Source: Limonium bicolor (lineage: Eukaryota; Streptophyta; Magnoliopsida; Caryophyllales; Plumbaginaceae). From it: a stretch of 64,000 bases of DNA. The stretch lies in the NCBI GenBank assembly GCA_023374045.1, contig CM041777.1:84562300-84626299 (forward strand). Direction: 5' to 3'. Each line of letters opens with the position of its first letter. The stretch's first letter is position 1. The notes beneath the pieces were generated by a model. It was not told the DNA's origin, made no database searches, and worked only from the letters and a program-made list of their open reading frames with translations. The position numbers were made by a program, and so were the translations under genes. This document shows, piece by piece, positions 1 to 64,000 of the stretch.

Positions 1-1279
1 AAGGCAGCCTTATCTGGAAGTCTATCTCCTCAGTGGTAAATTTGCTCAGGGATGGTTCTCGATATCAGGCCACTCCTGGGGTTGATACTTCCACGCCTCC
101 GACCCAAGATATGGATAGCAGCAATAATTGGATCTGGATTCCCTCTAAAGATAAAAAGTTCTCGGTCAAATCGGCCTATAATAGTCTGGTGGATGGAGCA
201 GGTGTTGACAGCTCGTCTAGCCAAGTTCATTACATGGGGAGAATCAAGAAAAAGATCATTGCTTCCTTCTGCTGCCCGAGAGTGAAGCTTAATCTCTGGA
301 AGTTTTTGGGTAATATCATCCCTTGTCAGGACAACCTGGCTAGGAGGATCGGTGGTGACTCCAAATGTTTTTTCTATGGGGATAAGGATAATCTGGCTCA
401 CTGCTTCTTTCATTGCTGTGCAGTGAGAGAAATATGGAAGGATTGGATGGATGTTAATGGTGTTCCGAAGAACACGGATGGTATGATTGATTGGTTCATC
501 CGAATGACCAGTATCTGGAGTGCTAAGAAGCTCTCCCTCATTGCCAACAAACTTTGGGTGATATAAGCCTCGAGGAATAAAGTCAAGCATAATCCAGAGC
601 TTTCGTGGTGGAAAGAAGTAGAGGTAAACAGTTATTTTACTGAAGCTTATGTTTTGGTTATGAAGTCCTCTCTTCCCCTTTCTGTTCAAAGACCGTGGCT
701 ACCCCGCCCAGTGGTTTCCTCAATATTTGCACAGGTATACGCCCTAGTCGGTATGGGATCGGGTCATAGCGGGCCTTATTCGTAATGATCGGGGTACGCC
801 TATTGTTGCTTTCAATCGGAGAATTTCTAGCACTTTAAAAGTGCAGGTGGCTGATATCAAAGCAAAATGAATTGCTATGGAGCTTGCTATTTCGGTGGGT
901 AGCCATAGCATCTGTCTTGATTCAGTTGTAAGCATTTTGAGGATGTCTTAAATCTAGTAGACATCGGAAGGGAGAATGCTAGTTGGGAGGATACTTCAAA
1001 AGTCAGAGAATTATTGTCTAATTTTCATAGTATTGTAAGGGGAGAATCTACTTTGTTTGAGAACTTCCCGGTTATGCTTATTTGTAATATGGGCAATCAT
1101 CTTTTTGAAAATACGCTGGTCTGGGTGGGGGAAAATATACCCCCCAATATCACTATGGCATGTAAGTTAGATTTGGACCCAGTTGGATAAGAGGGTGTTA
1201 GTTCCTCTGGTTCCGCTAGCTGATGTATCAATTGTTATAATATATGGTGATCTCAGTTTATATATATAAAAAAAAAAAA
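1..1279 (+). mobile_element. 3' part of a decayed LINE (zf-RVT and RNase H), ending in an A-tail
   Basis: The plus strand from base 1 to about 566 reads as the zinc-binding domain found after the reverse transcriptase of plant L1-like elements (zf-RVT). It shows a W-I-P...F-S-V-K-S-A-Y-N segment, a K-L-N-L-W-K-F-L core and the expected late cysteine/histidine cluster (A-H-C-F-F-H-C). From about 740 to 1190 a second, stop-containing stretch resembles the plant LINE RNase H (GLIRNDRG near 765-800, CLDSV near 910-930). A run of 12 A at 1268-1279 marks the probable 3' end. The frame is broken by stops near 564, 785, 868 and 950. The 5' part lies outside the window. The element is dead; RT and endonuclease are not visible here. 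Confidence 0.75.
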
Positions 1280-2339
1280 CCAAAGCCTCGATGGCTCGTA
1301 CATCTGAATCGAAGATGGATTCACAGACGAGAACGCAAGTACTCCGTTTTTCTTTTCTTTTTTAAAAGAAAGATAACTAGGATACTACATTCAAAGACTT
1401 ACCATAAGGAGAAATTCAAATTATAAGCCCTAACTATTTTTAAGGAATGTTTTCACCCTCCGAGCTTTAAAGCCGAACTAATATAAAACATAAGATTAAT
1501 CTTATTATAAATTCAATCACTTATGAGTATTATTAATTAACATAACAAATAAACTATTAGCAACTGCCTTGCTCAAGGCGAATAATCTTATTCCAATCTA
1601 GAACCTGGAATTAAAAAAGGAGAATGCTCCCACTCATGGTCGATTATTTTACAGCGGTAACTTTTTTGTGTATCTATAATAAATATATATCTTTGATTTC
1701 AAATTAGCGCTTTCCAACCTTACAATCATTAAATTACAAATATAAATTTACTAATCACCGTAATATAATTTTTTTTTAAAATCACATTCATACTAGAAAT
1801 GATTTATACGGTACTGCTATAACTTTTTTTAGCACAATAATATTTCCGTTGTCATAATCAGCTAGATTATAAAAATTGGTTCGAAATGCGTTTAAACGTT
1901 GCTCAAACATAACACTTTAAACTACGGCTTAAAACGTATAACTTTACATTTATTATGTTTATTTATATACGTTTTCATGTATTTACTACAAAACGATATT
2001 TATATATTGAAAACGAGACTTATTGTGAAAACACGGTCAAAACGCGCACGTTATATATATTGAGACGTGTCCCGTATCTTCATTTCTCACACACGCACTA
2101 TCTCTCCTCCAAAATCAGTCACCGGAATCTTTCAGACCGCTGGACCACCGTCGGAAAAAATTTCCGTGAGCTTTTCGAATTTTTTGTTTTTGCAAGTTGT
2201 AGATCTTGATGTTGTGAATCCGAATCTGGTGTTAGTTTGTAGGAAAACACATTAATATAGGCTAGATCTATAGATTAAAATTCTGAATAAAAAAAAACCT
2301 TGAAAACACCATTAATGAAGTTCTGGCAAGCTCACACCT
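1280..2339. other. AT-rich intergenic DNA, no gene seen
   Basis: No open frame with recognisable domains. It contains AT-rich runs and a few short frames of low plausibility. I see no clear terminal repeats. Confidence 0.6.
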
Positions 2340-2469
2340 CCCGTCAACACTACTTCCCTCGAAATGCCCCGAACGTCGACACGAACAGGTGCTCCTCGCC
2401 CTGCCTGTCGACACGCATTGGCGCGCCTCGCCCCCGGCATCGACGCAAGTTGTGTGGTCTCGCCTTAGC
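2340..2469. repeat. GC-rich degenerate minisatellite, left half
   Basis: The GC-rich stretch repeats motifs of the type TCGACACG and CTCGCC at irregular 30-60 bp spacing. The same motifs resume at 4595-4900, on the other side of the hAT element, so the array was evidently one block before insertion. It contrasts sharply with its AT-rich surroundings. Confidence 0.6.
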
Positions 2470-4594
2470 TAGGGATGACAACAGGTCGGGTGATGCTCCA
2501 CCCGACCCGTCACCCGTTTTTCACCTGCACACCCCGACCCGACCCGTCACCTGTAACTTCATCACCCGTTTCACCCGTCACCCGCGGGTGAAACGGGTGA
2601 ACCTGTCACCTGTTTCACCCGTCACCCGTGGGTGAACCTGTCACCCGTTTATATTTTTTTTCAGCAATAATTTTTTGTTTTTAACACCTTATATAAGCTT
2701 AATTTTTAAAACAAATTCACCCATATTTGTTCAATAATACATACCACATCAACTAGTGTCAATAACATACTCAAAACATGAAGTATTAACTAAAATATTT
2801 CTAAATTATCTCAACAAATATGAGATAAGTATATATTTTTATTTAATGGCTGCATTCGGCATGGCTTTTTTGCGGTTGTTTTGATCTTGTTCTGTTTTGT
2901 GGTAGTTTTGCTGGTTGTTTTGTGGCTGTTTTGAAAACTACTGTTCGGCAGGCGGCGGTTTTGTCTAGCTGTTTTGAATAAGTTAGTTTTGTCCAGTGCG
3001 TTTACCGTTTTCGTTGTTACAATTAAAAATTTTATATATTACATTATAAACAATTTTTTGTTAATAAAGTTAAATTATATGTAGATATTCAATTATAGCC
3101 TTTAATAATTAATATTCTTTATTAATATTTTAGTGACAATTAATTTATATATGTATACATATTAATTTATAAATAAGTTTTTTACATATATTTGAAAAAA
3201 TAAAGAAATAAACTATTGTATTTAGAGTAAATATATTAGATGTTATATATAAAAATATAATTTTATGGATTATATATTAGTACTTAATATAACATTTCAA
3301 ATGTATTAATACTTAAGATTTATTTAATTTTTAATGGAATAAATAATATCATTGAAATGAAAAAGCAATTCTTTCTAATAATAAAATAATTGACTGTAAG
3401 CGAATATATATATATATATTTGTACAAATATCACTTATTATTTTATTATTATATATTGTTTAATTGTTGATAAAATATTTATTTTAAGCATATATTTGTA
3501 GTTAAAACAATATATTCTATTCAATTAAATATTAATTAATGAAATTCAAAAACATAATTTAAATTTAATACTGGATATGCCAAGAAATGAAAAATAATGT
3601 ATATTAGCATATAAAATTATTCTTTAATTATTAAGCACGGTATAAAATATATAATAACTTTGATATACTGACAAACCATAATAGTTTGTACAAACAGTTT
3701 TGTAATTAATCATTACTTAGCAAGTTGAATACTTATAATTGATAGTTCTGAAGTATACTACAAATATTTTGTACTCTAATAATTTTGATATAATTAAAAG
3801 TTTACATCGTAGTTATTATTAGTTTGCTCTTTTCCTTGTAGAATATTTTATTAGAATTGATAGATAGTAATAGTTTTAAGAGATTATTTATCTGTATCTG
3901 AATAAACAATTTAGAAAAACGCTACTAGTTTAAAATTATTGTTCTATATTATTTTCATTAATTTATAATTTATATACCAATCTTTATAAAAAAACTAAAA
4001 ATAAAAAGGGAAAATAAACTAATTTATAATATATTAGTCTTTATATTTCAATTTTAATTTAATTTTGTGTCAAATTTAATATATAATATCATTTTTAAAA
4101 TAAATTTATAAATATTGAAAATTTAAATTAATTTATTAAAAATTAATTTTTAAATATTAATTAATATTATTAAAATATTCTCGCCCCCTTAATTACAGTT
4201 TTCTGGCTCCGCCTCTGTTTACGGTATTCATTATATTTGCAGCATAAATTGTTGGTTGTTTTGTGGTTGTTTTGTGCTGGTATATTTGTGGCTGTTTTGA
4301 AAATTGTTGTTCGGAGGTGGCGGTTTGGCATTTTTTGTCAAAAATGCCAAACTCAAAATTGCCACATTTATACCACAGAAGTACCAAGTCCGAAAGCAGC
4401 CAATATAAGTACATACGGGTGACGGGTCGAGTGAACGGGTCGGGTGACCGGGTGAAAAATGTTCACCTGACCGCCCCGTCACCCGCACCCATTTCACCCG
4501 TCACCCATTTTTTATCCATTTTTTTGGTTTTCACCCATTTTTGCGGGTCGGGTGATCAGGTGAAACGGGTACCCGTCACCCATTGCCATCCCTA
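2470..4594. mobile_element. hAT-like element with ACCCGTCACCCG subterminal repeats
   Basis: The left end reads TAGGGATGACAACAGGTCGG; the right end, reverse-complemented, reads TAGGGATGGCAATGGGTGAC. This is the usual style of plant hAT termini. The flanking octamers gccttagc (2462-2469) and gccccaac (4595-4602) match at 5 of 8 positions, all differences being transitions, consistent with an aged 8-bp target duplication. Subterminal regions 2480-2650 and 4410-4590 are packed with ACCCG/CACCCG motifs in both orientations, which in hAT elements are often transposase-binding sites (inference). No transposase coding region is visible. A PIF-like element (2848-4401) fills most of the interior. Confidence 0.7.
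2848..4401. mobile_element. PIF/Harbinger-like non-autonomous element nested in the hAT
   Basis: Ends are GGCTGCATTCGG at the left and the reverse complement of GGCTGCTTTCGG at the right, flanked on both sides by AAT. The same terminus type and the internal GTTGTTTTGTGGTTGTTTTG motif recur in the element at 62131-62958. The interior is very AT-rich (about 3000-4180) and holds no coding sequence. Two internal copies of a segment (about 2911-2962 and 4275-4326) lie in the same orientation. A hAT-type right terminus (CTGGCTCCGCCTCTG, 4203-4217) suggests a further nested insertion whose left end I could not locate. Confidence 0.5.
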
Positions 4595-4900
4595 GCCCCA
4601 ACGCTCGACACGAGCTGCTGGTCTCGCGACACTTGCCCCGGCCTTCAACACACCGTCATGACGCTTGCCTCGCGCCTCGACACGCCCTTGCATGCCTCAC
4701 CCCAGCAACACGCTCTAGCTCGCCTCACCTCGCGTCTCGACACATCCCGACGCTCTGGCTCGCCTCGTTCCGTCGCTCGACACGACCTGGCATGCCTTGC
4801 CCCATGCATCGACATGAGCAAGGATGGATCACCCGATGCTCGACACGCCTTGGCGCGCCTCGCCCCTGCCTGTGACACGAGATGCTTAGTCTTGCCCCGC
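4595..4900. repeat. GC-rich degenerate minisatellite, right half
   Basis: Continuation of the array at 2340-2469, with repeated CTCGACACG and CGCCTCGCCCC motifs about every 30-60 bp. Short frames through it look like alanine/arginine/histidine-rich peptides, but all frames are open only because AT-rich stop codons are rare. I do not regard it as coding. Confidence 0.6.
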
Positions 4901-5122
4901 CTATTGGGGCGTGTTGGGACTCTTTTTTGTTGATTTTTATATTAAGTAACATATTTTGCTATTGTGTTTTTATTTATATTGCTATTTAAGTGTTTTCCTT
5001 GATTCATTTATGTTGTTAATTCTCGCTTGGTTTTTATGTTGTTTAAGTGTTCACTTTGATTTACATTTTTTGTTTTACATGTATAGATGATATTTAGTTG
5101 TGTTTTGTTCATTTTGTGCAGT

Positions 5123-5961
5123 GATGGATAAGTTGAAGAAAGCTATGAAACATGTGTACACCAAAAATAAGAAAGACTGGAATGTGGAGCAGCCAATGAC
5201 GGTTTTGTACCGTCGTGAGTGCGGCACCGGACTTGATCCTCAACGGCACTCGTCTTTCCACCCACTATAGGGTCATGCTGACCCTCCATGCCACTTATCC
5301 TTTCACCCACAACAGCTTGTCATGGCCTCAACCCCTGCCAAGTCATTGGATTATTACGATGTGTACGCACACATACCACAGTCGAGCATGCTAGTGGCTT
5401 CATCTTCTGGTGGTGGTTGGTCTTCTGCGAATCGGTCCGAGCTCCATAGCTCCAGCTATGCTATAGAGGGTGAGGGTAGCCACCACCTGGAGCATTTGGA
5501 GGCACAAACTGCTGGGGTTAGTTATCATAACCCCCGTACCCTTCCGGATGCTGCAGTGGTTGACATGGATATCGATGAGGATGAGGCCGAGGACACGGAT
5601 GAGGACAAGGACCAGGACGAGGACGACACTGATCATGAGAGCACGACTGATGAGGAAGGTGCTCTCCATATGGAGCATGTTGTTCCCACTCACTAGAGGC
5701 TTACAGATGTGCTTGTACCTGGTAGTCCGCTACTGACTAGTGTCATCACCAGTTTCGGGGGGCATGTCGCAAATGACCTTTGGTCAATGACTAAGGTATT
5801 TACTCTCTTATCTTTCACTTTATCAAGTAGATTTAATTACTCTCTTGAGGTTTTCACAAATTTTGCTCACTTGAATTCAAGAATTCATCTAAACACTTGT
5901 TTGCTTTAAATGTTCCTTCTTTTTGTGGGTCCTTAGCTAATTTTGCTTGAGGACAAGTAAA
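5123..5961 (+). pseudogene. Internal 3' region of an LTR retrotransposon with an acidic ORF of unknown function
   Basis: This stretch lies directly upstream of a polypurine tract and LTR, so it is the 3' internal part of a Ty3-gypsy element whose pol is missing. An ATG at 5123 opens a short basic frame (about 48 codons). A second frame, 5322-5696, encodes 124 residues starting MASTPAKSLDYYDVY and ending in a strongly acidic stretch rich in D and E (about residues 85-115). I recognise no domain. Acidic tails of this type could be part of an accessory ORF downstream of integrase (inference). No splice sites or frameshift joining the two frames is obvious. Confidence 0.4.
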
Positions 5962-5980
5962 TAGATAAGTGTGGGGGAGT
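5962..5980 (+). other. Polypurine tract before the 3' LTR
   Basis: The segment around ATAGATAAGTGTGGGGGAGT directly precedes the LTR. It is preceded by TTGCTTGAGGACAAG (5944-5958), a signature found in the same position in Athila/Tat elements and also in the Athila-like element on the minus strand near 46010-46030 of this window. Confidence 0.7.
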
Positions 5981-7352
5981 TGATAAGTGGTGAAATAGTG
6001 CTATTTCAAGGTCTTTATTCACCGTCATTTTACTCGGTGCATGACTTATTTCACCACTTTATGGAGTACTTTTGTGATTATTAGTGATCTTATACTTTTG
6101 ACATATTTGAATAGGTAAATACTCACATGAATACTTTTTTAAAGCTTAATTTGAGGATGCATCAATGATTCGAACACTTTGGGAAGGATACCAAGCCAAT
6201 GGGAAGCATCGGGAGAATTTCGGCACAAAAGAAGAACTTTCTGGTCTCGACCGACCTTGGGACCGACCCTGGAATGGTCGGTCCGACCTTGTCCAAGCCT
6301 ACCGCAACATACTGGAGTCGACTGACCTTGGGACCGACCTTGCCAAGGTCGGATGAGCTAATAAATTGTCATGTGCCTCCCTCTCAGAGAGTCCGACCGA
6401 CCCTCGAGACCGACCCTAGCAAGGTTGGTCGGACTGAAAATTTGCTCAGATTTTTGGTTTGAAAAGCTAGATTTTGGGGCTTCTATTCCCATTCTTCACC
6501 ACCGACGTTTCCAGCTAGAAAGAAGAGAGAGAGTGGCGAAAATAAGGGAGAAAATAAGAGGAGAAAAGAAGAGAAGAATAGGAGGAAGAAGACATTGAAG
6601 ACTCTACCTCCATTGAAGCTTGAAAGCTCCTATAATGGCTATTTCTCCCTCTTTCCTTCTCTTTCCTCCCTTAATGGCTGAGTAAACTCATTTGTATCCT
6701 AGGATGGGGTTTGACCCTATTTTTTCTCATTGAATGCTAGAAACCTAACTCATTTAATACTCTTGTTTTATTCCCTTCAATATTAATTAATGCTTTAAAT
6801 TGATCTCTTATTGCATTTATGGTGGTTTCATTCAATAGTTGAGCTTACTAGACCAAAAGGGGGATAAACCCTATCTTTTGCTCTCTTGATTTTGGGAGTA
6901 AAATCTTAGGGCTATTATTTAAGAGTTTTTACTTAATGCTACTTAGTGACTTAAACCTCCTTTGATTAAGGGGTTTGACTAATTAGGTAAGAATTGGGTT
7001 TCCCATGATTTGGGGATTCATGAATTGAACTCTAACAGACAATGAGATAATGAGTTATAGTTTTGAGTTTTTTTGGGTGAATTAGGTGATTCCCCACTAT
7101 CCTAGGGTACTCTTCCACCCATTTCCATCAAACAAACATTTTACTGTTTTATTGCTTTTCATTGACAAACAACCAAGCTTGCCTCCGGCTAAACCCCCGT
7201 TTACTGTTTTCATTTAGGTTTTACTAAAGTACCGAAACTTGGGATTTAGAAACCAATTTCCTTGTGGATACGACACTTGTTATATTGCAACGAATTGGGT
7301 GCACTTGCCCGTTTAGGTAGGTTTAATTACTATGTTTGTAATTTTCTCAACA
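5981..7352 (+). mobile_element. 3' LTR of an Athila/Tat-like Ty3-gypsy element (1.37 kb)
   Basis: Starts TGATAAGTGG and ends TTCTCAACA, so it has TG...CA termini. The last ~100 bp (GGATACGACACTTGTTA, then GGTGCACTTGCC) match in order the end of the 5' LTR of the Athila-like element at 52854-52960 (minus strand), supporting family membership. No partner LTR is in the window. It contains a palindromic GACCGACC minisatellite at 6245-6430. Confidence 0.75.
6245..6430. repeat. Palindromic minisatellite based on GACCGACCTT / AAGGTCGG
   Basis: Several copies of CGACCGACCTTGGGACCGACC-type units with their inverse AAGGTCGG lie within the LTR. An equivalent repeat occurs in the unrelated Tekay-like LTR at 59365-59660. 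Confidence 0.7.
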
Positions 7353-7382
7353 TAAATCCATTAAACTGACAACATATTGAAT

Positions 7383-7925
7383 CCGTACAATAGGACTGCA
7401 TCCGGTACAAAGTGAATAAAAGTTACCATTGGTAATTACTTTTACAAGCTTGAGGTACACACTACCCGGTCACTGTTCCCGTACAATAAGACTGCATCCG
7501 ATACAAAGTGAATTAAAAGTTACAATTGGTAATTACTTTTACAAGCTTGAGGCACACGTACCAGGTCACTGTTCCCGTACAATAGGACTGTATTCATTAC
7601 GAAGTGAATTAAAAGTTATCGTTGGTAATTACTTTTACAAGCTTGAGGTACATGTACCAGGTCACTATTCCTGTACAATAGTGCTTCATCCTGTACAAAG
7701 TGAATTTAAAGTTACCGTTTGAGGTACACGTACCAGGTCACTGTTCCCATGCAATAGGAATGCATCTGGTACAAAGTGAATTAAAAGTTACCGTTGGTAA
7801 TTACTTTTGTCAGTAAGAGGTACACGTACCAGGTCATTATTCCTGTAGAGGTACACGTACTAGGTCACTATTCCCGTACAATAGGACTACATCTAGTACA
7901 TGAGGTACATGTACCAGGTTACTAT
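7383..7925 (+). repeat. 96-bp tandem repeat array upstream of a transposase relic
   Basis: Units begin CCGTACAATAGGACTGCAT and include GGTAATTACTTTTACAAGC and GAGGTACACGTACCAGGTCA. Starts at 7383, 7479 and 7575 and about 7670 give a period of 95-96 bp. Later units (from about 7746) are shortened. The GGTACACGTACC piece is itself palindromic. The position just before a TATA box and transposase start suggests promoter-linked or subterminal repeats. Confidence 0.85.
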
Positions 7926-7967
7926 TTTTTGAACTTGTAACCTTGTGATTAGCTCTTGACCAGCCTC

Positions 7968-7975
7968 TATATAAG
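7968..7975 (+). promoter_or_regulatory. TATA box of the MULE/FAR1-type transposase relic
   Basis: TATATAAG lies 123 bp upstream of the start codon at 8091, after the tandem repeat array. The region between is pyrimidine-rich (CTCTCC, TCTTTAC), as in plant 5' leaders. Transcription would start near 8000. Confidence 0.5.
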
Positions 7976-8090
7976 GGATGTCTCCTCCATTTCTTCTTTA
8001 CACACTCACTCTCCATATTCTCCAATCTCTTACACCATCTCTAGATTCTCTCCCAAAAAACATTTCGTAGACAACACCAAGTAGCTAGAC

Positions 8091-8736
8091 ATGAGTCGTT
8101 CTTCAGATTCCGATCATGACTATGTTTCATTATCAAGTAGAGTAATTATTTTGTGTTTTATGTTTTTGTAAATCATTGTAACACTAATATTGTATATTTA
8201 AACATTCGTCTAACATTTTATCAATCCTTATTGCAAGAAAGTGACAAAACTACTAACTCAAGTTGGAATAATTTTGACGAATGAGTTCAAGATCAACATG
8301 CAGAGATGGATGACTACATCCAACAGATGTATAATTGACCTCCGGTGGTGGATACAAGTTTCTTATTTGAAACAGATCAAACTTTTAGGGGTAAAAAAGA
8401 AGCAAAAGCTTGGGTAGATAGTGTTGACCATCCCAACCATGTTTACACCATAATTCAAAGTTATCGAGCAGGCTAAGATTTCTACATAACATGTGAGAGG
8501 TATGGGAAACCACGAAGGTAACAACAACCTGGTGCCATCATCCAACACAGATCATTTGGTTCAAAGAAATGTTTATGTTCTTTTAAAATTAAGGGGTATT
8601 TCACAAGCTACAGGTGTGTGTTGAATGTGATTAATGGATGGCATAATCATGACCTTGCTGAGTGGACAGAGGGTCATTTTGTGAGTATGCACCTAACTGA
8701 GGAGCAAGAAACCTTTGAAAACCCCTTCATAATTTG
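8091..8736 (+). pseudogene. MULE/FAR1-type transposase N-terminal fragment
   Basis: ATG at 8091 opens a serine/aspartate-rich leader. A probable intron (GT at 8137, AG at 8236-8237) joins it in frame to 8238-8736. That exon reads through the N-terminal DNA-binding module of plant Mutator-like transposases and FAR1 relatives: a FRGKKEAKAWV segment, FGSKKCLCSFKIKGY, then NGWHNHDLAEWTEGH and LTEEQ. These parts stay in a single frame, interrupted by four stops (TGA, TGA, TAA, TAA at about 8282, 8336, 8474 and 8519). The catalytic DDE part is missing. Intact family members recognise the terminal repeats of their element. Frame preservation with only point nonsense changes suggests decay by base substitution rather than indels. 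Confidence 0.7.
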
Positions 8737-9935
8737 AATAGAGACTAGAAAGGTCTTAAAGCACATAGGTTTTGTCTTACCTTTAACTCATAAAAAATCA
8801 ACTGGAGAACTAACCCACGAACTGGAATATTGTAAAGGAATAAGTAGTCATCATGTTTAGCTAAAAACTCACGGAAGTTGTTCACGAAAATAACACACCA
8901 AGCTGGCTTCAAGTTAAAGCACCAAATTCACAGAAACTGACATCAAAAGTTCAAGGTTTGTTCACCACGTTTCCCAGAACTTATCGGAGATTATTATACA
9001 TCAAAATCACCATGAAGAGTTTAATTTCACACCATGAAAATATTTAGAAGAGATACGAAGCATAAGCTGCCGAAAATAGCACAAACAGAAAGTGTCACCA
9101 AAATTGACACATGGGGAAAGAATGGTGGAGCACGAGAACTAACTGACTACTTCTTGCCATCTCTCTTCACCACGAGTTAGGTACTTCAAATAGATAAATG
9201 GGGATACCAAGAACTTCCATAGATTCGCTTGAAAAGACCTCCAAATCCTCCTACTCTTACATGGCTTCTGCACTGCCAAGAAAACTGGCTTCTGTTTTGG
9301 TGTTCTTGGGTGGGTAGCTTGCTTTACTTTATAATTCATGTTTCTATGGGTTTACTGAGGTAGGATAAGATGTTTTCTATGTGTTGGAAGGCCTGGTCGT
9401 GGCTTCTTTCTTATAGGCAGAAGAGGAGAAGTCTTAAGGCAAAGGAAACCTTATCCGCATGACACGTCATGAAACACCTATCTACCTTCGTAATAATTGA
9501 TTGAATAAGTAATGTAAACACATCTAAGAGCTATGAAGAGGTAGGGAAGGTCGTGGATGCTGCAGGAATCATCATGAGCTGAAGATAAATCATGACATGT
9601 AATAAATGACATTAAATGGCATTAATGAGTAGCTGAAATTTTAAGGCCTTGTTTGGCTTGTGTTTCCCACCTCCTTTCTAGGGTGTGTGTGGTATCATGT
9701 CTAATTAATGTGAGTGTAAATGGAAGTGAATACACTTCATCAGGTTGTAACTCATTTAAGGCTCCACTTAAGGGTACAAAAGGAATTAAGGTGTTTTAGG
9801 AGCAAATAAGGAATATGTTGTTTTAGTTTGTCTTAAAATCTAGCTAATGACCTTGTGACACCTCCTACTAGCTTGCTTCACCTCCCTCCTTGCTTGCTAG
9901 CTTGTGTGGACAGCTTTTAACCAATCACTTCGCGA
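8737..9935. other. No gene recognised
   Basis: Moderately AT-rich sequence without a convincing open frame or terminal repeats. It may be further decayed MULE interior. Confidence 0.5.
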
Positions 9936-10055
9936 CAACTCGTGCTTCTGACACCTCGTGCTTAGATTAACTAGGTTGCCACCTCGTGCTTCCTACCTAC
10001 TAGGTCCCCACCTCGTGCTTACCTCAACTAGGTCGCCACCTCATGCTTACCAAGC
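9936..10055 (+). repeat. Short tandem repeat, ~29-bp unit (CACCTCGTGCTT...CTAGGTCGC)
   Basis: Four to five copies of CACCTCGTGCTT followed by a variable CTAGGTYSC spacer. Confidence 0.8.
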
Positions 10056-11165
10056 TGCTTAAGGTGTTTTCTAAGGAGAAAAGTGATTATGATGGAGTAA
10101 AACTAGCTTTGGAGGCATTTCCGGCTATTAGAATTTTACCGGGTCTTGTAGAATTTTCTAAGACTTTCCATCTCTGGTTATTAGGGTTTCCTGGGGTCTT
10201 ATTAACTTTCGAAGGCTTCATTTACGGGGTTTCCAAGACTTCCGGGATTTTCGGGAACTAGGGTTCCTAGGATTTCCGGGACTTCCGGAGGGTTTCTAGG
10301 GTTCCTAGGATTTCGGAACTTTTAGGTTTTCTTATAAACTTGGGTATTTCAATTTTTTTACAAGAAGAGAATGGATAAGAGGAGGCGCCGAGCATATAGT
10401 TCATCGCCAATTTAGGATTGCAAAATAGAATAAGTGATAGATTAGGAATTGAAGGATGGGCTCAACCGATTTTGGGCTTCATTGGGCTCCAAATCTGGTC
10501 ATATTTGACTTCGGATTTTCGCCAATTTGGGCTCTATAAATATGGGGTTGCAGACTAATAAATCAGCATAGCCCAAATTGTTTTTCTTGCTTTTAAATTC
10601 AATTATATGCTCATTAAACCTCTCAATTTAAGTTAGTAAATTAACTAGTGTTTATTATATTATAATTCATGTAATACTTGTATATTACATGTTACAGTAA
10701 CTTTATTATTAAATAGTCACTGTAACTCGAATATTTCTTTATCTCCTTTCCTCTAAATTATTTATATAATTTAGGGAGAGTTTATGAAACATGTAATTAT
10801 TTAGATAAAAATTATTAAGGTTAATATTTCCTTAAATCATATAATTTTTTATATAAATTCCTTTATATTTTTATTAATTATACTCATATATAGGTAATTT
10901 GAATTGTAATTACCATTTCAGTTAGTTAAAAATATAAATAATTTATTTTGAATAAGTTATTTAAATTGGTAGAAAATATAATCTAAAAATTGTAAGTTAA
11001 AAATTATGGTATTAATTGCATAAATTATAGCATTTAATGGGTAGAAAATTGCTATACAAAGCTATATTTTTATAGCACTGAATAATTTTAAAAAAATCTG
11101 AGAAAATTTTACTTTTTAAAATATTTTACCTTTATTTATTTTATTTTTTTCAATTTTTTTATAGG
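10056..11165. other. No gene recognised; TATA-like site near 10542
   Basis: 10190-10310 has short internal duplications of GGGTTCCTAGGATTTC. CTATAAATATGGGG near 10540-10553 is a good TATA-like motif after a run of TGGGCT motifs and could belong to a solo LTR, but I could not define LTR ends. The rest is AT-rich. Confidence 0.4.
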
Positions 11166-11169
11166 TATC

Positions 11170-11620
11170 TATATTTTTATAGTTTTTTAATTTGTTGTGA
11201 ATTTTTAACAATTAGGGGTATATTATGAATTTTAAAAGTAATTTGTTGACTAGTAGGGGTATTTTTTGATTTTTTTTTTCTTTTGGTCAATGACATAGTG
11301 GTATTCCATAGACTTTTGTAAAAATGTAGTGGCATTTTGTGACCTTTTTTTGGGCATTTCATGAATTTGTCAAAAATATAGTGGCATTTCATGAAAATTC
11401 TCATTATTTTTATAGAATTTTCAATTTTTTACATTTAGGGGCATAAATTTAAAAAATACTTTGTTAATCAGGGTATTTTTGTCCTTTTTTCTTCTGGATG
11501 ATGACTATAGTTATATTTTATGGACTTTTACAAAAATATAGTGATATTATGTGACTTCTTTTTAGGGTATCTTTTGAATTAGCTAAAAATATAATGACAT
11601 TTCATCACATTTGGATGAAA
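11170..11620 (+). repeat. Tandem duplication of a ~230-bp AT-rich segment
   Basis: 11170-11402 and 11403-11620 share, in order, TATTTTTATAG, TTAGGGG, a GGGTATTTTT block, GGACTTTT(G/A)CAAAAAT, ATAGTG and CATTTCAT. They are diverged copies in direct orientation. The phrasing (GTGGCATTTTGTGA, GGGGTATATTATGAA) resembles the long TIRs of the MULE family described below. Confidence 0.6.
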
Positions 11621-11872
11621 CTTACTTTTAAATTTAGATGTATCTCATAATTACCCTCAAAACATGCCCTAAGTTCTCGAGATGGGTACAGTTTACTATG
11701 AGATGTAAGCATTTATCCAATGGGTCCATTATAGAGTTGGTGGCATAACTGAACCGGGACGATCTCAAGGGCAATGTGATCCCACAATTTTTGTTTAAAA
11801 AACCTTTTATAAAAACATAGGTATTTTATGTACCGATGACCTATAATTTCTTTTAAAAGGTTAATATTAATA

Positions 11873-12031
11873 CTCCCTCTGTCCCAATGGCAGAGTCCGA
11901 TTAGCATTTTAAGTTTATCCCAAAATACTGTCTTATACAGCACTGTCAAATTTCTTTTCCCCTCTACTTTTTCACTTTTTCTTAATATTTGCGCAAAATG
12001 TAAGTGGGCTCTGTGTTTGGGACGGAGGGAG
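11873..12031. mobile_element. Stowaway-like MITE (159 bp)
   Basis: Ends CTCCCTCTGTCCC and GGGACGGAGGGAG form inverted repeats, flanked by TA on both sides (11871-11872 and 12032-12033). This matches the Tc1/mariner Stowaway pattern. Non-coding. Confidence 0.85.
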
Positions 12032-12995
12032 TAATTCAAAATAATTATTGTTTGTCAATAACCTGACAGATTTCAATCTTCGAATCTGCCACCGGGACCA
12101 ATCAGTTAATATAACTATGTACATGGCTCAATAATCTAATCAACGACCATCCTAGTTATTATATGCAGGTAGATAATAATACAAATGTTAGCTAGTTAGA
12201 AGGATTTATTAGATATTCTTCTGTGGTCCTCGTGTACTCTCACTCGTATCCTTTTGTTTGCTATTTGATTTCAATATTTAATATATAAGGTAAAATTATT
12301 TTAAAAATTTAAATTTTATAAATAATTCATTATATAATTATATATTATAAAATTTAATTTTATAAAATTTATAATCTTGTATTTAATATTAAAATATAAA
12401 ATATATCATAAAACAAATCAAATGATAAACCGAAGGAGTATTAGTTATCCCCATCCCCACGACCAGGGGTGTTTATCTTTATGTCATGTCATATTTAGGT
12501 TACTCGTATTGACTTGTTTTATAGTATTATATAGTATAAGGTTTCTACAATCTTCTTATAAAATGATCACAAATTACTAAAGCGAGCAAAGCTAATCTCT
12601 CACATCTAGAGAACAGGAGACCCACGCATGGTCGGTTTGTCAACGTAACCCACAAACAAAAGAGCGGACTGAAAGAGACATGATCACATAAACAAAAAAA
12701 AAAACAAAAAACAAAACAAAGGGAGAGAACCATAAGAGAATGACGGAAAGAGACCAGATGATGTTCATCTGCTCAACTGTAACAACCGAAACCAAAGGAT
12801 ATGGTCGCATCAATGATTTTTGTCTTTGGGTAAAAAAAAATTAATTGTAATATTTTTTATCTATAATGTTATTTTTTATTTAAAAAATATATAAAACTAT
12901 AAATAATTTTAAAATGTTCGAGGGATAACTTTGGATCTGCCACATTATTTGTAAAGGTAAAACGCATTTTAAAGTTTTTTTTGAAACCAATAAAA
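12032..12995. other. AT-rich DNA, no gene seen
   Basis: Contains AT-rich runs and an A-rich tract near 12685-12720. No recognisable coding region. Confidence 0.5.
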
Positions 12996-13403
12996 GGGAA
13001 AATTCACGATATACCCCTGTTTTCTGTCGTAATTCATAATATATCTCTGTGTTTTTCGTAATTCAACTTTAAACATGCTTAAATGTTGTCCAAAATTGAT
13101 GAAACTTTACATGGATGATGCTAAAGTGTTATATTTTATCCAATATCAAATATGAAGTTTTTTAAGCTCACATGTGACCTGTGGGACCCAATGAACATTA
13201 TGTCACATGTTCATTGGGTCCCACAGGTCACACGTGAGCTTAAAAAACTTCAAATTTGGAATTGGACCAAAATATAACACTTTAGCATCGTCCATGTAAA
13301 GTTTCATCAATTTTGGACAATATTTAAGCATGTTTAAAGTTGAATTACAAAAATCATAGGGGTCTATTGTGAATTACGAAAGAAAACTATCGTGAATTTT
13401 CCA
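12996..13403. mobile_element. Foldback MULE-type MITE, copy 1 (near-perfect ~200-bp arms)
   Basis: The left arm begins GGGAAAATTCACGATATACC and the right arm ends with its inverse. Almost the whole element is one inverted repeat: CATGCTTAAATGTTGTCCAAA, GTTTTTTAAGCTCAC and GGGACCCAATGAACAT occur on the left and inverted on the right, with only about 5-10 bp of loop near 13200. A second full copy lies at 62333-62744 and a half copy at 43896-44100. The terminal sequence is shared with the larger MULEs at 20322, 25020 and 32164. No clean target duplication is seen at this copy. Confidence 0.85.
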
Positions 13404-13433
13404 AAAAAAACTAAAAGATAAAAGATATGTCTT

Positions 13434-13622
13434 CACAGCCTATTTAGATATGTCGCCTATAAAATATAAAAGATATGTGATGTTGATGCGATTTAAAGTG
13501 AATTCACAGATATGTGATGTTGAGTTTTTTTTTTTTTTGTCGCCTATTTAAAGTGAATTCACAGCCTATTTAGATATGTCTTCTATAAAATATAAAAGAT
13601 ATGTGATGTTGATGCGATTTTA
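13434..13622 (+). repeat. Direct duplication (~62 bp, 126-bp spacing)
   Basis: CACAGCCTATTTAGATATGTC followed by TATAAAATATAAAAGATATGTGATG occurs at about 13434 and again at about 13560, with a poly-T run between. Confidence 0.8.
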
Positions 13623-14050
13623 CAATAATACTCTGTTGCTATAAAGAACATACCAAATTTATAGTCTAACTTAGAGTTCAAATACTTTAAAACTGAATTT
13701 TATAAACTTTAAATCAGTTACAATTTTAGTGAGAAATAAACCTAACGTGTTAATATTTGTCGATTACCGATCGTTGGTCATTAATTAATAGTAATTGATT
13801 ACTAATATTAATTATTGATTATCGGTAAATAGTGATTGATCATAGTCAATGATATTCTATCACTAGTAATAACTACTAGTCACCAATCATGATTAATAAT
13901 AAAAGACACCTTTAAATACTACTATTTTTTAATATTAACAAGTTACCAAAAAAAATTTATAATCAAAAGCCGACCATGTATCCATATATATAGTGTATAT
14001 AATTCATCAACTAACAAACAAAATTACAGGCAGACATCTACACTACCTCT
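13623..14050. other. AT-rich DNA, no gene seen
   Basis: Contains short dispersed TAATNATT motifs around 13760-13890 that fold locally. Nothing coding is recognised. Confidence 0.5.
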
Positions 14051-14053
14051 TTA

Positions 14054-14259
14054 GGGCATCCACAATGGTGTGGATTCCACCCATAATGTTAAAAGAGAAA
14101 AAAGAAAATGATGAGGTGGAGGAGAGAAGATGTGAGAGGAGTTCTTAACTAAGACACCATCTTTTTAGAGAACCTAGGTAAGCAAGAGAGATTGTAAGAG
14201 AAGATAATAAAATAATATTTATTAGTGGGTGGAATCCACTTTTATTATTGTGGATGGTC
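14054..14259. mobile_element. PIF/Tourist-like MITE (206 bp)
   Basis: Inverted ends GGGCATCCACAATGG and (reverse complement of the right) GACCATCCACAATAA, both followed inward by GTGGATTCCACCCA-type sequence. Flanked by TTA at 14051-14053 and 14260-14262, the typical target site of PIF/Harbinger elements. Confidence 0.85.
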
Positions 14260-14426
14260 TTACGTCTTCTTTCCGAATCTATCCTACCCGGCCTTAGATG
14301 TTATATCCATTTGTATCGTCACAACGGTACCTTGCCCCTATAATAATATTTTCTAATTCATGAAATTAAGGTTTTCAACATTCTTCTCATTGATCTCAAT
14401 TAAATTCCCCCCTTTTTTGTTTCAGA

Positions 14427-14494
14427 GAGCAATGCGACAAATTAATTGTTTGGACACATTAATGGAGATGCATGTTAACTACCCCGCATGGCAG
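14427..14494 (+). other. Possible exon of a disrupted gene
   Basis: A T-rich tract ending TTTTGTTTCAG precedes an open stretch reading RAMRQINCLDTLMEMHVNYP and is followed by CAG|GTAACC, a good donor. This could be a host exon near the LINE insertion, but one 68-bp exon-like stretch can occur by chance. Confidence 0.2.
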
Positions 14495-14734
14495 GTAACC
14501 TTTTACACTATTAATGTTAGAAAAAGGGAAAGGACTAGGTCGATTCAGATTCATGAATCTGGCAAGGTTTCACTTTCCATCTTAATGGGCACAGCACAAA
14601 GTCGACATCATACATCGTCGCTATCACGGCATCATTGCCTATATATCTTTGTTTTTTTCCTTCATCATTTGCCCTGCCTGGGTTTATTTTTTTGGTCAGA
14701 AAAAACGGAGGCAATGCCTCATCTTATTCATAGA

Positions 14735-15110
14735 TCATATACAAAGTTCATCCGCCAACATCTGCTTGATGCAAAGTGGCGGTTCAGATAGGATATACAA
14801 TCCACGGTCTCCACGCATGTCTAGTTTAGCTAGCCTATCAGCAATTCCATTAGATTGTCTGGGGTTGTAGACTACTTTCAAGTCCCAACCAGGATATACA
14901 AGATTATTACACTCCTTAATAATAGGACCAATAGACAGATGGTCTGGACAGTGGTGAAAATAGTCGACAAGCAGCAACGAGTCTGTGCAAATGGTAACAT
15001 GCCGAAGCTTCTTCTCCAGTGCCAGTTCGATTGCTGTCCTTAGACCCATGGCTTCCGAATGCAGAGCGCTTCTGCTTCCAAAAGAACCGATGAATCCAGC
15101 AGTCCATGCT
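14735..15110 (-). pseudogene. LINE RNase H domain
   Basis: Minus-strand frame contains the plant LINE RNase H signature: GLRTAIELALEKKLRHVTIC (activity-site E region), TDSLLLVDYF (D) and NGIADRLAK (D), ending ADELCI before the short 3' UTR. The upstream part, with the first aspartate, is in another frame (about 15050-15180), so a frameshift is present. RNase H removes the RNA strand during target-primed reverse transcription. It sits at the extreme C-terminus of ORF2, as in other plant L1-type elements. Confidence 0.8.
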
Positions 15111-15274
15111 CCCTTATGATTTTGATAATGCCCCCAGCAGCACCATTCCCTGCATTGCCATCGAAAGCTCCATCAGTATTAATCATAAAATAACCTTCTC
15201 AGGAGGGATCCAACTTCTCCACTCCAGAGGATAACAATTACCATCCATTTGAGGGCTAGTCAACTGATTTGCTT

Positions 15275-16167
15275 TCACAAGTCGTCTCCTCTGAAGCTGC
15301 TGATTAATGGCCAGAACCACCTGTCTAAAGGGAAGAAAGATGTCATTAGTGTTCTGAATATTTTCTTATTTCTCCAGTTCCAGAGGTTATAACAGATTGT
15401 AGCAAAAATTACCGATCCATGACCTCTTATTAGGAAGCTACCTGGGCGAATTAGATGCTCGCGCAACCAACACTCAATATTCTTACCATAAAACAAAAAC
15501 CTCTGTTAGAGGGCAGAATCCTATCCCATATCTTTTTTGCAATAGGGCAGTCCCTCAAGATATGTATAGCAGTTTCCTCATTACCACAAAAGTGACAAGA
15601 GTTATCATAGTTAAACCCATTGCAGCTCTCTGGAATTGGTCATGAGTTATTATGGTTTAACTTCCACAGAAAAAGTTTGATTCTCTCCTGGATATGCATC
15701 TGCCAAATATGGTGATAGGTACTTGACTTGTTTCCCCCAGCGTTACCATCCCTGCTGTTAACTAACTGATTTGACAGAAATAGGTAAGCAGATCGAACAC
15801 TATAGCACCCATTATTTTCAAACTTCCAATGAATATAATCATCTTCATAATCAGGAAAAACAGTAAAACCACTAATCAAATTCAGAAGATCAGTAGGAAT
15901 ATAACTTTCAAAACTTTCCCACTTCCAACCTACTTCAGCAGTCCAATAATCCGCAACAGTCAACGTTAGAACATGTTCAGGAACATCACAGGTCGCCCGC
16001 TCCAGGATACTTTTATCATCAATCCAACAGTCTTGCCAAAAATTAATTCGTTTGCCATTACTGACCACCCACCTGAGGCCATTTTGTACTAATTTGGCAC
16101 ATTTCTGTATATTTTTCCAGTTCACCGAACCTCTACAAGAAAATGGATTTGGGTATTTAAGAAGCAT
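15275..16167 (-). pseudogene. LINE zf-RVT region of ORF2
   Basis: The minus strand 15640-16167 (175 codons) reads GNAGGNKSSTYHHIWQMHIQ followed by an IKLFLWKL stretch, and an upstream WKWESFESYI and CYSVRSAYLFL stretch, as in the zinc-binding region after plant LINE reverse transcriptases. The frame continues with a break at 15275-15496 (CWLREHL, WNWRNKKIF). A frameshift near 15500-15640 separates the two. The upstream end overlaps the RT frame at 16122-16167 in another frame, marking a further frameshift. Confidence 0.75.
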
Positions 16168-17623
16168 AACCTCTTTACAGAAGTTATGGTGTTTACTAAC
16201 AGATTCCAGACATTCTTACCAAAACAAGCATAATTCATGACTCTAGCTTTCCTAATACTTAGGCCTCCATCAGATTTCCTCCTACAGATAGCATCCCACC
16301 CGATGTCATGTAATCTTTTGTTGTCTTCATTGTGCCCCCAGAGAAAATCCCGACACAATTTATCAATTTTTTCACAAATTCTAGAAGGGATTAATTGACA
16401 GAGCATGGTATAAATAGGAATAGAGGAGAGGCAACTCTTCACAAGGCATAATCTGCCAGCCATTGATAAACTATCACACTTCCAGCCCGCTAGTCTATTT
16501 CTAATCTTAGATAAAATATCATCATGATTAAAATCTCTAGAGTTACCATGCTTTAGGAAAACACCTAAGTATTTCCCAAACGTTTTTGTAACAGCCATAC
16601 CAGACTCCAAGCCTAAAATTCTAGCCCTCTCAGGACTAAGATTTCTAGATAACAAGACAGAGGATTTTTCTAAGCTGATAGCTTGCCCAGAGGCCAGACA
16701 AAACTCATTTAAGCATTCACACATAATTTTTACCTGACCCGGGGTAGCACTTCCAAAAAGAACTAAGTCGTCTGCGAAGAAACAATGGAAATGGAAATGC
16801 CTTTCCTTCCTAATGTGATTGGTTTCCACTCCTTTCTGTCGACTTTTTTATTTATGATTTGAGACAGACGTTCCATGCACAAAACAAAAATAAAAGGTGA
16901 CAATGGATCACCCTGTCTGACCCCCCTCCCAGCAGAGAAAGAATCAGTAAGTGTACCATACCAAGAAATCTGAAAAGAAACAGTCGTAATAAACTCATGA
17001 TCAGTAGTCTGAGACTATCAGGGATACCTACACAAGCAAGAGTCTCATTAATAAATGTCCAAGACAGCCTGTCATAAGCTTTAGTGAGGTCAACTTTCAT
17101 AGCCAAACAACCATCCACGGCTGTTGTCTTTGCATAAAGTAAATGACTTCCTGGACTAGCATTATATTTTCAGATATATTCCTGCCCGGGACAAAACTAC
17201 TTTGGCTGTCTGAGACCCACTTAGTCATAAAAGGTTTTAACCTATAGTAAGGACTTTGGCAAGAATCTTATACTGAACTTGGCAAAGGGAAATGGGCCGG
17301 AATTGACTCACTGAGATGGGATGATCCACCTTAGGAATTAGGGTAATAATGGTCTGATTTACTTTAGGGTCCACTCTATGAGTTCTAAAACAATCTTGGA
17401 CAAAGCTAATCACACTAGGACCAACTAGGTTCCAAAATTTCTTATAAAAAGCTGCTGGAAAACCATCAATACCAGGTGCTTTAAAAGCACTCATACTTCT
17501 AACAGCATTCTTAATTTCATCCACTTCCACCGGTTTAGCAAGAGAGTTAAAACTTTCCCTGTCAAGGGGTTCAAAATCATGACTTATACAAGTCTCAAAA
17601 CTACTCTGATCCGCACTAAACAA
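16122..17623 (-). pseudogene. LINE reverse transcriptase
   Basis: Read on the minus strand from 17623 down. 17237-17623 covers the fingers (FKAPGIDGFPAAFYKKFW, then VSQFRPISLCQVQYKILAKV). 16852-17118 has KVDLTKAYDRLSWTFI (first catalytic aspartate). 16122-16829 has FFADDLVLFGSA, the FADD catalytic box, followed by GKYLGVFLKHGN and AGRLCLVKSCLSSIPIYTM of the thumb. Three frames are used, so at least two frameshifts lie near 16840 and 17180. The domain order and spacing are those of L1-clade plant elements. Confidence 0.9.
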
Positions 17624-18803
17624 CTGATGAAATAAGAAACCAATAGCTGCTTGATACTAGACTCATCAGAAATCCATTCACCATTAGGGTTTAATAGCTT
17701 AGAGATACGGTTGTGTCTTCTTCTTAGTTTAGTTCTAGTGTGGAAATACTTAGTATTCCTATCACCCAAATGAACCCATTGATCCCTAGACTTTTGTTTC
17801 CACAAAGTTTCTTCCCGAATCAGCCATAAATCAAGCTCCTTAACTAACTTAGACTCCAGCCCAAGAAGATGTCTTCCCTTACCAGCATCAAAAGCTTTTT
17901 GGATACCCTTTATCCTAGCCAGTAATCTTCTTTTGTTCATTAAAATATGACCAAAACCTCTCTGTTCCAGCAGCTTAAGTGTGAGCTAAGTTAGTTAATA
18001 GAGTCCCTCATGCTAGCATTTTTATTCCAATTAGTATTGACAGTACTAGGGAAATCAGGATGAGACTCCCAGGCCGCAAGATACTTAAAGAGCTTTGGCT
18101 GAGAGCTAATGCGAGGGTTGGGCCTAAGAACAAGGCAAATAGGGCTATGATCTGAGGCGAATCTAGGAAGGATATCAATCAAAGATTCAGGAAACAAGTG
18201 AAACCAATCAACAGAGCCAACAACCCTATCAAGCCTAGCACACACTCTACCATTAGACCAAGAAAATTGATTACCAATTGAATGGATATCAAGCAAGCCC
18301 CTTCCATGAAACCAATTAGAGAAATTCTTGTCTATACCAAAATTACTGAGAGAAGACCGGTTTCTGTCAGAGGAAAAAGGGTCGCATTAAAATCACCACC
18401 TATAATCCAAGCAAGGTTATTAAGAGGCTGGATATCATTTAAGGCATCCCAAAGATGACTACGAATATTAGCAATTGGCCTACCATACACAGCAGTAAAC
18501 AGAAAGAGAAGGTCCCCATCCTTAACCTCACAATGAATGAACTGGCTATCACTGCCCAGAATCCTAATACTGACACAATCTTCCAGAGGATCCAAATCCT
18601 CCACTGAAACCAGAGGCATCAACACGAAAGACATTAGCAAAACCTAATCTATCACAGACAGCAGCAACAACATTACCGCTAATTCTAGGCTCCATAAGAA
18701 CAAAAATATCAGGATTGTGAGTCCTAATTAACTCACGCATGGCTATATGAAAGCTGGGCTTCAAAGCGCCCCTTACATTCCAAAGCAAAATCTTGTTAAT
18801 CAT
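17584..18803 (-). pseudogene. LINE apurinic-type endonuclease, N-terminus of ORF2
   Basis: ORF2 starts at 18803 on the minus strand with MINKILLWNVRGALKPSF, the classic W-N-x-R-G start of LINE endonucleases, followed by PDIFVLMEPRISG. 18332-18640 continues with VYGRPIANIRSHLWDAL and WIIGGDFNATLF. 17991-18296 has RLDRVVGSVDW and FASDHSPICLVL (the SDH catalytic box). 17584-17940 (LLARIKGIQKAFDAGKG, LGDRNTKYFH) is the linker to RT. Several frame changes show decay. The enzyme nicks target DNA for priming. Confidence 0.9.
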
Positions 18804-18830
18804 AAAAATAAGTATACCCAGAATTAGAAA

Positions 18831-20000
18831 TCACGTACCACCTTCCCCTGGAAGCAGGTTAGTGTCGTGCAGATTTTCCTCCATAGGGATTGGGTCCAGA
18901 GACTGGTTTATTGACACTGAATGTTGGGCTGGCTGCTTTATCCCTTCCTTCGCACAATTAGGGTTCGAGACTGACACGCGGCCATCTCCTTTGTTCGCGA
19001 TCCATGGTGATTGAGGCGCTGAGATTGAATCTGGGGATTGTTGTTCCTCTTTGAAACAGGAAAGCTCGCCGTATTTGGAATTCCTTCCAACGGGTTCTCG
19101 ATTCATCCCCATCCATCTCCGCCTCTGCGTTCAGGACATTGAATCTTGACTCCGACTTCGAACCAGATTGCTTCTGAATTTCACCACTCGCACCTACTTT
19201 CTTGGGTTTCCTCGTCGTATTCTTTTTCTTTGGTACCATCCAATCACCATAGTCATCAACAATATGGCTCAGCTCCGTCGAACTACTTTCTCTGATCAGT
19301 TTAAACACCCGATTCTTGACATACTTCCCTATCTCCCTCCTGAAACGGGCATGACTCGTTTTTGTGGCCATAGCAGCCACATTTAAAACACACCATATGT
19401 AAACCCTCATACTCAATTTTCATTATTCGACGCCTGAATTTATATTTGGCCAGCAAGGGTTTTGTAAGGTCTACCTCTATTGCAACCCTAGCCAGACGAG
19501 ACTTGCCAAATATCGAAGGAGAAAGATCAACCTTCTTGACCTTGCCGACTTTCGCTCCAACCAGAGATAAGAATTCTACATTGTAGTACTCACTGGGTAA
19601 GTCTGGGAAGCGGACCAAAACTTCCAAAGATGCTAAAGCCTCAGTATTGGGGTTGAAATTTGGTCGCCAACGCCGTATGGACAAATAATGGTCCATAATC
19701 GGCCAGGGTCCCTCTGTTAAAACAAAATTGAGATCGTCTTGGTTGTTAAACGTGACCTTGAAGAAGTCGTTTGTGAGATCGTCCATGACAAATTCTCCAC
19801 GGAGATTCCATCTCGCTTTAGTCTATCTTTGAGGACGTGCATAGGGATAGTTCTGCCCAAAAGTTTCACGATCAAAGCATTTCGCCATGGAAGCCTAAAT
19901 TTGAGTTTTGCTCTCTTGTCAGACAAATTGACGGACATTTGGGATCCTCATCATCCATATCGTCCTCCTCGTCATCAGAGACTTCCTCGTACATCTCCGC
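18831..20000 (-). pseudogene. LINE ORF1 (DUF4283 and CCHC zinc knuckle)
   Basis: From about 19990 downward on the minus strand: an acidic leader (YEEVSDDEEDDMDDED), then in other frames KFRLPWRNALIVKLLGRTI (19717-19938) and DQDDLNFVLTEGPWPIMDHY-type DUF4283 sequence (19301-19786). It ends in CFKCGCYGHKNESC, a CCHC zinc knuckle typical of plant LINE ORF1 RNA-binding proteins. A basic/serine-rich tail continues to about 18831. Two frameshifts separate the three pieces. ORF1 proteins bind element RNA. Confidence 0.85.
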
Positions 20001-20044
20001 ATCTACCCGCGGTTGTCCTGTCACCCTGCCTGGTTTATTTCTTA

Positions 20045-20316
20045 CTCCCTCATATTCTAATTATAAGTCGTTCTAGACTTTTTCACAATTTTTAAGAAAG
20101 AGTTTAAAAAGACTAGCATACCCTTACTTTTTGTATTGGGAGAATAAAAAAGTAAGTATACTTTATTGGTATGATAAAAAGTAGAGTGTAATGATAATAA
20201 TAATTAAAAAAGTAGAAAGGGTAAAAGTAGAAAGATAGATACAAAAAGTTAAAACGACTTATAATTTGAACATAATTCTAAAACCTAAAACGACTTATAT
20301 TTAGAATAGGAGGGAG
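20045..20316. mobile_element. Stowaway-like MITE (272 bp)
   Basis: Ends CTCCCTCATATTCTAATTATA and, inverted at the right, CTCCCTCCTATTCTAAATATA. Flanking TA at 20043-20044 and 20317-20318. It abuts the LINE target duplication on its left, so its TA lies four bases from the LINE duplication. Confidence 0.85.
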
Positions 20317-20364
20317 TATTTGGTAAAATTCACAAAATGTTATGATTTGAGTTTATAATTCACG

Positions 20365-21088
20365 TAGAGGCGGAAACAAGGGGGATAAGTGGGTGTTCGG
20401 TCCCCCAACTCCCTCGAGTACATGCTGAAATCAGTTTTAGCATTTGTGTTATATAGTTTATTTATGTTATTAGATATTTGTTCGCCCCCATAACATTTCT
20501 AAAATATCACTGTGATATCATCAAATTCTATTGTTATAAATTTTATTTTTATATTTTAATATTTGTTCTATAATTATGTTGTAAAAAAATCATATTTAGT
20601 CTACATTAGACAAGAGAACTCTTAATATTTTTTATTTTAGCAACATAGTCTATAGTAAACATGATTATTATGTTAGTCATAGTAATCATGTGCCCCACTA
20701 TCCATAATACAAGTGTGTTTAGTTTAGTTATTATAGATTTTGTGAATTAAAATAATATTAGAACTACTCAAAATAATTTTTGAAAGAAGTTTTAGAAAAA
20801 ACTACTAGTTTAGAAGTAATATTTTATATTACTGACATTAACTTATAACTTTAATACCCGTTTTTAAACTAGAAATAAAAAAATAAAATAATTTTTTATT
20901 TATTAATTTATATATTTCAATTTAATGTAATTTTTATGTCAAACTATATATCAAATATCTATTTTTAAAATATAATTATATATACTGAAATATCATATTA
21001 ATTAAAAATTAATATAATTTTAAAATATTAATTAATATTATAAAAGAATTCTCGCCCCCCTTAGAAAACTTTTCTCGCTCCGTCCCTG
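20365..21088. mobile_element. hAT non-autonomous element (724 bp), perfect 8-bp TSD
   Basis: Flanked by AATTCACG at 20357-20364 and 21089-21096, an exact 8-bp duplication. Ends TAGAGGCGGAAACAAGGGGG and (inverted) CAGGGACGGAGCGAGAAAAG are the familiar plant hAT GGCGGAGC type. AT-rich interior, no coding region. It is inserted within the left arm of MULE copy A, so it is younger than that MULE. Confidence 0.92.
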
Positions 21089-21553
21089 AATTCACGATAT
21101 ATCTCTTTTTGGAAGTTGTTCACAAAATGACACAATTTGAGTTTGAAATTCACAAAATGCCACTGTCCGCTAACAGACGTTAGTTTCACCGTTAAGTCCC
21201 TCTGATAAATGACCAAAACCCCTGACGGCAAAAAGGGGTTATCGTGAATTATAAACTCAAATAGTGGATTTTGTGATTTAAAAAAATTGAATAGCGCTGA
21301 GTCGACTGTGCAACGGCTATTTTTTGAATTTTTTTTAAAAGTTCACAAAATACCCTTTTTTTTGTTTTATAGTTCATAATATGCCACTATATGGGTTTTT
21401 ATGTTTACAATATGCCACTATTTGAGTTTCGATGTTCACAAAATGCCCTTGTTTTTTTGTAACGGCTAGTTTGAGCCCAACAACTCTTTTTTTTGTCTTA
21501 TCACAAAGGACCTTTCTACCATGTAAACAAAGCACAAACACCATACTAAAGCC

Positions 21554-21687
21554 ATGACCTTGTTTAAAACTACAATCAATGAAAAATTTCAAACAATTCA
21601 TTGCAAATATGGAGCCCCATCATCAACCTTGTCCTCTCCCGCAAAGAAACTTTGGTTGGAAGGGCGTACTATGACTGTTGGCTTTAG
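21554..21687 (+). pseudogene. GRF-type zinc-finger ORF, truncated copy in MULE A
   Basis: ATG at 21554 opens MTLFKTTINEKFQTIHCK and then a GAPS motif, the start of a GRF zinc finger (normally C-x-C-G-x-P; here the second cysteine is tyrosine). After a one-base frameshift the sequence continues KETLVGRAYYDCW, corresponding to the middle of the finger, then runs into a second inverted copy of TIR sequence (from 21683) and stops. The same ORF is more complete in copy B (25495-25899, opposite strand). Its first ~18 codons lie within the TIR, so they are mirrored at 22229-22280. Function unknown; GRF fingers bind single-stranded nucleic acid in other proteins (established for the family). Confidence 0.65.
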
Positions 21688-22129
21688 TATGGTGTTTGTG
21701 TTTTGTTTACTTGGTAAAAAGGTCCTTATAAAGACAAAAAGAACATATTTCATCCTGTTCAGTTTGTTATCCCACTTTAACTTCTTTTTTGAGAGGTAAT
21801 TCGTTTGGTTATGCTGGTTGGTTTCTAGTGCATTGTCGCACCACGGTTGTTTCTTTAATAAAGCAGCCTAAAAAAGGTCCGTGATAAGCTAGCGTTCATC
21901 CGCTTACACAAACGCACAAAAAGTGACAAGACCTAAAAAAAAGAAGAGAGAAATCATATTTGGGAGACAAGATGTTACGTTGATCATCTAGATCATGTCA
22001 GTTTTCGCTACGATTGATCGTACCAATTGCAAGTATGTATTACAGATCCAGATATATTGAGGAATAATGGATGCATAATTTTATATTCAGTGCTTGCAAA
22101 CTAGAGTAATTAATTGCTTTACGATTTGT

Positions 22130-22225
22130 TGGAGCTGTTTTGTAGCTGTTTTGGCTGGCTACTAAACAGTGGCAAATATTATTGGAGCAGAACATGAGAT
22201 TCATATGGGACCCACTCATTTAAGT
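22130..22225. mobile_element. Fragment of the GGCTGC/TGTTTTG PIF-like family
   Basis: GAGCTGTTTTGTAGCTGTTTTG, then AGTGGCAAATATTATTGGAG and a GGGACCCAC match the inverse of the left part of the element at 62131-62235. It lies inside MULE copy A, showing capture or insertion. Confidence 0.5.
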
Positions 22226-22958
22226 TGCAATGAATTGTTTGAAATTTTTCATTGATTGTAGTTGTAAACAAGGTCATGGCTTTAGTATGGTGTTTGTGCT
22301 TTGTTTACATGGTAGAAAGGTTCTTTGTGATAAGGCAAAAAAAGAGTTGTTGGGCTCAAACTAGCCGTTACACAAAAACAGGGGAATTTTGTGAACATCA
22401 AAACTCAAATAGTGACATATTATGAACATAAAAACCCATATAGTGGCATATTATGAACTATAAAACAAAAAGGTATTTTGTGAACTTTTAAAAAAGTTCA
22501 AAAAAATAGTCGCTGCATAGTCGACTCAACGCAATTCAATTTTTTTTTAAAAAAAAATCACAAATACCACGTTTTGAGTTTATAATTTACGGTATACCCC
22601 TTTGTGCCGGCAGGGTATTTTGGTCATTTACCAAAGGGACTTAACGGTGAAACTAACGTCTGTTAGCGAACAGTGGCATTTTATGAATTTCAAACTCGAA
22701 TCATGGCATTTTGTGAACAACTTTCCAAAAAGGGGTATACCGTGAATTATAAACTAAAATTGTGGCATTTTGTGAATTTTCCCTTCTTATTTTGTACCCT
22801 GTATCTACTCCTTTTTAGTTACATCCTTGTGCAACTAAGGTGCAGCAAGGTGCTCAATTCTAACTCTCCCCATCTCATCGGCCGCTCTTCTTCTCGTATT
22901 TTTTTACATTATGGAAAACCGGAGCTTGCTCGATATTAGAATATGGCAGCATTGTTAT

Positions 22959-23497
22959 CAGGGGTGTTCATAACCGGTTAACCGGTTTCGGTTAATCGGA
23001 AACCAGTTAACTGGATTGTCGGTAGTCAAATTTGATAACTGTAACCGGTTCATTTAGAAGCAGTTAACCGGGACCGGTTAACCGTCGGTTTCGGTGCGGT
23101 TTTATCGGTTTAACGGTTAACCGAAACGATGTGGTTTTTTTTTCGCGTTTTGGTGCGATATTAAACCGGTTAACCGCCGATTTTGATAAGATTTTATTGG
23201 TTTTGGTATAATTCTAACCATTAACTTTATAATTGTATATTTATTTTTGATAAATATAATAATTAACCATATAGTTTTATACTTATACTCAAAAAATTAA
23301 AAAAATTAATAAATTAAATGCTTAAACGGTTTTTTCGGTTAACCGGATTCGTCCAAATCAATAACCGGAACCGGAACCGGGAAACTAAACGGTTCGGTTA
23401 TCCGAACCGGCAAACGACTTCGGTTAACCGGGTTTCCGGTTTCGGTTTCACCGGTTTCGGTCCGGTTTGACGGTCCGGTTTTCCATGAACACCCCTA
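22959..23497. mobile_element. hAT-like MITE rich in CCGGTT motifs
   Basis: Ends CAGGGGTGTTCATAACCGG and (inverted) TAGGGGTGTTCATGGAAAAC. Subterminal blocks 22975-23110 and 23330-23480 are dense in ACCGG and GGTTAACC; the centre is AT-rich. I could not find an 8-bp duplication, so classification rests on the termini. Confidence 0.65.
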
Positions 23498-23884
23498 TGT
23501 AACAATCTTACTGATGCAATAATAGTATAAGAAAATAAAAAAAATCCAGTAGAATGTGATTCCCGTACCCGCGCATGAGGAGAAAATTCACATTAGTCAC
23601 CCACCCCATGTGTCACATCTGGGTTGGATGAGTAGGGAAAAAAATTAAGTGTTATAACTTAAAAAATATATGTGGAAAAACAAAAAATTATATCATTGTT
23701 TATCATAATTCGTGTTCTTCAAAGCATGATGCATCATGGGTATGTTTTGATAAACTTAAAATTTTATGTTTTGTAATGAGTAAATTATGTATTTTAAAAG
23801 TGAATCTTATTCATTAACAAAATGGATCTTCTTTAATAATAATATGAAAATAATTATTATTTCAGTAATAAATTTACTAAAACA

Positions 23885-24540
23885 TTGAAGGAATTTGTAG
23901 AGTCTGTGGTTTAGGGATTAAGGAAAATTGTCGAGTCAGTGATGACAATTAAAGTATAAAAATGCTTTAAAAAATTATCCCATATCACACACCCTAAAAA
24001 CCACCCTCTGAAAGCTAAAAACATCAAAGTGAATCCCTTAACCATAAACCCTAAAAAACTGTCGAGCCATTGACAACAATTTAAAGTACAGATGACTTCC
24101 AAAAACATTACCCTACACCACCCAACCTAAATCCACCTTAGGAAAGCTAAAAACATCGAAGATATTTTTAGGGTCTGTAGTAAAGGGTTTAGGGTCTAAA
24201 TGACCCTAAACCATAAACTTTAAAAAACTGTCGAGTCAGTGACGACAATATAAAGCATAGAACAACTTCAAAGATAACCATACACCACTCAACTTAAAAA
24301 CCACCCTAGGAAAGCTAAAAAATGTTGAAGGTATTTTTAGAGTTTGTAGTGTAGGGTCCTAATAACCCTAAAATCTTTTGAATCAATGATGACATTATAT
24401 AATATAAACAACTTCAAAAAAGATCACCCTACACCATAGCCTTAAAAACCACCATAGGAAAGCTAAAAAAACGCCAAAGGAATTTTTAGGATTTGTTGTG
24501 TAAGGTTTATGTTCAGTTTTAAAAACACAAATGATTCACA
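23885..24540 (+). repeat. Diverged ~130-170 bp satellite, array 1 (with CCCTAAA heptamers)
   Basis: Each unit carries TGTCGAGTCAGTGATGACAA, a TACACCACxCAACCTAAA part, AGGAAAGCTAAAAACATCGAA and a TTTAGGGTTTxxxGTxxAGGG block. GTCGAG positions 23930, 24061, 24230 and about 24375 give spacings of 131, 169 and 145 bp. Units are diverged. The same family is better preserved at 27958-28795. Confidence 0.85.
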
Positions 24541-25010
24541 TTGTTTAATGTGAAATATCCATTTTTCTTAAACATAAGATTCATTTTTATCAAACAAATG
24601 GTTCACTTTCAGTCAATGAAAAGTTCACAATAAGTCTTAAAACATATGCACATACAATAAAATTTTAAATTTATTAAAATATATTCATGTTGGATTTTAT
24701 TTTGAAGAGCTCGATTTATGATAAAAAACAGTATAAAATTAATGTTATTTTACTTTATTTTTAATAAACTACAATACTTTAACATTTTACAAAATAACAA
24801 AGATATAAGATGACAAAAATTGTGCTACCAAGGAAGGTGGTAACAACACCAACTTCTAAGGCGCCTTTTTCTAAATAATCCTAATACAACTTTTGGAGTT
24901 GAATGCAAAGACATCACCTTTTAAATAGTGTATAGAGGTAATTTTGGTAACAAGCTTAATAAAAAAACAGTTTTGTGTGACAAGCTGGATAGAAAAAAAT
25001 CTCTTCTACA
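24541..25010. other. AT-rich DNA, no gene seen
   Basis: No recognisable coding or repeat structure. Confidence 0.5.
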
Positions 25011-25019
25011 AAAAATAAA

Positions 25020-26344
25020 GGAAAATTTCACAAAATGCCACGATTTGAGTTTATAATTCACGATATACCCCTTTTTGGAAAGTTGTTCACAAAATGCCAT
25101 GATTTGAGTTTGAATTTTAGAAAATATTACTGTCGCTAACACACTTAGTTCGCTGTTAACTCCATTTGGTAATTGACCAAAATACCCCCTGACAACAAGT
25201 TTGTTTTTATGTTTTTTTTTAAATTGCATTACGCTGAGTCGACTGTGCAACGGCTAATTTTTTGAATTTTTTTTTAAAGTTACAAAATACCATTTTTTTG
25301 ATTTATAGTTCACAACATGCCACTACATGGGTTTTTATGTTCACAATATGCCACTATTTGAGTTTCGATGTTCACAATATGCCCCTTTTTTTTTGCTGTA
25401 ACGGCTAGTTTGAGCCCAACAACTCTATTTTTTGCCTTTATAAGGACCTTCTTACCATGTAAACAAAGCACAAACACCATACTAAAGCCGTGCCTTATTT
25501 ACAACTACAATCAAGGAAAATTTTCAACAATTCATTACAAATGTGGAGCCCTATCAATGAAAATTTCAAACAATTCTTCCTAATGCTACTGATAAGAATC
25601 GCATCAGCTGCCATGCTCTCTTGATGTGGAGCTTCAGAACGAGCAGATGCAGCACTAGAAGTAGAGGCTATCATAGTTGAGTATGATTTGGTGTAGCTAG
25701 CTTGCCTTACTCTAGGATGAGGAGAGTATCGATCTTGCATCACCAATGCCCATCACTTGAAAAAATCACATGCCCAGCAGTTATAGTACGCACTTCCAAC
25801 CGAAGTTTCTTTGAGGGAGAGGGTAAAGTTTGATGGGGCTCCACATTTGCAATGAATTGTTTGAAATTTTTCATTGATTGTAGTTGTAAACAAGGTCATG
25901 GCTTTAGTATGGTGTTTGTGCTTTGTTTACATGATAGAAGCTCCTTATAAAGGCAAAAATAGAGTTGTTGGACTCAAACTAACCGTTACAATAAAAACAG
26001 AGACATTTGGTGAACATCAAAACTCAAATAGTTGCATATTGTGAACATAAAAACCCATATAGTAGCATATTGTAATAAGACAAAAAAAAATTGTATTTTG
26101 TGAAATTAAAAAAAATCAAAAAAATAACCTTTGCACAGCGACTCAGCGCAATTCAATTTTTTTAAAAAAAACAAACTTGACGTCAGGGGTATTTTGGTCA
26201 TTTACCAGTGGGATTTAATGGTGGAACTAACGTTTGTTAGTGAACAGTGATATTTTGTGAATTTGAAACTCAAATCGTGGTATTTTAGGAACAACTTTCT
26301 AAAAAAAAAATATCGTGAATTCGTGGTATTTCATGAATTTTCAC
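25020..26344. mobile_element. MULE with long TIRs, copy B (carries GRF finger ORF)
   Basis: Left end GGAAAATTTCACAAAATGCC, right end TTTCATGAATTTTCAC. AAAAATAAA flanks it at 25011-25019 and 26345-26353, a 9-bp repeat as expected for Mutator elements, although low in complexity. Arms of about 500-570 bp (25020-25590 and about 25830-26344) match each other inverted and match copy A. The unique centre (about 25590-25830) holds the body of the GRF finger ORF on the minus strand. Confidence 0.82.
25495..25899 (-). pseudogene. GRF-type zinc-finger ORF carried by MULE copy B
   Basis: ATG at 25899 (minus) opens 134 codons in one frame with a single TGA at codon 49. Residues 1-18 (MTLFTTTINEKFQTIHCK) lie in the TIR. 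Residues 17-48 form a GRF-type zinc finger: C17-x-C19-G-A-P, KETSVGSAYYNCWACDFF (C41, C44) and K48. The stop falls where the conserved tryptophan of FFKW is expected, so a TGG-to-TGA change would explain it. The downstream part is serine/alanine-rich without recognised domain, and its C-terminal end runs into the other TIR. Copy A carries a shorter version. GRF fingers occur in plant ssDNA/RNA-binding proteins and in many uncharacterised small plant proteins. Whether this ORF was captured from the host or is native to the MULE is unknown. Confidence 0.7.
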
Positions 26345-27184
26345 AAAAATAAAATAAAAATCTTAACAACATAGACACAGTTCCAAAACGTAAGGATACT
26401 CGGTTAAAAAAGAAAAAATATCAGGAAGGATACATTTTGATTAGCGCACGTGTTAAAAAGAGGTGCGGATTATGTGACAGAAAACAATTTTCCGTCGCAT
26501 GACGGAACTCTTTTTTTTTTTACGGAACTCTTTTTTTTTAAAAAAAAAAAAAAAGAAGAAGTATCTTTACGCGGGTGTGCTCACCGTACCAGAATCATTT
26601 TTTTTTATTTTTCATTGATGCCTCACCTTTATACAAGTTTATTTTTGGATTTTCATTTTTATAATGTTAGAGTGTAATTGTTTTGTCCTTTTAATAATAC
26701 ATACCGTAAAATATAGTTATTAATAAAATAATTCACTAATTATATAAAAAATTATTGACTATATTCATATATATATATGATTATTAAATATTATTTATTT
26801 AATTTGATAATATTTGTTGATGAACATATATCTTGATTGAATTTTTTTTTAAAAGTTGAATTAATGCAAAAACACAAAGTTAAATATTTATACTTTTTAA
26901 AGAAAAAACGTGAATGACATCGCTATTGTATTATAGTTTTCTAATCTTATAATATTTGTTGTTGATACAAAGCAATTCAAAATACACCAATCAATTGATT
27001 AAAATTAAGAAAATTGCTAATATAAAAAATACCAAGCTAACATTTATTTATTTTTGAAATTAAAAAAAGTGATGTATAATATTTTTAAAAAATATTACAC
27101 GTTAATTTTTAACCTTCATGTTATAAGTTATCGTGTAGTGCATATATAAAAATCAAATGTTAATAAATACATAAAGTCGACTTT
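26345..27184. other. AT-rich DNA, no gene seen
   Basis: Includes long A/T runs near 26510-26600. No coding sequence recognised. Confidence 0.5.
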
Positions 27185-27957
27185 AACAATTCAGTTTATG
27201 TATAATGCTGGAAATGTTATGTATAATCATGGTGTGGAAACGTAGAAACGTGGAAACGTTTATATAAAAATGTGGAAACGTTTATATAAAAATGTGAAAA
27301 CGTTTATATATAAACGTTTTCACGTTTATATAAACTCATGTATACGTTTATGCATAACGGTGGAAACGTTATACTTGATTGTGGCGTGGAAATGTGTCAT
27401 AGAAATGTTATATTTACTTGTGGCATGGAATATATAATTGTGTAAACGTATATATGTAATCATGGCGTGTAAACGTTTATATATAAAATGGTGGAAACGT
27501 ATTGTAGCATGGAACATTCAAATATAATTATTGAAATGTTTATATGTAATCATGCCTTGGAAACGTTATATAAAATCATGGAATTGTAGAAACAGGAAAC
27601 GTTTAAATAAAAACGTGAAAACGTATATATAACAATGCGGAAATGTTTAAATAAAAAGGTGGAAACATTTAAATAAAAAGGTGGAAACGTTATCTGAACT
27701 CGTGGACTCCTTTATGTATAACGGTGGAAACATTATATATATTGTGTCATGGAAACATCATTTATAATTATAAAAATGTTATATATAATCATGTAGTGGA
27801 AACGTTTATATGTAATCGTGGCGTGGAAAGTTATAGATAATCATGGAATGTGTAGAAATGTGGAAAGGTTTAAATAAACACGTGGAAACATTTATCTAAA
27901 TTTGTGGACACCTTTATGTAAAACGTTGGAAACATTATTTATAATTGTGGTGTGGAA
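27185..27957 (+). repeat. Minisatellite, ~20-25 bp degenerate units (GTGGAAACGTTTATATAAAA)
   Basis: Dozens of units built on GTGGAAACGTT followed by ATATAA or AATAAA. Period is irregular. The AAACGTTT core is palindromic. It runs directly into the 170-bp satellite at 27958. Confidence 0.88.
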
Positions 27958-28795
27958 ATCTGTCGAATCAGTGACGACAATACAAAGTATAGAACGACTC
28001 AAAATAGATTACCCTACACCACACACCCTATGAAAGCTAAAAACATCGAAGGGATTTTCAGGGTTTGCAGTGGCGGGTTTAGGGTCTAACGACCCTAAAC
28101 CCACTACCACAAACCCTAAAAACATGTCGAGTTAGTTGCTCCAATATAAAGTACAGAACAAATTCTAAATAGATTACCCTACCCCCAAAACACCCTAAAA
28201 CCCACCCTAGGAAAGCTAAAAAACGTCGAAGGCATTTTTAGGGTTTGCAGTGGCGGGTTTAGGGTCTAACGACCCTAAACCATTACCACAAACCCTAAAA
28301 ACCTGTCGAGTTAGTTGTTACAGTATAAAGTACAGAGCAAATTCCAAATAGATTACCCTACCCCCAAAACACCCCAAAACCCACCCTAGGAAAGCTAAAA
28401 ACATCGAAGACATTTTTAGGGTTGTAGTGTAGGGTTTAGGGTCTAACGACCCTAAACCCTAAACCACAAGCCCTAAAAACCTGTCGAGTCAGTAATGACA
28501 ATATAAAGTGTAGAACTAATGCAAAAAAGATTACTCTACCCCCCCCCCCCCCCAAACACCCTAAAAACTACCATATGAAAGCTAAAACGTCGAAGGCATT
28601 TTTAGGGTTTGTAGTGCAGGCCCTAAACCCCAAACCCGAAAACTTGTCGAGTCAGTAACGACAATATAAAGTGTAAAACTAATGCAAAAAAGATTACCCT
28701 ACCCCCCAAACACCCTAAAAACCACCCTAGGAATGCTAAAAACGTCGAAGACATTTTTAGGGTTTGTGGTGTAGGGTTTAGGGTCGTTAACCTGT
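27958..28795 (+). repeat. ~165-180 bp satellite, array 2, with telomere-type heptamers
   Basis: Five units begin at GTCGA positions 27962, 28126, 28304, 28483 and 28646 (spacings 164, 178, 179, 163). Each holds AATATAAAGTxxAGAAC, ATTACCCTACCCCCxAAACACC, CCCTAGGAAAGCTAAAAACG, TTTTTAGGGTTTGxAGTG and a palindromic GGGTCTAACGACCC flanked by TTTAGGG/CCCTAAA. Same orientation as array 1. The period is in the range of nucleosome-sized plant satellites. Confidence 0.9.
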
Positions 28796-29803
28796 TGAGA
28801 TTTGTGCTTACTATTTTAGTAGCTTAAATTTAATTTAAGATTTATTATAGTTTATTTAGTAGATTTTATAGTTTTCTCTTCAACTTCACTTGTATAAAAT
28901 AAGTTGTAAATTCAAAACTTAGTTCTTTTAGACTACAAATAAAAAATATAGTTTTCTATTTAGTCCAATTTTTAGTTAAGTTACCAAATTGTCAATATTA
29001 TCTTACTTAAGTATAATACTTATTGTCCTTTTAAATAAATTTTATTAGATAATGAAACTGAAAGAAAAAAGTAACTCATAATATATATATAAGGTTCTAT
29101 TGAATATATGTATATATATAATCTATATATACATTGGTAATCATTTTTTATAACATAATGATTATCTCAGCAAATGTAGTAATAAAACAAAAAACTGCAT
29201 CGTAGGTCATCTCCCTCGGTTCAAAAAACGATTTAAAAATGATGAATCACACACAAATACCTTACACAAAAAATATATCCATCCGTGTATTTGTGAACGG
29301 TCCGGATTCAATCCATCAATGACTGAAAAATTGGTTCCATCACAAAACTTTTACCGCATTTTTATAAGCTATAAATTTTTATAATGAAAGTACAATTTTA
29401 TTATGCATATATACCATCAATATTATATACTTATACACTTACTAAATATAAATATGTAATAGATATACAAAAAGGGATTGGAAGTTTGGAACTACTGTAC
29501 TATGCTTCTCAAAAATTTTAAAAAGGATTGATCTTCATCCTTATCTTCGTGGGAGAGACAGACGACCAAGACCGGGCAAAATAAAGTAAAGTAACATGAT
29601 TCATTATAACGGCTGAGATTACAATTTGTAATTTAATATGGACGTACTAGATCTTGTCCGTCTGGGATGGAAAATAGTCGTCCGTCACAAAAGCCTCCCT
29701 GGTAAAAAGAGCTGCATCTTACTTTGTTGGGTTGCTGCTGCTAGTCGTTTGATTTTATAATTCTTTGATTTCGGCATTTAGTGGATTTGATTAATGGAAT
29801 ATT
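28796..29803. other. AT-rich DNA, no gene seen
   Basis: Nothing recognisable apart from short TA-rich runs near 29080-29130. Confidence 0.5.
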
Positions 29804-30424
29804 GGAAATTACACGTTTTAATTAGAAACTAAATTATAGTACCCAGAAATTATAATGTTCATCCATGAGATATTAAGAAAATATAATCCTCATCCATGAG
29901 TTTTAAAAAATTAAAATGTCCACTCATATACTTATTAAAATGAGGTGAAAATGAAGATATCAGTAAATATTATACTGATGAAGTGATTCAACAATGTAAA
30001 CCAATTAAAAAGAAATCCAAAATTACACCCATGCAATGTTAGAGTGGGGAATTGAGAAAAAATCACACAAAATTTACAAGGAATTGCAATGTATTCACCA
30101 CTTTATCATTAGGTTTGCTTCTACATTTATTCATTTTAGGTATCTTTTATTTATTTGACTTCCAAGATGTCATATAATGTAAATTTAGGGTTTCTTTCAA
30201 TTTTTTATCGTTTTCTAAGTTCTTTCCTAAGGTAATCATTGCTCTGCATATTCAAATTCACCTCATTTTAATAAGTACATGAGTGGGCACTGTAATTTCT
30301 GAAAGCTCGTGGGTGGAGATTGTATTTTATTAATACCTCATGGGTGGGCATTGTAATTTTCTAAAGCTCATGGGTGAGCATCGTAATTTAACAATATCCC
30401 ATGGGTAAACAATGTAACTTTCCC
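29804..30424. mobile_element. TIR element with internally periodic arms (~35-bp motif)
   Basis: Left arm 29804-29955 and right arm 30245-30424 are inverted copies. Each arm repeats a motif of the form CATGAG..TTTxxxAAATTACAATGCCCACC about every 35 bp. The ends GGAAATTACA and (inverted) GGGAAAGTTACA recall MULE-type ends. TGGAATATT (29795-29803) and TGGATTATT (30430-30438) match at 8 of 9 positions, but the right copy is 5 bp away from the arm, so the duplication is only suggestive. No coding region. Confidence 0.65.
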
Positions 30425-30634
30425 ATATATGGATTATTGGTAAGATTTTAATATACATAATAAAATTAATTCAGTTAGTGTCATTTATATTTGGATGTAA
30501 ACTAAGTTGAATATATAAGTGTAGAAAAGGTCTATCAATCAACAAGTTTGATTTTTATGTATTACTTATAACTGCCATTTGAAAGAATACAAAAAAAAAA
30601 AAAGAAGATAGTATATGTCGCTTAAAAATTTCTG

Positions 30635-30958
30635 TTATAAAACATGATAAATAAAGTGCAGATTAAAAATAGCCATATTACATCTAAAACCTAAACACCA
30701 TCCCATGACCCAATCCCTATCTATTGTACACAACAAAATCCTATAAGGAAGTTGTAGAAGCAGATCGAAAATAACCTTGCAATCTTCGTAAGAGTATGGC
30801 CTTCCAAGCAACACTACAATTTTTGAACTACTGGCAAAGAAATGCAAGTCGAGCCAGCAAACCTCCCCCATGTTCAGATAGAAGTCATTCCCAACCCCAA
30901 CATGCACAAGCACTAAAGCAGAAGCAATACGACATACGTCTTCGAGATTAACCTTCAT
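30635..30958 (-). other. Unrecognised 107-codon minus-strand frame
   Basis: Reads MKVNLEDVCRIASALVLVHV and later GRPYSYEDCKVIFDLLLQL. I recognise no family with confidence. The spacing of a GxP...WxLL-like segment faintly recalls LINE endonuclease, and a LINE ORF1 relic on the same strand lies just upstream (31645-32163), so it may be LINE remains. It may equally be chance. Confidence 0.2.
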
Positions 30959-31644
30959 CCAAATTCAAAAGGTGAAAAAAACCAGAACTATTTACCTTCC
31001 TAGCCTCTATCCTGGGTTGCAGTACCTAAAAAACAAACAAAAAGGAACATAAAAATTGATACAAACTTTCTAATCAAAACACAAGACCATCTAGCTGCAT
31101 GGTCAGTGCTCAAACCTATATAGCCAGCCCAAAAACTAATCATTTTCACCAGCGACTTCAAGCTTCCCTCAGAGCTGCCATAGAATCACCTTTGGACAAA
31201 CCATCACCTCCAGCTCCAGAGATAAGAGGATCATGGGCTAGGGAAGGAAGCGCCACCTCTCCCTTATTTGGATGATCGAGAGCTTTTGGCATATTAAATC
31301 CTAAAATTGTTCTCTAGTAGTGCCTGCAAGAAATCTACAAAATGAACGTTTAAGGCCTTCGATCGAAGTCTCTAGTGAATCAAATGCATAAGATCAAAAA
31401 CCCTCCGTGCAGGGTCACTGCATTCTCAAAGATATCCACCTCCATATTCTTTATGCTCCCATTAATTCTTGAAAACCAAGCCATTTTCATCAACAACCTT
31501 AGTCTGCTCCTCCCCAAGCATCTTCAACGAAAAATCACACATATATCCCAAGCTTCAAGTCCATCATGAATTCCCCTAAGACATGATCAGGTGAGAAAAT
31601 AATTGGTGTTTAACAATGATCCATAAGGACAGTCCCCCTCCTCG

Positions 31645-32163
31645 TTATCGTTGGTATATAGGGTAGTTACCAGAGGTGTGTAAGAACAAACCACAACTGG
31701 AACAAATAATAGACATATTATCATAAGAAATATGAAAAAAATCCTTTCCCTCCAAGGACATAAGGATGCTACATATAACAGGTTTCTGATTATTTATAAG
31801 AAATTTAAGTTGCATGTCCTTCATAAAATCCGTAAAGTGTCCCACCTTTGCACCCAATTTCCTTGCAAAATCCAAATGACAAAGACTTATTGGAGCATCA
31901 TGCACTCTGATCCAGAAAGGTACGCATCGAAACACATGATTCTCTAGCAATGTAGATGGGTCCATATGTTGTAGGGCAAGAAGATAGCCATTATTTACCC
32001 ATGCCCTCTGGTTAGGACCACATGCATAGCCTCAATCTCCTCAAACTTGAAGACAAACAGATCTTTACCTACTTGAAAAACCCGAAAAATGCCTCGGCAC
32101 ACCAGTTTTGCCCTAAAACATGCACCATAGGACAAACACGAGCATATTGCTTAATAAGTAATT
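31645..32163 (-). pseudogene. LINE ORF1 relic (DUF4283 and zf-CCHC_4-like), cut by a MULE
   Basis: The minus strand reads VGKDLFVFKFEEIEAMHVVL (DUF4283 core, about 32030-32090). After a frame change it continues FRCVPFWIRVHDAPISLCHL, FARKLGAKVGHFTDF and ISYDNMSIICSSCGLFLHTS, the order seen in plant LINE ORF1 proteins ending in a zinc knuckle. The knuckle is degenerate (CSSC then H, final C lost). The reading is broken at 32163, exactly where MULE copy C starts. Related minus-strand sequence may continue at 33659-33780 beyond the MULE. Confidence 0.6.
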
Positions 32164-33658
32164 GGGAAAATTCACAATATACCCTTATTTTCTTTCGTAA
32201 TTCATAATATACCCCTTTTTTGAAATTGTATCACAAGGTACCCATGTTTTCTTTGCTAATTCACAAAATGCCCCTTTTATGCTCCATTAACCCCCTGGAA
32301 AATGACTCTTTGCTCCTGACCCATTTTTTTTTGAAAATTCACGGTTTTATTCTGGAATGGCTACTTTTTTTTGAAAATTTTAAAGTTCATAATATACCCT
32401 GTTTAAGTTTATTGTTCAAGAAATACCCTTGTTTCTTTACTTAGTTAACAAAATACTCTGTTTATGTTTTGTAGTCCACAAAATACCCCTGTCATCCCAA
32501 TGGCCTGGCAAAGCATCACCTACTTCTCTCTTATTTTTCAAGTGTCTCCAGCCTCTTCACAATCCCAGGACATATGTTGATTGCATTTCAATTCTTCGAG
32601 GCTTCCTGTCTTTCGTAATGTATCACTATCAACTGAGTACAAATCCCTATCATACACAATTGGACACAATTACAATATATGACCAGAGACAAACTAGTAT
32701 AGCATGAATTCTTTACATAGTTTGGTAAATACCTTCAAGTAAAGAGTATATTGGTTTAGTCCCATGGACAGTCAAAGTAGCATTGAAACCCTCCACAAAG
32801 TTTGATGTATTGTCAAGACACTTTATGTTTACATAGAACTGGTTCGATAGATGTAAAGGTTTAGACAAACAATAATGTCACAGACATTGAGTTTAAAATG
32901 GTAACCTTTTGGTCAAACTTGTGTCATGCCCAGCAATCCAATGGGATATCGTTCAGATATTTGAATGCACCAAGATCCATCTTCCTAATGCGTGCAACTG
33001 TTTTGCCAAAACTGTACTCGAAGAATGCATTTGTAGCAGATCAAAATGTTTGCCTACATAACATGATGAACTTGTCAATGTTAAACTAACTCACTAATGA
33101 CAGAAACAGTTGACAAAACATAATATTTACATCAATTTTGGTCCTGTATGTGTAGTAGAAAAATATGATATCACATGACATTACCAATCATGGGAACCAA
33201 TTGGTAAGAGCTTGGTCGATTCACTACGAGTAAAAGAAAGGATGCATTATAAAAGGTGTCAAAATAATATACAGAATGCAATTGGTGGCAATGTTCACAA
33301 AGTACCCCTGTTTATGTTTTGAAGTTCATGAAATACCCCTGTGTAACAGGGGTATCTTGTGAAACTCAAAACATAAACAGGGGTATTTCGTGAACAATAC
33401 ACTTAAACAAGGGTATATTTTGAACTTTAAATTTTTGAAAAAAGTAGCCATTCCAGAACGAAACCGCGATTTAAAAAAAATGGGCCAGGGGCAAAAAAGT
33501 CATTTTCCAAGGGAGGTTAACGGAGCATTTGACAACTGTTAGAAAAACGGGGCATTTTGTGAATTAACAAAGAAAACAGGGGTATCTTGTGACACAGTTT
33601 TAAAAAAAGGGCTATATTGTGAATTATGAAAAAATAGGGGTATATTGTGAATTTTCCC
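32164..33658 (-). mobile_element. MULE copy C with transposase remains and 9-bp TSD
   Basis: Ends GGGAAAATTCACAATATACC and (inverted) GGGAAAATTCACAATATACC. Flanks TAAGTAATT (32155-32163) and TAAATAATT (33659-33667) match at 8 of 9. TIR arms about 32164-32500 and 33290-33658. The centre contains minus-strand Mutator transposase sequence, which ties this TIR family to the MULEs. It interrupts a LINE ORF1 relic. Confidence 0.85.
32690..33080 (-). pseudogene. Mutator-like transposase C-terminal fragment
   Basis: On the minus strand, in broken frames: KTVARIRKMDLGAFKYLNDI followed by PLDCWA-HKFD (about 32930-33010), then CLDNTSNFVEGFNATLTVHG and TKPIYSLLEGI (about 32745-32825). These correspond to the conserved region after the MULE catalytic core, where intact proteins have W-x-R-H-x-F and N-N-x-x-E-x-F-N followed by a R-x-x-P-I-x-x-L-L stretch. 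Frameshifts and stops (for example after CWA) show it is dead. The catalytic DDE part is not seen. Confidence 0.7.
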
Positions 33659-34347
33659 TAAATAATTTACCTAAAATACAGCGGTCAAAAGACAAAATAG
33701 CTCTCTCAACTTCCAGAACCTTCATGGTTGATGTAGAGCTAAAAAACCAGCATGCAATCCCACTGTTTTGACTTACCAACCACTTCAAGAAAAGAAAGAG
33801 AGGAAACCAAAAGAGATAGGAATAACAAAAGACAACCAAGAACATAAGAGAAAAAAGGTGAACATACATGATAACCCTTTTATAGGGAAAATTCCTGTAT
33901 CATAAACCAACAAAACTAGAGGATAAAGAATGATGAGAACAAGAAGGAGGAAGAGAAGAAGAATCAAGAAAAAAGGACAAAGTGCAGTATTCATAAGAGA
34001 AAGTATGCAGGAATAGTAAGCTCGAGCTCCAAGTGATACTAAAAGGAAGAGATATGACATAAGAGAAAAAGTAAGTAGAGAGTCAACCTGTCAAAAGCAA
34101 AAGAAAAGGAACTAGCAAACGATTAGCCTACCCCTTTTACCCATAAATAGTTCCAAAACTAGCTCATTCCTGAACAATCAAGCATGGGAAGCAATGAAAA
34201 GAGCACAAAAAATGAGGAGAGACACCAAGAGGAAGAGGAAAATTAAGAAAAATCCTCTCATCGGAGAGAGGTAAATAAAGTGCATATTTTCATAAACAAA
34301 CCTGTGTAATATATTTAGTCAAACGATAAAGGCTAGTATCTTGCACA
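33659..34347. other. No intact gene; possible remainder of the LINE ORF1 relic
   Basis: 33660-33780 on the minus strand reads MKVLEVERAILSFDRCILG, plausible LINE ORF1 start sequence. 33785-34340 is purine-rich on the plus strand with no recognisable product. Confidence 0.35.
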
Positions 34348-34756
34348 TAGATCTGACAATTTGGGTCACTCGGATTGGGTCCAGTTCGATTGGTTCAGTT
34401 CGGCTTGGATCAGGTTCATCTGCTTGGAATTAGATTCGAGTGACTTCAAATGGTTGATTTTGTTCGGGTGAACGTGGTGTCAGATTAGCCTCTAGGAAAT
34501 TCATTTTTTTTGTTATAAGTCAAATTCGGGTGACTTATCCGGGTTAAGTTTCATTGACAAAAATTTTAAAACAACCTTTGTAACTTGTATTGATTTTCAT
34601 ATTCGGCTCCAAATTCTCTTAATATAGTGTTCTTCTTGATCAATACTACTATTGTGTGTAGGTTAGACATAATCAAATTTGAGGATAGTTTGTGCATATG
34701 AATTTTATCTATATATTTATTAACTGTATCGACCAATTTAAATTAAAATTGTGAAT

Positions 34757-35065
34757 CAGTGGTCAATATTCGGCACCCGGTGCCTGGTCCACCTGCCCAC
34801 GCCCAAAGTCGTGCCTCCTCGTGCTCGTCCGTGTGTGCCCTGTGCCAGCCCGGCAGTGCCCATTACGCCTTGTGCATGTCCTGTGCTAGCACATCAGTGC
34901 CTGTCACCTCGTCGGCGAGCGTCACACACCCGTATCCCTATGCGCACATCATCACCTCACGCCTGCACCCTTGTGCGCTCATTACTGCCTCACGCTCGCG
35001 ACCTTATGCGCCCATCACCATGTTTTGCACATCTGCATACGGGCATCCTCTGCTCGCTCCCGAGC
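34757..35065. repeat. GC-rich degenerate minisatellite inside the hAT
   Basis: Repeated GTGCC, CACGC and GCGCxCATCAC motifs, far richer in GC than the flanks. It resembles the array at 2340-4900 in composition and in being followed by a T-rich TTTTTATTATTTTATATTTAA stretch. Open frames through it are not considered genes. Confidence 0.6.
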
Positions 35066-35134
35066 AAGTTTTGTCATGTTTTTTTTTCCTTTTTTATTAT
35101 TTTATATTTAAGCGAGTGTAAGTTTTGTAATTTT

Positions 35135-36175
35135 TTTTGTTTTGTGATAGTAATGAGAGTATTTTTTTCACTTTATTGTGTAATTTGGTCAGACATCTAC
35201 ACATCAATCATGTTAGTATATGACTCAACTGAAAAGTTTATGTTTTATAATTGAAACTTCATCAACATTCAAACTATTTCCAAGTCACAAGTCCTAAACA
35301 TAAGAAACCTAACTTTATAAAAATCAAAATTATTGAGTAATAAATTAGTAATGACACATTTAATTGGTATAAAACATTTTAAAGCAAAACATCATTGCTG
35401 GTATTATGAGCACTAAGCTATTGTTTTAATTTTAGTTAGTGAATTACTTTAAACGTGAGTTGTCGACTAAACTAGTGTGCTTGAGTGACCCGAACATGAA
35501 TGTAACATCCTCAAGTACTCACTGTTATGATATTGTGCGCTCTGGCACGTAGGCCGCATTCCTAGGGGTTTCTAGCCCTAAAACGCGTCACAACAAGGAG
35601 ATGTTTCCCATTCATATAAGGAATGGTTCGTTCTTCACTTCAATCGATGTGGGAGATAACCCTCACTAGGTGTTACAGTCCATCCCCTTGGGAGGTCAGC
35701 GCCACCGCGGGCCTACTGGCACACCGATATGGGTCTAGCTTTGATACCTTATGTAACATCGCCAAGTACCCATAGTTGTGATATTGTCCGCTCTAACACG
35801 CAGGCCGCACAGTTTTGTTCCTAGGGTTTCCTAGCCCCAAAAGGTGTCACAACAAGGAGAGGTATCCCCACTCATATAAGGAATGGTTTGTTCTTCACTC
35901 CAATCGATGTGGGAGGTAACCCTCGCTGGGGATTGTAACACTTAGTGAGGGTTACCGTTAATTTATTTCATGTGGTTTGTTGGGTTTACCCAACATGTGT
36001 CGTTCAGTGAGATCTTGATTTTTTTAATCTTTATTATTTTATGATATTAACGAGAATAATTATTTTCCTTAATTTATTAGATAATTTTTTCCAGACATCT
36101 ACACGTCGATCATGGTTAGTATACGTTCAACTGAAAAAGTTTAGGTTTTATAATTAAATTTCATACAACAAGTTT
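35135..36175 (+). repeat. Diverged direct duplication bracketing the TRIM region
   Basis: 35135-35275 and about 36040-36175 share CAGACATCTACACxTCxATCAT, GTTAGTATA, CAACTGAAAAAGTTTA and GTTTTATAATT in the same order. Confidence 0.7.
35501..35940 (-). mobile_element. TRIM (miniature LTR retrotransposon), minus orientation
   Basis: Two direct repeats, 35501-35677 and 35752-35940, both start TGTAACATC and end TTxTAACA or TGTTACA, and share AGGCCGCA, AACAAGGAGA and CAATCGATGTGGGAG. Between them is a 74-bp internal segment. Next to the right-hand repeat, on the minus strand, GGTATCAAAGC (35738-35748) matches the initiator tRNA-Met primer site; at the other end CCAAGGGGATGGAC can serve as the polypurine tract. 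It encodes nothing. Related TGTAACA...ACCGATGTGGGA elements are widespread in eudicots. No target duplication is evident. Confidence 0.8.
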
Positions 36176-36505
36176 TGAGATGCTTAATGAATGAAGATGT
36201 CAATATTATATATATATCATTTGAGAAATGAACATCTATTAGATGTCAAAAATTCCATTATGTGTTTTTGATTTCAAGATTATTGTTTATGGTTGGAACA
36301 CCTATATTAGATTTAGACTTTAACAAAGTCTTTGGGTGAATTTGATTCGGGTGAATTCAGTACAGGTAGATTTCGGTTGTACCAAATTACGATTTGATTA
36401 GAGATATTTCGGAATTTCAGATCACATGATTCAGTTTAAAATCAAGTAGAAAATGTCGGGATCTATTTTTCGGATTCAAATCACTTTACCAGTTCTACTT
36501 GCACA

Positions 36506-37299
36506 TATATCTATATCGTGTACACCTAACTCAGTTTGGTACCTTAGTTGTATAATTAATGAGGGGTTTTTAGAGTTGATTTAGCCATACGATGATTAAG
36601 TTGGGTTTAGGTTATAATTATGAAGACGTTTTTCCTTTTTCTTTTTTGTGAAAGGATAACTACAAAACCCGTCAATAAGTAAAGTTGGGTTATCAATTTT
36701 ATATTGGGCATAAAATTTTCAGCTAATTTCATTACGGGCAAAATTAGGTGTGGATCAATACTTTTTGGCAAATCAAAACATGCTCCAGAACTTCAGCAGT
36801 TCAGCTTGATTTATGATACGCCACTTACTTTATAGGATACCGGCCACTCAACTTTGGATTAATTAACTTAACACCGCTTGGACCTTATATATATGTGATC
36901 ATTGAAAAAGGTAATTAAAATTCTTCTACTAATTGTTAACAGAATAATTTCAAAGTTTACATGCTCAAATAGCATCTTGTGAATTTTTCTTATATACTAT
37001 AAAAATGAGTTAAAATCAAATAGAATCATTAAAATTAAAAATAATCATATATGTAAATCTTAGTTATTTATTATTAAAATTTGAAGTGTATATGGAAATG
37101 AATTTAAGGTATCATCTTATTTATTTTTCTGTATATGCCGTATGCTGTTTTGTAAACAAATTGAGCTAAATAAATTAGAAAAACATAAAATTTTATAAAC
37201 AATATAAAATGTTCTTTTTTTTCTTCACACGTCCATTTATTGACATTTATTGCCGTTGATGACAAGACTAATAAAAATCTAGTTGTCATCATCCTTGAT
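36506..37299. other. AT-rich DNA, no gene seen
   Basis: No recognisable features. Confidence 0.5.
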
Positions 37300-39380
37300 T
37301 GTGAGATACGTTAAGTCTTTCTGATTGTTAACATCTATCATGTAAAGATTTCCTACTCGACAACCTTGAAGTAACACTTCTTGTGTTTCTTTGTTACGAA
37401 TCAGAAAACCCTTTGAGTCGAAGACTACTTCTGATGGACCCTTACGAATCAGTGTTCTTTACGAATTGTACCTATCCCAATTATTCTCCCTTTTCCATTA
37501 TTTCCAAAGGTTGCATTTCCTCCTTTTTGTTCAACAAGTGTGTTAAACTTTGATTTATCTCCACTCATGTGTCTTGAGCAGCCACTATCCATTAACCACC
37601 AGTTTTCCTATTGTGTAAATCCCTGAGATCAAATAATCTATTGTTAGTCTTCGGTACCCAGACGTGCTTGGGCCTAGTTCTTTGTACACCAGAGAATTAT
37701 TCCAGTACTTGTGAGTCCTAGACTGAGAATAGTTTCCATATGTCCAATTTGTATCTCTCTAACTCAACTTCCTACAAAAACCTATACTATGTCCGTATTT
37801 ATGACAAAACTGATATAAGTATTGATTTTTGTTGGTCTTAAGTTTAAAGGCCTTTACCGAGGGACTATGTTCCTGGATCTCATCTCACTCTTTCTTGTCT
37901 GTTATCATACGTGTCAGGTTAACCTTCCTAGTATACCAAACTGGATTTTCTTGTGAGGATATCACCGTTTCTCCCTTTATCTTAGCCAGAGCATCTGATA
38001 AGATCTTATTTTCCTTTTTCAAACTTTCATTCCTCTCCTGAATAGACTTAAACTCAGATTGTGCCGAGCTAGGTAAATCTATGATTCTCTTAGTTAAAGC
38101 TCTTATAAATTTTATCTGTGAATTGTCTTCAGTTTTGGACTCAGAAATAACATTCCTAGAAAAATCCTTCAATAATTGTTTTTTTTTAATTTTAACCTTT
38201 GCAATAGTAGTAGTCAACAAAGTAAATAACTCTTTCTTTAACAAAGAATTAGAAGCATTTTCAATGAGTTCAGGACTTACCTTTTCTCTTTTTATGACTC
38301 CTTGTCATCCGTCGCTTGCTATCATGCAATTTTTTCATCCATGGTCACGCTAATATTCTTGTCATCTTCTATCATGATAGTCATGCAAACCTATGCGGTT
38401 TCTGCAGTCTCTGAGTCTGAGTCTGATACATCTTGTCCCCAAGCAGCTGCTGCAGCTTCAGTGAATTTCTTGACCTTCTCTCAAAAACTTTCCTTTGGTC
38501 TAAGAGTATAATCTTTTACCATATGTCCTAGTTTGTTACACCTGAAGCATATAATTTGCTCCTTTTTTTTTGATTTGTACTTGTCAGACCTTGATCCTGA
38601 ACCTCTTCTACCACCGAATATTTTCCTAATTTCGTTTGTAATCATGGTGACCTCATCCTTATTTATTTCATCATCATCTATCTCATTCAAGAATACTTGC
38701 ATTTGGATTCACTAGCTCGCCTCTCATCTTACCTTCATAAACCATCAGTTCTGAACCCAACTCTTCAAAGGATAATTTGGATAAATCTTTTGTAGATTGC
38801 AGGATAGTAGTGAAATTTAACCATTCTTTACACAAACTATTGAGAAATCTCTCATTAACAACATTGTTAGAGAGAACCTCTCAAACAGTCTTGAGCTCAT
38901 AAAGTATCTTGTTGAATCGTTCTAGTGTTTGCGAGATTGTCTCCCCTTCCATCATCTTAAAAATTTTGAATTGTCGTTTGAGTTGTTTACCTTTCGCCTT
39001 TTTAACATAATCAATTCCAGCATATGTTGTTTTAAGAAAACCCCATACTTCCTTGGCAGTACGCAATCCCAGTACCTTCGGTTGGTCTGAGTCTGACAGC
39101 GATGACATAATGATTCTTCGTGCTTGTCTGTCTTTGCTAATCAACTTGTTGTCATTCTTGTTCCAGCTAGCTCTTGGTTTTTCTTTAGAAACTCCATTTT
39201 CTTTGATTCTAGGCTTAAGATCTCCTTCAGTCGCTACATCGCAAAACTGTAAGTTGATGGAAATGGTCTTCCATCTGCTCACACCAATTAGTGTAGTTGA
39301 ATTTAGTAAGCTTTGGGGGTTTAACACAGTAGGAATTCATCCCTTGAAGATTTCTCTTCTACAGAAAAAGAAGAACCTTA
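37300..39380 (-). pseudogene. Copia gag-protease region, truncated
   Basis: Minus strand from the primer site down. 38881-39327 is a UBN2-type gag (RQARRIIMSSLSDSD, AKEVWGFLKTTYAG, KRQFKIFKMMEGE). 38481-38702 has a zinc knuckle CFRCNKLGHMVKDY in which the last cysteine is tyrosine. 37885-38244 is a lysine/glutamate-rich coiled-coil-like stretch, and near 37800 a second CHKYGHSIGFC knuckle occurs. Near 37480-37597 the aspartic protease reads MDSGCSRHMSGDKSKF. A GCRVGNLYMIDV piece near 37330 is the start of the GAG-pre-integrase domain, after which the element ends. Integrase, RT and the 3' LTR are absent. Frames are broken repeatedly. Confidence 0.85.
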
Positions 39381-39391
39381 CTCTGATACCA
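39381..39391 (-). other. Copia primer-binding site (initiator tRNA-Met)
   Basis: On the minus strand TGGTATCAGAG, complementary to the 3' end of tRNA-iMet, three bases after the LTR end. Confidence 0.85.
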
Positions 39392-39393
39392 AT

Positions 39394-39919
39394 TGAAAGT
39401 TCATACTCTGTGAGTTTAGGTCTGAGGAGATAAATAACAGAAGTGCCAAAGACAAATGCAAATGTGATTTGAATTAAGAAATAGCTTCACAGATCTCACT
39501 AGATACAAAGTTCTCACGTTGAGAAATCCTTCTTAACAATCACACGAGAACACCCCTTCCCTGATATAGTTAGATTACATTCCTAACAACACTACTATGA
39601 ACTAACACTCACCTTTTCTCTATTTTGTTCTAACTGAATATACACTCTTCTGAATTTCAATCTCTTGTACAATGTGTTTGACAAATTACAATCTTTCTCT
39701 CTTCTTTGTGTTAATCGCCGTAACTTTTAATCCTAACTTTTCTTTTCTTTTAATAAGCCGAAGTTAGGATAATATCTATCTTCCGAGATTATCTTTATCT
39801 TTAACGAATAAAGTAAATCTCGCTAGATATTTATTTTATCCTTAAGTTATAAGTTTAAGACTGATCGCATAATGATCTTCAGTATCATACTGAGTTTGCC
39901 GATCAAAATAGCATCAACA
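39394..39919 (-). mobile_element. 5' LTR of the Copia element (~526 bp)
   Basis: Begins (minus) TGTTGATGCTATTTTGATC and ends GAGTATGAACTTTCA next to the primer site. The outer end is judged only by the TG and the usual length, as no partner LTR is present. Confidence 0.6.
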
Positions 39920-40243
39920 ATCCTCCAGGAAATAGGGATGGCAACAACTCTAATTTCAACTCTGCATGGCCAAAGATGGAAGAGTCACCAGCCTTCTTGG
40001 TTGGTAAGAAGCGTCAATTACCTGACGATCCTTGACGGGGCGGGACCGATGTCTAAAAAGGGAAAGCATACCCCAAGCCTAGTTTTTGACCTGATCTTTC
40101 AAGACGAGCCGGAAGAGGATGATCCTAGTATCCCTAATATTACGACAACCCTTGCCTCAAAGGGTTGCCTAAATAAATGATCCTCATGGGTGCGGTTTGC
40201 AAAGATGGGGTACAACTCTCTAGCAACCCCACATGTTTTTGGC
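39920..40243. other. Short unassigned segment
   Basis: A plus-strand frame (39872-40180) runs through it, with an acidic FQDEPEEDDPSIP stretch. It could be the tail of another element, but I recognise no domain. Confidence 0.25.
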
Positions 40244-43200
40244 TGAAATACCCCCCACATTAATACTCCTAATTAATCATGAATTAATTAAATGGAAGAG
40301 TTTAATCAAAGGTTAGTCATTGAATAATAAAGACTAACAAACCTTAATTCATCAACGAATTAAATAACCTTTAACATACATAAACAATACGTATAGTCCG
40401 AGATGGGCACTAAGCCCCACATGAAATAATGGACTGAAGAGGAAACATTTATAAGGATAAATTAACTACTAATGTTAATGTAACATGTAACACATCAATA
40501 CATGAACTAAGATCACAAATCATGTGAGAGAATCATGTAGTATACTTTATATAATCATAATGAATAGTAAAGTATACCAATTACTCAAAAACACAGGGAA
40601 TGCACTTTAATACAAAGGAATACACCTTAGAACAAGGTAACACACATGTTACAACCAAACACATGAAATAAGTCCAAAAGGTACAACATATATGTCATAA
40701 TATTATACGTCACAAAGTGGCAAATCAAAACCCCAAAAATATCTTGTGGCCGGTTTTGAAGGAGGGAAAAGTACAACCAAAAAGTAATTTCAACTTTGGG
40801 AGGAAGCTTCCTAATTCACTAAAGTCTTCTTCTAGGGAACTATGACTCTTCTTACTCACACCCTCTCACTCCCTCATTTCCTTGCCCATGCTGCTGTCGT
40901 CCATGCTCATCCTCCAGCCGAGAGTAAGCTGCTTTCTTTTTCCATTTTCTTCCTTTTGAAACTCCATTGATGAACACTTAAGGTTCTTGACTAACACCTT
41001 GCATAAATCCTTGTTTTGTCTTGAATATTCCCATTTATTCATCAAAGAACAACACCAATCCTCCCTCTCTTCTTTGACCAATTTTGAAGGCAAGAAACAA
41101 CACAAAGGAAGCTAGGAGAAGTTCAACAAGAACAAAGGTAAAAATGTGCTCTAAGACTACAAGTGTCTTTCTTTCATTTTGATAGCCAAAAATGTGGTTC
41201 AAATAGCTCACTTTCTTCACTTGTTTTAAAAAAATTTGGAGCTCCTTCAACACCTCTTTGATGGTAAAAAAATTCTAGTGAAATAAGCTCCAACTTGTGT
41301 TAAAAATTCAACCTAAAGGTGAGCCTTGAAGTAAGGTGTTTAAGTGCCTAAGCTATCTTCCATCTTTAGCTCTACCAAGAAACTAACCTTCTACATGCCA
41401 GACCTTTCCAACGTTTTAAAGAGGAGAAACTTCCATTTTGACTCACAAGGTAAAAACTAACCTTAAGGCCATTTTTGTGCTCTAAGCTTTAGATGATTTT
41501 TAAGGAGTCTAAAAGACCCTAAATTTGAACCTTTCTTCTCCTTGTATCATGCCTGAAAATTGAGTGCAAAGTTGGACATTAACTTTTTAGCTCCAAAACT
41601 AGCTTTTGACCTTGGTTTTTTCTTCTGATTTTCGTCGCTATATTGTGTAAGAGAGGACAGTAAGATTATTGGTACAATTCAAAGGTTTGACAAGTGTTAT
41701 AAACACCATAGCTTAACTTAAATCCTTACCCTCTTTAGTGTTGATTTAATGTTTTAAGTTGCTCTATGATATATGTGTGGCCGAAGATTAACCTTCAAAA
41801 ATGGTCTACAATGACCTAGGGATGGATATAAACTTGTATTAAAATATTTGGTAAAGTTAACTAATGGCTTAAGGACTTAAATGCCAAATTATAAAGTTTA
41901 AGTGGCTATGTTGTAAAAATAGAGACTTGGGTAGTATAGGTACTTATTGGTCCAAAAATCAATGTGTTTTATGGATATTTTGATGTATTAAAAAGTATAT
42001 AATATGTTTTATAACATAGCCCAATGTTTGGGCCTTTTCATAAGTATTTTGGTGTATTTTATGTCTTTAAAAGCATTTAAAATATTGATATATAAGTTGT
42101 AACATCTGGAATTATAAGGGCAGTTTGATGATGTAAAAAGACTTCAAATTAAGTTATGGCGGGAGGAGTTTAGAGACAAAAATTGACCTTAAGAGTGCAT
42201 GTAAGTTTATTTATGGACTTAGCAAAAATGTGGTCAAAAGGATAGGTTAATATTGTAAGAAAATAGAGTTTAGGGTGGTTAATAATTAATAAAGCTGAAA
42301 TATAGGAATTTAGTTTGGTTAGAAATGAAAATCATGAGTTGAAGTAAGTTTAGGGGCTACTTATAAAATCTTGAAATTTGTGGGGCCAATGCATGATTTC
42401 TGGAAAATAATGAGCAGTATAGAATAAACTTGGTCAATCCTAGTTGGAGATAGAGTATTGATCAAAATTGGGAAAGAAAGAATGTTGAAGTTTAAATTAA
42501 ATAAGATTGTAGTATATTGTAAAGACTATAAAACTAGTGGGGTAAACCATAAATATGGGAAAACTAATGTAGAAACTGAAAATGACCTTGGGGTCTGTTT
42601 GAGAAATTCTAAAAGTATAAAGGGTAGTTTGGAATTAATTAATGGAAGGATTAAAATTAAGAGATAATTGAAATTAGTGGTAAATTGTAAAGATTAGAAA
42701 ATACATGAGGGCTAAACCGTAAATAAAGAAAGTTTTGGGGTGAATTCAAAATTTAGACAGTTTAGGTGTTGTTTGGAAATTTGAGGGAATTTGAAGTGAA
42801 ACTTAGGAATAATTGAGTTGGAAATTAAAACTATAGGTTATATAAGTATAAAGGTATTTAATTGTAAACTTTGGATGATATTTGGGGATATAATGTAATA
42901 AACAAAAATATCGGAGTACATTAACATGCTATACGTGACATAGTAAATAAATACCATAGGAACTAGTAAGATTTTTATGTAACATTTGCATGTATAAAAC
43001 ATACAATATAAAACAAATGTAAGTGTATGTTATATATATATATGATATATATAAAATAACTAGGAAGGTTAATATAAATGTGACATTGAAATTTTTTTTT
43101 TGAGAACAAACTCATATATATATACAAATATATATAATGAAGGATTGGAACTTTGGAAAAATTATATAAGAGATTGGGTTTATACAATTGAGATTGAATT

Positions 43201-43345
43201 GTAAAGGTTGAGATTACTAGGAAGGTTAAGATAATGCTATTAATGACATTAACACTTATAAGCACGTGTGTGTCTATACAAGTGTACTAAAGTCAAGAGG
43301 ATAAAAGTAACATTAGTATGACATTTGAATTGATGAGAATTATAT

Positions 43346-43385
43346 ATATATACACACACACATATATATATATATATATATTATA
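43346..43385. repeat. TA/CA microsatellite
   Basis: Runs of TATATA followed by CACACACA and TATATATA. Confidence 0.9.
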
Positions 43386-43895
43386 TACAAATACAAAGAG
43401 GATGCAAATGAATAAAAACCGTTATATCCGAAAACGCTAAGGATTTAACACATACCGTTAATTTAAATATAGGGACGAGATAGCCGGGGTTGTTAGGTGG
43501 GAGTAGGCTAGCGCCTAATTGGCCCAAGTATGGTTTTGTTGTACCCTGCGTGTTACCGAGGCTACCTTGGCTTGTGTGCTGTTTGTTGTGTGAAACGACT
43601 AATAAGATAATTGCATGGAAACATATTATTGTATTGTTTGCGTTATTGTATTTCTCTAACCTTGACCCACTATGTGTGTACTACTAACTACACTTTATAG
43701 TAGACATGAAATACACATAAGGATCATATAATAACGGTTAGAAGAACTAAGAGGATAAGTGTATGGATTTATCTAACAGTGAAATTATATGAGAATTATC
43801 TCACTAACTTCCCTTCAATACTTGGTCGACTTTCAAAACCGAGATGGTCAAACTAACTTACTAGAAGTAGGACACACATTCCAATATACTTCTAA

Positions 43896-44100
43896 GGAAA
43901 ATTCACGATATACCCTTGTTTTCTTTCGTAATTCACAATATACCCCTGTGATTTTCGTAATTCAACTTTAAACATGCTTAAATGTTGTCCAAAATTGATG
44001 AAATTTTACATGGACGATGCTAAATTGTTATATTTCGGTCCAATATCAAATTTGAAGTTTTTTAAGCTCACATGTGACCTGTGGGATCCAATGAATATGT
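43896..44100. mobile_element. Half copy (left arm) of the foldback MITE
   Basis: Matches the left arm of 12996-13403 and 62333-62744 from GGAAAATTCACGATATACCC to GGGATCCAATGAATATGT, then stops at the centre of symmetry. The right arm is absent. Confidence 0.85.
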
Positions 44101-44999
44101 GCATTAGAGAGGAGTCTGGGATGGTTTCAGTCGTGCATGCATTTGTATGGAGACGGTATCTGCATTAGATCCGCTTCTGTAGAACCATTGTCTTCATACA
44201 TGGTCATCCTTGAGTCAGTGATTGACTTCGATCGCCATTGGCATAGTGCTGGGGCGTGGTTAAAAACTTGTTTCCTTGAGTTAGAGATTAGCTCTGATCG
44301 TCTATCAGCTCACTGCTACAGGACGGGGTTTGAACATACGTCATAGTGATGATTGTTCATTTAAGAATTCAATACTCATCTAACAGGGTTCATACATACC
44401 CGAATGAGTTATGATCGACTTTGATTGAGATAATCCCATTGTGAGGATTAAAAGAGGATTTGTAAGATAAGGTCGCATACGAGATTCTAAATTTAATCTC
44501 AAGGCCTAGGAATGAACAGAGACTGACTCATTGTATTCGAAGTCGTACTCTTGTTTTGTTAAAACATTTTGATTTGAATGTTTACTGTTACATGCTATCA
44601 TACTGGGTGTTTACTGCATTTCATCATATTGTTTAATAAAATCAACCGCATGTATACCGACCATTTAGTCATGTGTAGCCCGGTAACAAAGCGGGTTACA
44701 CGTTATCATACTCGATGAACGGTTATGCTGGGCCCGTTATGGCCTAACCAATTAAGGTACTTGATTGAAGACGGGACTCGTTCGAAGTATAGATAAGGTA
44801 GAATCCTTTGGGTATACTTTTGAATTTTGATTTACCTTGGGTAGGATCATACACTCTTATGTATATTTTGGTTAAGTAGTAAATGAACTTGTATTTTGAT
44901 TCAGGATTTGTAGAAACTCGGTATGTTATTGTTATGGAGTTTTAAGTTTGAATTTCTAGTTTATCAGACGATGACTTTGTGATTGAAAGACCTTGCCAA

Positions 45000-45088
45000 T
45001 CACGTGGTGACTGACGGCGGTAACACTAGAAGCTTGTTGAATTCCCGCTGTGATTGTACGACACTAGAAGTTTGTTGAATTTCCGCTG
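45000..45088 (+). repeat. Direct duplication of a ~38-bp segment at the LTR end
   Basis: ACACTAGAAGCTTGTTGAATT...CCGCTGTGATTGTACG is followed immediately by ACACTAGAAGTTTGTTGAATT...CCGCTG. Confidence 0.85.
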
Positions 45089-45089
45089 T

Positions 45090-45150
45090 TGTAACACCCC
45101 TACCGCTAATCCTCTAATGACTGTCTAATCGTCTCGGTCACCTTACTACT
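45090..45150 (-). repeat. Inverted terminal segment of a Tekay-like LTR
   Basis: TGTAACACCCCTACCGCTAAT followed by GTCTAATCGTCTCGGTCACC matches 57714-57775 in the same plus-strand direction, i.e. the minus-oriented LTR end. The adjoining 44940-45088 matches the same LTR in the opposite orientation. The end of the plus-oriented LTR is therefore flipped. Confidence 0.7.
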
Positions 45151-45289
45151 ATGACAATGGGTCCACGGGTATCCATTTCACCCGGTCACCTGACCCGCTA
45201 AACCGGGTGAAAAACCCGCATGAAACGGGTGAAAAACGGGTGACGGGTGGAACGGGTGCGGGTACGGGTCAGGTGATGGGTGAACATTT
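45151..45289. mobile_element. Fragment of an ACCCG-rich hAT terminus
   Basis: GACAATGGGTCCACGGGTA followed by dense CACCCG/CGGGTGA motifs matches the subterminal part of the hAT at 2470-4594. The outer six bases (TAGGGA) are missing, and the right side is fused to the truncated Athila LTR. Confidence 0.65.
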
Positions 45290-45993
45290 ATATAGAAGTA
45301 AAGAGGAGGAAGAAGACAAGGATGGGTGAACATTTATATAGAAGTAAAGAGGAGGAAGAAGACAAGGCTGGAGCATGCGTGAAGAAATTAAGGAGTGCGG
45401 CGCCTGATATTGCTGATGGGGTAGATCGATATGTTTGTAGGCGCCGCAAATGAGGAAAAACAGCGAAGGCGGTGCAGATCTTCAATCGTGTGATTTCTGG
45501 ATTTGGCGTAGTCATTTTACACGTGTCCGGATTTGTGTCCGGACAGGGCTCATCAGGACGTGAGACGTCCGCGTAAGGACACAAATGTCCTAGCGAGATC
45601 TGTTCGTGTCCGAGTTTGAGTCCGCGTAAGGACACAATCTCTTGCTTCCTGTCCGCGTTTGCGTTCGCGTAAGGACACAATCTCTTGCTTCCTGTCCGCG
45701 TTTGCGTCCGTGTAAGGACACATGTATTTCGTCTCATCTTGTTCTGCAAACTTCGACAGGCTCTAGATTCTTCGTTTGAGCTCCGTTTTTAGATCTGTTT
45801 GCGCCTACGCGTTCGTCTTTTCATCTACTTTGCTCCTAGCTTGGTTTTCCTCATGTTTAACTAATAAATATGTAAGATAGCCAATAAAACATAAACTAAA
45901 GGAAACCTAACCAAAGTGGAGAAATGAGCAAGAAAAGTGATAATATAACATATGAAATATACCCATAAAACATGCTCATTTGGACACTTATCA
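45290..45993 (-). mobile_element. Truncated 3' LTR of the Athila-like element
   Basis: Begins (minus) TGATAAGTGTCCAAATGAGC at 45993 and matches the 5' LTR from 54768 down to about 54040, where it breaks. A 46-bp piece around the break (GATGGGTGAACATTTATATA...AAGACAAG) is duplicated in tandem at about 45278-45323 and 45324-45367. Confidence 0.9.
45530..45722. repeat. LTR minisatellite (GTCCGCGTAAGGACACAAT)
   Basis: Copies of TCCGCGTAAGGACACAATC and CTCTTGCTTCCTGTCCGCGTT; GTCC and GGAC make each unit partly self-complementary. The 5' LTR array (54236-54497) has one or two more units. Confidence 0.85.
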
Positions 45994-46010
45994 CACCCCC
46001 ACACATTACC
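45994..46010 (-). other. Polypurine tract of the Athila-like element
   Basis: Minus strand GGTAATGTGTGGGGGTG directly before the LTR, preceded by TTTTGCTTGAGGACAAGCAA. Confidence 0.75.
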
Positions 46011-47190
46011 TTTTGCTTGTCCTCAAGCAAAACCATGTACCCAAGAAAGTAGGGAATGCTCAATACTAACAAATATTATTATGAAGGGTAGGATAAGGAG
46101 GTGAACAATATGCGACTTAAACTTTTTGAGGAGTGTGAACCATCACCTACTGGTGGCATAGGTGTGCTCAGGGTAAAAACAAAATTTAGAGTTTCGGGGT
46201 ATGATCCGGAGTGCTTCAATGTTTCTCAGTTGGGTGACTTTGAGAACTTTTACCACGACCAACTTCTCTCAAGTATGGGCATTGAGGAGAAAACAAAAGG
46301 AAAATATTTATGCATTTGTTTCATTTCACTTGCATAAGAGATGAAGATAATATGTAGGCATTAAGCCTTTGTATTTAAGAACACTCAACTCTCATTTGTT
46401 GGTTACCAATGGTGTCTCGCAAGTCCCTTGTTTATTTTTTTTCTTTGGACAGAGAAGCACCCCTTAGCAATCCCTAAGAGAGAAGACAGAAAGAACCCCT
46501 GAGCAATAAAAATCCAACCATTGCAGATCATTTGGTCACACCACGTAAAAACGCTCCTCAAGAGCAATCATTAATCAATAATTTTGTACCATTTATCCCA
46601 CAATTCATAATAGTATTTGTTCATAAAGAGAACAACCTACATCAGCAGGGTCCATAATTTTAAATTTTGGACAAACGCAAGATAAGCAGAGAGATTAAAC
46701 ATTTTTAGCACAAAATATTTCACCGAAAAGGGCACTCCCCCATACTTAAATTGAACAGTGCCCTCATTGTTCACCAGAAAAAACAAGGGAAGGTTTCAGA
46801 AGACCTTTTCGGTAAGTAGATAAATAGAGAAAACACAAAGGTCACAAATAAACATTTGAGCACAGGAGCTGTCTACAGCAGAATTCAACATAGTAAAAGC
46901 AGAATTAAAGAAACTAGTACTCCCCTAAGATTGTTGTTGCTTGCGTTATAGGAGTTCCCCCACATTTGAGCTTCAACCTCAAGTAGCGCAACTTGGTTGT
47001 GGTGTAGACATGAAGTTGCACGGCATAAGACACTAGAAGCAACTATACTACAAACGGGGTTAAGAGTTTAGCAAAAACAAAATTTTAAAGAGAACCTGGA
47101 AATTAAAAGAAAATAAAAGCAAATGAAAGAAAATTTCATCCGGGTTGCCTCCCGGAAAGCTGCCCTTCTTTAACGTCTTGGCTAGACGCT
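46011..47190 (-). other. Non-coding region between pol and PPT of the Athila-like element
   Basis: In intact Athila elements an env-like ORF can lie here. I see no convincing minus-strand ORF. A 78-codon plus-strand frame at 46101-46337 is antisense to the element and unrecognised. Near 47120-47180 the minus strand carries GTCTAGCCAAGACGTTAAAG and CCGGGAGGCAACCCGG, a motif commonly found just after pol in this group. Confidence 0.6.
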
Positions 47191-47199
47191 TTGAAGCGT

Positions 47200-48349
47200 A
47201 CTCAAATCTGAGGATCTTGTAGAATTATTGCATGAGCATCAACTTTCTCGAGATTACCACCCTGGTAATGCTCCAGTCTTGACCCATTTACCATGAAAGT
47301 TTGTCCTTTAGAATCTGCCAACTCAACTGATCTGTATTGGGTGACCTTGGAGACAGTAAAGGGTCCAGCCTAATGGGATTTTAGTTTACCAGGGAACAGC
47401 TTCAACCTGGAATTATACAGTAGAACCAAATCTTCCATATGGAACTCCCGTTTAAGGATCATCTTCTCATGCCACCTCTTGGTTTTCTCTTTGTAATATG
47501 GTTATTTTTGTAGGCATCCTCTCGAAATTCTTCTAACTCGGTAAGCTGAAATTTCTGTTTGTCACCTGCTCTCAGTAGATCAAAGTTTAGTGCTTTCACG
47601 GCCCAGAATGATTTGTGCACGAGCTCGACCGGTAAATGACAAGCTTTTCCGAAGACCAATCGATATGGGGACATTCCGATGAGTGTCTTGTAGGCTGTTC
47701 TATATGCCCAGAGTGCATCATCCAGCTTCAGGGACCAGTCTTTTCTTGAAGAATTAACTGTCTTTTGCAGGATCCACTTCAATTCTCGGTTAGAGACCTC
47801 AGCCTGGCCGTTTGTTTGAGGGTGATAAGATAAGGCTACCTTGTGTCTTACCCCGTATTTTGTCATTAAGGCTGTGAACTGCTTATTACAGAAGTGGGAT
47901 CCTCCATCACTGATTATAACACGTGGGACTCCGAACCTTGTAAATATGTTCTTTTTCAAGAACTTAAGCACTACCTTTGCATCATTTGTGGGAGAGGTGA
48001 TAGCTTCCACCCACTTAGTCACATAGTCGACTGCTACCAAGATGAAGAGGTTTGAGCAAGATGAAGGAAAGGGTCCCATGAAGTCAATGCCCCACACGTC
48101 GAACGGTTCTACCTCAAGTATAATGTTGAGAGGCATCTCATGCTTTCTAGAGGTGTTCCCAAGTCTTTGGAACTCGTCGCAGGAAGCTACAAAGGAATGA
48201 CAGTCTTTATGCAGGGTTTTCCAGAAGAAACCCGATTGAAGTACCTTAGCTGCTGTTCGTGCTGGCCCATGATGTCCTCCGGCTTCAAGAGAGTGACAAT
48301 GTTGTAGAATGCTTTGGATTTCGTTTCGAGGCACACATCTTCTCACCAT
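47200..48349 (-). pseudogene. Athila-like integrase
   Basis: From 48349 (minus): the zinc-binding part ([17 protein letters not shown], then SCDEFQ, where the final cysteine of CxxC has become phenylalanine), catalytic core with D in [10 protein letters not shown] in ISDGGSHF and E in [10 protein letters not shown], then [20 protein letters not shown]. The frame breaks near 47480, after which the C-terminal part continues in another frame to about 47200 ([26 protein letters not shown]). Integrase inserts the cDNA. The core residues are present but the frameshift and stops disable it. Confidence 0.9.
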
Positions 48350-48434
48350 CCCTCGTCTGCACAGGCCTTAAAAAGGATAGGGTCCTCCTAGTAGTAATGT
48401 TTTACATCTAAAAAGAACTTCTTCTGTTGATAGG

Positions 48435-49240
48435 TTAGCCGTGTGGTATTACTCCTCGTGCTAGGTAGTTGGCCATGTCAGCGTACCATGGATCACCAGT
48501 GTCGCCAATCATAAAAATGCACTCATCTGGGAAGAATTCATTGATGGATGTGCCATCACTTGGTGCCTCTATGCGAGATAGGTGGTCTGCTACTACATTT
48601 TGTACTCCTGGCTTGTCTCTGATTTCAATCTCAAATTCTTGTAGTAGGAGTATCCACCGGAGGAGTCGAGGTTTGACATCTTCTTTGGCAAATAGATACT
48701 TCAGAGCAGAGTGATCGGTGTGAATTATTACTTTGCTTCCCAAGAGATATGATCGGAATTTATCCAGAGCAAAGACTACTGCTAGAAGTTCCTTCTCAGT
48801 AGTTGCATAATTCTTCTGAGCATCATTGAGGGTTCTACTTGCATAGTAGATGGTTCTCAAGATCTTCTCCTTCTTTTGACATAAGCTTCCCCCCACTGCA
48901 TAGTCGCTGGCGTCGCACATATTTCGAATGGTAGGCTCCAGTCTGGTGATATCACGATGGGGGCGGAGATGAGGCAATCTTTCAGTGTGTTGAAGGCTTG
49001 TAGGCATTTGTCAGTGAAATTGAACTTGACGTCTTTAGCTAGGAGATCACATAGAGGCTTCGAAATTTTGGAAAAATCCTTGATAAACCTTCTATAGAAC
49101 CTAGCATGGCCAAGGAAGCTTTTGATGTCTTTCACCGTCGTAGGTGGTGGTAATTTTTCAATGACCTCGACCTTGGCTTTGTCAACTTCAATGCCTTTCG
49201 AAGATATTTTGTGCCCAAGAACTATTCCTTCTTTAACCAT
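48435..49240 (-). pseudogene. RNase H and RT connection domain of the Athila-like element
   Basis: 48857-49240 reads VLGHKISSKGIEVDKAKVEV, SFLGHARFYRRFIKDFSKI (RT thumb/connection). 48435-49007, in another frame, has [46 protein letters not shown] and VADHLSRIE: the D-E-D-D pattern of Ty3 RNase H. A frameshift near 48900-49000 lies between the two. It degrades the RNA template during cDNA synthesis. Confidence 0.9.
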
Positions 49241-50374
49241 GAAATGACATTTTCCCAGTTAAGCACAAGGTTTGTTTCTTCACACTGGGCAAGGATGGCG
49301 TCCAGATTGTTTAAACATGATTCGAATGTGAGACCGAAGACAGAGAAGTCGTCCATGAAGACCTCGATGCTCTTCTCAAGATAGTCGCTGAAGATTGACA
49401 TCATGCATCTTTGAAATGTGGCTGGGGCATTGCATAGACCAAAAGATCCGATTATATGCAAATGTCCCATATGGGCATGTGAATGTGGTCTTTTCTTGGT
49501 CTTCTAAAACAATGGGTATTTGAAAATATCCTAAATAGCCATCCAGGAAGTAGTAGTAATCTTGCCCAGCCAACCTCTCCAGCATCTGATCAATGAAGGG
49601 CAAAGGGAAGTGGTCCTTCCGCGTGGCGCTGTTTAGTTTCCTATAGTCAATGCAGACTCTCCAACCCGTCGTGGTTCTCTGGGGGATTAAATCACCCTTG
49701 TCGTTGGGGACCACAGTGAGACCTCCTTTTTTTGGGACAACTTGAATGGGGCTCACCCATTTACTGTCAGAGATGGAGTAGATGATTCCAGCGTCAAGCA
49801 GTTTAAGCACCTCTTTCTTTACCACGTCTTTCATATTGGGATTCAGCCTTCTCTGTGGTTGGACTAATGGCTTATAGGTATCTTCCATGTATATGTGATG
49901 TGTGCAGAAATGGGGGTTGATACCTTTGATATCCGAGATGGACCAGCCTATCGCCTTCTTATGGTTCTGAAGGATCTTTACAAGACATTCCTCCTGTGTA
50001 CTTGTTAGGGATGAAGAAATAATAACAGGTAGAGTACAAAGATCAGAAAGATAGACATACTTCAGGTGTGAAGGTAATGGTTTCATTTCTATGAGAGGGG
50101 GTTGTTCAATTGATGGTGGTATCTTTTGAGTAGAATGCTCTAATGGTTCTGGTGGTGGGTAGCGTGGTTTAGTATATGATTTTCTTTTATCCAGAGCTGC
50201 TACCATTTCAATTATGTCAGGATGTATTGGTTGGTTATCATAGGATTCTACTAAAGCATTTTCAAGAGCATCATTACGAATAATAGTAGAGGAATTATCA
50301 TGCACAATAGAGCCGACGATGTCTATGGAAAAGGTGTCTTCTATATGAGTGGGTTTCTTTATGACTTTGGACAT
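49222..50374 (-). pseudogene. Reverse transcriptase of the Athila-like element
   Basis: 49376-50374: N-terminal linker, then DAGIIYSISDSKWVSPIQVV, WRVCIDYRKLNSATRKDHFP, FLDGYLGYFQI (first catalytic aspartate region). After a frame change, 49222-49470: GLCNAPATFQRCMMSIF and EVFMDDFSVFG, the FMDD catalytic box. The polymerase motifs are conserved but split by a frameshift near 49400-49470. Confidence 0.93.
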
Positions 50375-50403
50375 GTCGTATTCTAAAGTTTTGTTATGTA
50401 GTC

Positions 50404-50892
50404 TTAAAATGATTTTTCCTTTTCAACGTCGATTAATGCTCTAGCAGTTCTCATGAAAGGTCGTCCTAAGATTAAGGGCACCCTAGTGTCTTCTTCCATG
50501 TCAATCACAATAAAATCAGTGGGGAACACAAAAGTTCCTACAGTAACAATCAAGTCTTCTATTATCCCTTTCGGGAATACTAAAGACCTATCTGCTAATT
50601 GTAATTGCATAGAAGTAGGCATGCATTCACCAATCTTAAGTTTGTTGAAAGTTGAGAGTGGCATTAAATTGATACTAGCTCCTAGGTCACATATCCCACC
50701 ACCACAATCAACATTATCAATGGAACATGGAATAATTGGCAAACCTGGGTCTCCAAGTTTTGGAGGGAGGTTCTTTAGAAGCACTGCTGACACTTCCTGC
50801 CTGCGTAAGGTGCACAGTTTCCACTTCCTGCAACGATCTTTTGTTTGTGTGATATCCTTCTTGAACTTTGCATATATCGGCATTTGTTTCAA
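50404..50892 (-). pseudogene. Aspartic protease region of the Athila-like element
   Basis: Minus strand: VLLKNLPPKLGDPGLPIIPC, then ICDLGASINLMPLSTFNKL, the DLGA active-site variant usual in Athila, and PLILGRPFMRTARALIDVE, the second conserved ILGRPF-type segment. It lies between gag (51103 and up) and RT, in the expected order. Confidence 0.9.
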
Positions 50893-51102
50893 AGCATCTG
50901 CAAAAGGAATATTAATCGTTAGTTTCTTGAAATAGGTTAGAAACTTTCCAAACTGTTCATCTAAAATTTTCTTTTCTTATTCTGTTTGGAAACGAAGTGG
51001 GGGAAAGAATCTTAGTTAGAGAGGAAGGGTAGATTCAGGAGGCTCCTTCTCCTTGGAAATATAGTTCGGAGGAGGAGGGGCTTCTTCAGCATCTTCTTGT
51101 TC

Positions 51103-52690
51103 TTATTCTAGATCTTCTTGAGGTTTGTGAGCTTGCTGTTCTTGATTATCTAATTCATCTCGGGGAAGGGATGAGTTGAGCGGCCTCCCACTTCTCAAAG
51201 TCACTGCCTTGGCATGTTCTCTTGGATTTGGATTTGGCTGACTAGGGAAGGTGCCAGATGGCCTTTGTGCAAGCTGCTGGCTGATTTGCTCCAGCTGTTG
51301 GTTGGTTTGTTGTATCTGGGCTTCGACCCTCCTATTAGTGGCTTCTTGATCCACGAGTCTTGTTTGGGTTGAAGTCACGAATCCCTTCATTAGGTTTCTG
51401 AATTCCTCATTTGGATCAGCAGAGGATGAGGATGGTTGTTGTTGTTGGTGAAAACCTGGAGGGGCTCCTTGTGCTCTATAACCCATATTAGAGTTTGGTT
51501 GGGGTCTATTTCCCTGATAGGTATTGGAACTGTTGTTCTGCCCCCCTTGGTTTTGATCGTTGTTTTTCCATGAGAAATTCGGGTGATTTCTCAATGGGTA
51601 GTTGTTGTTGATGTTGTTGTTGTAGGAATTACCGGGGCGGTTTCCTATGAAGTGTACTTCTTCGTACTCGCTTTTACCTCAAGCATTGATGGGTTTCATG
51701 AGGACCGGCGCATATGGCACATCCTTCCGTAGATGAACCTGAAGGTGCGGAAGCTATTGTCTTTACGATTTCGTTTTGAGATGTTGTTAGCTTCTCCACC
51801 ATCTTTGCAAGGGACGAGGTCTGGGATGATAAATGATCTGTAGGCTCAATGTGGAGTAGGCCTGCTGCTCGTGGCATTCTTCCTTTGGATCTCATCCACT
51901 GTCTTGTATTGCTCGTCATGGTTTCTAGAAGGTTCATCCCTTCTTGAGGAGATTTCATCATGAAACTTCCTCTTGCAGAGGAATTTACGAGTAGTCGGTT
52001 CCCATCATCTAGGTCATTGAAGAATGACAAGCAAAGGGATTGATCGTCAGGACCATGGTGGGAACACTTCATCAGCATATCTTTGAATCTGTCCCATGCG
52101 TCGTACAACGTTTCTCCCGGCTCCTGACAGAATGTGTTGATTTCTCCGATCAATTGCCTTGTTCTACTGGTTGGGTAGTATTTAGCAGAGAACTTCTGGG
52201 CCATTTGCAGCCATGTGTGGATTGATCGGGAAGGAAGACTTCGGTACCACCTGTTTGCTGAATCTGACAACGAGTGAGGAAATAGTTGAAGACGGATTCT
52301 TTCTTTGACGGTGCTGGTTTGACCAAAGGAATTACAGAAGTCTAGGAAGAGACTTAAATGATTCGGGGCTTCATCTGGATTTGCTCCACTAAACTTGCCT
52401 AAATCCTGGACAGCGGTGATGTAGTGGGTTTTGAAAGCCTATCGTCCGGTTTCTTGCGGTGTTAGTTCGGGGAGAACTATGGCTGATGCCCTTCCTTCAG
52501 TATCTGGTTGGTGGTAATCAGAGAGGGCACGGTGTTGTGGTTGATTTTCGTGGTCCATTTCATTTATGACTTGGTTATCACCCATGTCTTGATTTCTCTG
52601 GTTTCTTCGTGCTTGTAGTAGAGTGCACTCGGGTTCGGGTCTCGGACTGATTGGTGGAGAACCTCGGGTTCGAGTGTTTTGCATGCACAA
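51103..52690 (-). pseudogene. gag of the Athila-like element
   Basis: Minus strand from 52690: an N-terminal RPEPECTLL piece with an in-frame stop near 52440, then a retrotransposon gag domain (WYRSLPSRSIHTW, FSAKYYPTSRTRQLIGEINT, ETLYDAWDRFKDML) at 51674-52270 ending at CAICAGPHETHQC (a zinc-knuckle-like CxxC...H...C). 51103-51594 is a glutamine/asparagine/proline-rich tail. At least two stops break the frame. Confidence 0.9.
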
Positions 52691-52830
52691 AAGATAATTT
52701 GATTTGTGAGGAATTGCAAAATTAACAGTAAATAGATAAATAAAAGCAGAAATATTTAAATAGGCTGATAAACTTTAATTAAACAAAAATTAAAGTACCG
52801 AAAACTGGGGGAAATTGATGGAATCAATCT

Positions 52831-52847
52831 CCCCGGCAACGGCGCCA
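52831..52847 (-). other. Primer-binding site (tRNA-Asp) of the Athila-like element
   Basis: Minus strand TGGCGCCGTTGCCGGGG, complementary to the 3' end of plant tRNA-Asp, six bases after the LTR end. Confidence 0.9.
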
Positions 52848-52853
52848 AAAACT

Positions 52854-54768
52854 TGTTGAGCAAAATCTACACATTATTATATATAGATTTATAGCAAACT
52901 AATAGGCAAGTGCACCTAGTCGTAGTAGTGTAACAAGTGTCGTATCCTCAGGGAAATTGTTCAATTTTCCTAGTTTCGGTATTTAATAAACAGTAAATAA
53001 AAGGGGGTTTACCAGTGACAATCTTGGTGTTTTTGGGTTGGACAGATAAAAACAATAAAAAGCTTAAATAAAACAGCTGTGTATCAAATGGATGAAAAAT
53101 GTGCTAAGGAAGGTGAAATCGCCCAAATATACTTCAGACTTTAATTATAATCCTAATTTGCTATATTTGTCTGTTTAAGAATTTATCTTGTGGCCTCCCT
53201 AAAGCATAGGTAAGGTCAACTCTTAATTAATTCAATAGACTTTTTACTAGCAGAAAAAGTCTAAAATCATTAATTAGCATTAAGCAAAAATTCTTTTAAT
53301 AACAACGATGGATTTTATCAACTAATTAAGGAGATAATATCTAACGTTTGTCTCTCTTTGTGGTCTATTCTCAAATTTACAAAATCATTGAAATAAGAGA
53401 AACCGTAAATGCGTAAAAATGATAAGTTCTTAAGCATTTAATAATTTAGAGAGACAAAACAAATATTTATAAGCAAACTGGATATTATAAGTAAGTCTGA
53501 ATTATTTGGGGTCAAACACCCATCCTAAGCACAAATATAAGTTTATTCAGACATTGACAGAAATAAACATAGAGTAAAGATAGACATTAAAACAGAGTAA
53601 AGTTCAAGGAAAGAAAGAACTCTATTTTAGGGAGAGTTGTTTCGCTTCTGGGCTTGTCTTCGTGATTATGCCGACCTCAAAACGATGATAGATAGGTAGA
53701 ACGAAGAAAAAGAACAAAACAGGTACAAGTTGGTCCTGTCCGGGTGGGGCCACGCGGGCACAAACGCGAACACAAACTCGGACATCTCCTCTCCGCGTGG
53801 GGGCTGTGCGGACACAAACGTGGACACCAACACGGACACGGCCTGGTTTTGTCAGATCGTCTTCTTCGTCTTGTTTTCTGAAAAATGGAAGAGTTAGGCT
53901 TATTTGATGATGGGAAATGATGGAAATGAAGTGGAGATGTGGATGTATGGATGGAGAATGGAATTTGGATGGAGTGAGAGTGAATTTTGGTGAGCGTTGA
54001 GTTGTGATCGATTCTGTGTTTTGATGAAGAGTGAGCGTGGGTTTATATAGAAGTAAAGAGGAGGAAGAAGACAAGGCTGGAGCATGCGTGAAGAAATTAA
54101 GGAGTGCGACGCCTGATATTGCTGATGGGGTAGATCGATATGTTTGTAGGCGCCGCAAATGAGGAAAAACAGCGAAGGCGGTGCAGATCTTCAATCGCGT
54201 GATTTCTGGATTCGGCGCAGTCATTTTACACGTGTCCGGATTTGTGTCCGGACAGGGCTCATCAGGACGTGAGATGTCCGCGTTTCTGTCCGCGTAAGGA
54301 CACAAATGTCCTAGCGAGATCTGTTCGTGTCCGAGTTTCTATCCGCGTAAGGACACAAATGTCCTAGCGAGATCTGTTCGTGTCCGAGTTTGAGTCCGCG
54401 TAAGGACACAATCTCTTGCTTCTTGTCCGTGTTTGCGTCCACGTAAGGACACAATCTCTTGCTTCCTGTCCGCGTTTGCGTCCGCGTAAGGACACATGTA
54501 TTTCGTCTCATCTTGTTCTGTAAACTTCGACAGGCTCCAGATTCTTCGTTTGAGCTCCGTTTTTAGATCCGTTTACGCCTACGCGTTCGTCTTTTTGTCT
54601 ACTTTGCTTCTATCTTGGTTTTCCTCATGTTTAACCAATAAATATGTAGGATAGCCAATAAAACATAAACTAGAGGAAAACTAACCAAAGTGGAGAAATG
54701 AGCAAGAAAAGTGCTAATATAACATATGAAATATACCCATAAAACAATGCTCATTTGGACACTTATCA
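52854..54768 (-). mobile_element. 5' LTR of the Athila-like element (1.9 kb)
   Basis: TG at 54768 (minus TGATAAGTGTCC) and CA at 52854 (CTCAACA). It contains the GTCCGCG minisatellite at 54236-54497. Long open frames here (for example 53622-54305 minus) are a product of the repeat and not genes. Confidence 0.9.
54236..54497. repeat. LTR minisatellite (GTCCGCGTAAGGACACAAATG), 5' copy
   Basis: Partly duplicated blocks with CGAGATCTGTTCGTGTCCGAG and TCCGCGTAAGGACAC. More units than in the 3' LTR, so the repeat number changed after or during insertion. Confidence 0.85.
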
Positions 54769-54984
54769 GGGAGCGGGACCAGGAAGTCTGGCAGCTCATC
54801 TACGTCTAGCCCCAACCTCTTCGCAAATGATGGCGAAATAAAGGTATGAGAGGCGCTGGAGTCAAACAATACAGAGGCATCAATGCCATTTACCGGGAAG
54901 GTACCTGTTAGGATGGTGCCACTCTTACCGGCTTGTGCTTTAGTGAGGATACCCAGGTTACCTTCGGTACTGAGTCCGCAACCT
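54769..54984 (-). pseudogene. Protease of the Tekay-like element, cut by the Athila-like element
   Basis: Minus strand: GILTKAQAGKSGTILTGTF, then VNGIDASVLFDSSASHTFIS and FAKRLGLDVDELPDF. The active site, normally D-S-G-A, reads D-S-S-A, a likely inactivating glycine-to-serine change. The frame ends at 54769 where the Athila LTR begins. Confidence 0.85.
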
Positions 54985-55125
54985 AATTATTCATAAGCTT
55001 TATGAGTATCGATGGTATAACGCAAGTGTAATTTAATAACCAACACTGCTTTTATTGATAAACCATCCATCATACATATTGTGTCTCTAGTACACATTAC
55101 TAATGCATTACATGCCATTACAAGG

Positions 55126-55887
55126 TCAATACTTTATAAAGGTAAGGTTTAGGCGTCCTGGTTTCATGTGCGTGGCTTTGATTATTGTCGATGGTGCCGT
55201 ATTCAACATGATCTTTTTGATACCGTGATACAACATTCTCGACTTTCCACTCATGATTAAGACATCTCCTGACTTAAGTGCGATCTTCTCTACGAGGTCC
55301 ACACGCTTCTGCTCGCTATACAAAAATACCGCATCATCACCAATAGACCAAGACACTACGGGCACTCCTTGTTCAAGGGATTCCGTTGTCTCGTCCTTAT
55401 CTTGGTGTAAGCCAAGTCGTCATTCTTTCTCATAGAAGTTGACGATGCAAAGGTCTGCCTTAAGTGTAGGGACTGGATTCTCTTCCAGTTATTATGCAAT
55501 TTCCATGGCTTGTGTAATAACAGTCTGAAACTCTTTTGGTATCTCTGGTGGTGTTGCTCCGTCTTCCGCTCGTGTCTTCTGGTATGTCTTGGTATAAGGG
55601 TTCCAGTCCTTTCCCAAGCACATCATCTTTAGCTTCATCTTCGCTCCACCGGGGAATTCGGGGGTGTAAAATCCTCCTGGACCTGCTCCTCGATGGTTGC
55701 AACGTCGGATGATGGCAATTTGCGCTTCGGGTGTCAGGTATCCTTTTAATAAGATCATACCTGGTCGGATAACCTGACACTGCTCGTTGGTGATGTGGTA
55801 AATGGTGATGTCGGTATCTTTAAGGTTAGGGTTGTTTGATGGTATTGGATAGCAGATATCAAATTTTCCTAGGGTTGTAAGGTTCAT
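55126..55887 (-). pseudogene. AlkB-type 2OG-Fe(II) dioxygenase (ALKBH1-like) inside a retrotransposon
   Basis: 253 codons in one frame from ATG at 55887. The sequence follows plant ALKBH1-like proteins: FDICYPIP near residue 9, RPGMILLKGYLTPEAQIAII, GPGGFYTPEFPGGAKMKLKM (next to MCLGKDWNP), then ADLCIVNFY, GLHQDKDET (H161 and D163, iron ligands), VPVVSWSIGDDAVFLYSEQ, SGDVLIMSGKSRMLYHG (H221, third iron ligand) and PGRLNLTF (R245, 2-oxoglutarate ligand). The final arginine of the RxNxTxR motif is isoleucine (I251). Stops interrupt codons 132, 133 and 156. There are no introns. AlkB proteins remove methyl groups from DNA or RNA bases by oxidation. Between AlkB and protease lies an AT-rich stretch with an AATAAA-type signal near 55055, compatible with a captured processed transcript (inference). 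Confidence 0.85.
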
Positions 55888-57297
55888 AAGTTCTAGGTTT
55901 ACTAGCTCAATTCATGCTCAAATTCATACCTTGATTCTATTCATTCATGCATTCACTCAAACAGATAATTCAATACTTTAGACATGCTCTTCAAGGATTA
56001 AAGTTAATAGTTAGTACCTAGGCCGGACTTTGTACCGGTCCCATCACGGTCAATGATGTGCAAGGTTGGATGCCTCTACGGTGTGCCCTTCTGAGCACCT
56101 CGGGACCCCTGTCCCTGCGAGGTTTGTTGGGCCTGAGCATCGCCAATGCAATCTCCTTGCCTTCTCTCTGTTTGTAGCCCTGGTAGTTGCCCTTAGGCCT
56201 TGGGTTGGTAGGCATTCAGATACTCGGTGTCCTGTCTTCTGATGATTGAAGCATCAAATTTCTCTTCCTTGGCAATCTGTGTCGGGGTGATCTTGGTTGT
56301 ATTTTCTACAGACGTAGCTACGGCCATCGGAGTGGTTCTTACCATAACCGGAACCAGAACCTGAGGCTTTGAGCGTTAGCACATTCGGTGCAATAATGCT
56401 AATTATTAATTTCACACATGTACAAGTTTAAATTCAAAATCTTACCCTTGGGCGGGTGAGATCTCAGTGGTTTTGCAGCCACCGGTGCAGAGTAAGCAAA
56501 TTGTAACGGCTCAGTTTCTTTGCCCTTCTCAACATGGGCACTGCTCTCCCCGGGGGTGTTCTTTTGTGACTGCTGGAAGAACTTCCCCTTTCTCTTCTTC
56601 CAGTTCTTACCCTGATTCTACTCCTTTGAGCTGGTTTTCTTGTTGTTAGCCTTGCGCTTAAGCGCTTGCTCTTCATCCCTCAGTTGACATGTGATATCTA
56701 CACGAGATGCAGCATGATAGCACTCCTGAAGTTCTCAGGTATTAGATGGTGTTCCTTGCACAAATGGTAATAATCTATGTATTGACAATGGCAATAAGGG
56801 TTCAAACCAATGTTTACCTGAAGGGAGGTAAATCGGGTGTACCCCATGCCATACCGGAGGTGATGGCTCAAACCGCCATAGAAGTGATCGACCAAGACCT
56901 GGCCGGTGTACCTAAGGTCGGGCAGTAGTCATAGAATAGAGGTGAAGGTACGGTAGTATTCATCAACTGACATCTTCTCCGTCATCTTCAAGGCGTCGAG
57001 CTCTAGACACTTCTTTGTCTTGACGTGCTCTGGATAGTATTTTGATCGGAGAATAGCGGTGAAGGATTCCCAATTGAATGTAGGGTCATCAACATACTCA
57101 CCCTTTACTAGCTTCCACCAATCCATAGCATCATCCTTGAGGTAGTAGGCGGCTATCCTCACTCGAACTCCAGCAGGAGCCTCGAGAGTCTCGAAAGCCG
57201 TCTCCATCTCGGAGATATAGGCTTCAAGTTTGGCGGGGTCGCTCTCACCTCTAAAGCAGGGAGGTCGGAGATCTGCAACTGCCTTTACCCAATTCAC
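55888..57297 (-). pseudogene. gag of the Tekay-like element
   Basis: 56929-57297 (minus): DLRPPCFRGESDPAKLEAYI, ETLEAPAGVRVRIAAYYLKD, WESFTAILRSKYYPEHV and MSVDEYYRTFTSIL form a retrotransposon gag core. 56698-56895, in another frame, has a VDHFYGGLSHHLRYGM segment, and 56464-56676 a lysine/arginine-rich stretch ending APVAAKPLRSHPP (other frame). 56018-56215 carries NYQGYKQREGKEIALA. I see no clear CCHC knuckle, unlike most Tekay gags. Frameshifts and stops are frequent. 55888-56010 is AT-rich and looks non-coding, acting as a leader before the AlkB ATG. Confidence 0.8.
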
Positions 57298-57696
57298 GTC
57301 TCTGGGCAGTGGGGGTGGGAGTGGTCCAGCCTGAGTCTGCTGGTTCTACTGTGTCTGCTATGTAGCCGTCATTACTTGTGGTAGCCCTTGCGCTACCGTG
57401 GCAGCGACGATTTCTGCTATCGTCTACGTGCCCGGCTCCTCAGCCGACTCTCCACGGCCTTGGCCTCGACCACGACCTCTTCTTGATCTCTGAACAAGTA
57501 ACAATTTATATTAGGCACTATGACCACGAGGTCTTGAGTTTAAGCAACTGTATCGTCCTTTCAGACGTTAAAGGGTATCCATTGTCATTAACGGTCATTC
57601 ATAGTTAGGTTCCTACTCCTCCGTCGGAAGACGGGTTGTAATCCTAACTCAGTAATCCCTATGCTCGGCAATTCCTAGACATCAGAGCGTTACTAC

Positions 57697-57708
57697 GCTC
57701 TAATACCA
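57697..57708 (-). other. Primer-binding site of the Tekay-like element (tRNA-iMet)
   Basis: Minus TGGTATTAGAGC, one mismatch from the initiator tRNA-Met complement TGGTATCAGAGC, five bases from the LTR end. Confidence 0.8.
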
Positions 57709-57713
57709 CTTTT

Positions 57714-60700
57714 TGTAACACCCATACCGCTAATACTCTAAGTATTGTCTAATCGTCTCGGTCACCTTACTACTCGCAGCGGAAATACAAGTACAAACGG
57801 TGGGTGATCCAATGTCGTCAGTCGCCCATATGACTAACAAGGCCTACTCTACATACAATAACGGTCTGATAAATAGAAATATACCAAGCTTTCATAAACA
57901 CCTTCCAATGCATTCACATCATTTACTTACAACATTCGATTACCGAGTATACAAAGATGATAATCCGAATACATCCTTCTTGCAAGTCTAGACATAACTA
58001 TGAGTTTATCAACCTACTCATTCTACCAAGTTCACAATTCCAAAATATTCAAAAAGGGTGTACCACATGGTACACCAGCTACTCAAAAAGGTAATAAGCC
58101 GTGTACAACTCAGTACACCATTCTCAATCTACTAACTACACAAAAGTATTCATCTTGGTCTCAACACGATCATCATCCTTCACGAGTACCCGGAAGAAAT
58201 AAAAACAGTGCCCCAAGGGGCTCAGCAAATAGCTGGCATGGAATTCGCATACCCCGCGTGCTAACGGGGGTACGCCGACTACTTTGTCGAATACATGAGG
58301 TTCATTTTATACATGCATACATGCTATTTCATACAACATTATAATCATACAAGCACATACATACAAGAGTACCGTACATACGATGGAAGACAATCCACAA
58401 GTCAACCAAACATAATAATACACATCTCAAGTTCTTACTTCCTTCTTTGTTAGTCAGTTACCCATCCGGGTTAATCGGATGTTCTTTACTCTTTTACTCG
58501 GGACCATACGACTTACACTAGTCTTGGTCTTACTATACAATTACTTCCTTTCTTACATTATTTTCAAGTCAAGTCGGTGTGACCTCCGAGCAGAGACTAC
58601 ATCGCCTCACCACCAGGCTTTAGGTTGGCTTGCTTCCCCAGGTTGCTACCCATTTAAGTGGTTTGGACCATGAGAAAGATTAGGCCAGGAATCGGATCCA
58701 ACCTCTCGTGTCTCCACATCCTCACGTGTGGCCGAAACTATATCGGACTTCTTACATACTCCAATTTACAAATTTACTCAAAGTTAGAAGGGTTACATAG
58801 TTAGTGAGTTAGTGAGAATCATTTCACTATCACTAAGTCAAGGTTAGCACATTTGCACAACCACAATCAAACACTTCATCATCAATCATATCATTCATGA
58901 ATTATACAAACTTCAAAGTTCAAGCATAATTCAACAAGGTATAAACAGCACAAGTATAAGGAAGTGCAGTAAATCTGATTCGTGCATTTTATCTTGTATA
59001 GGTGATAGCATACAACACATAAGCACACAAATTAGAGTAACTTCGGTAGCATACAGGGCATGAGAAAATCATACCGTTCACCGTCGTACTCGAACTCCGA
59101 TTTCCTTTGAGGTTCAACTATTCGGGTCCTATAACATACACGGAATTATACGGTTAATTATCTATTATTAACCTAACCCGTTCCTTCATTAATGTTCCCG
59201 ATTTACAATTACTAACTCCTTACAACTAATACTTAATCACACAATCCATTTACTTGTCCTCATTCTTAAGTTTGATTTCTTAGGTTCTTATGTACATATT
59301 ATTTTCTTCTTACCATCATTACCCTCACAATGGTTTACTACTTAAGCCCTACATTTTTTTACTTGATCCGACCGACCTTACCCAGGGTCGGTCCCAAGGT
59401 CGGTCGAAGTCAGTAGGTTGGGGTTTCAAAAATTCAACTAAGGTCGATCAAAGTCAGAAGACTTTGTTATGAAAATTTTGACCCGACCGACCTTGCCAGG
59501 GTCGATCCTAAGGTCGGTCGAAGTAAGTAGACTTCTGGGTTGAAAATTACGACTCGACCGACCTTAATAAGGTCGGTCAAAGTCAGTAGACTCCCGGGTG
59601 TGAAATTTCTAGCTCGACCGACCTTCCCAGGGTCGGTCCTAAGGTCGGTTGGAGCCAGTACTACTCATTTTGACTTTATTTCAACTCCTTTCTTCTACCC
59701 ATTTCTTCCCTAATCTTTTCCAAAGCATTCTAAACATGTTTAACTCCAATTCTACACTTTAAACCTTCCTAAACCATCTACTAACTCAATTACTCAAGTT
59801 TTGGCTAAATTACACAATTCTTCCACTCTTAATCTTCCTTCTTAAGTTCTTGCTACATATTTTGTTTCCTTTCTCTTCACTAACTTAATGGTTCTTCCAC
59901 TAATGCCTTAGTAGTGTTCATGGCATTGTTTTCACCTCACATGCTTACTCCATTACCTAACTCTCCCAATTTATTTTCCAAAGTGGTTAACTACTCACAT
60001 TAAACCTAAAACACACCTAGTTAGTCCTAGGTTATTTCTTTCCTTAAAACAATTAAGTCTTCTAGTTTCCTAGGAAAATTTTGACAGAGTTTCCCCTAGA
60101 ATTTTAACATTGCCCACACACAATTCAGCTCACCAAACTAATCCCAATATCCACATCAATTCAAGCACTAATAACACATTAAAATCCTGCACGTATACAC
60201 TTATTCAACTAGGCTCCAAGGCATTTTTTTTCAATGATGTAAACCAACCTAAATAATCCATTTCTTTCATACCACTGCAGTAGCATTATACAATACTAAA
60301 ACAATGTAAATATTTCACACTACAAGGCATTAAAATTTGTTCAAGGTAAGCTCTTACCTTAGTGTTTTTAGTTTTCTTTTCTTTCCTTTCTTTCTTCTTT
60401 CTTCCTTCTTCTTTCCTCTCTTCTTCCTTGTTCTCCCTTACAACCGGTCCAATGGGGTTAACTCCCCAACGCTACAGCCATGCCCAAGACAACAATACTA
60501 CTTAATAACTAGCTCTCAAATTAACCTAGAATGTAGAGCATGTTTAAGGCTTTAAAAGGGCATTACCTTGCCACTTCTAAGTGAAGCTTTGGACAGTAAA
60601 ACAACAAGGCTCGGCTCCTATCCTGGACACCAAAGAAAACGGCTGGACAAGGCGCAATAAGGGGCTAAAAATCTGGAAAAAATCTTTTTGAAGAAGATGA

Positions 60701-61543
60701 GCTAGAAAAGTGAGTTTTAAGGTTCCTTTCTTACCTTAAAACAACTAGAATATGATTTGGCTTCAAATGGTATCCTTTAGTCTTCAAATGGAGCTCTAGC
60801 CATGGGAATGAAGTTCAAGCTTTTGGATTGTTGAAGGGTGGAAAATGATGCCCAAAGACAGAGGAGTTCAATGGTGCAATTTTTATAGCATTTGGACTTG
60901 ATTTTGGCTTTCAAAATGGAAGGAGAATGCGAGGGCTGGTAAGGAGTTTGCAAATTGCCATGGATGGCTGAGAAAGGAGAAGGAAGTTCTGATGGGGAAG
61001 AAAAGACGTGAGAGAGGGAATGAGAGTAGGAGAGAGAGAGACTCAAATTTGCTTTTTACTTTTTCCTCTTTATGTGTTTTGTCTTCTAGTGACTAATAAG
61101 AAATGAAGAGGGTGTGAGAGAGGGGCTGGGCGTCTCACACACACACACAATGGAAAATATGATTTTTATTTGTAAATGGGGGAGGTATTTTGCTCTTATT
61201 ACAGTTTACACCCCACAAGTTCTCGTTTTTGCACTATTCACTCACCGGAACCCGTTTTCCGGAATTTTCTCGTTTAATTAATTTTAATGGCTCTAAACCT
61301 TCACTAATGTTTAGTTATAGATATTTAATTGACTATAATTATTACGGGTCTATTTAACCCACTTAAAGTCACGTTTTCCCGGTTTCCTCGAAAAACGTGC
61401 TTTAAGGTTTGTTTTTGCTTTTAACCCGTTTTACAAATCTGTTTTCTTTGGGAATTGTTCCCACATGTTTATTTAGGCATAATTAAGCTTTTAAAATCTT
61501 CATTAGTCTAAGTAATCACTGTTTTAAAGTTCGGGGTATTTCA
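57714..61543 (-). mobile_element. 5' LTR of the Tekay-like element (3.8 kb)
   Basis: Ends (minus) GGGTGTTACA next to the primer site at 57714. The outer end is judged to be TGAAATACCCCGAAC at 61543 by analogy with 40244. Contains a GACCGACC minisatellite (59365-59660), a pyrimidine-rich tract (60364-60430) and a CA run (61137-61150). Confidence 0.65.
59365..59660. repeat. ~75-115 bp tandem repeat with CGACCGACCTT...AAGGTCGGTCG
   Basis: Units start at about 59367, 59482, 59556 and 59614, each pairing a CGACCGACCTT motif with an inverted AAGGTCGGTC and a following AAGTCAGTAGACTT-type spacer. Confidence 0.85.
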
Positions 61544-62127
61544 ACTGTGATTGTATCGGAGTTGACCGTTTTAATTATCGCTAATTATTTGATTATGAGT
61601 TAGGGTGCGACATTGGCCTCAATATGCTGCACCTCTTTCTATTGTATATATACTACAGTCTGAAGTTGATTTTCGGTGCTTAGTCGGTTTTAGAGTGGTC
61701 ACCACACTCGTGTGGAGCTAGGTCAACATGATCTTCCATCCTTCTTTATTGAGGAATTGATCTAGTTACCCCCATTTCGGTAAGGTTCTAGTTGTGTCTC
61801 TTTTATATGTTGTGTCTAGCTCATTGTGTAAGTGTGTGGTCTGGTTATATACTCAGGACATCTTGTTCGATTTCCTTAATCGTCTTGTCTATATATCTAC
61901 TGGTTTAGCTATGTTAAGTCTAATTAGCTTAATTTTGGGAAATTTTATGGGATACTTCTAGCTCTACTTAGACAAGACAATAGTAGTGTGACTCTAATGC
62001 TATTTAAGCAACTCCTCATTAGGATTGAGTTACAATTAGTGATCACCTTAATTAGTGTTTGTTTTGGGTAAAGATGGATGTAATTGTGGCTCCTTTCTTG
62101 TTGCCCTTAATCATGATGATTGAATGA
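61544..62127. other. Intergenic DNA, no gene seen
   Basis: Moderately AT-rich, without recognised coding or repeat features. Confidence 0.5.
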
Positions 62128-62233
62128 TAAGGGCTGCGTTCGGAGGACGCTTTTTCCTGACTGTTTTGGGAGTGGTCCCCACGTGGGACCCACGTGGGTC
62201 CTACGTTCTACTCCAATAATATACTGCCACATA

Positions 62234-62892
62234 CTACCTCCGTCCCACTTTCATCTTCCTGTTTACTTTTTGGCACGCTTTTCCACTTCAATATTAAACA
62301 TATAAGATAAAATAATTTTATAAAATAAATTTGGGAAAATTCACGATATATCCCTGTTTTCTTTCGTAATTCACAATATACCTCTATGGTTTTTGTAATT
62401 CAACTTTAAACATGCTTAAATGTTGTCCAAAATTGATGAAACTTTACATGGACGATGCTAATGTGTTATATTTTGGTCCAATTCCAAATTTGAAGTTTTT
62501 TAAGCTCACGTGTGACCTGTGGGACCCAATGAACATGTGACATATTCATTGGGTCCCACAAGTCACATGTGAGCTTAAAAAACTTCATATTTGATATTGG
62601 ACAAAATATAACACTTTAGCATCGTCCATGTAAAGTTTCATCAATTTCGGACAACATTTAAGCATGTTTAAGGTTGAATTACAAAAAACACAGGGGTATA
62701 TTGTGAATTACAAAAGAAAACAAGGGTATATCGTGAATTTTCCCAATAAATTTTTATAACATATAGTTTTTTACATGAGGATTCCATTACAAAAATTAGA
62801 TTTGTAAAATTATATCATCTTATATGTTAAATATTGAAGTCAAACGACATGTTCAAATAGTAAACCAGACAGTCAATAAGGAACGGAGGGAG
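62234..62892. mobile_element. Stowaway-like MITE nested in the PIF-like MITE
   Basis: Ends CTACCTCCGTCCC and (inverted) CTCCCTCCGTTCC, flanked by TA at 62232-62233 and 62893-62894. Confidence 0.85.
62333..62744. mobile_element. Foldback MULE MITE, copy 2, with perfect 9-bp TSD
   Basis: AATAAATTT at 62324-62332 and 62745-62753 is an exact 9-bp duplication, the Mutator signature. The 412-bp element is an almost perfect inverted repeat with the same sequence as 12996-13403, and starts and ends GGGAAAATTCACGATATA. The centre is GGGACCCAATGAACATGTGAC. Confidence 0.93.
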
Positions 62893-63138
62893 TATAAAAC
62901 AACCATAAAACAACCAGACCAAAACAATCACAAAACAACCATGCCGAACGCGGAAGACTAATGTTTAACCATCTATAATTCTTTTCTTGTTTTTGAATAA
63001 CATTTTTTCTTCAAAAATAATAACCAAACCGTGGGTCCTACTGCCCAGACACGGGCCCCATGCAGCAACTGCTCAACCCCTCCTGCCATCGCCTTTCACG
63101 CTTCCGCCACAGTCCCTCCCCCCACCCCCCATGTTCTC

Positions 63139-63146
63139 TATAAAAT
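63139..63146 (+). promoter_or_regulatory. TATA box of the BAHD gene
   Basis: TATAAAAT about 104 bp upstream of the start codon, followed by a C-rich 5' leader (CACTCATTCCTTCTTCC). Transcription would start around 63170. The nested MITE block ends about 180 bp upstream. Confidence 0.75.
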
Positions 63147-63249
63147 CTCCCAACTCACTCATTCCTTCTTCCAACACAACTCAAAAAACCGCACTCTCCC
63201 CCAAACTTATCCGCCTCCAAAGGAACAAACACAAACAGAATCGCTGAAA

Positions 63250-64000
63250 ATGCCGTCAGCAGAATTTCCACCGCCTAATCCATGTGACTCTGTTTCCATC
63301 ATCTCCAAATGCACAATACTCCCATCCGGCCAATTCTCCGTCCAATCTGACTCTCTTCCGCTCTCCGTCTCTGACCTCCCCATGCTCACTTGCCAGTACA
63401 TCCAAAAGGGTTGTCTCTACTCAATTCCATTATCTTCCCTTTCCAATCGTGATTTCTTTCACCGCCTTATTCCCCATCTCAAACATTCGCTTTCCAAAGC
63501 CCTCTCTGCTTTCCCCGCCCTGGCTGGCCGCCTTTCAACTGACCAAGACACCAGTCGCATCAACCTCCTTCTCTCCCCAGCACGCGGCGTCACTTTTATC
63601 CATGCCGTTGCCTCAAATCTCCAACTCAAAGACGTCCTCCCCGCTCCTTCATCCTATATCTCCCCTGACATCCCTCCTGTCTTCCATCAATTCTTTGTCT
63701 TCGCCGATTCCCCACCTCTAAGCTATGAAGGTCACTCCCTCCCAATCACTTCCGTTCAGGTCACCGAGCTCACGGACGCTTTCTTCGTTGGTGTTACCGT
63801 CAACCATGCAGTTGTCGACGGGACCTCTCTCTGGAACTTCTTCAACTCGTTCGCGGAAATCTCTCGTTCTCTCCTTTTAAGCGGAACAAGAGAGGAGATC
63901 AAAGAGATCTCTCTTACTCACCCGCCGGCACACAGTCGAGACAACGTGTTTAAAACTAACGCTGTGCTCCGCTTCCCATCCGGAGGTCCTGCGCTCACTT
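63250..64000 (+). CDS. BAHD acyltransferase, partial (N-terminal 250 residues)
   Basis: ATG at 63250 opens an uninterrupted frame to the window edge. It follows the BAHD family: CTILPSGQFSV near the N-terminus, LPLSVSDLPMLTCQYIQKG (about residue 40), SLSKALSAFPALAGRLSTD, and the catalytic HxxxD box in VNHAVVDGTSLWNFFN (H186, D190). The DFGWG motif lies beyond the window. BAHD enzymes are soluble and move acyl groups from acyl-CoA to hydroxyl or amine acceptors. The SVSDLPMLTCQYIQKG and VNHAVVDGTSLWNFF segments resemble the uncharacterised acetyltransferase/EPS1-like subgroup; the substrate cannot be told. The frame is GC-richer than its surroundings, with no stops or intron so far. The start is supported by the TATA box and by alignment of the usual N-terminus. 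Confidence 0.93.
   Translation, partial: MPSAEFPPPNPCDSVSIISKCTILPSGQFSVQSDSLPLSVSDLPMLTCQYIQKGCLYSIPLSSLSNRDFFHRLIPHLKHSLSKALSAFPALAGRLSTDQDTSRINLLLSPARGVTFIHAVASNLQLKDVLPAPSSYISPDIPPVFHQFFVFADSPPLSYEGHSLPITSVQVTELTDAFFVGVTVNHAVVDGTSLWNFFNSFAEISRSLLLSGTREEIKEISLTHPPAHSRDNVFKTNAVLRFPSGGPALT

Follow-up and report, generated by a model that had tools for sequence, protein, structure and literature searches.

The outer element and its AlkB frame

The analysed stretch of the Limonium bicolor genome (64 kb, referred to below as the window) carries on its minus strand an old, dead and truncated member of a Ty3/Gypsy family, in which an AlkB-type dioxygenase frame stands between gag and protease (Table 1). 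The initial annotation described this frame as an intronless ALKBH1-like sequence of 253 codons interrupted by three nonsense codons, and this description proved correct: the frame matches Pfam family 2OG-FeII_Oxy_2 (PF13532) with E 2.4e-42 and 145.8 bits (cut-off 31.2), its stops fall at codons 132, 133 and 156, and 2,000 base shuffles of it contained 14.9 stops on average with a minimum of 3, the number observed. The residues H161, D163, H221 and R245 named there are all present; the second arginine of the R-x5-R motif is replaced (Ile251) and is kept in 10 of 11 aligned relatives, the eleventh of which (P0003) ends before that position. The ATG at 55887 is probably not the true AlkB start, since a conserved site that resembles a splice acceptor ends directly ahead of 55868.

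As had also been claimed, Pfam places gag upstream of AlkB (Retrotrans_gag E 3.8e-11, Ty3_capsid 2.6e-8) and protease downstream, all in one orientation. Presence and strand of both flanks thus stand, but neither flank is whole: gag is broken beyond 56932 and decayed onward to the predicted donor, and a nested element interrupts the protease at 54768, so that pol of the outer element is absent from the window. No second LTR of the outer element was found in the 64 kb. LTR ends were read by motif in 20 copies from the same genome, 13 of which also show the primer-site motif, and the LTR DNA of the window matches these copies in short stretches only, at 73-96% identity. The primer site we take to be of tRNA-Met type. 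The zinc knuckle of the window gag is degenerate, and a clean CCHC knuckle is present in five of the seven own-genome copies inspected.

Table 1. Features of the outer element and of the element nested in it, in window positions
Feature	Position	Strand	Basis and remarks
Outer-element 5′ LTR	57714..61612	-	End is motif GGGTGTTACA adjoining primer site; start TGTCGCACCC inferred
Primer binding site, tRNA-Met-like (TGGTATTAGAGCG)	57696..57708	-	Motif
gag, main part	56824..57345	-	Pfam Retrotrans_gag and Ty3_capsid; one stop in stretch
Degenerate gag zinc knuckle	56212..56253	-	Read from sequence
Predicted splice donor	56016..56018	-	Last exon base 56018, GT 56017-56016
Predicted AlkB splice acceptor	55868..55870	-	AG 55870-55869, first exon base 55868, in phase with gag donor
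AlkB frame, ALKBH1 type	55126..55887	-	Predicted exon 55868-55126; three stops; second Arg of R-x5-R missing
Predicted pol splice acceptor	54982..54984	-	AG 54984-54983, first exon base 54982, in phase with gag donor
Protease (retropepsin) start	54769..54986	-	Pfam RVP_2 E 5e-13 in 54986-54771; cut by nested element
Nested separate LTR element	45333..54768	-	Pfam matches to gag, protease, RT, RNase H and integrase; interrupts outer protease

Several other features of the window were recorded. The LTR copies of the nested element (45333-45993 and 54042-54768) are 87% identical, the 3′ copy being shortened. A 62-base LTR-end-like stretch at 45089-45150 matches the terminal part of the outer 5′ LTR (57713-57774) at 92% identity and may be what is left of a further insertion of this family. 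Three places (62315-62762, 12996-13409 and 43896-44100) share a repeat whose long inverted arms are 85% complementary; its occurrences are 90-94% alike. Remnants of other retroelements comprise a Copia-type gag at 38884-39336 on the minus strand (Retrotran_gag_2, E 6e-18) and an RVT_3 match at 14738-15172 on the same strand (E 5.9e-9). At 63001-63999 of the plus strand a gene start with a Pfam Transferase domain (E 1.6e-34), presumably BAHD-like, runs off the window.

Class and relatives of the element AlkB

PF13532 matches were obtained in the window, in the four related proteins P0001-P0004 and in the own-genome copy L009, and the HxD...H and R-x5-R pattern of the 2OG-Fe(II) dioxygenase fold is found in the family clade. 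The structure model of P0002 matches rice OsALKBH1 (5xeg, 5xoi); the 21 PDB sequences matched at E<=0.001 include rice ALKBH1, E. coli AlkB and mammalian ALKBH1, with ALKBH5 not among them, and the named plant matches are ALKBH1B-D-like. By these comparisons the element AlkB is nearer to ALKBH1 than to other AlkB classes and would be an enzyme of demethylase type with putative activity.

Among the 120 listed matches, P0001-P0004 are 57-69% identical and the nearest of the others, a host ALKBH1, is 53% identical. An NCBI, UniRef or nr source is given for none of the four and for 91 of the 116 other listed matches (hand count). A recent host pseudogene was considered as well and ruled out, the best listed match outside P0001-P0004 being only 53% identical. 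In the tree a long branch sets the element clade off from the sampled host ALKBH1 sequences; its position outside angiosperm ALKBH1 is weakly supported (83/45), and AU tests reject neither a eudicot grouping (p 0.459) nor a monocot one (p 0.366). Capture of a processed host transcript, as proposed in the initial annotation, would fit the intronless frame. A search for fused gag-AlkB-pol proteins passed 12 of 532 candidates at E 0.001, none of them with gag or pol domains; the search for gag relatives passed none of 1127 candidates, and viral and prokaryote contigs gave no confirmed relative. Changes in the window copy affect 4 of 64 conserved against 23 of 76 variable columns (P 0.0004), those in P0001 1 of 61 against 13 of 66. 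In P0003 the counts are 7 of 67 and 6 of 59; with changes not rarer in conserved columns no constraint is visible, and this protein may be decaying.

The family in the Limonium bicolor genome

The genome to which the window belongs (2.92 Gb) was searched with P0001 as AlkB query, and the best 150 of 50,036 first-look candidates were scored. These copies span residues 1 or 2 to 210 at 73-77% identity, and by hand count 137 of the 150 are stop-free, a fraction biased upward because the best copies were picked. Twenty of them were fetched with flanks (L009-L028, the AlkB-chosen set). Further elements of gag-AlkB-protease order, for which the initial annotation suggested looking, were indeed found here: gag precedes AlkB in 18 of 20 (it is displaced in L021 and only a fragment of it is seen in L023) and protease follows in 19, while RT is present in 19 (in place in 18) and integrase and the chromodomain region in 17 each. 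A second search used RT only; 150 of its 93,168 candidates were scored, each with an identity of 98% or more, and from these again 20 were fetched (the RT-chosen set). AlkB occupies its expected place in 19 of them, and a single open AlkB frame of at least 235 codons is found in 5 of 20. In the remaining copy, L043 (G000:C5:267450642-267451892), AlkB is missing; a deletion of ~2.3 kb removes most of gag, AlkB and protease there, and RT is kept. An AlkB 24-mer, searched with at most two mismatches, occurs at 2,272 + 2,251 = 4,523 sites (reversed control 0), to be counted as sites and not as intact genes; it is exact in 16 of the 20 AlkB-chosen and 19 of the 20 RT-chosen stretches.

Pfam recognizes RVP_2, RVT_1, RNase H, integrase, SH3_Tf2-1 and a sub-threshold chromodomain in the own-genome copies, and with its domain order, two LTRs and primer site the family is a Ty3/Gypsy LTR retrotransposon. 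Chromodomain PF00385 was matched at all three pol ends tested (E 2.1e-5, 7.2e-5 and 2e-4), with scores (21.6-24.8 bits) slightly under the Pfam gathering score of 25.1. These matches support assignment to the chromoviruses, though not to a particular clade such as the Tekay named in the initial annotation.

LTR tails were compared in 10 of the first 20 copies and pair up in nine, with K2P of 0 to 0.021 over 207-438 bases; L027 gave no LTR match. At a substitution rate of 1.3e-8 per site per year this divergence corresponds to insertions under about one million years old, and the lineage has multiplied recently in the genome of Limonium bicolor. The tail pairs of L009, L011, L013 and L022 differ by 3 to 7 gap positions and 0 to 2 substitutions; such gaps hint at indel errors of the assembly, so that frameshift counts may be inflated. 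AlkB sites ~10.4 kb apart on one strand (G000:C1:1430711-1462113 and C1:49203768-49245390) were also seen, a spacing that fits tandem arrays of LTR-sharing elements.

Selection on AlkB

Comparison of related copies by dN/dS, suggested in the initial annotation, points to purifying selection. Over pairs with dS of 0.02-0.5 or 0.02-0.6 the pooled AlkB ratio is 0.177 in the RT-chosen set (codon bootstrap 0.126-0.251; 157 pairs, 19 copies) and 0.130 in the AlkB-chosen set (169 pairs); in the latter, gag gives 0.152 (117 pairs), RT 0.095 (117) and integrase 0.090 (99). To judge from these ratios AlkB is under purifying selection and kept as a working gene, its constraint being about that of gag and weaker than that of RT and integrase. 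AlkB frames free of indels and stops number only 3 of 20 in the RT-chosen and 10 of 20 in the AlkB-chosen copies; the low count of three speaks against a working gene, but the genes that played no part in selecting the AlkB-chosen copies, gag (2 of 20), RT (4 of 20) and integrase (7 of 20), fare no better there. The median dS between copies (~0.29) greatly exceeds the divergence between the two LTRs of a single copy; most differences thus predate insertion and arose in replicating lineages. AlkB dS follows RT dS (Spearman 0.75; 121 pairs, 17 copies). Between subfamilies dS exceeds 1 (window against L009: dN 0.157, dS 1.32; L019 against L009: dN 0.173, dS 1.93), and AlkB is old in the lineage.

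The location shared by 19 of the 20 RT-chosen copies, the purifying selection and the 4,523 sites together identify AlkB as a retained gene of the element, the lineage trait supposed in the initial annotation; the condition named there as refuting it, confinement of all copies to one locus in host context, is excluded by the number of sites. Considering the window alone, whose frame is intronless and whose copy is broken, one might suppose that a processed host ALKBH1 transcript happened to land between the gag and protease of one element and does nothing there. In the family, common place and selection refute this, and it is highly improbable also with regard to the recurrence of the same place in subfamilies as divergent as those of the window and L019 and to the 53% identity of the nearest host ALKBH1 among the listed matches.

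AlkB in a predicted gag-pol intron

The gaps on both sides of AlkB contain stops in all three frames (three copies printed). When borders were located by motif, a GT donor was found at the gag end of 39 of 39 copies and an AG pol acceptor before protease in 37 of 39, the exceptions being L019, which is divergent there, and L020, which is interrupted. Joining of gag to pol across these borders is in phase 1 and leaves the frame open in 35 of 37 copies and likewise in the window, whose AlkB shares 71-75% of residues with the copies. The predicted intron measures 1002-1040 nt (18 copies), and its pol acceptor has no clear pyrimidine tract. In none of the 18 copies does the pol frame have a Met upstream of the junction, and the first Met past it lies beyond the region of the catalytic motif in 17 of 18 (exception L021). 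Thus AlkB probably sits in a phase-1 gag-pol intron, predicted from the conserved borders; neither this probable intron nor the probable splice start of AlkB had been noticed in the initial annotation. The spacer from the AlkB stop to the pol acceptor in L009-L028 is non-coding and includes a conserved stretch with AATAAA, similar in the window and in young copies and perhaps a processing signal.

The spliced gag-pol junction itself occurs in the genome at 12 sites, eight of them exact (reversed control 0); on C7 a distance of 9.2 kb separates two intron-less sites. In all eight fetched sites the gag match runs up to the junction and pol restarts at the predicted base, directly after the last ten gag bases. 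When equal stretches are compared, the closest pol is that of an intron-bearing copy in seven of eight (90.8-97.9%); for L063 it is that of L064. In gag, the closest copy to L061 and to L066 carries the intron, and L059 agrees with L022 at 97.4% over its final 344 bases, while L059, L060, L062, L063, L064 and L065 have in common a gag stretch not found in the intron-bearing sample; the intron-less copies may therefore be one lineage and not many splicing events. These sites are best explained as precise losses through reverse transcription of spliced RNA, which probably happened more than once, with a possible contribution of recombination or of one amplified lineage. The gag stretch common to six of eight would also suit an origin of these sites, as relics or by recombination, from an older form of the element that had no AlkB yet and received it later together with its flanks as a block. 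Such an order of events is nevertheless quite improbable, since the borders are GT-AG and in frame and the pol of seven of eight copies is so close to intron-bearing ones, whereas AlkB-bearing lineages differ among themselves by dS above 1.

The AlkB frame opens in most copies with an acceptor-like site, TACTACCAC[CT]TTAG, which a motif script located in 35 of 39; joined to the gag donor it keeps an open reading frame in 31 of 39, and L015 and L053 show the site with another following letter. Codons from this acceptor to the first common Met have pN/pS of 0.33 in 33 of the 39 copies (L011, L012, L013, L019, L024 and L025 being left out) against 0.16 in the remainder. A Gag-AlkB fusion would be the AlkB product that we prefer on these grounds. 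It competes with a reading in which AlkB is retained but made from its own start, an internal Met or a separate transcript, the gag-pol intron alone being real. The frame changes before the common Met in five copies (L011, L012, L013, L024, L025), and the orchid AlkB described below is a separate ORF (PMC9289625), both as an own start would allow; against it, the stretch before the Met is stop-free in 38 of 39 copies by codon alignment (L019 has a stop) with the pN/pS value given above, and a donor-phased acceptor-like site stands exactly where the stretch begins. We regard an own start as plausible, though not as the expected case.

Discussion

We infer the steps from the AlkB gene to its function as follows. 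A plant Ty3/Gypsy chromovirus lineage acquired an ALKBH1-type AlkB long ago and kept it working. Unspliced RNA would give Gag; a long splice removing AlkB would give Gag-Pol, which the genomic copies lacking exactly this intron back; and a short splice that also uses this gag donor but ends at the AlkB acceptor may give the Gag-AlkB fusion. The fusion could bring the demethylase into the particle, where it might clear methyl marks from element RNA or new cDNA and thereby aid replication or escape from host marking. As a whole, an old lineage with AlkB retained in a gag-pol intron, three products and particle-borne clearing of marks is the explanation towards which we lean with some confidence. 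Its most specific form, in which one donor and two competing acceptors yield Gag, Gag-AlkB and Gag-Pol and a packaged ALKBH1-type demethylase, acquired independently of the orchid one, clears the marks of the element's own RNA or cDNA, is put forward tentatively, at slightly under an even chance.

Alternatively, the targets of the enzyme could be host nucleic acids, either mRNA or 6mA in chromatin, and not those of the element. For the orchid enzyme, a possible action on cellular RNA is discussed (PMC9289625), and OsALKBH1 has been proposed as a 6mA DNA demethylase (PMC7758401); fusion to Gag would, however, point to the particle, and we hold a host target to be unlikely.

If the specific form set out above is true, plant Ty3/Gypsy elements captured AlkB at least twice and from different AlkB classes, and this double capture would suggest that elements are indeed under pressure from methyl marks on their RNA or cDNA and answer it with an own eraser. 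Because young copies are very many, AlkB is under selection as gag and pol are, and splicing probably operates, the identity of the mark and the action in the particle would become directly testable, and the genomic copies without the intron would preserve past splicing of a chromovirus as a fossil record.

Comparison with known systems

RNA-stage replicators with an AlkB of their own are known among plant RNA viruses of Alphaflexiviridae, Betaflexiviridae and Closteroviridae (cited in PMC9289625), to which the Limonium element is likened by description only, those being RNA viruses. Rice OsALKBH1 (5xeg, 5xoi) is a host gene, from which the element clade stands apart by its long branch. Introns are described as exceptions in plant LTR elements, as in Ogre and EVADE (PMC12786077, PMC6317226). 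Like the Ogre intron, the one predicted in Limonium would be removed from part of the transcripts of a plant Ty3/Gypsy element, giving the whole polyprotein (PMC6317226); but the Ogre intron is described there as lying between GAG-PROT and RT, with an average of 274 bp and no AlkB, whereas that of Limonium lies between gag and protease, is several times longer by the lengths given above and holds a gene.

The statement in the initial annotation that no LTR-retrotransposon family with AlkB was established does not hold, since a Ty3/Gypsy family of Phalaenopsis, Gypsy_Pa_2799, with a paALKBH5-like ORF2, was published in 2022 (PMC9289625). According to that report it is of ALKBH5 type with m6A demethylase activity in vitro, belongs to the Tat lineage as sister to Ogre, and among 121 angiosperm genomes an AlkB domain in Ty3/Gypsy was found only in Phalaenopsis (PMC9289625). 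Searches of open-licence PMC papers, preprints aside, listed neither a second AlkB family nor an AlkB chromovirus. The Limonium family resembles Gypsy_Pa_2799, as far as the latter is described, in being a highly multiplied plant Ty3/Gypsy with an AlkB-type 2OG-Fe(II) dioxygenase as retained extra gene, yet it falls outside that family: Gypsy_Pa_2799 is reported with a separate ORF2 beside a single Gag-Pol ORF and a tRNA-Arg primer, whereas the Limonium element has AlkB of ALKBH1 type between gag and protease in a predicted intron, a chromodomain-like end and a tRNA-Met-like primer. Compared with the orchid case, the ALKBH1 class, the chromovirus as host element and the probable position in a gag-pol intron look new here, and because of the other AlkB class, the chromovirus affiliation and the intron position the Limonium family most likely represents a second, independent acquisition of AlkB in plant Ty3/Gypsy elements.
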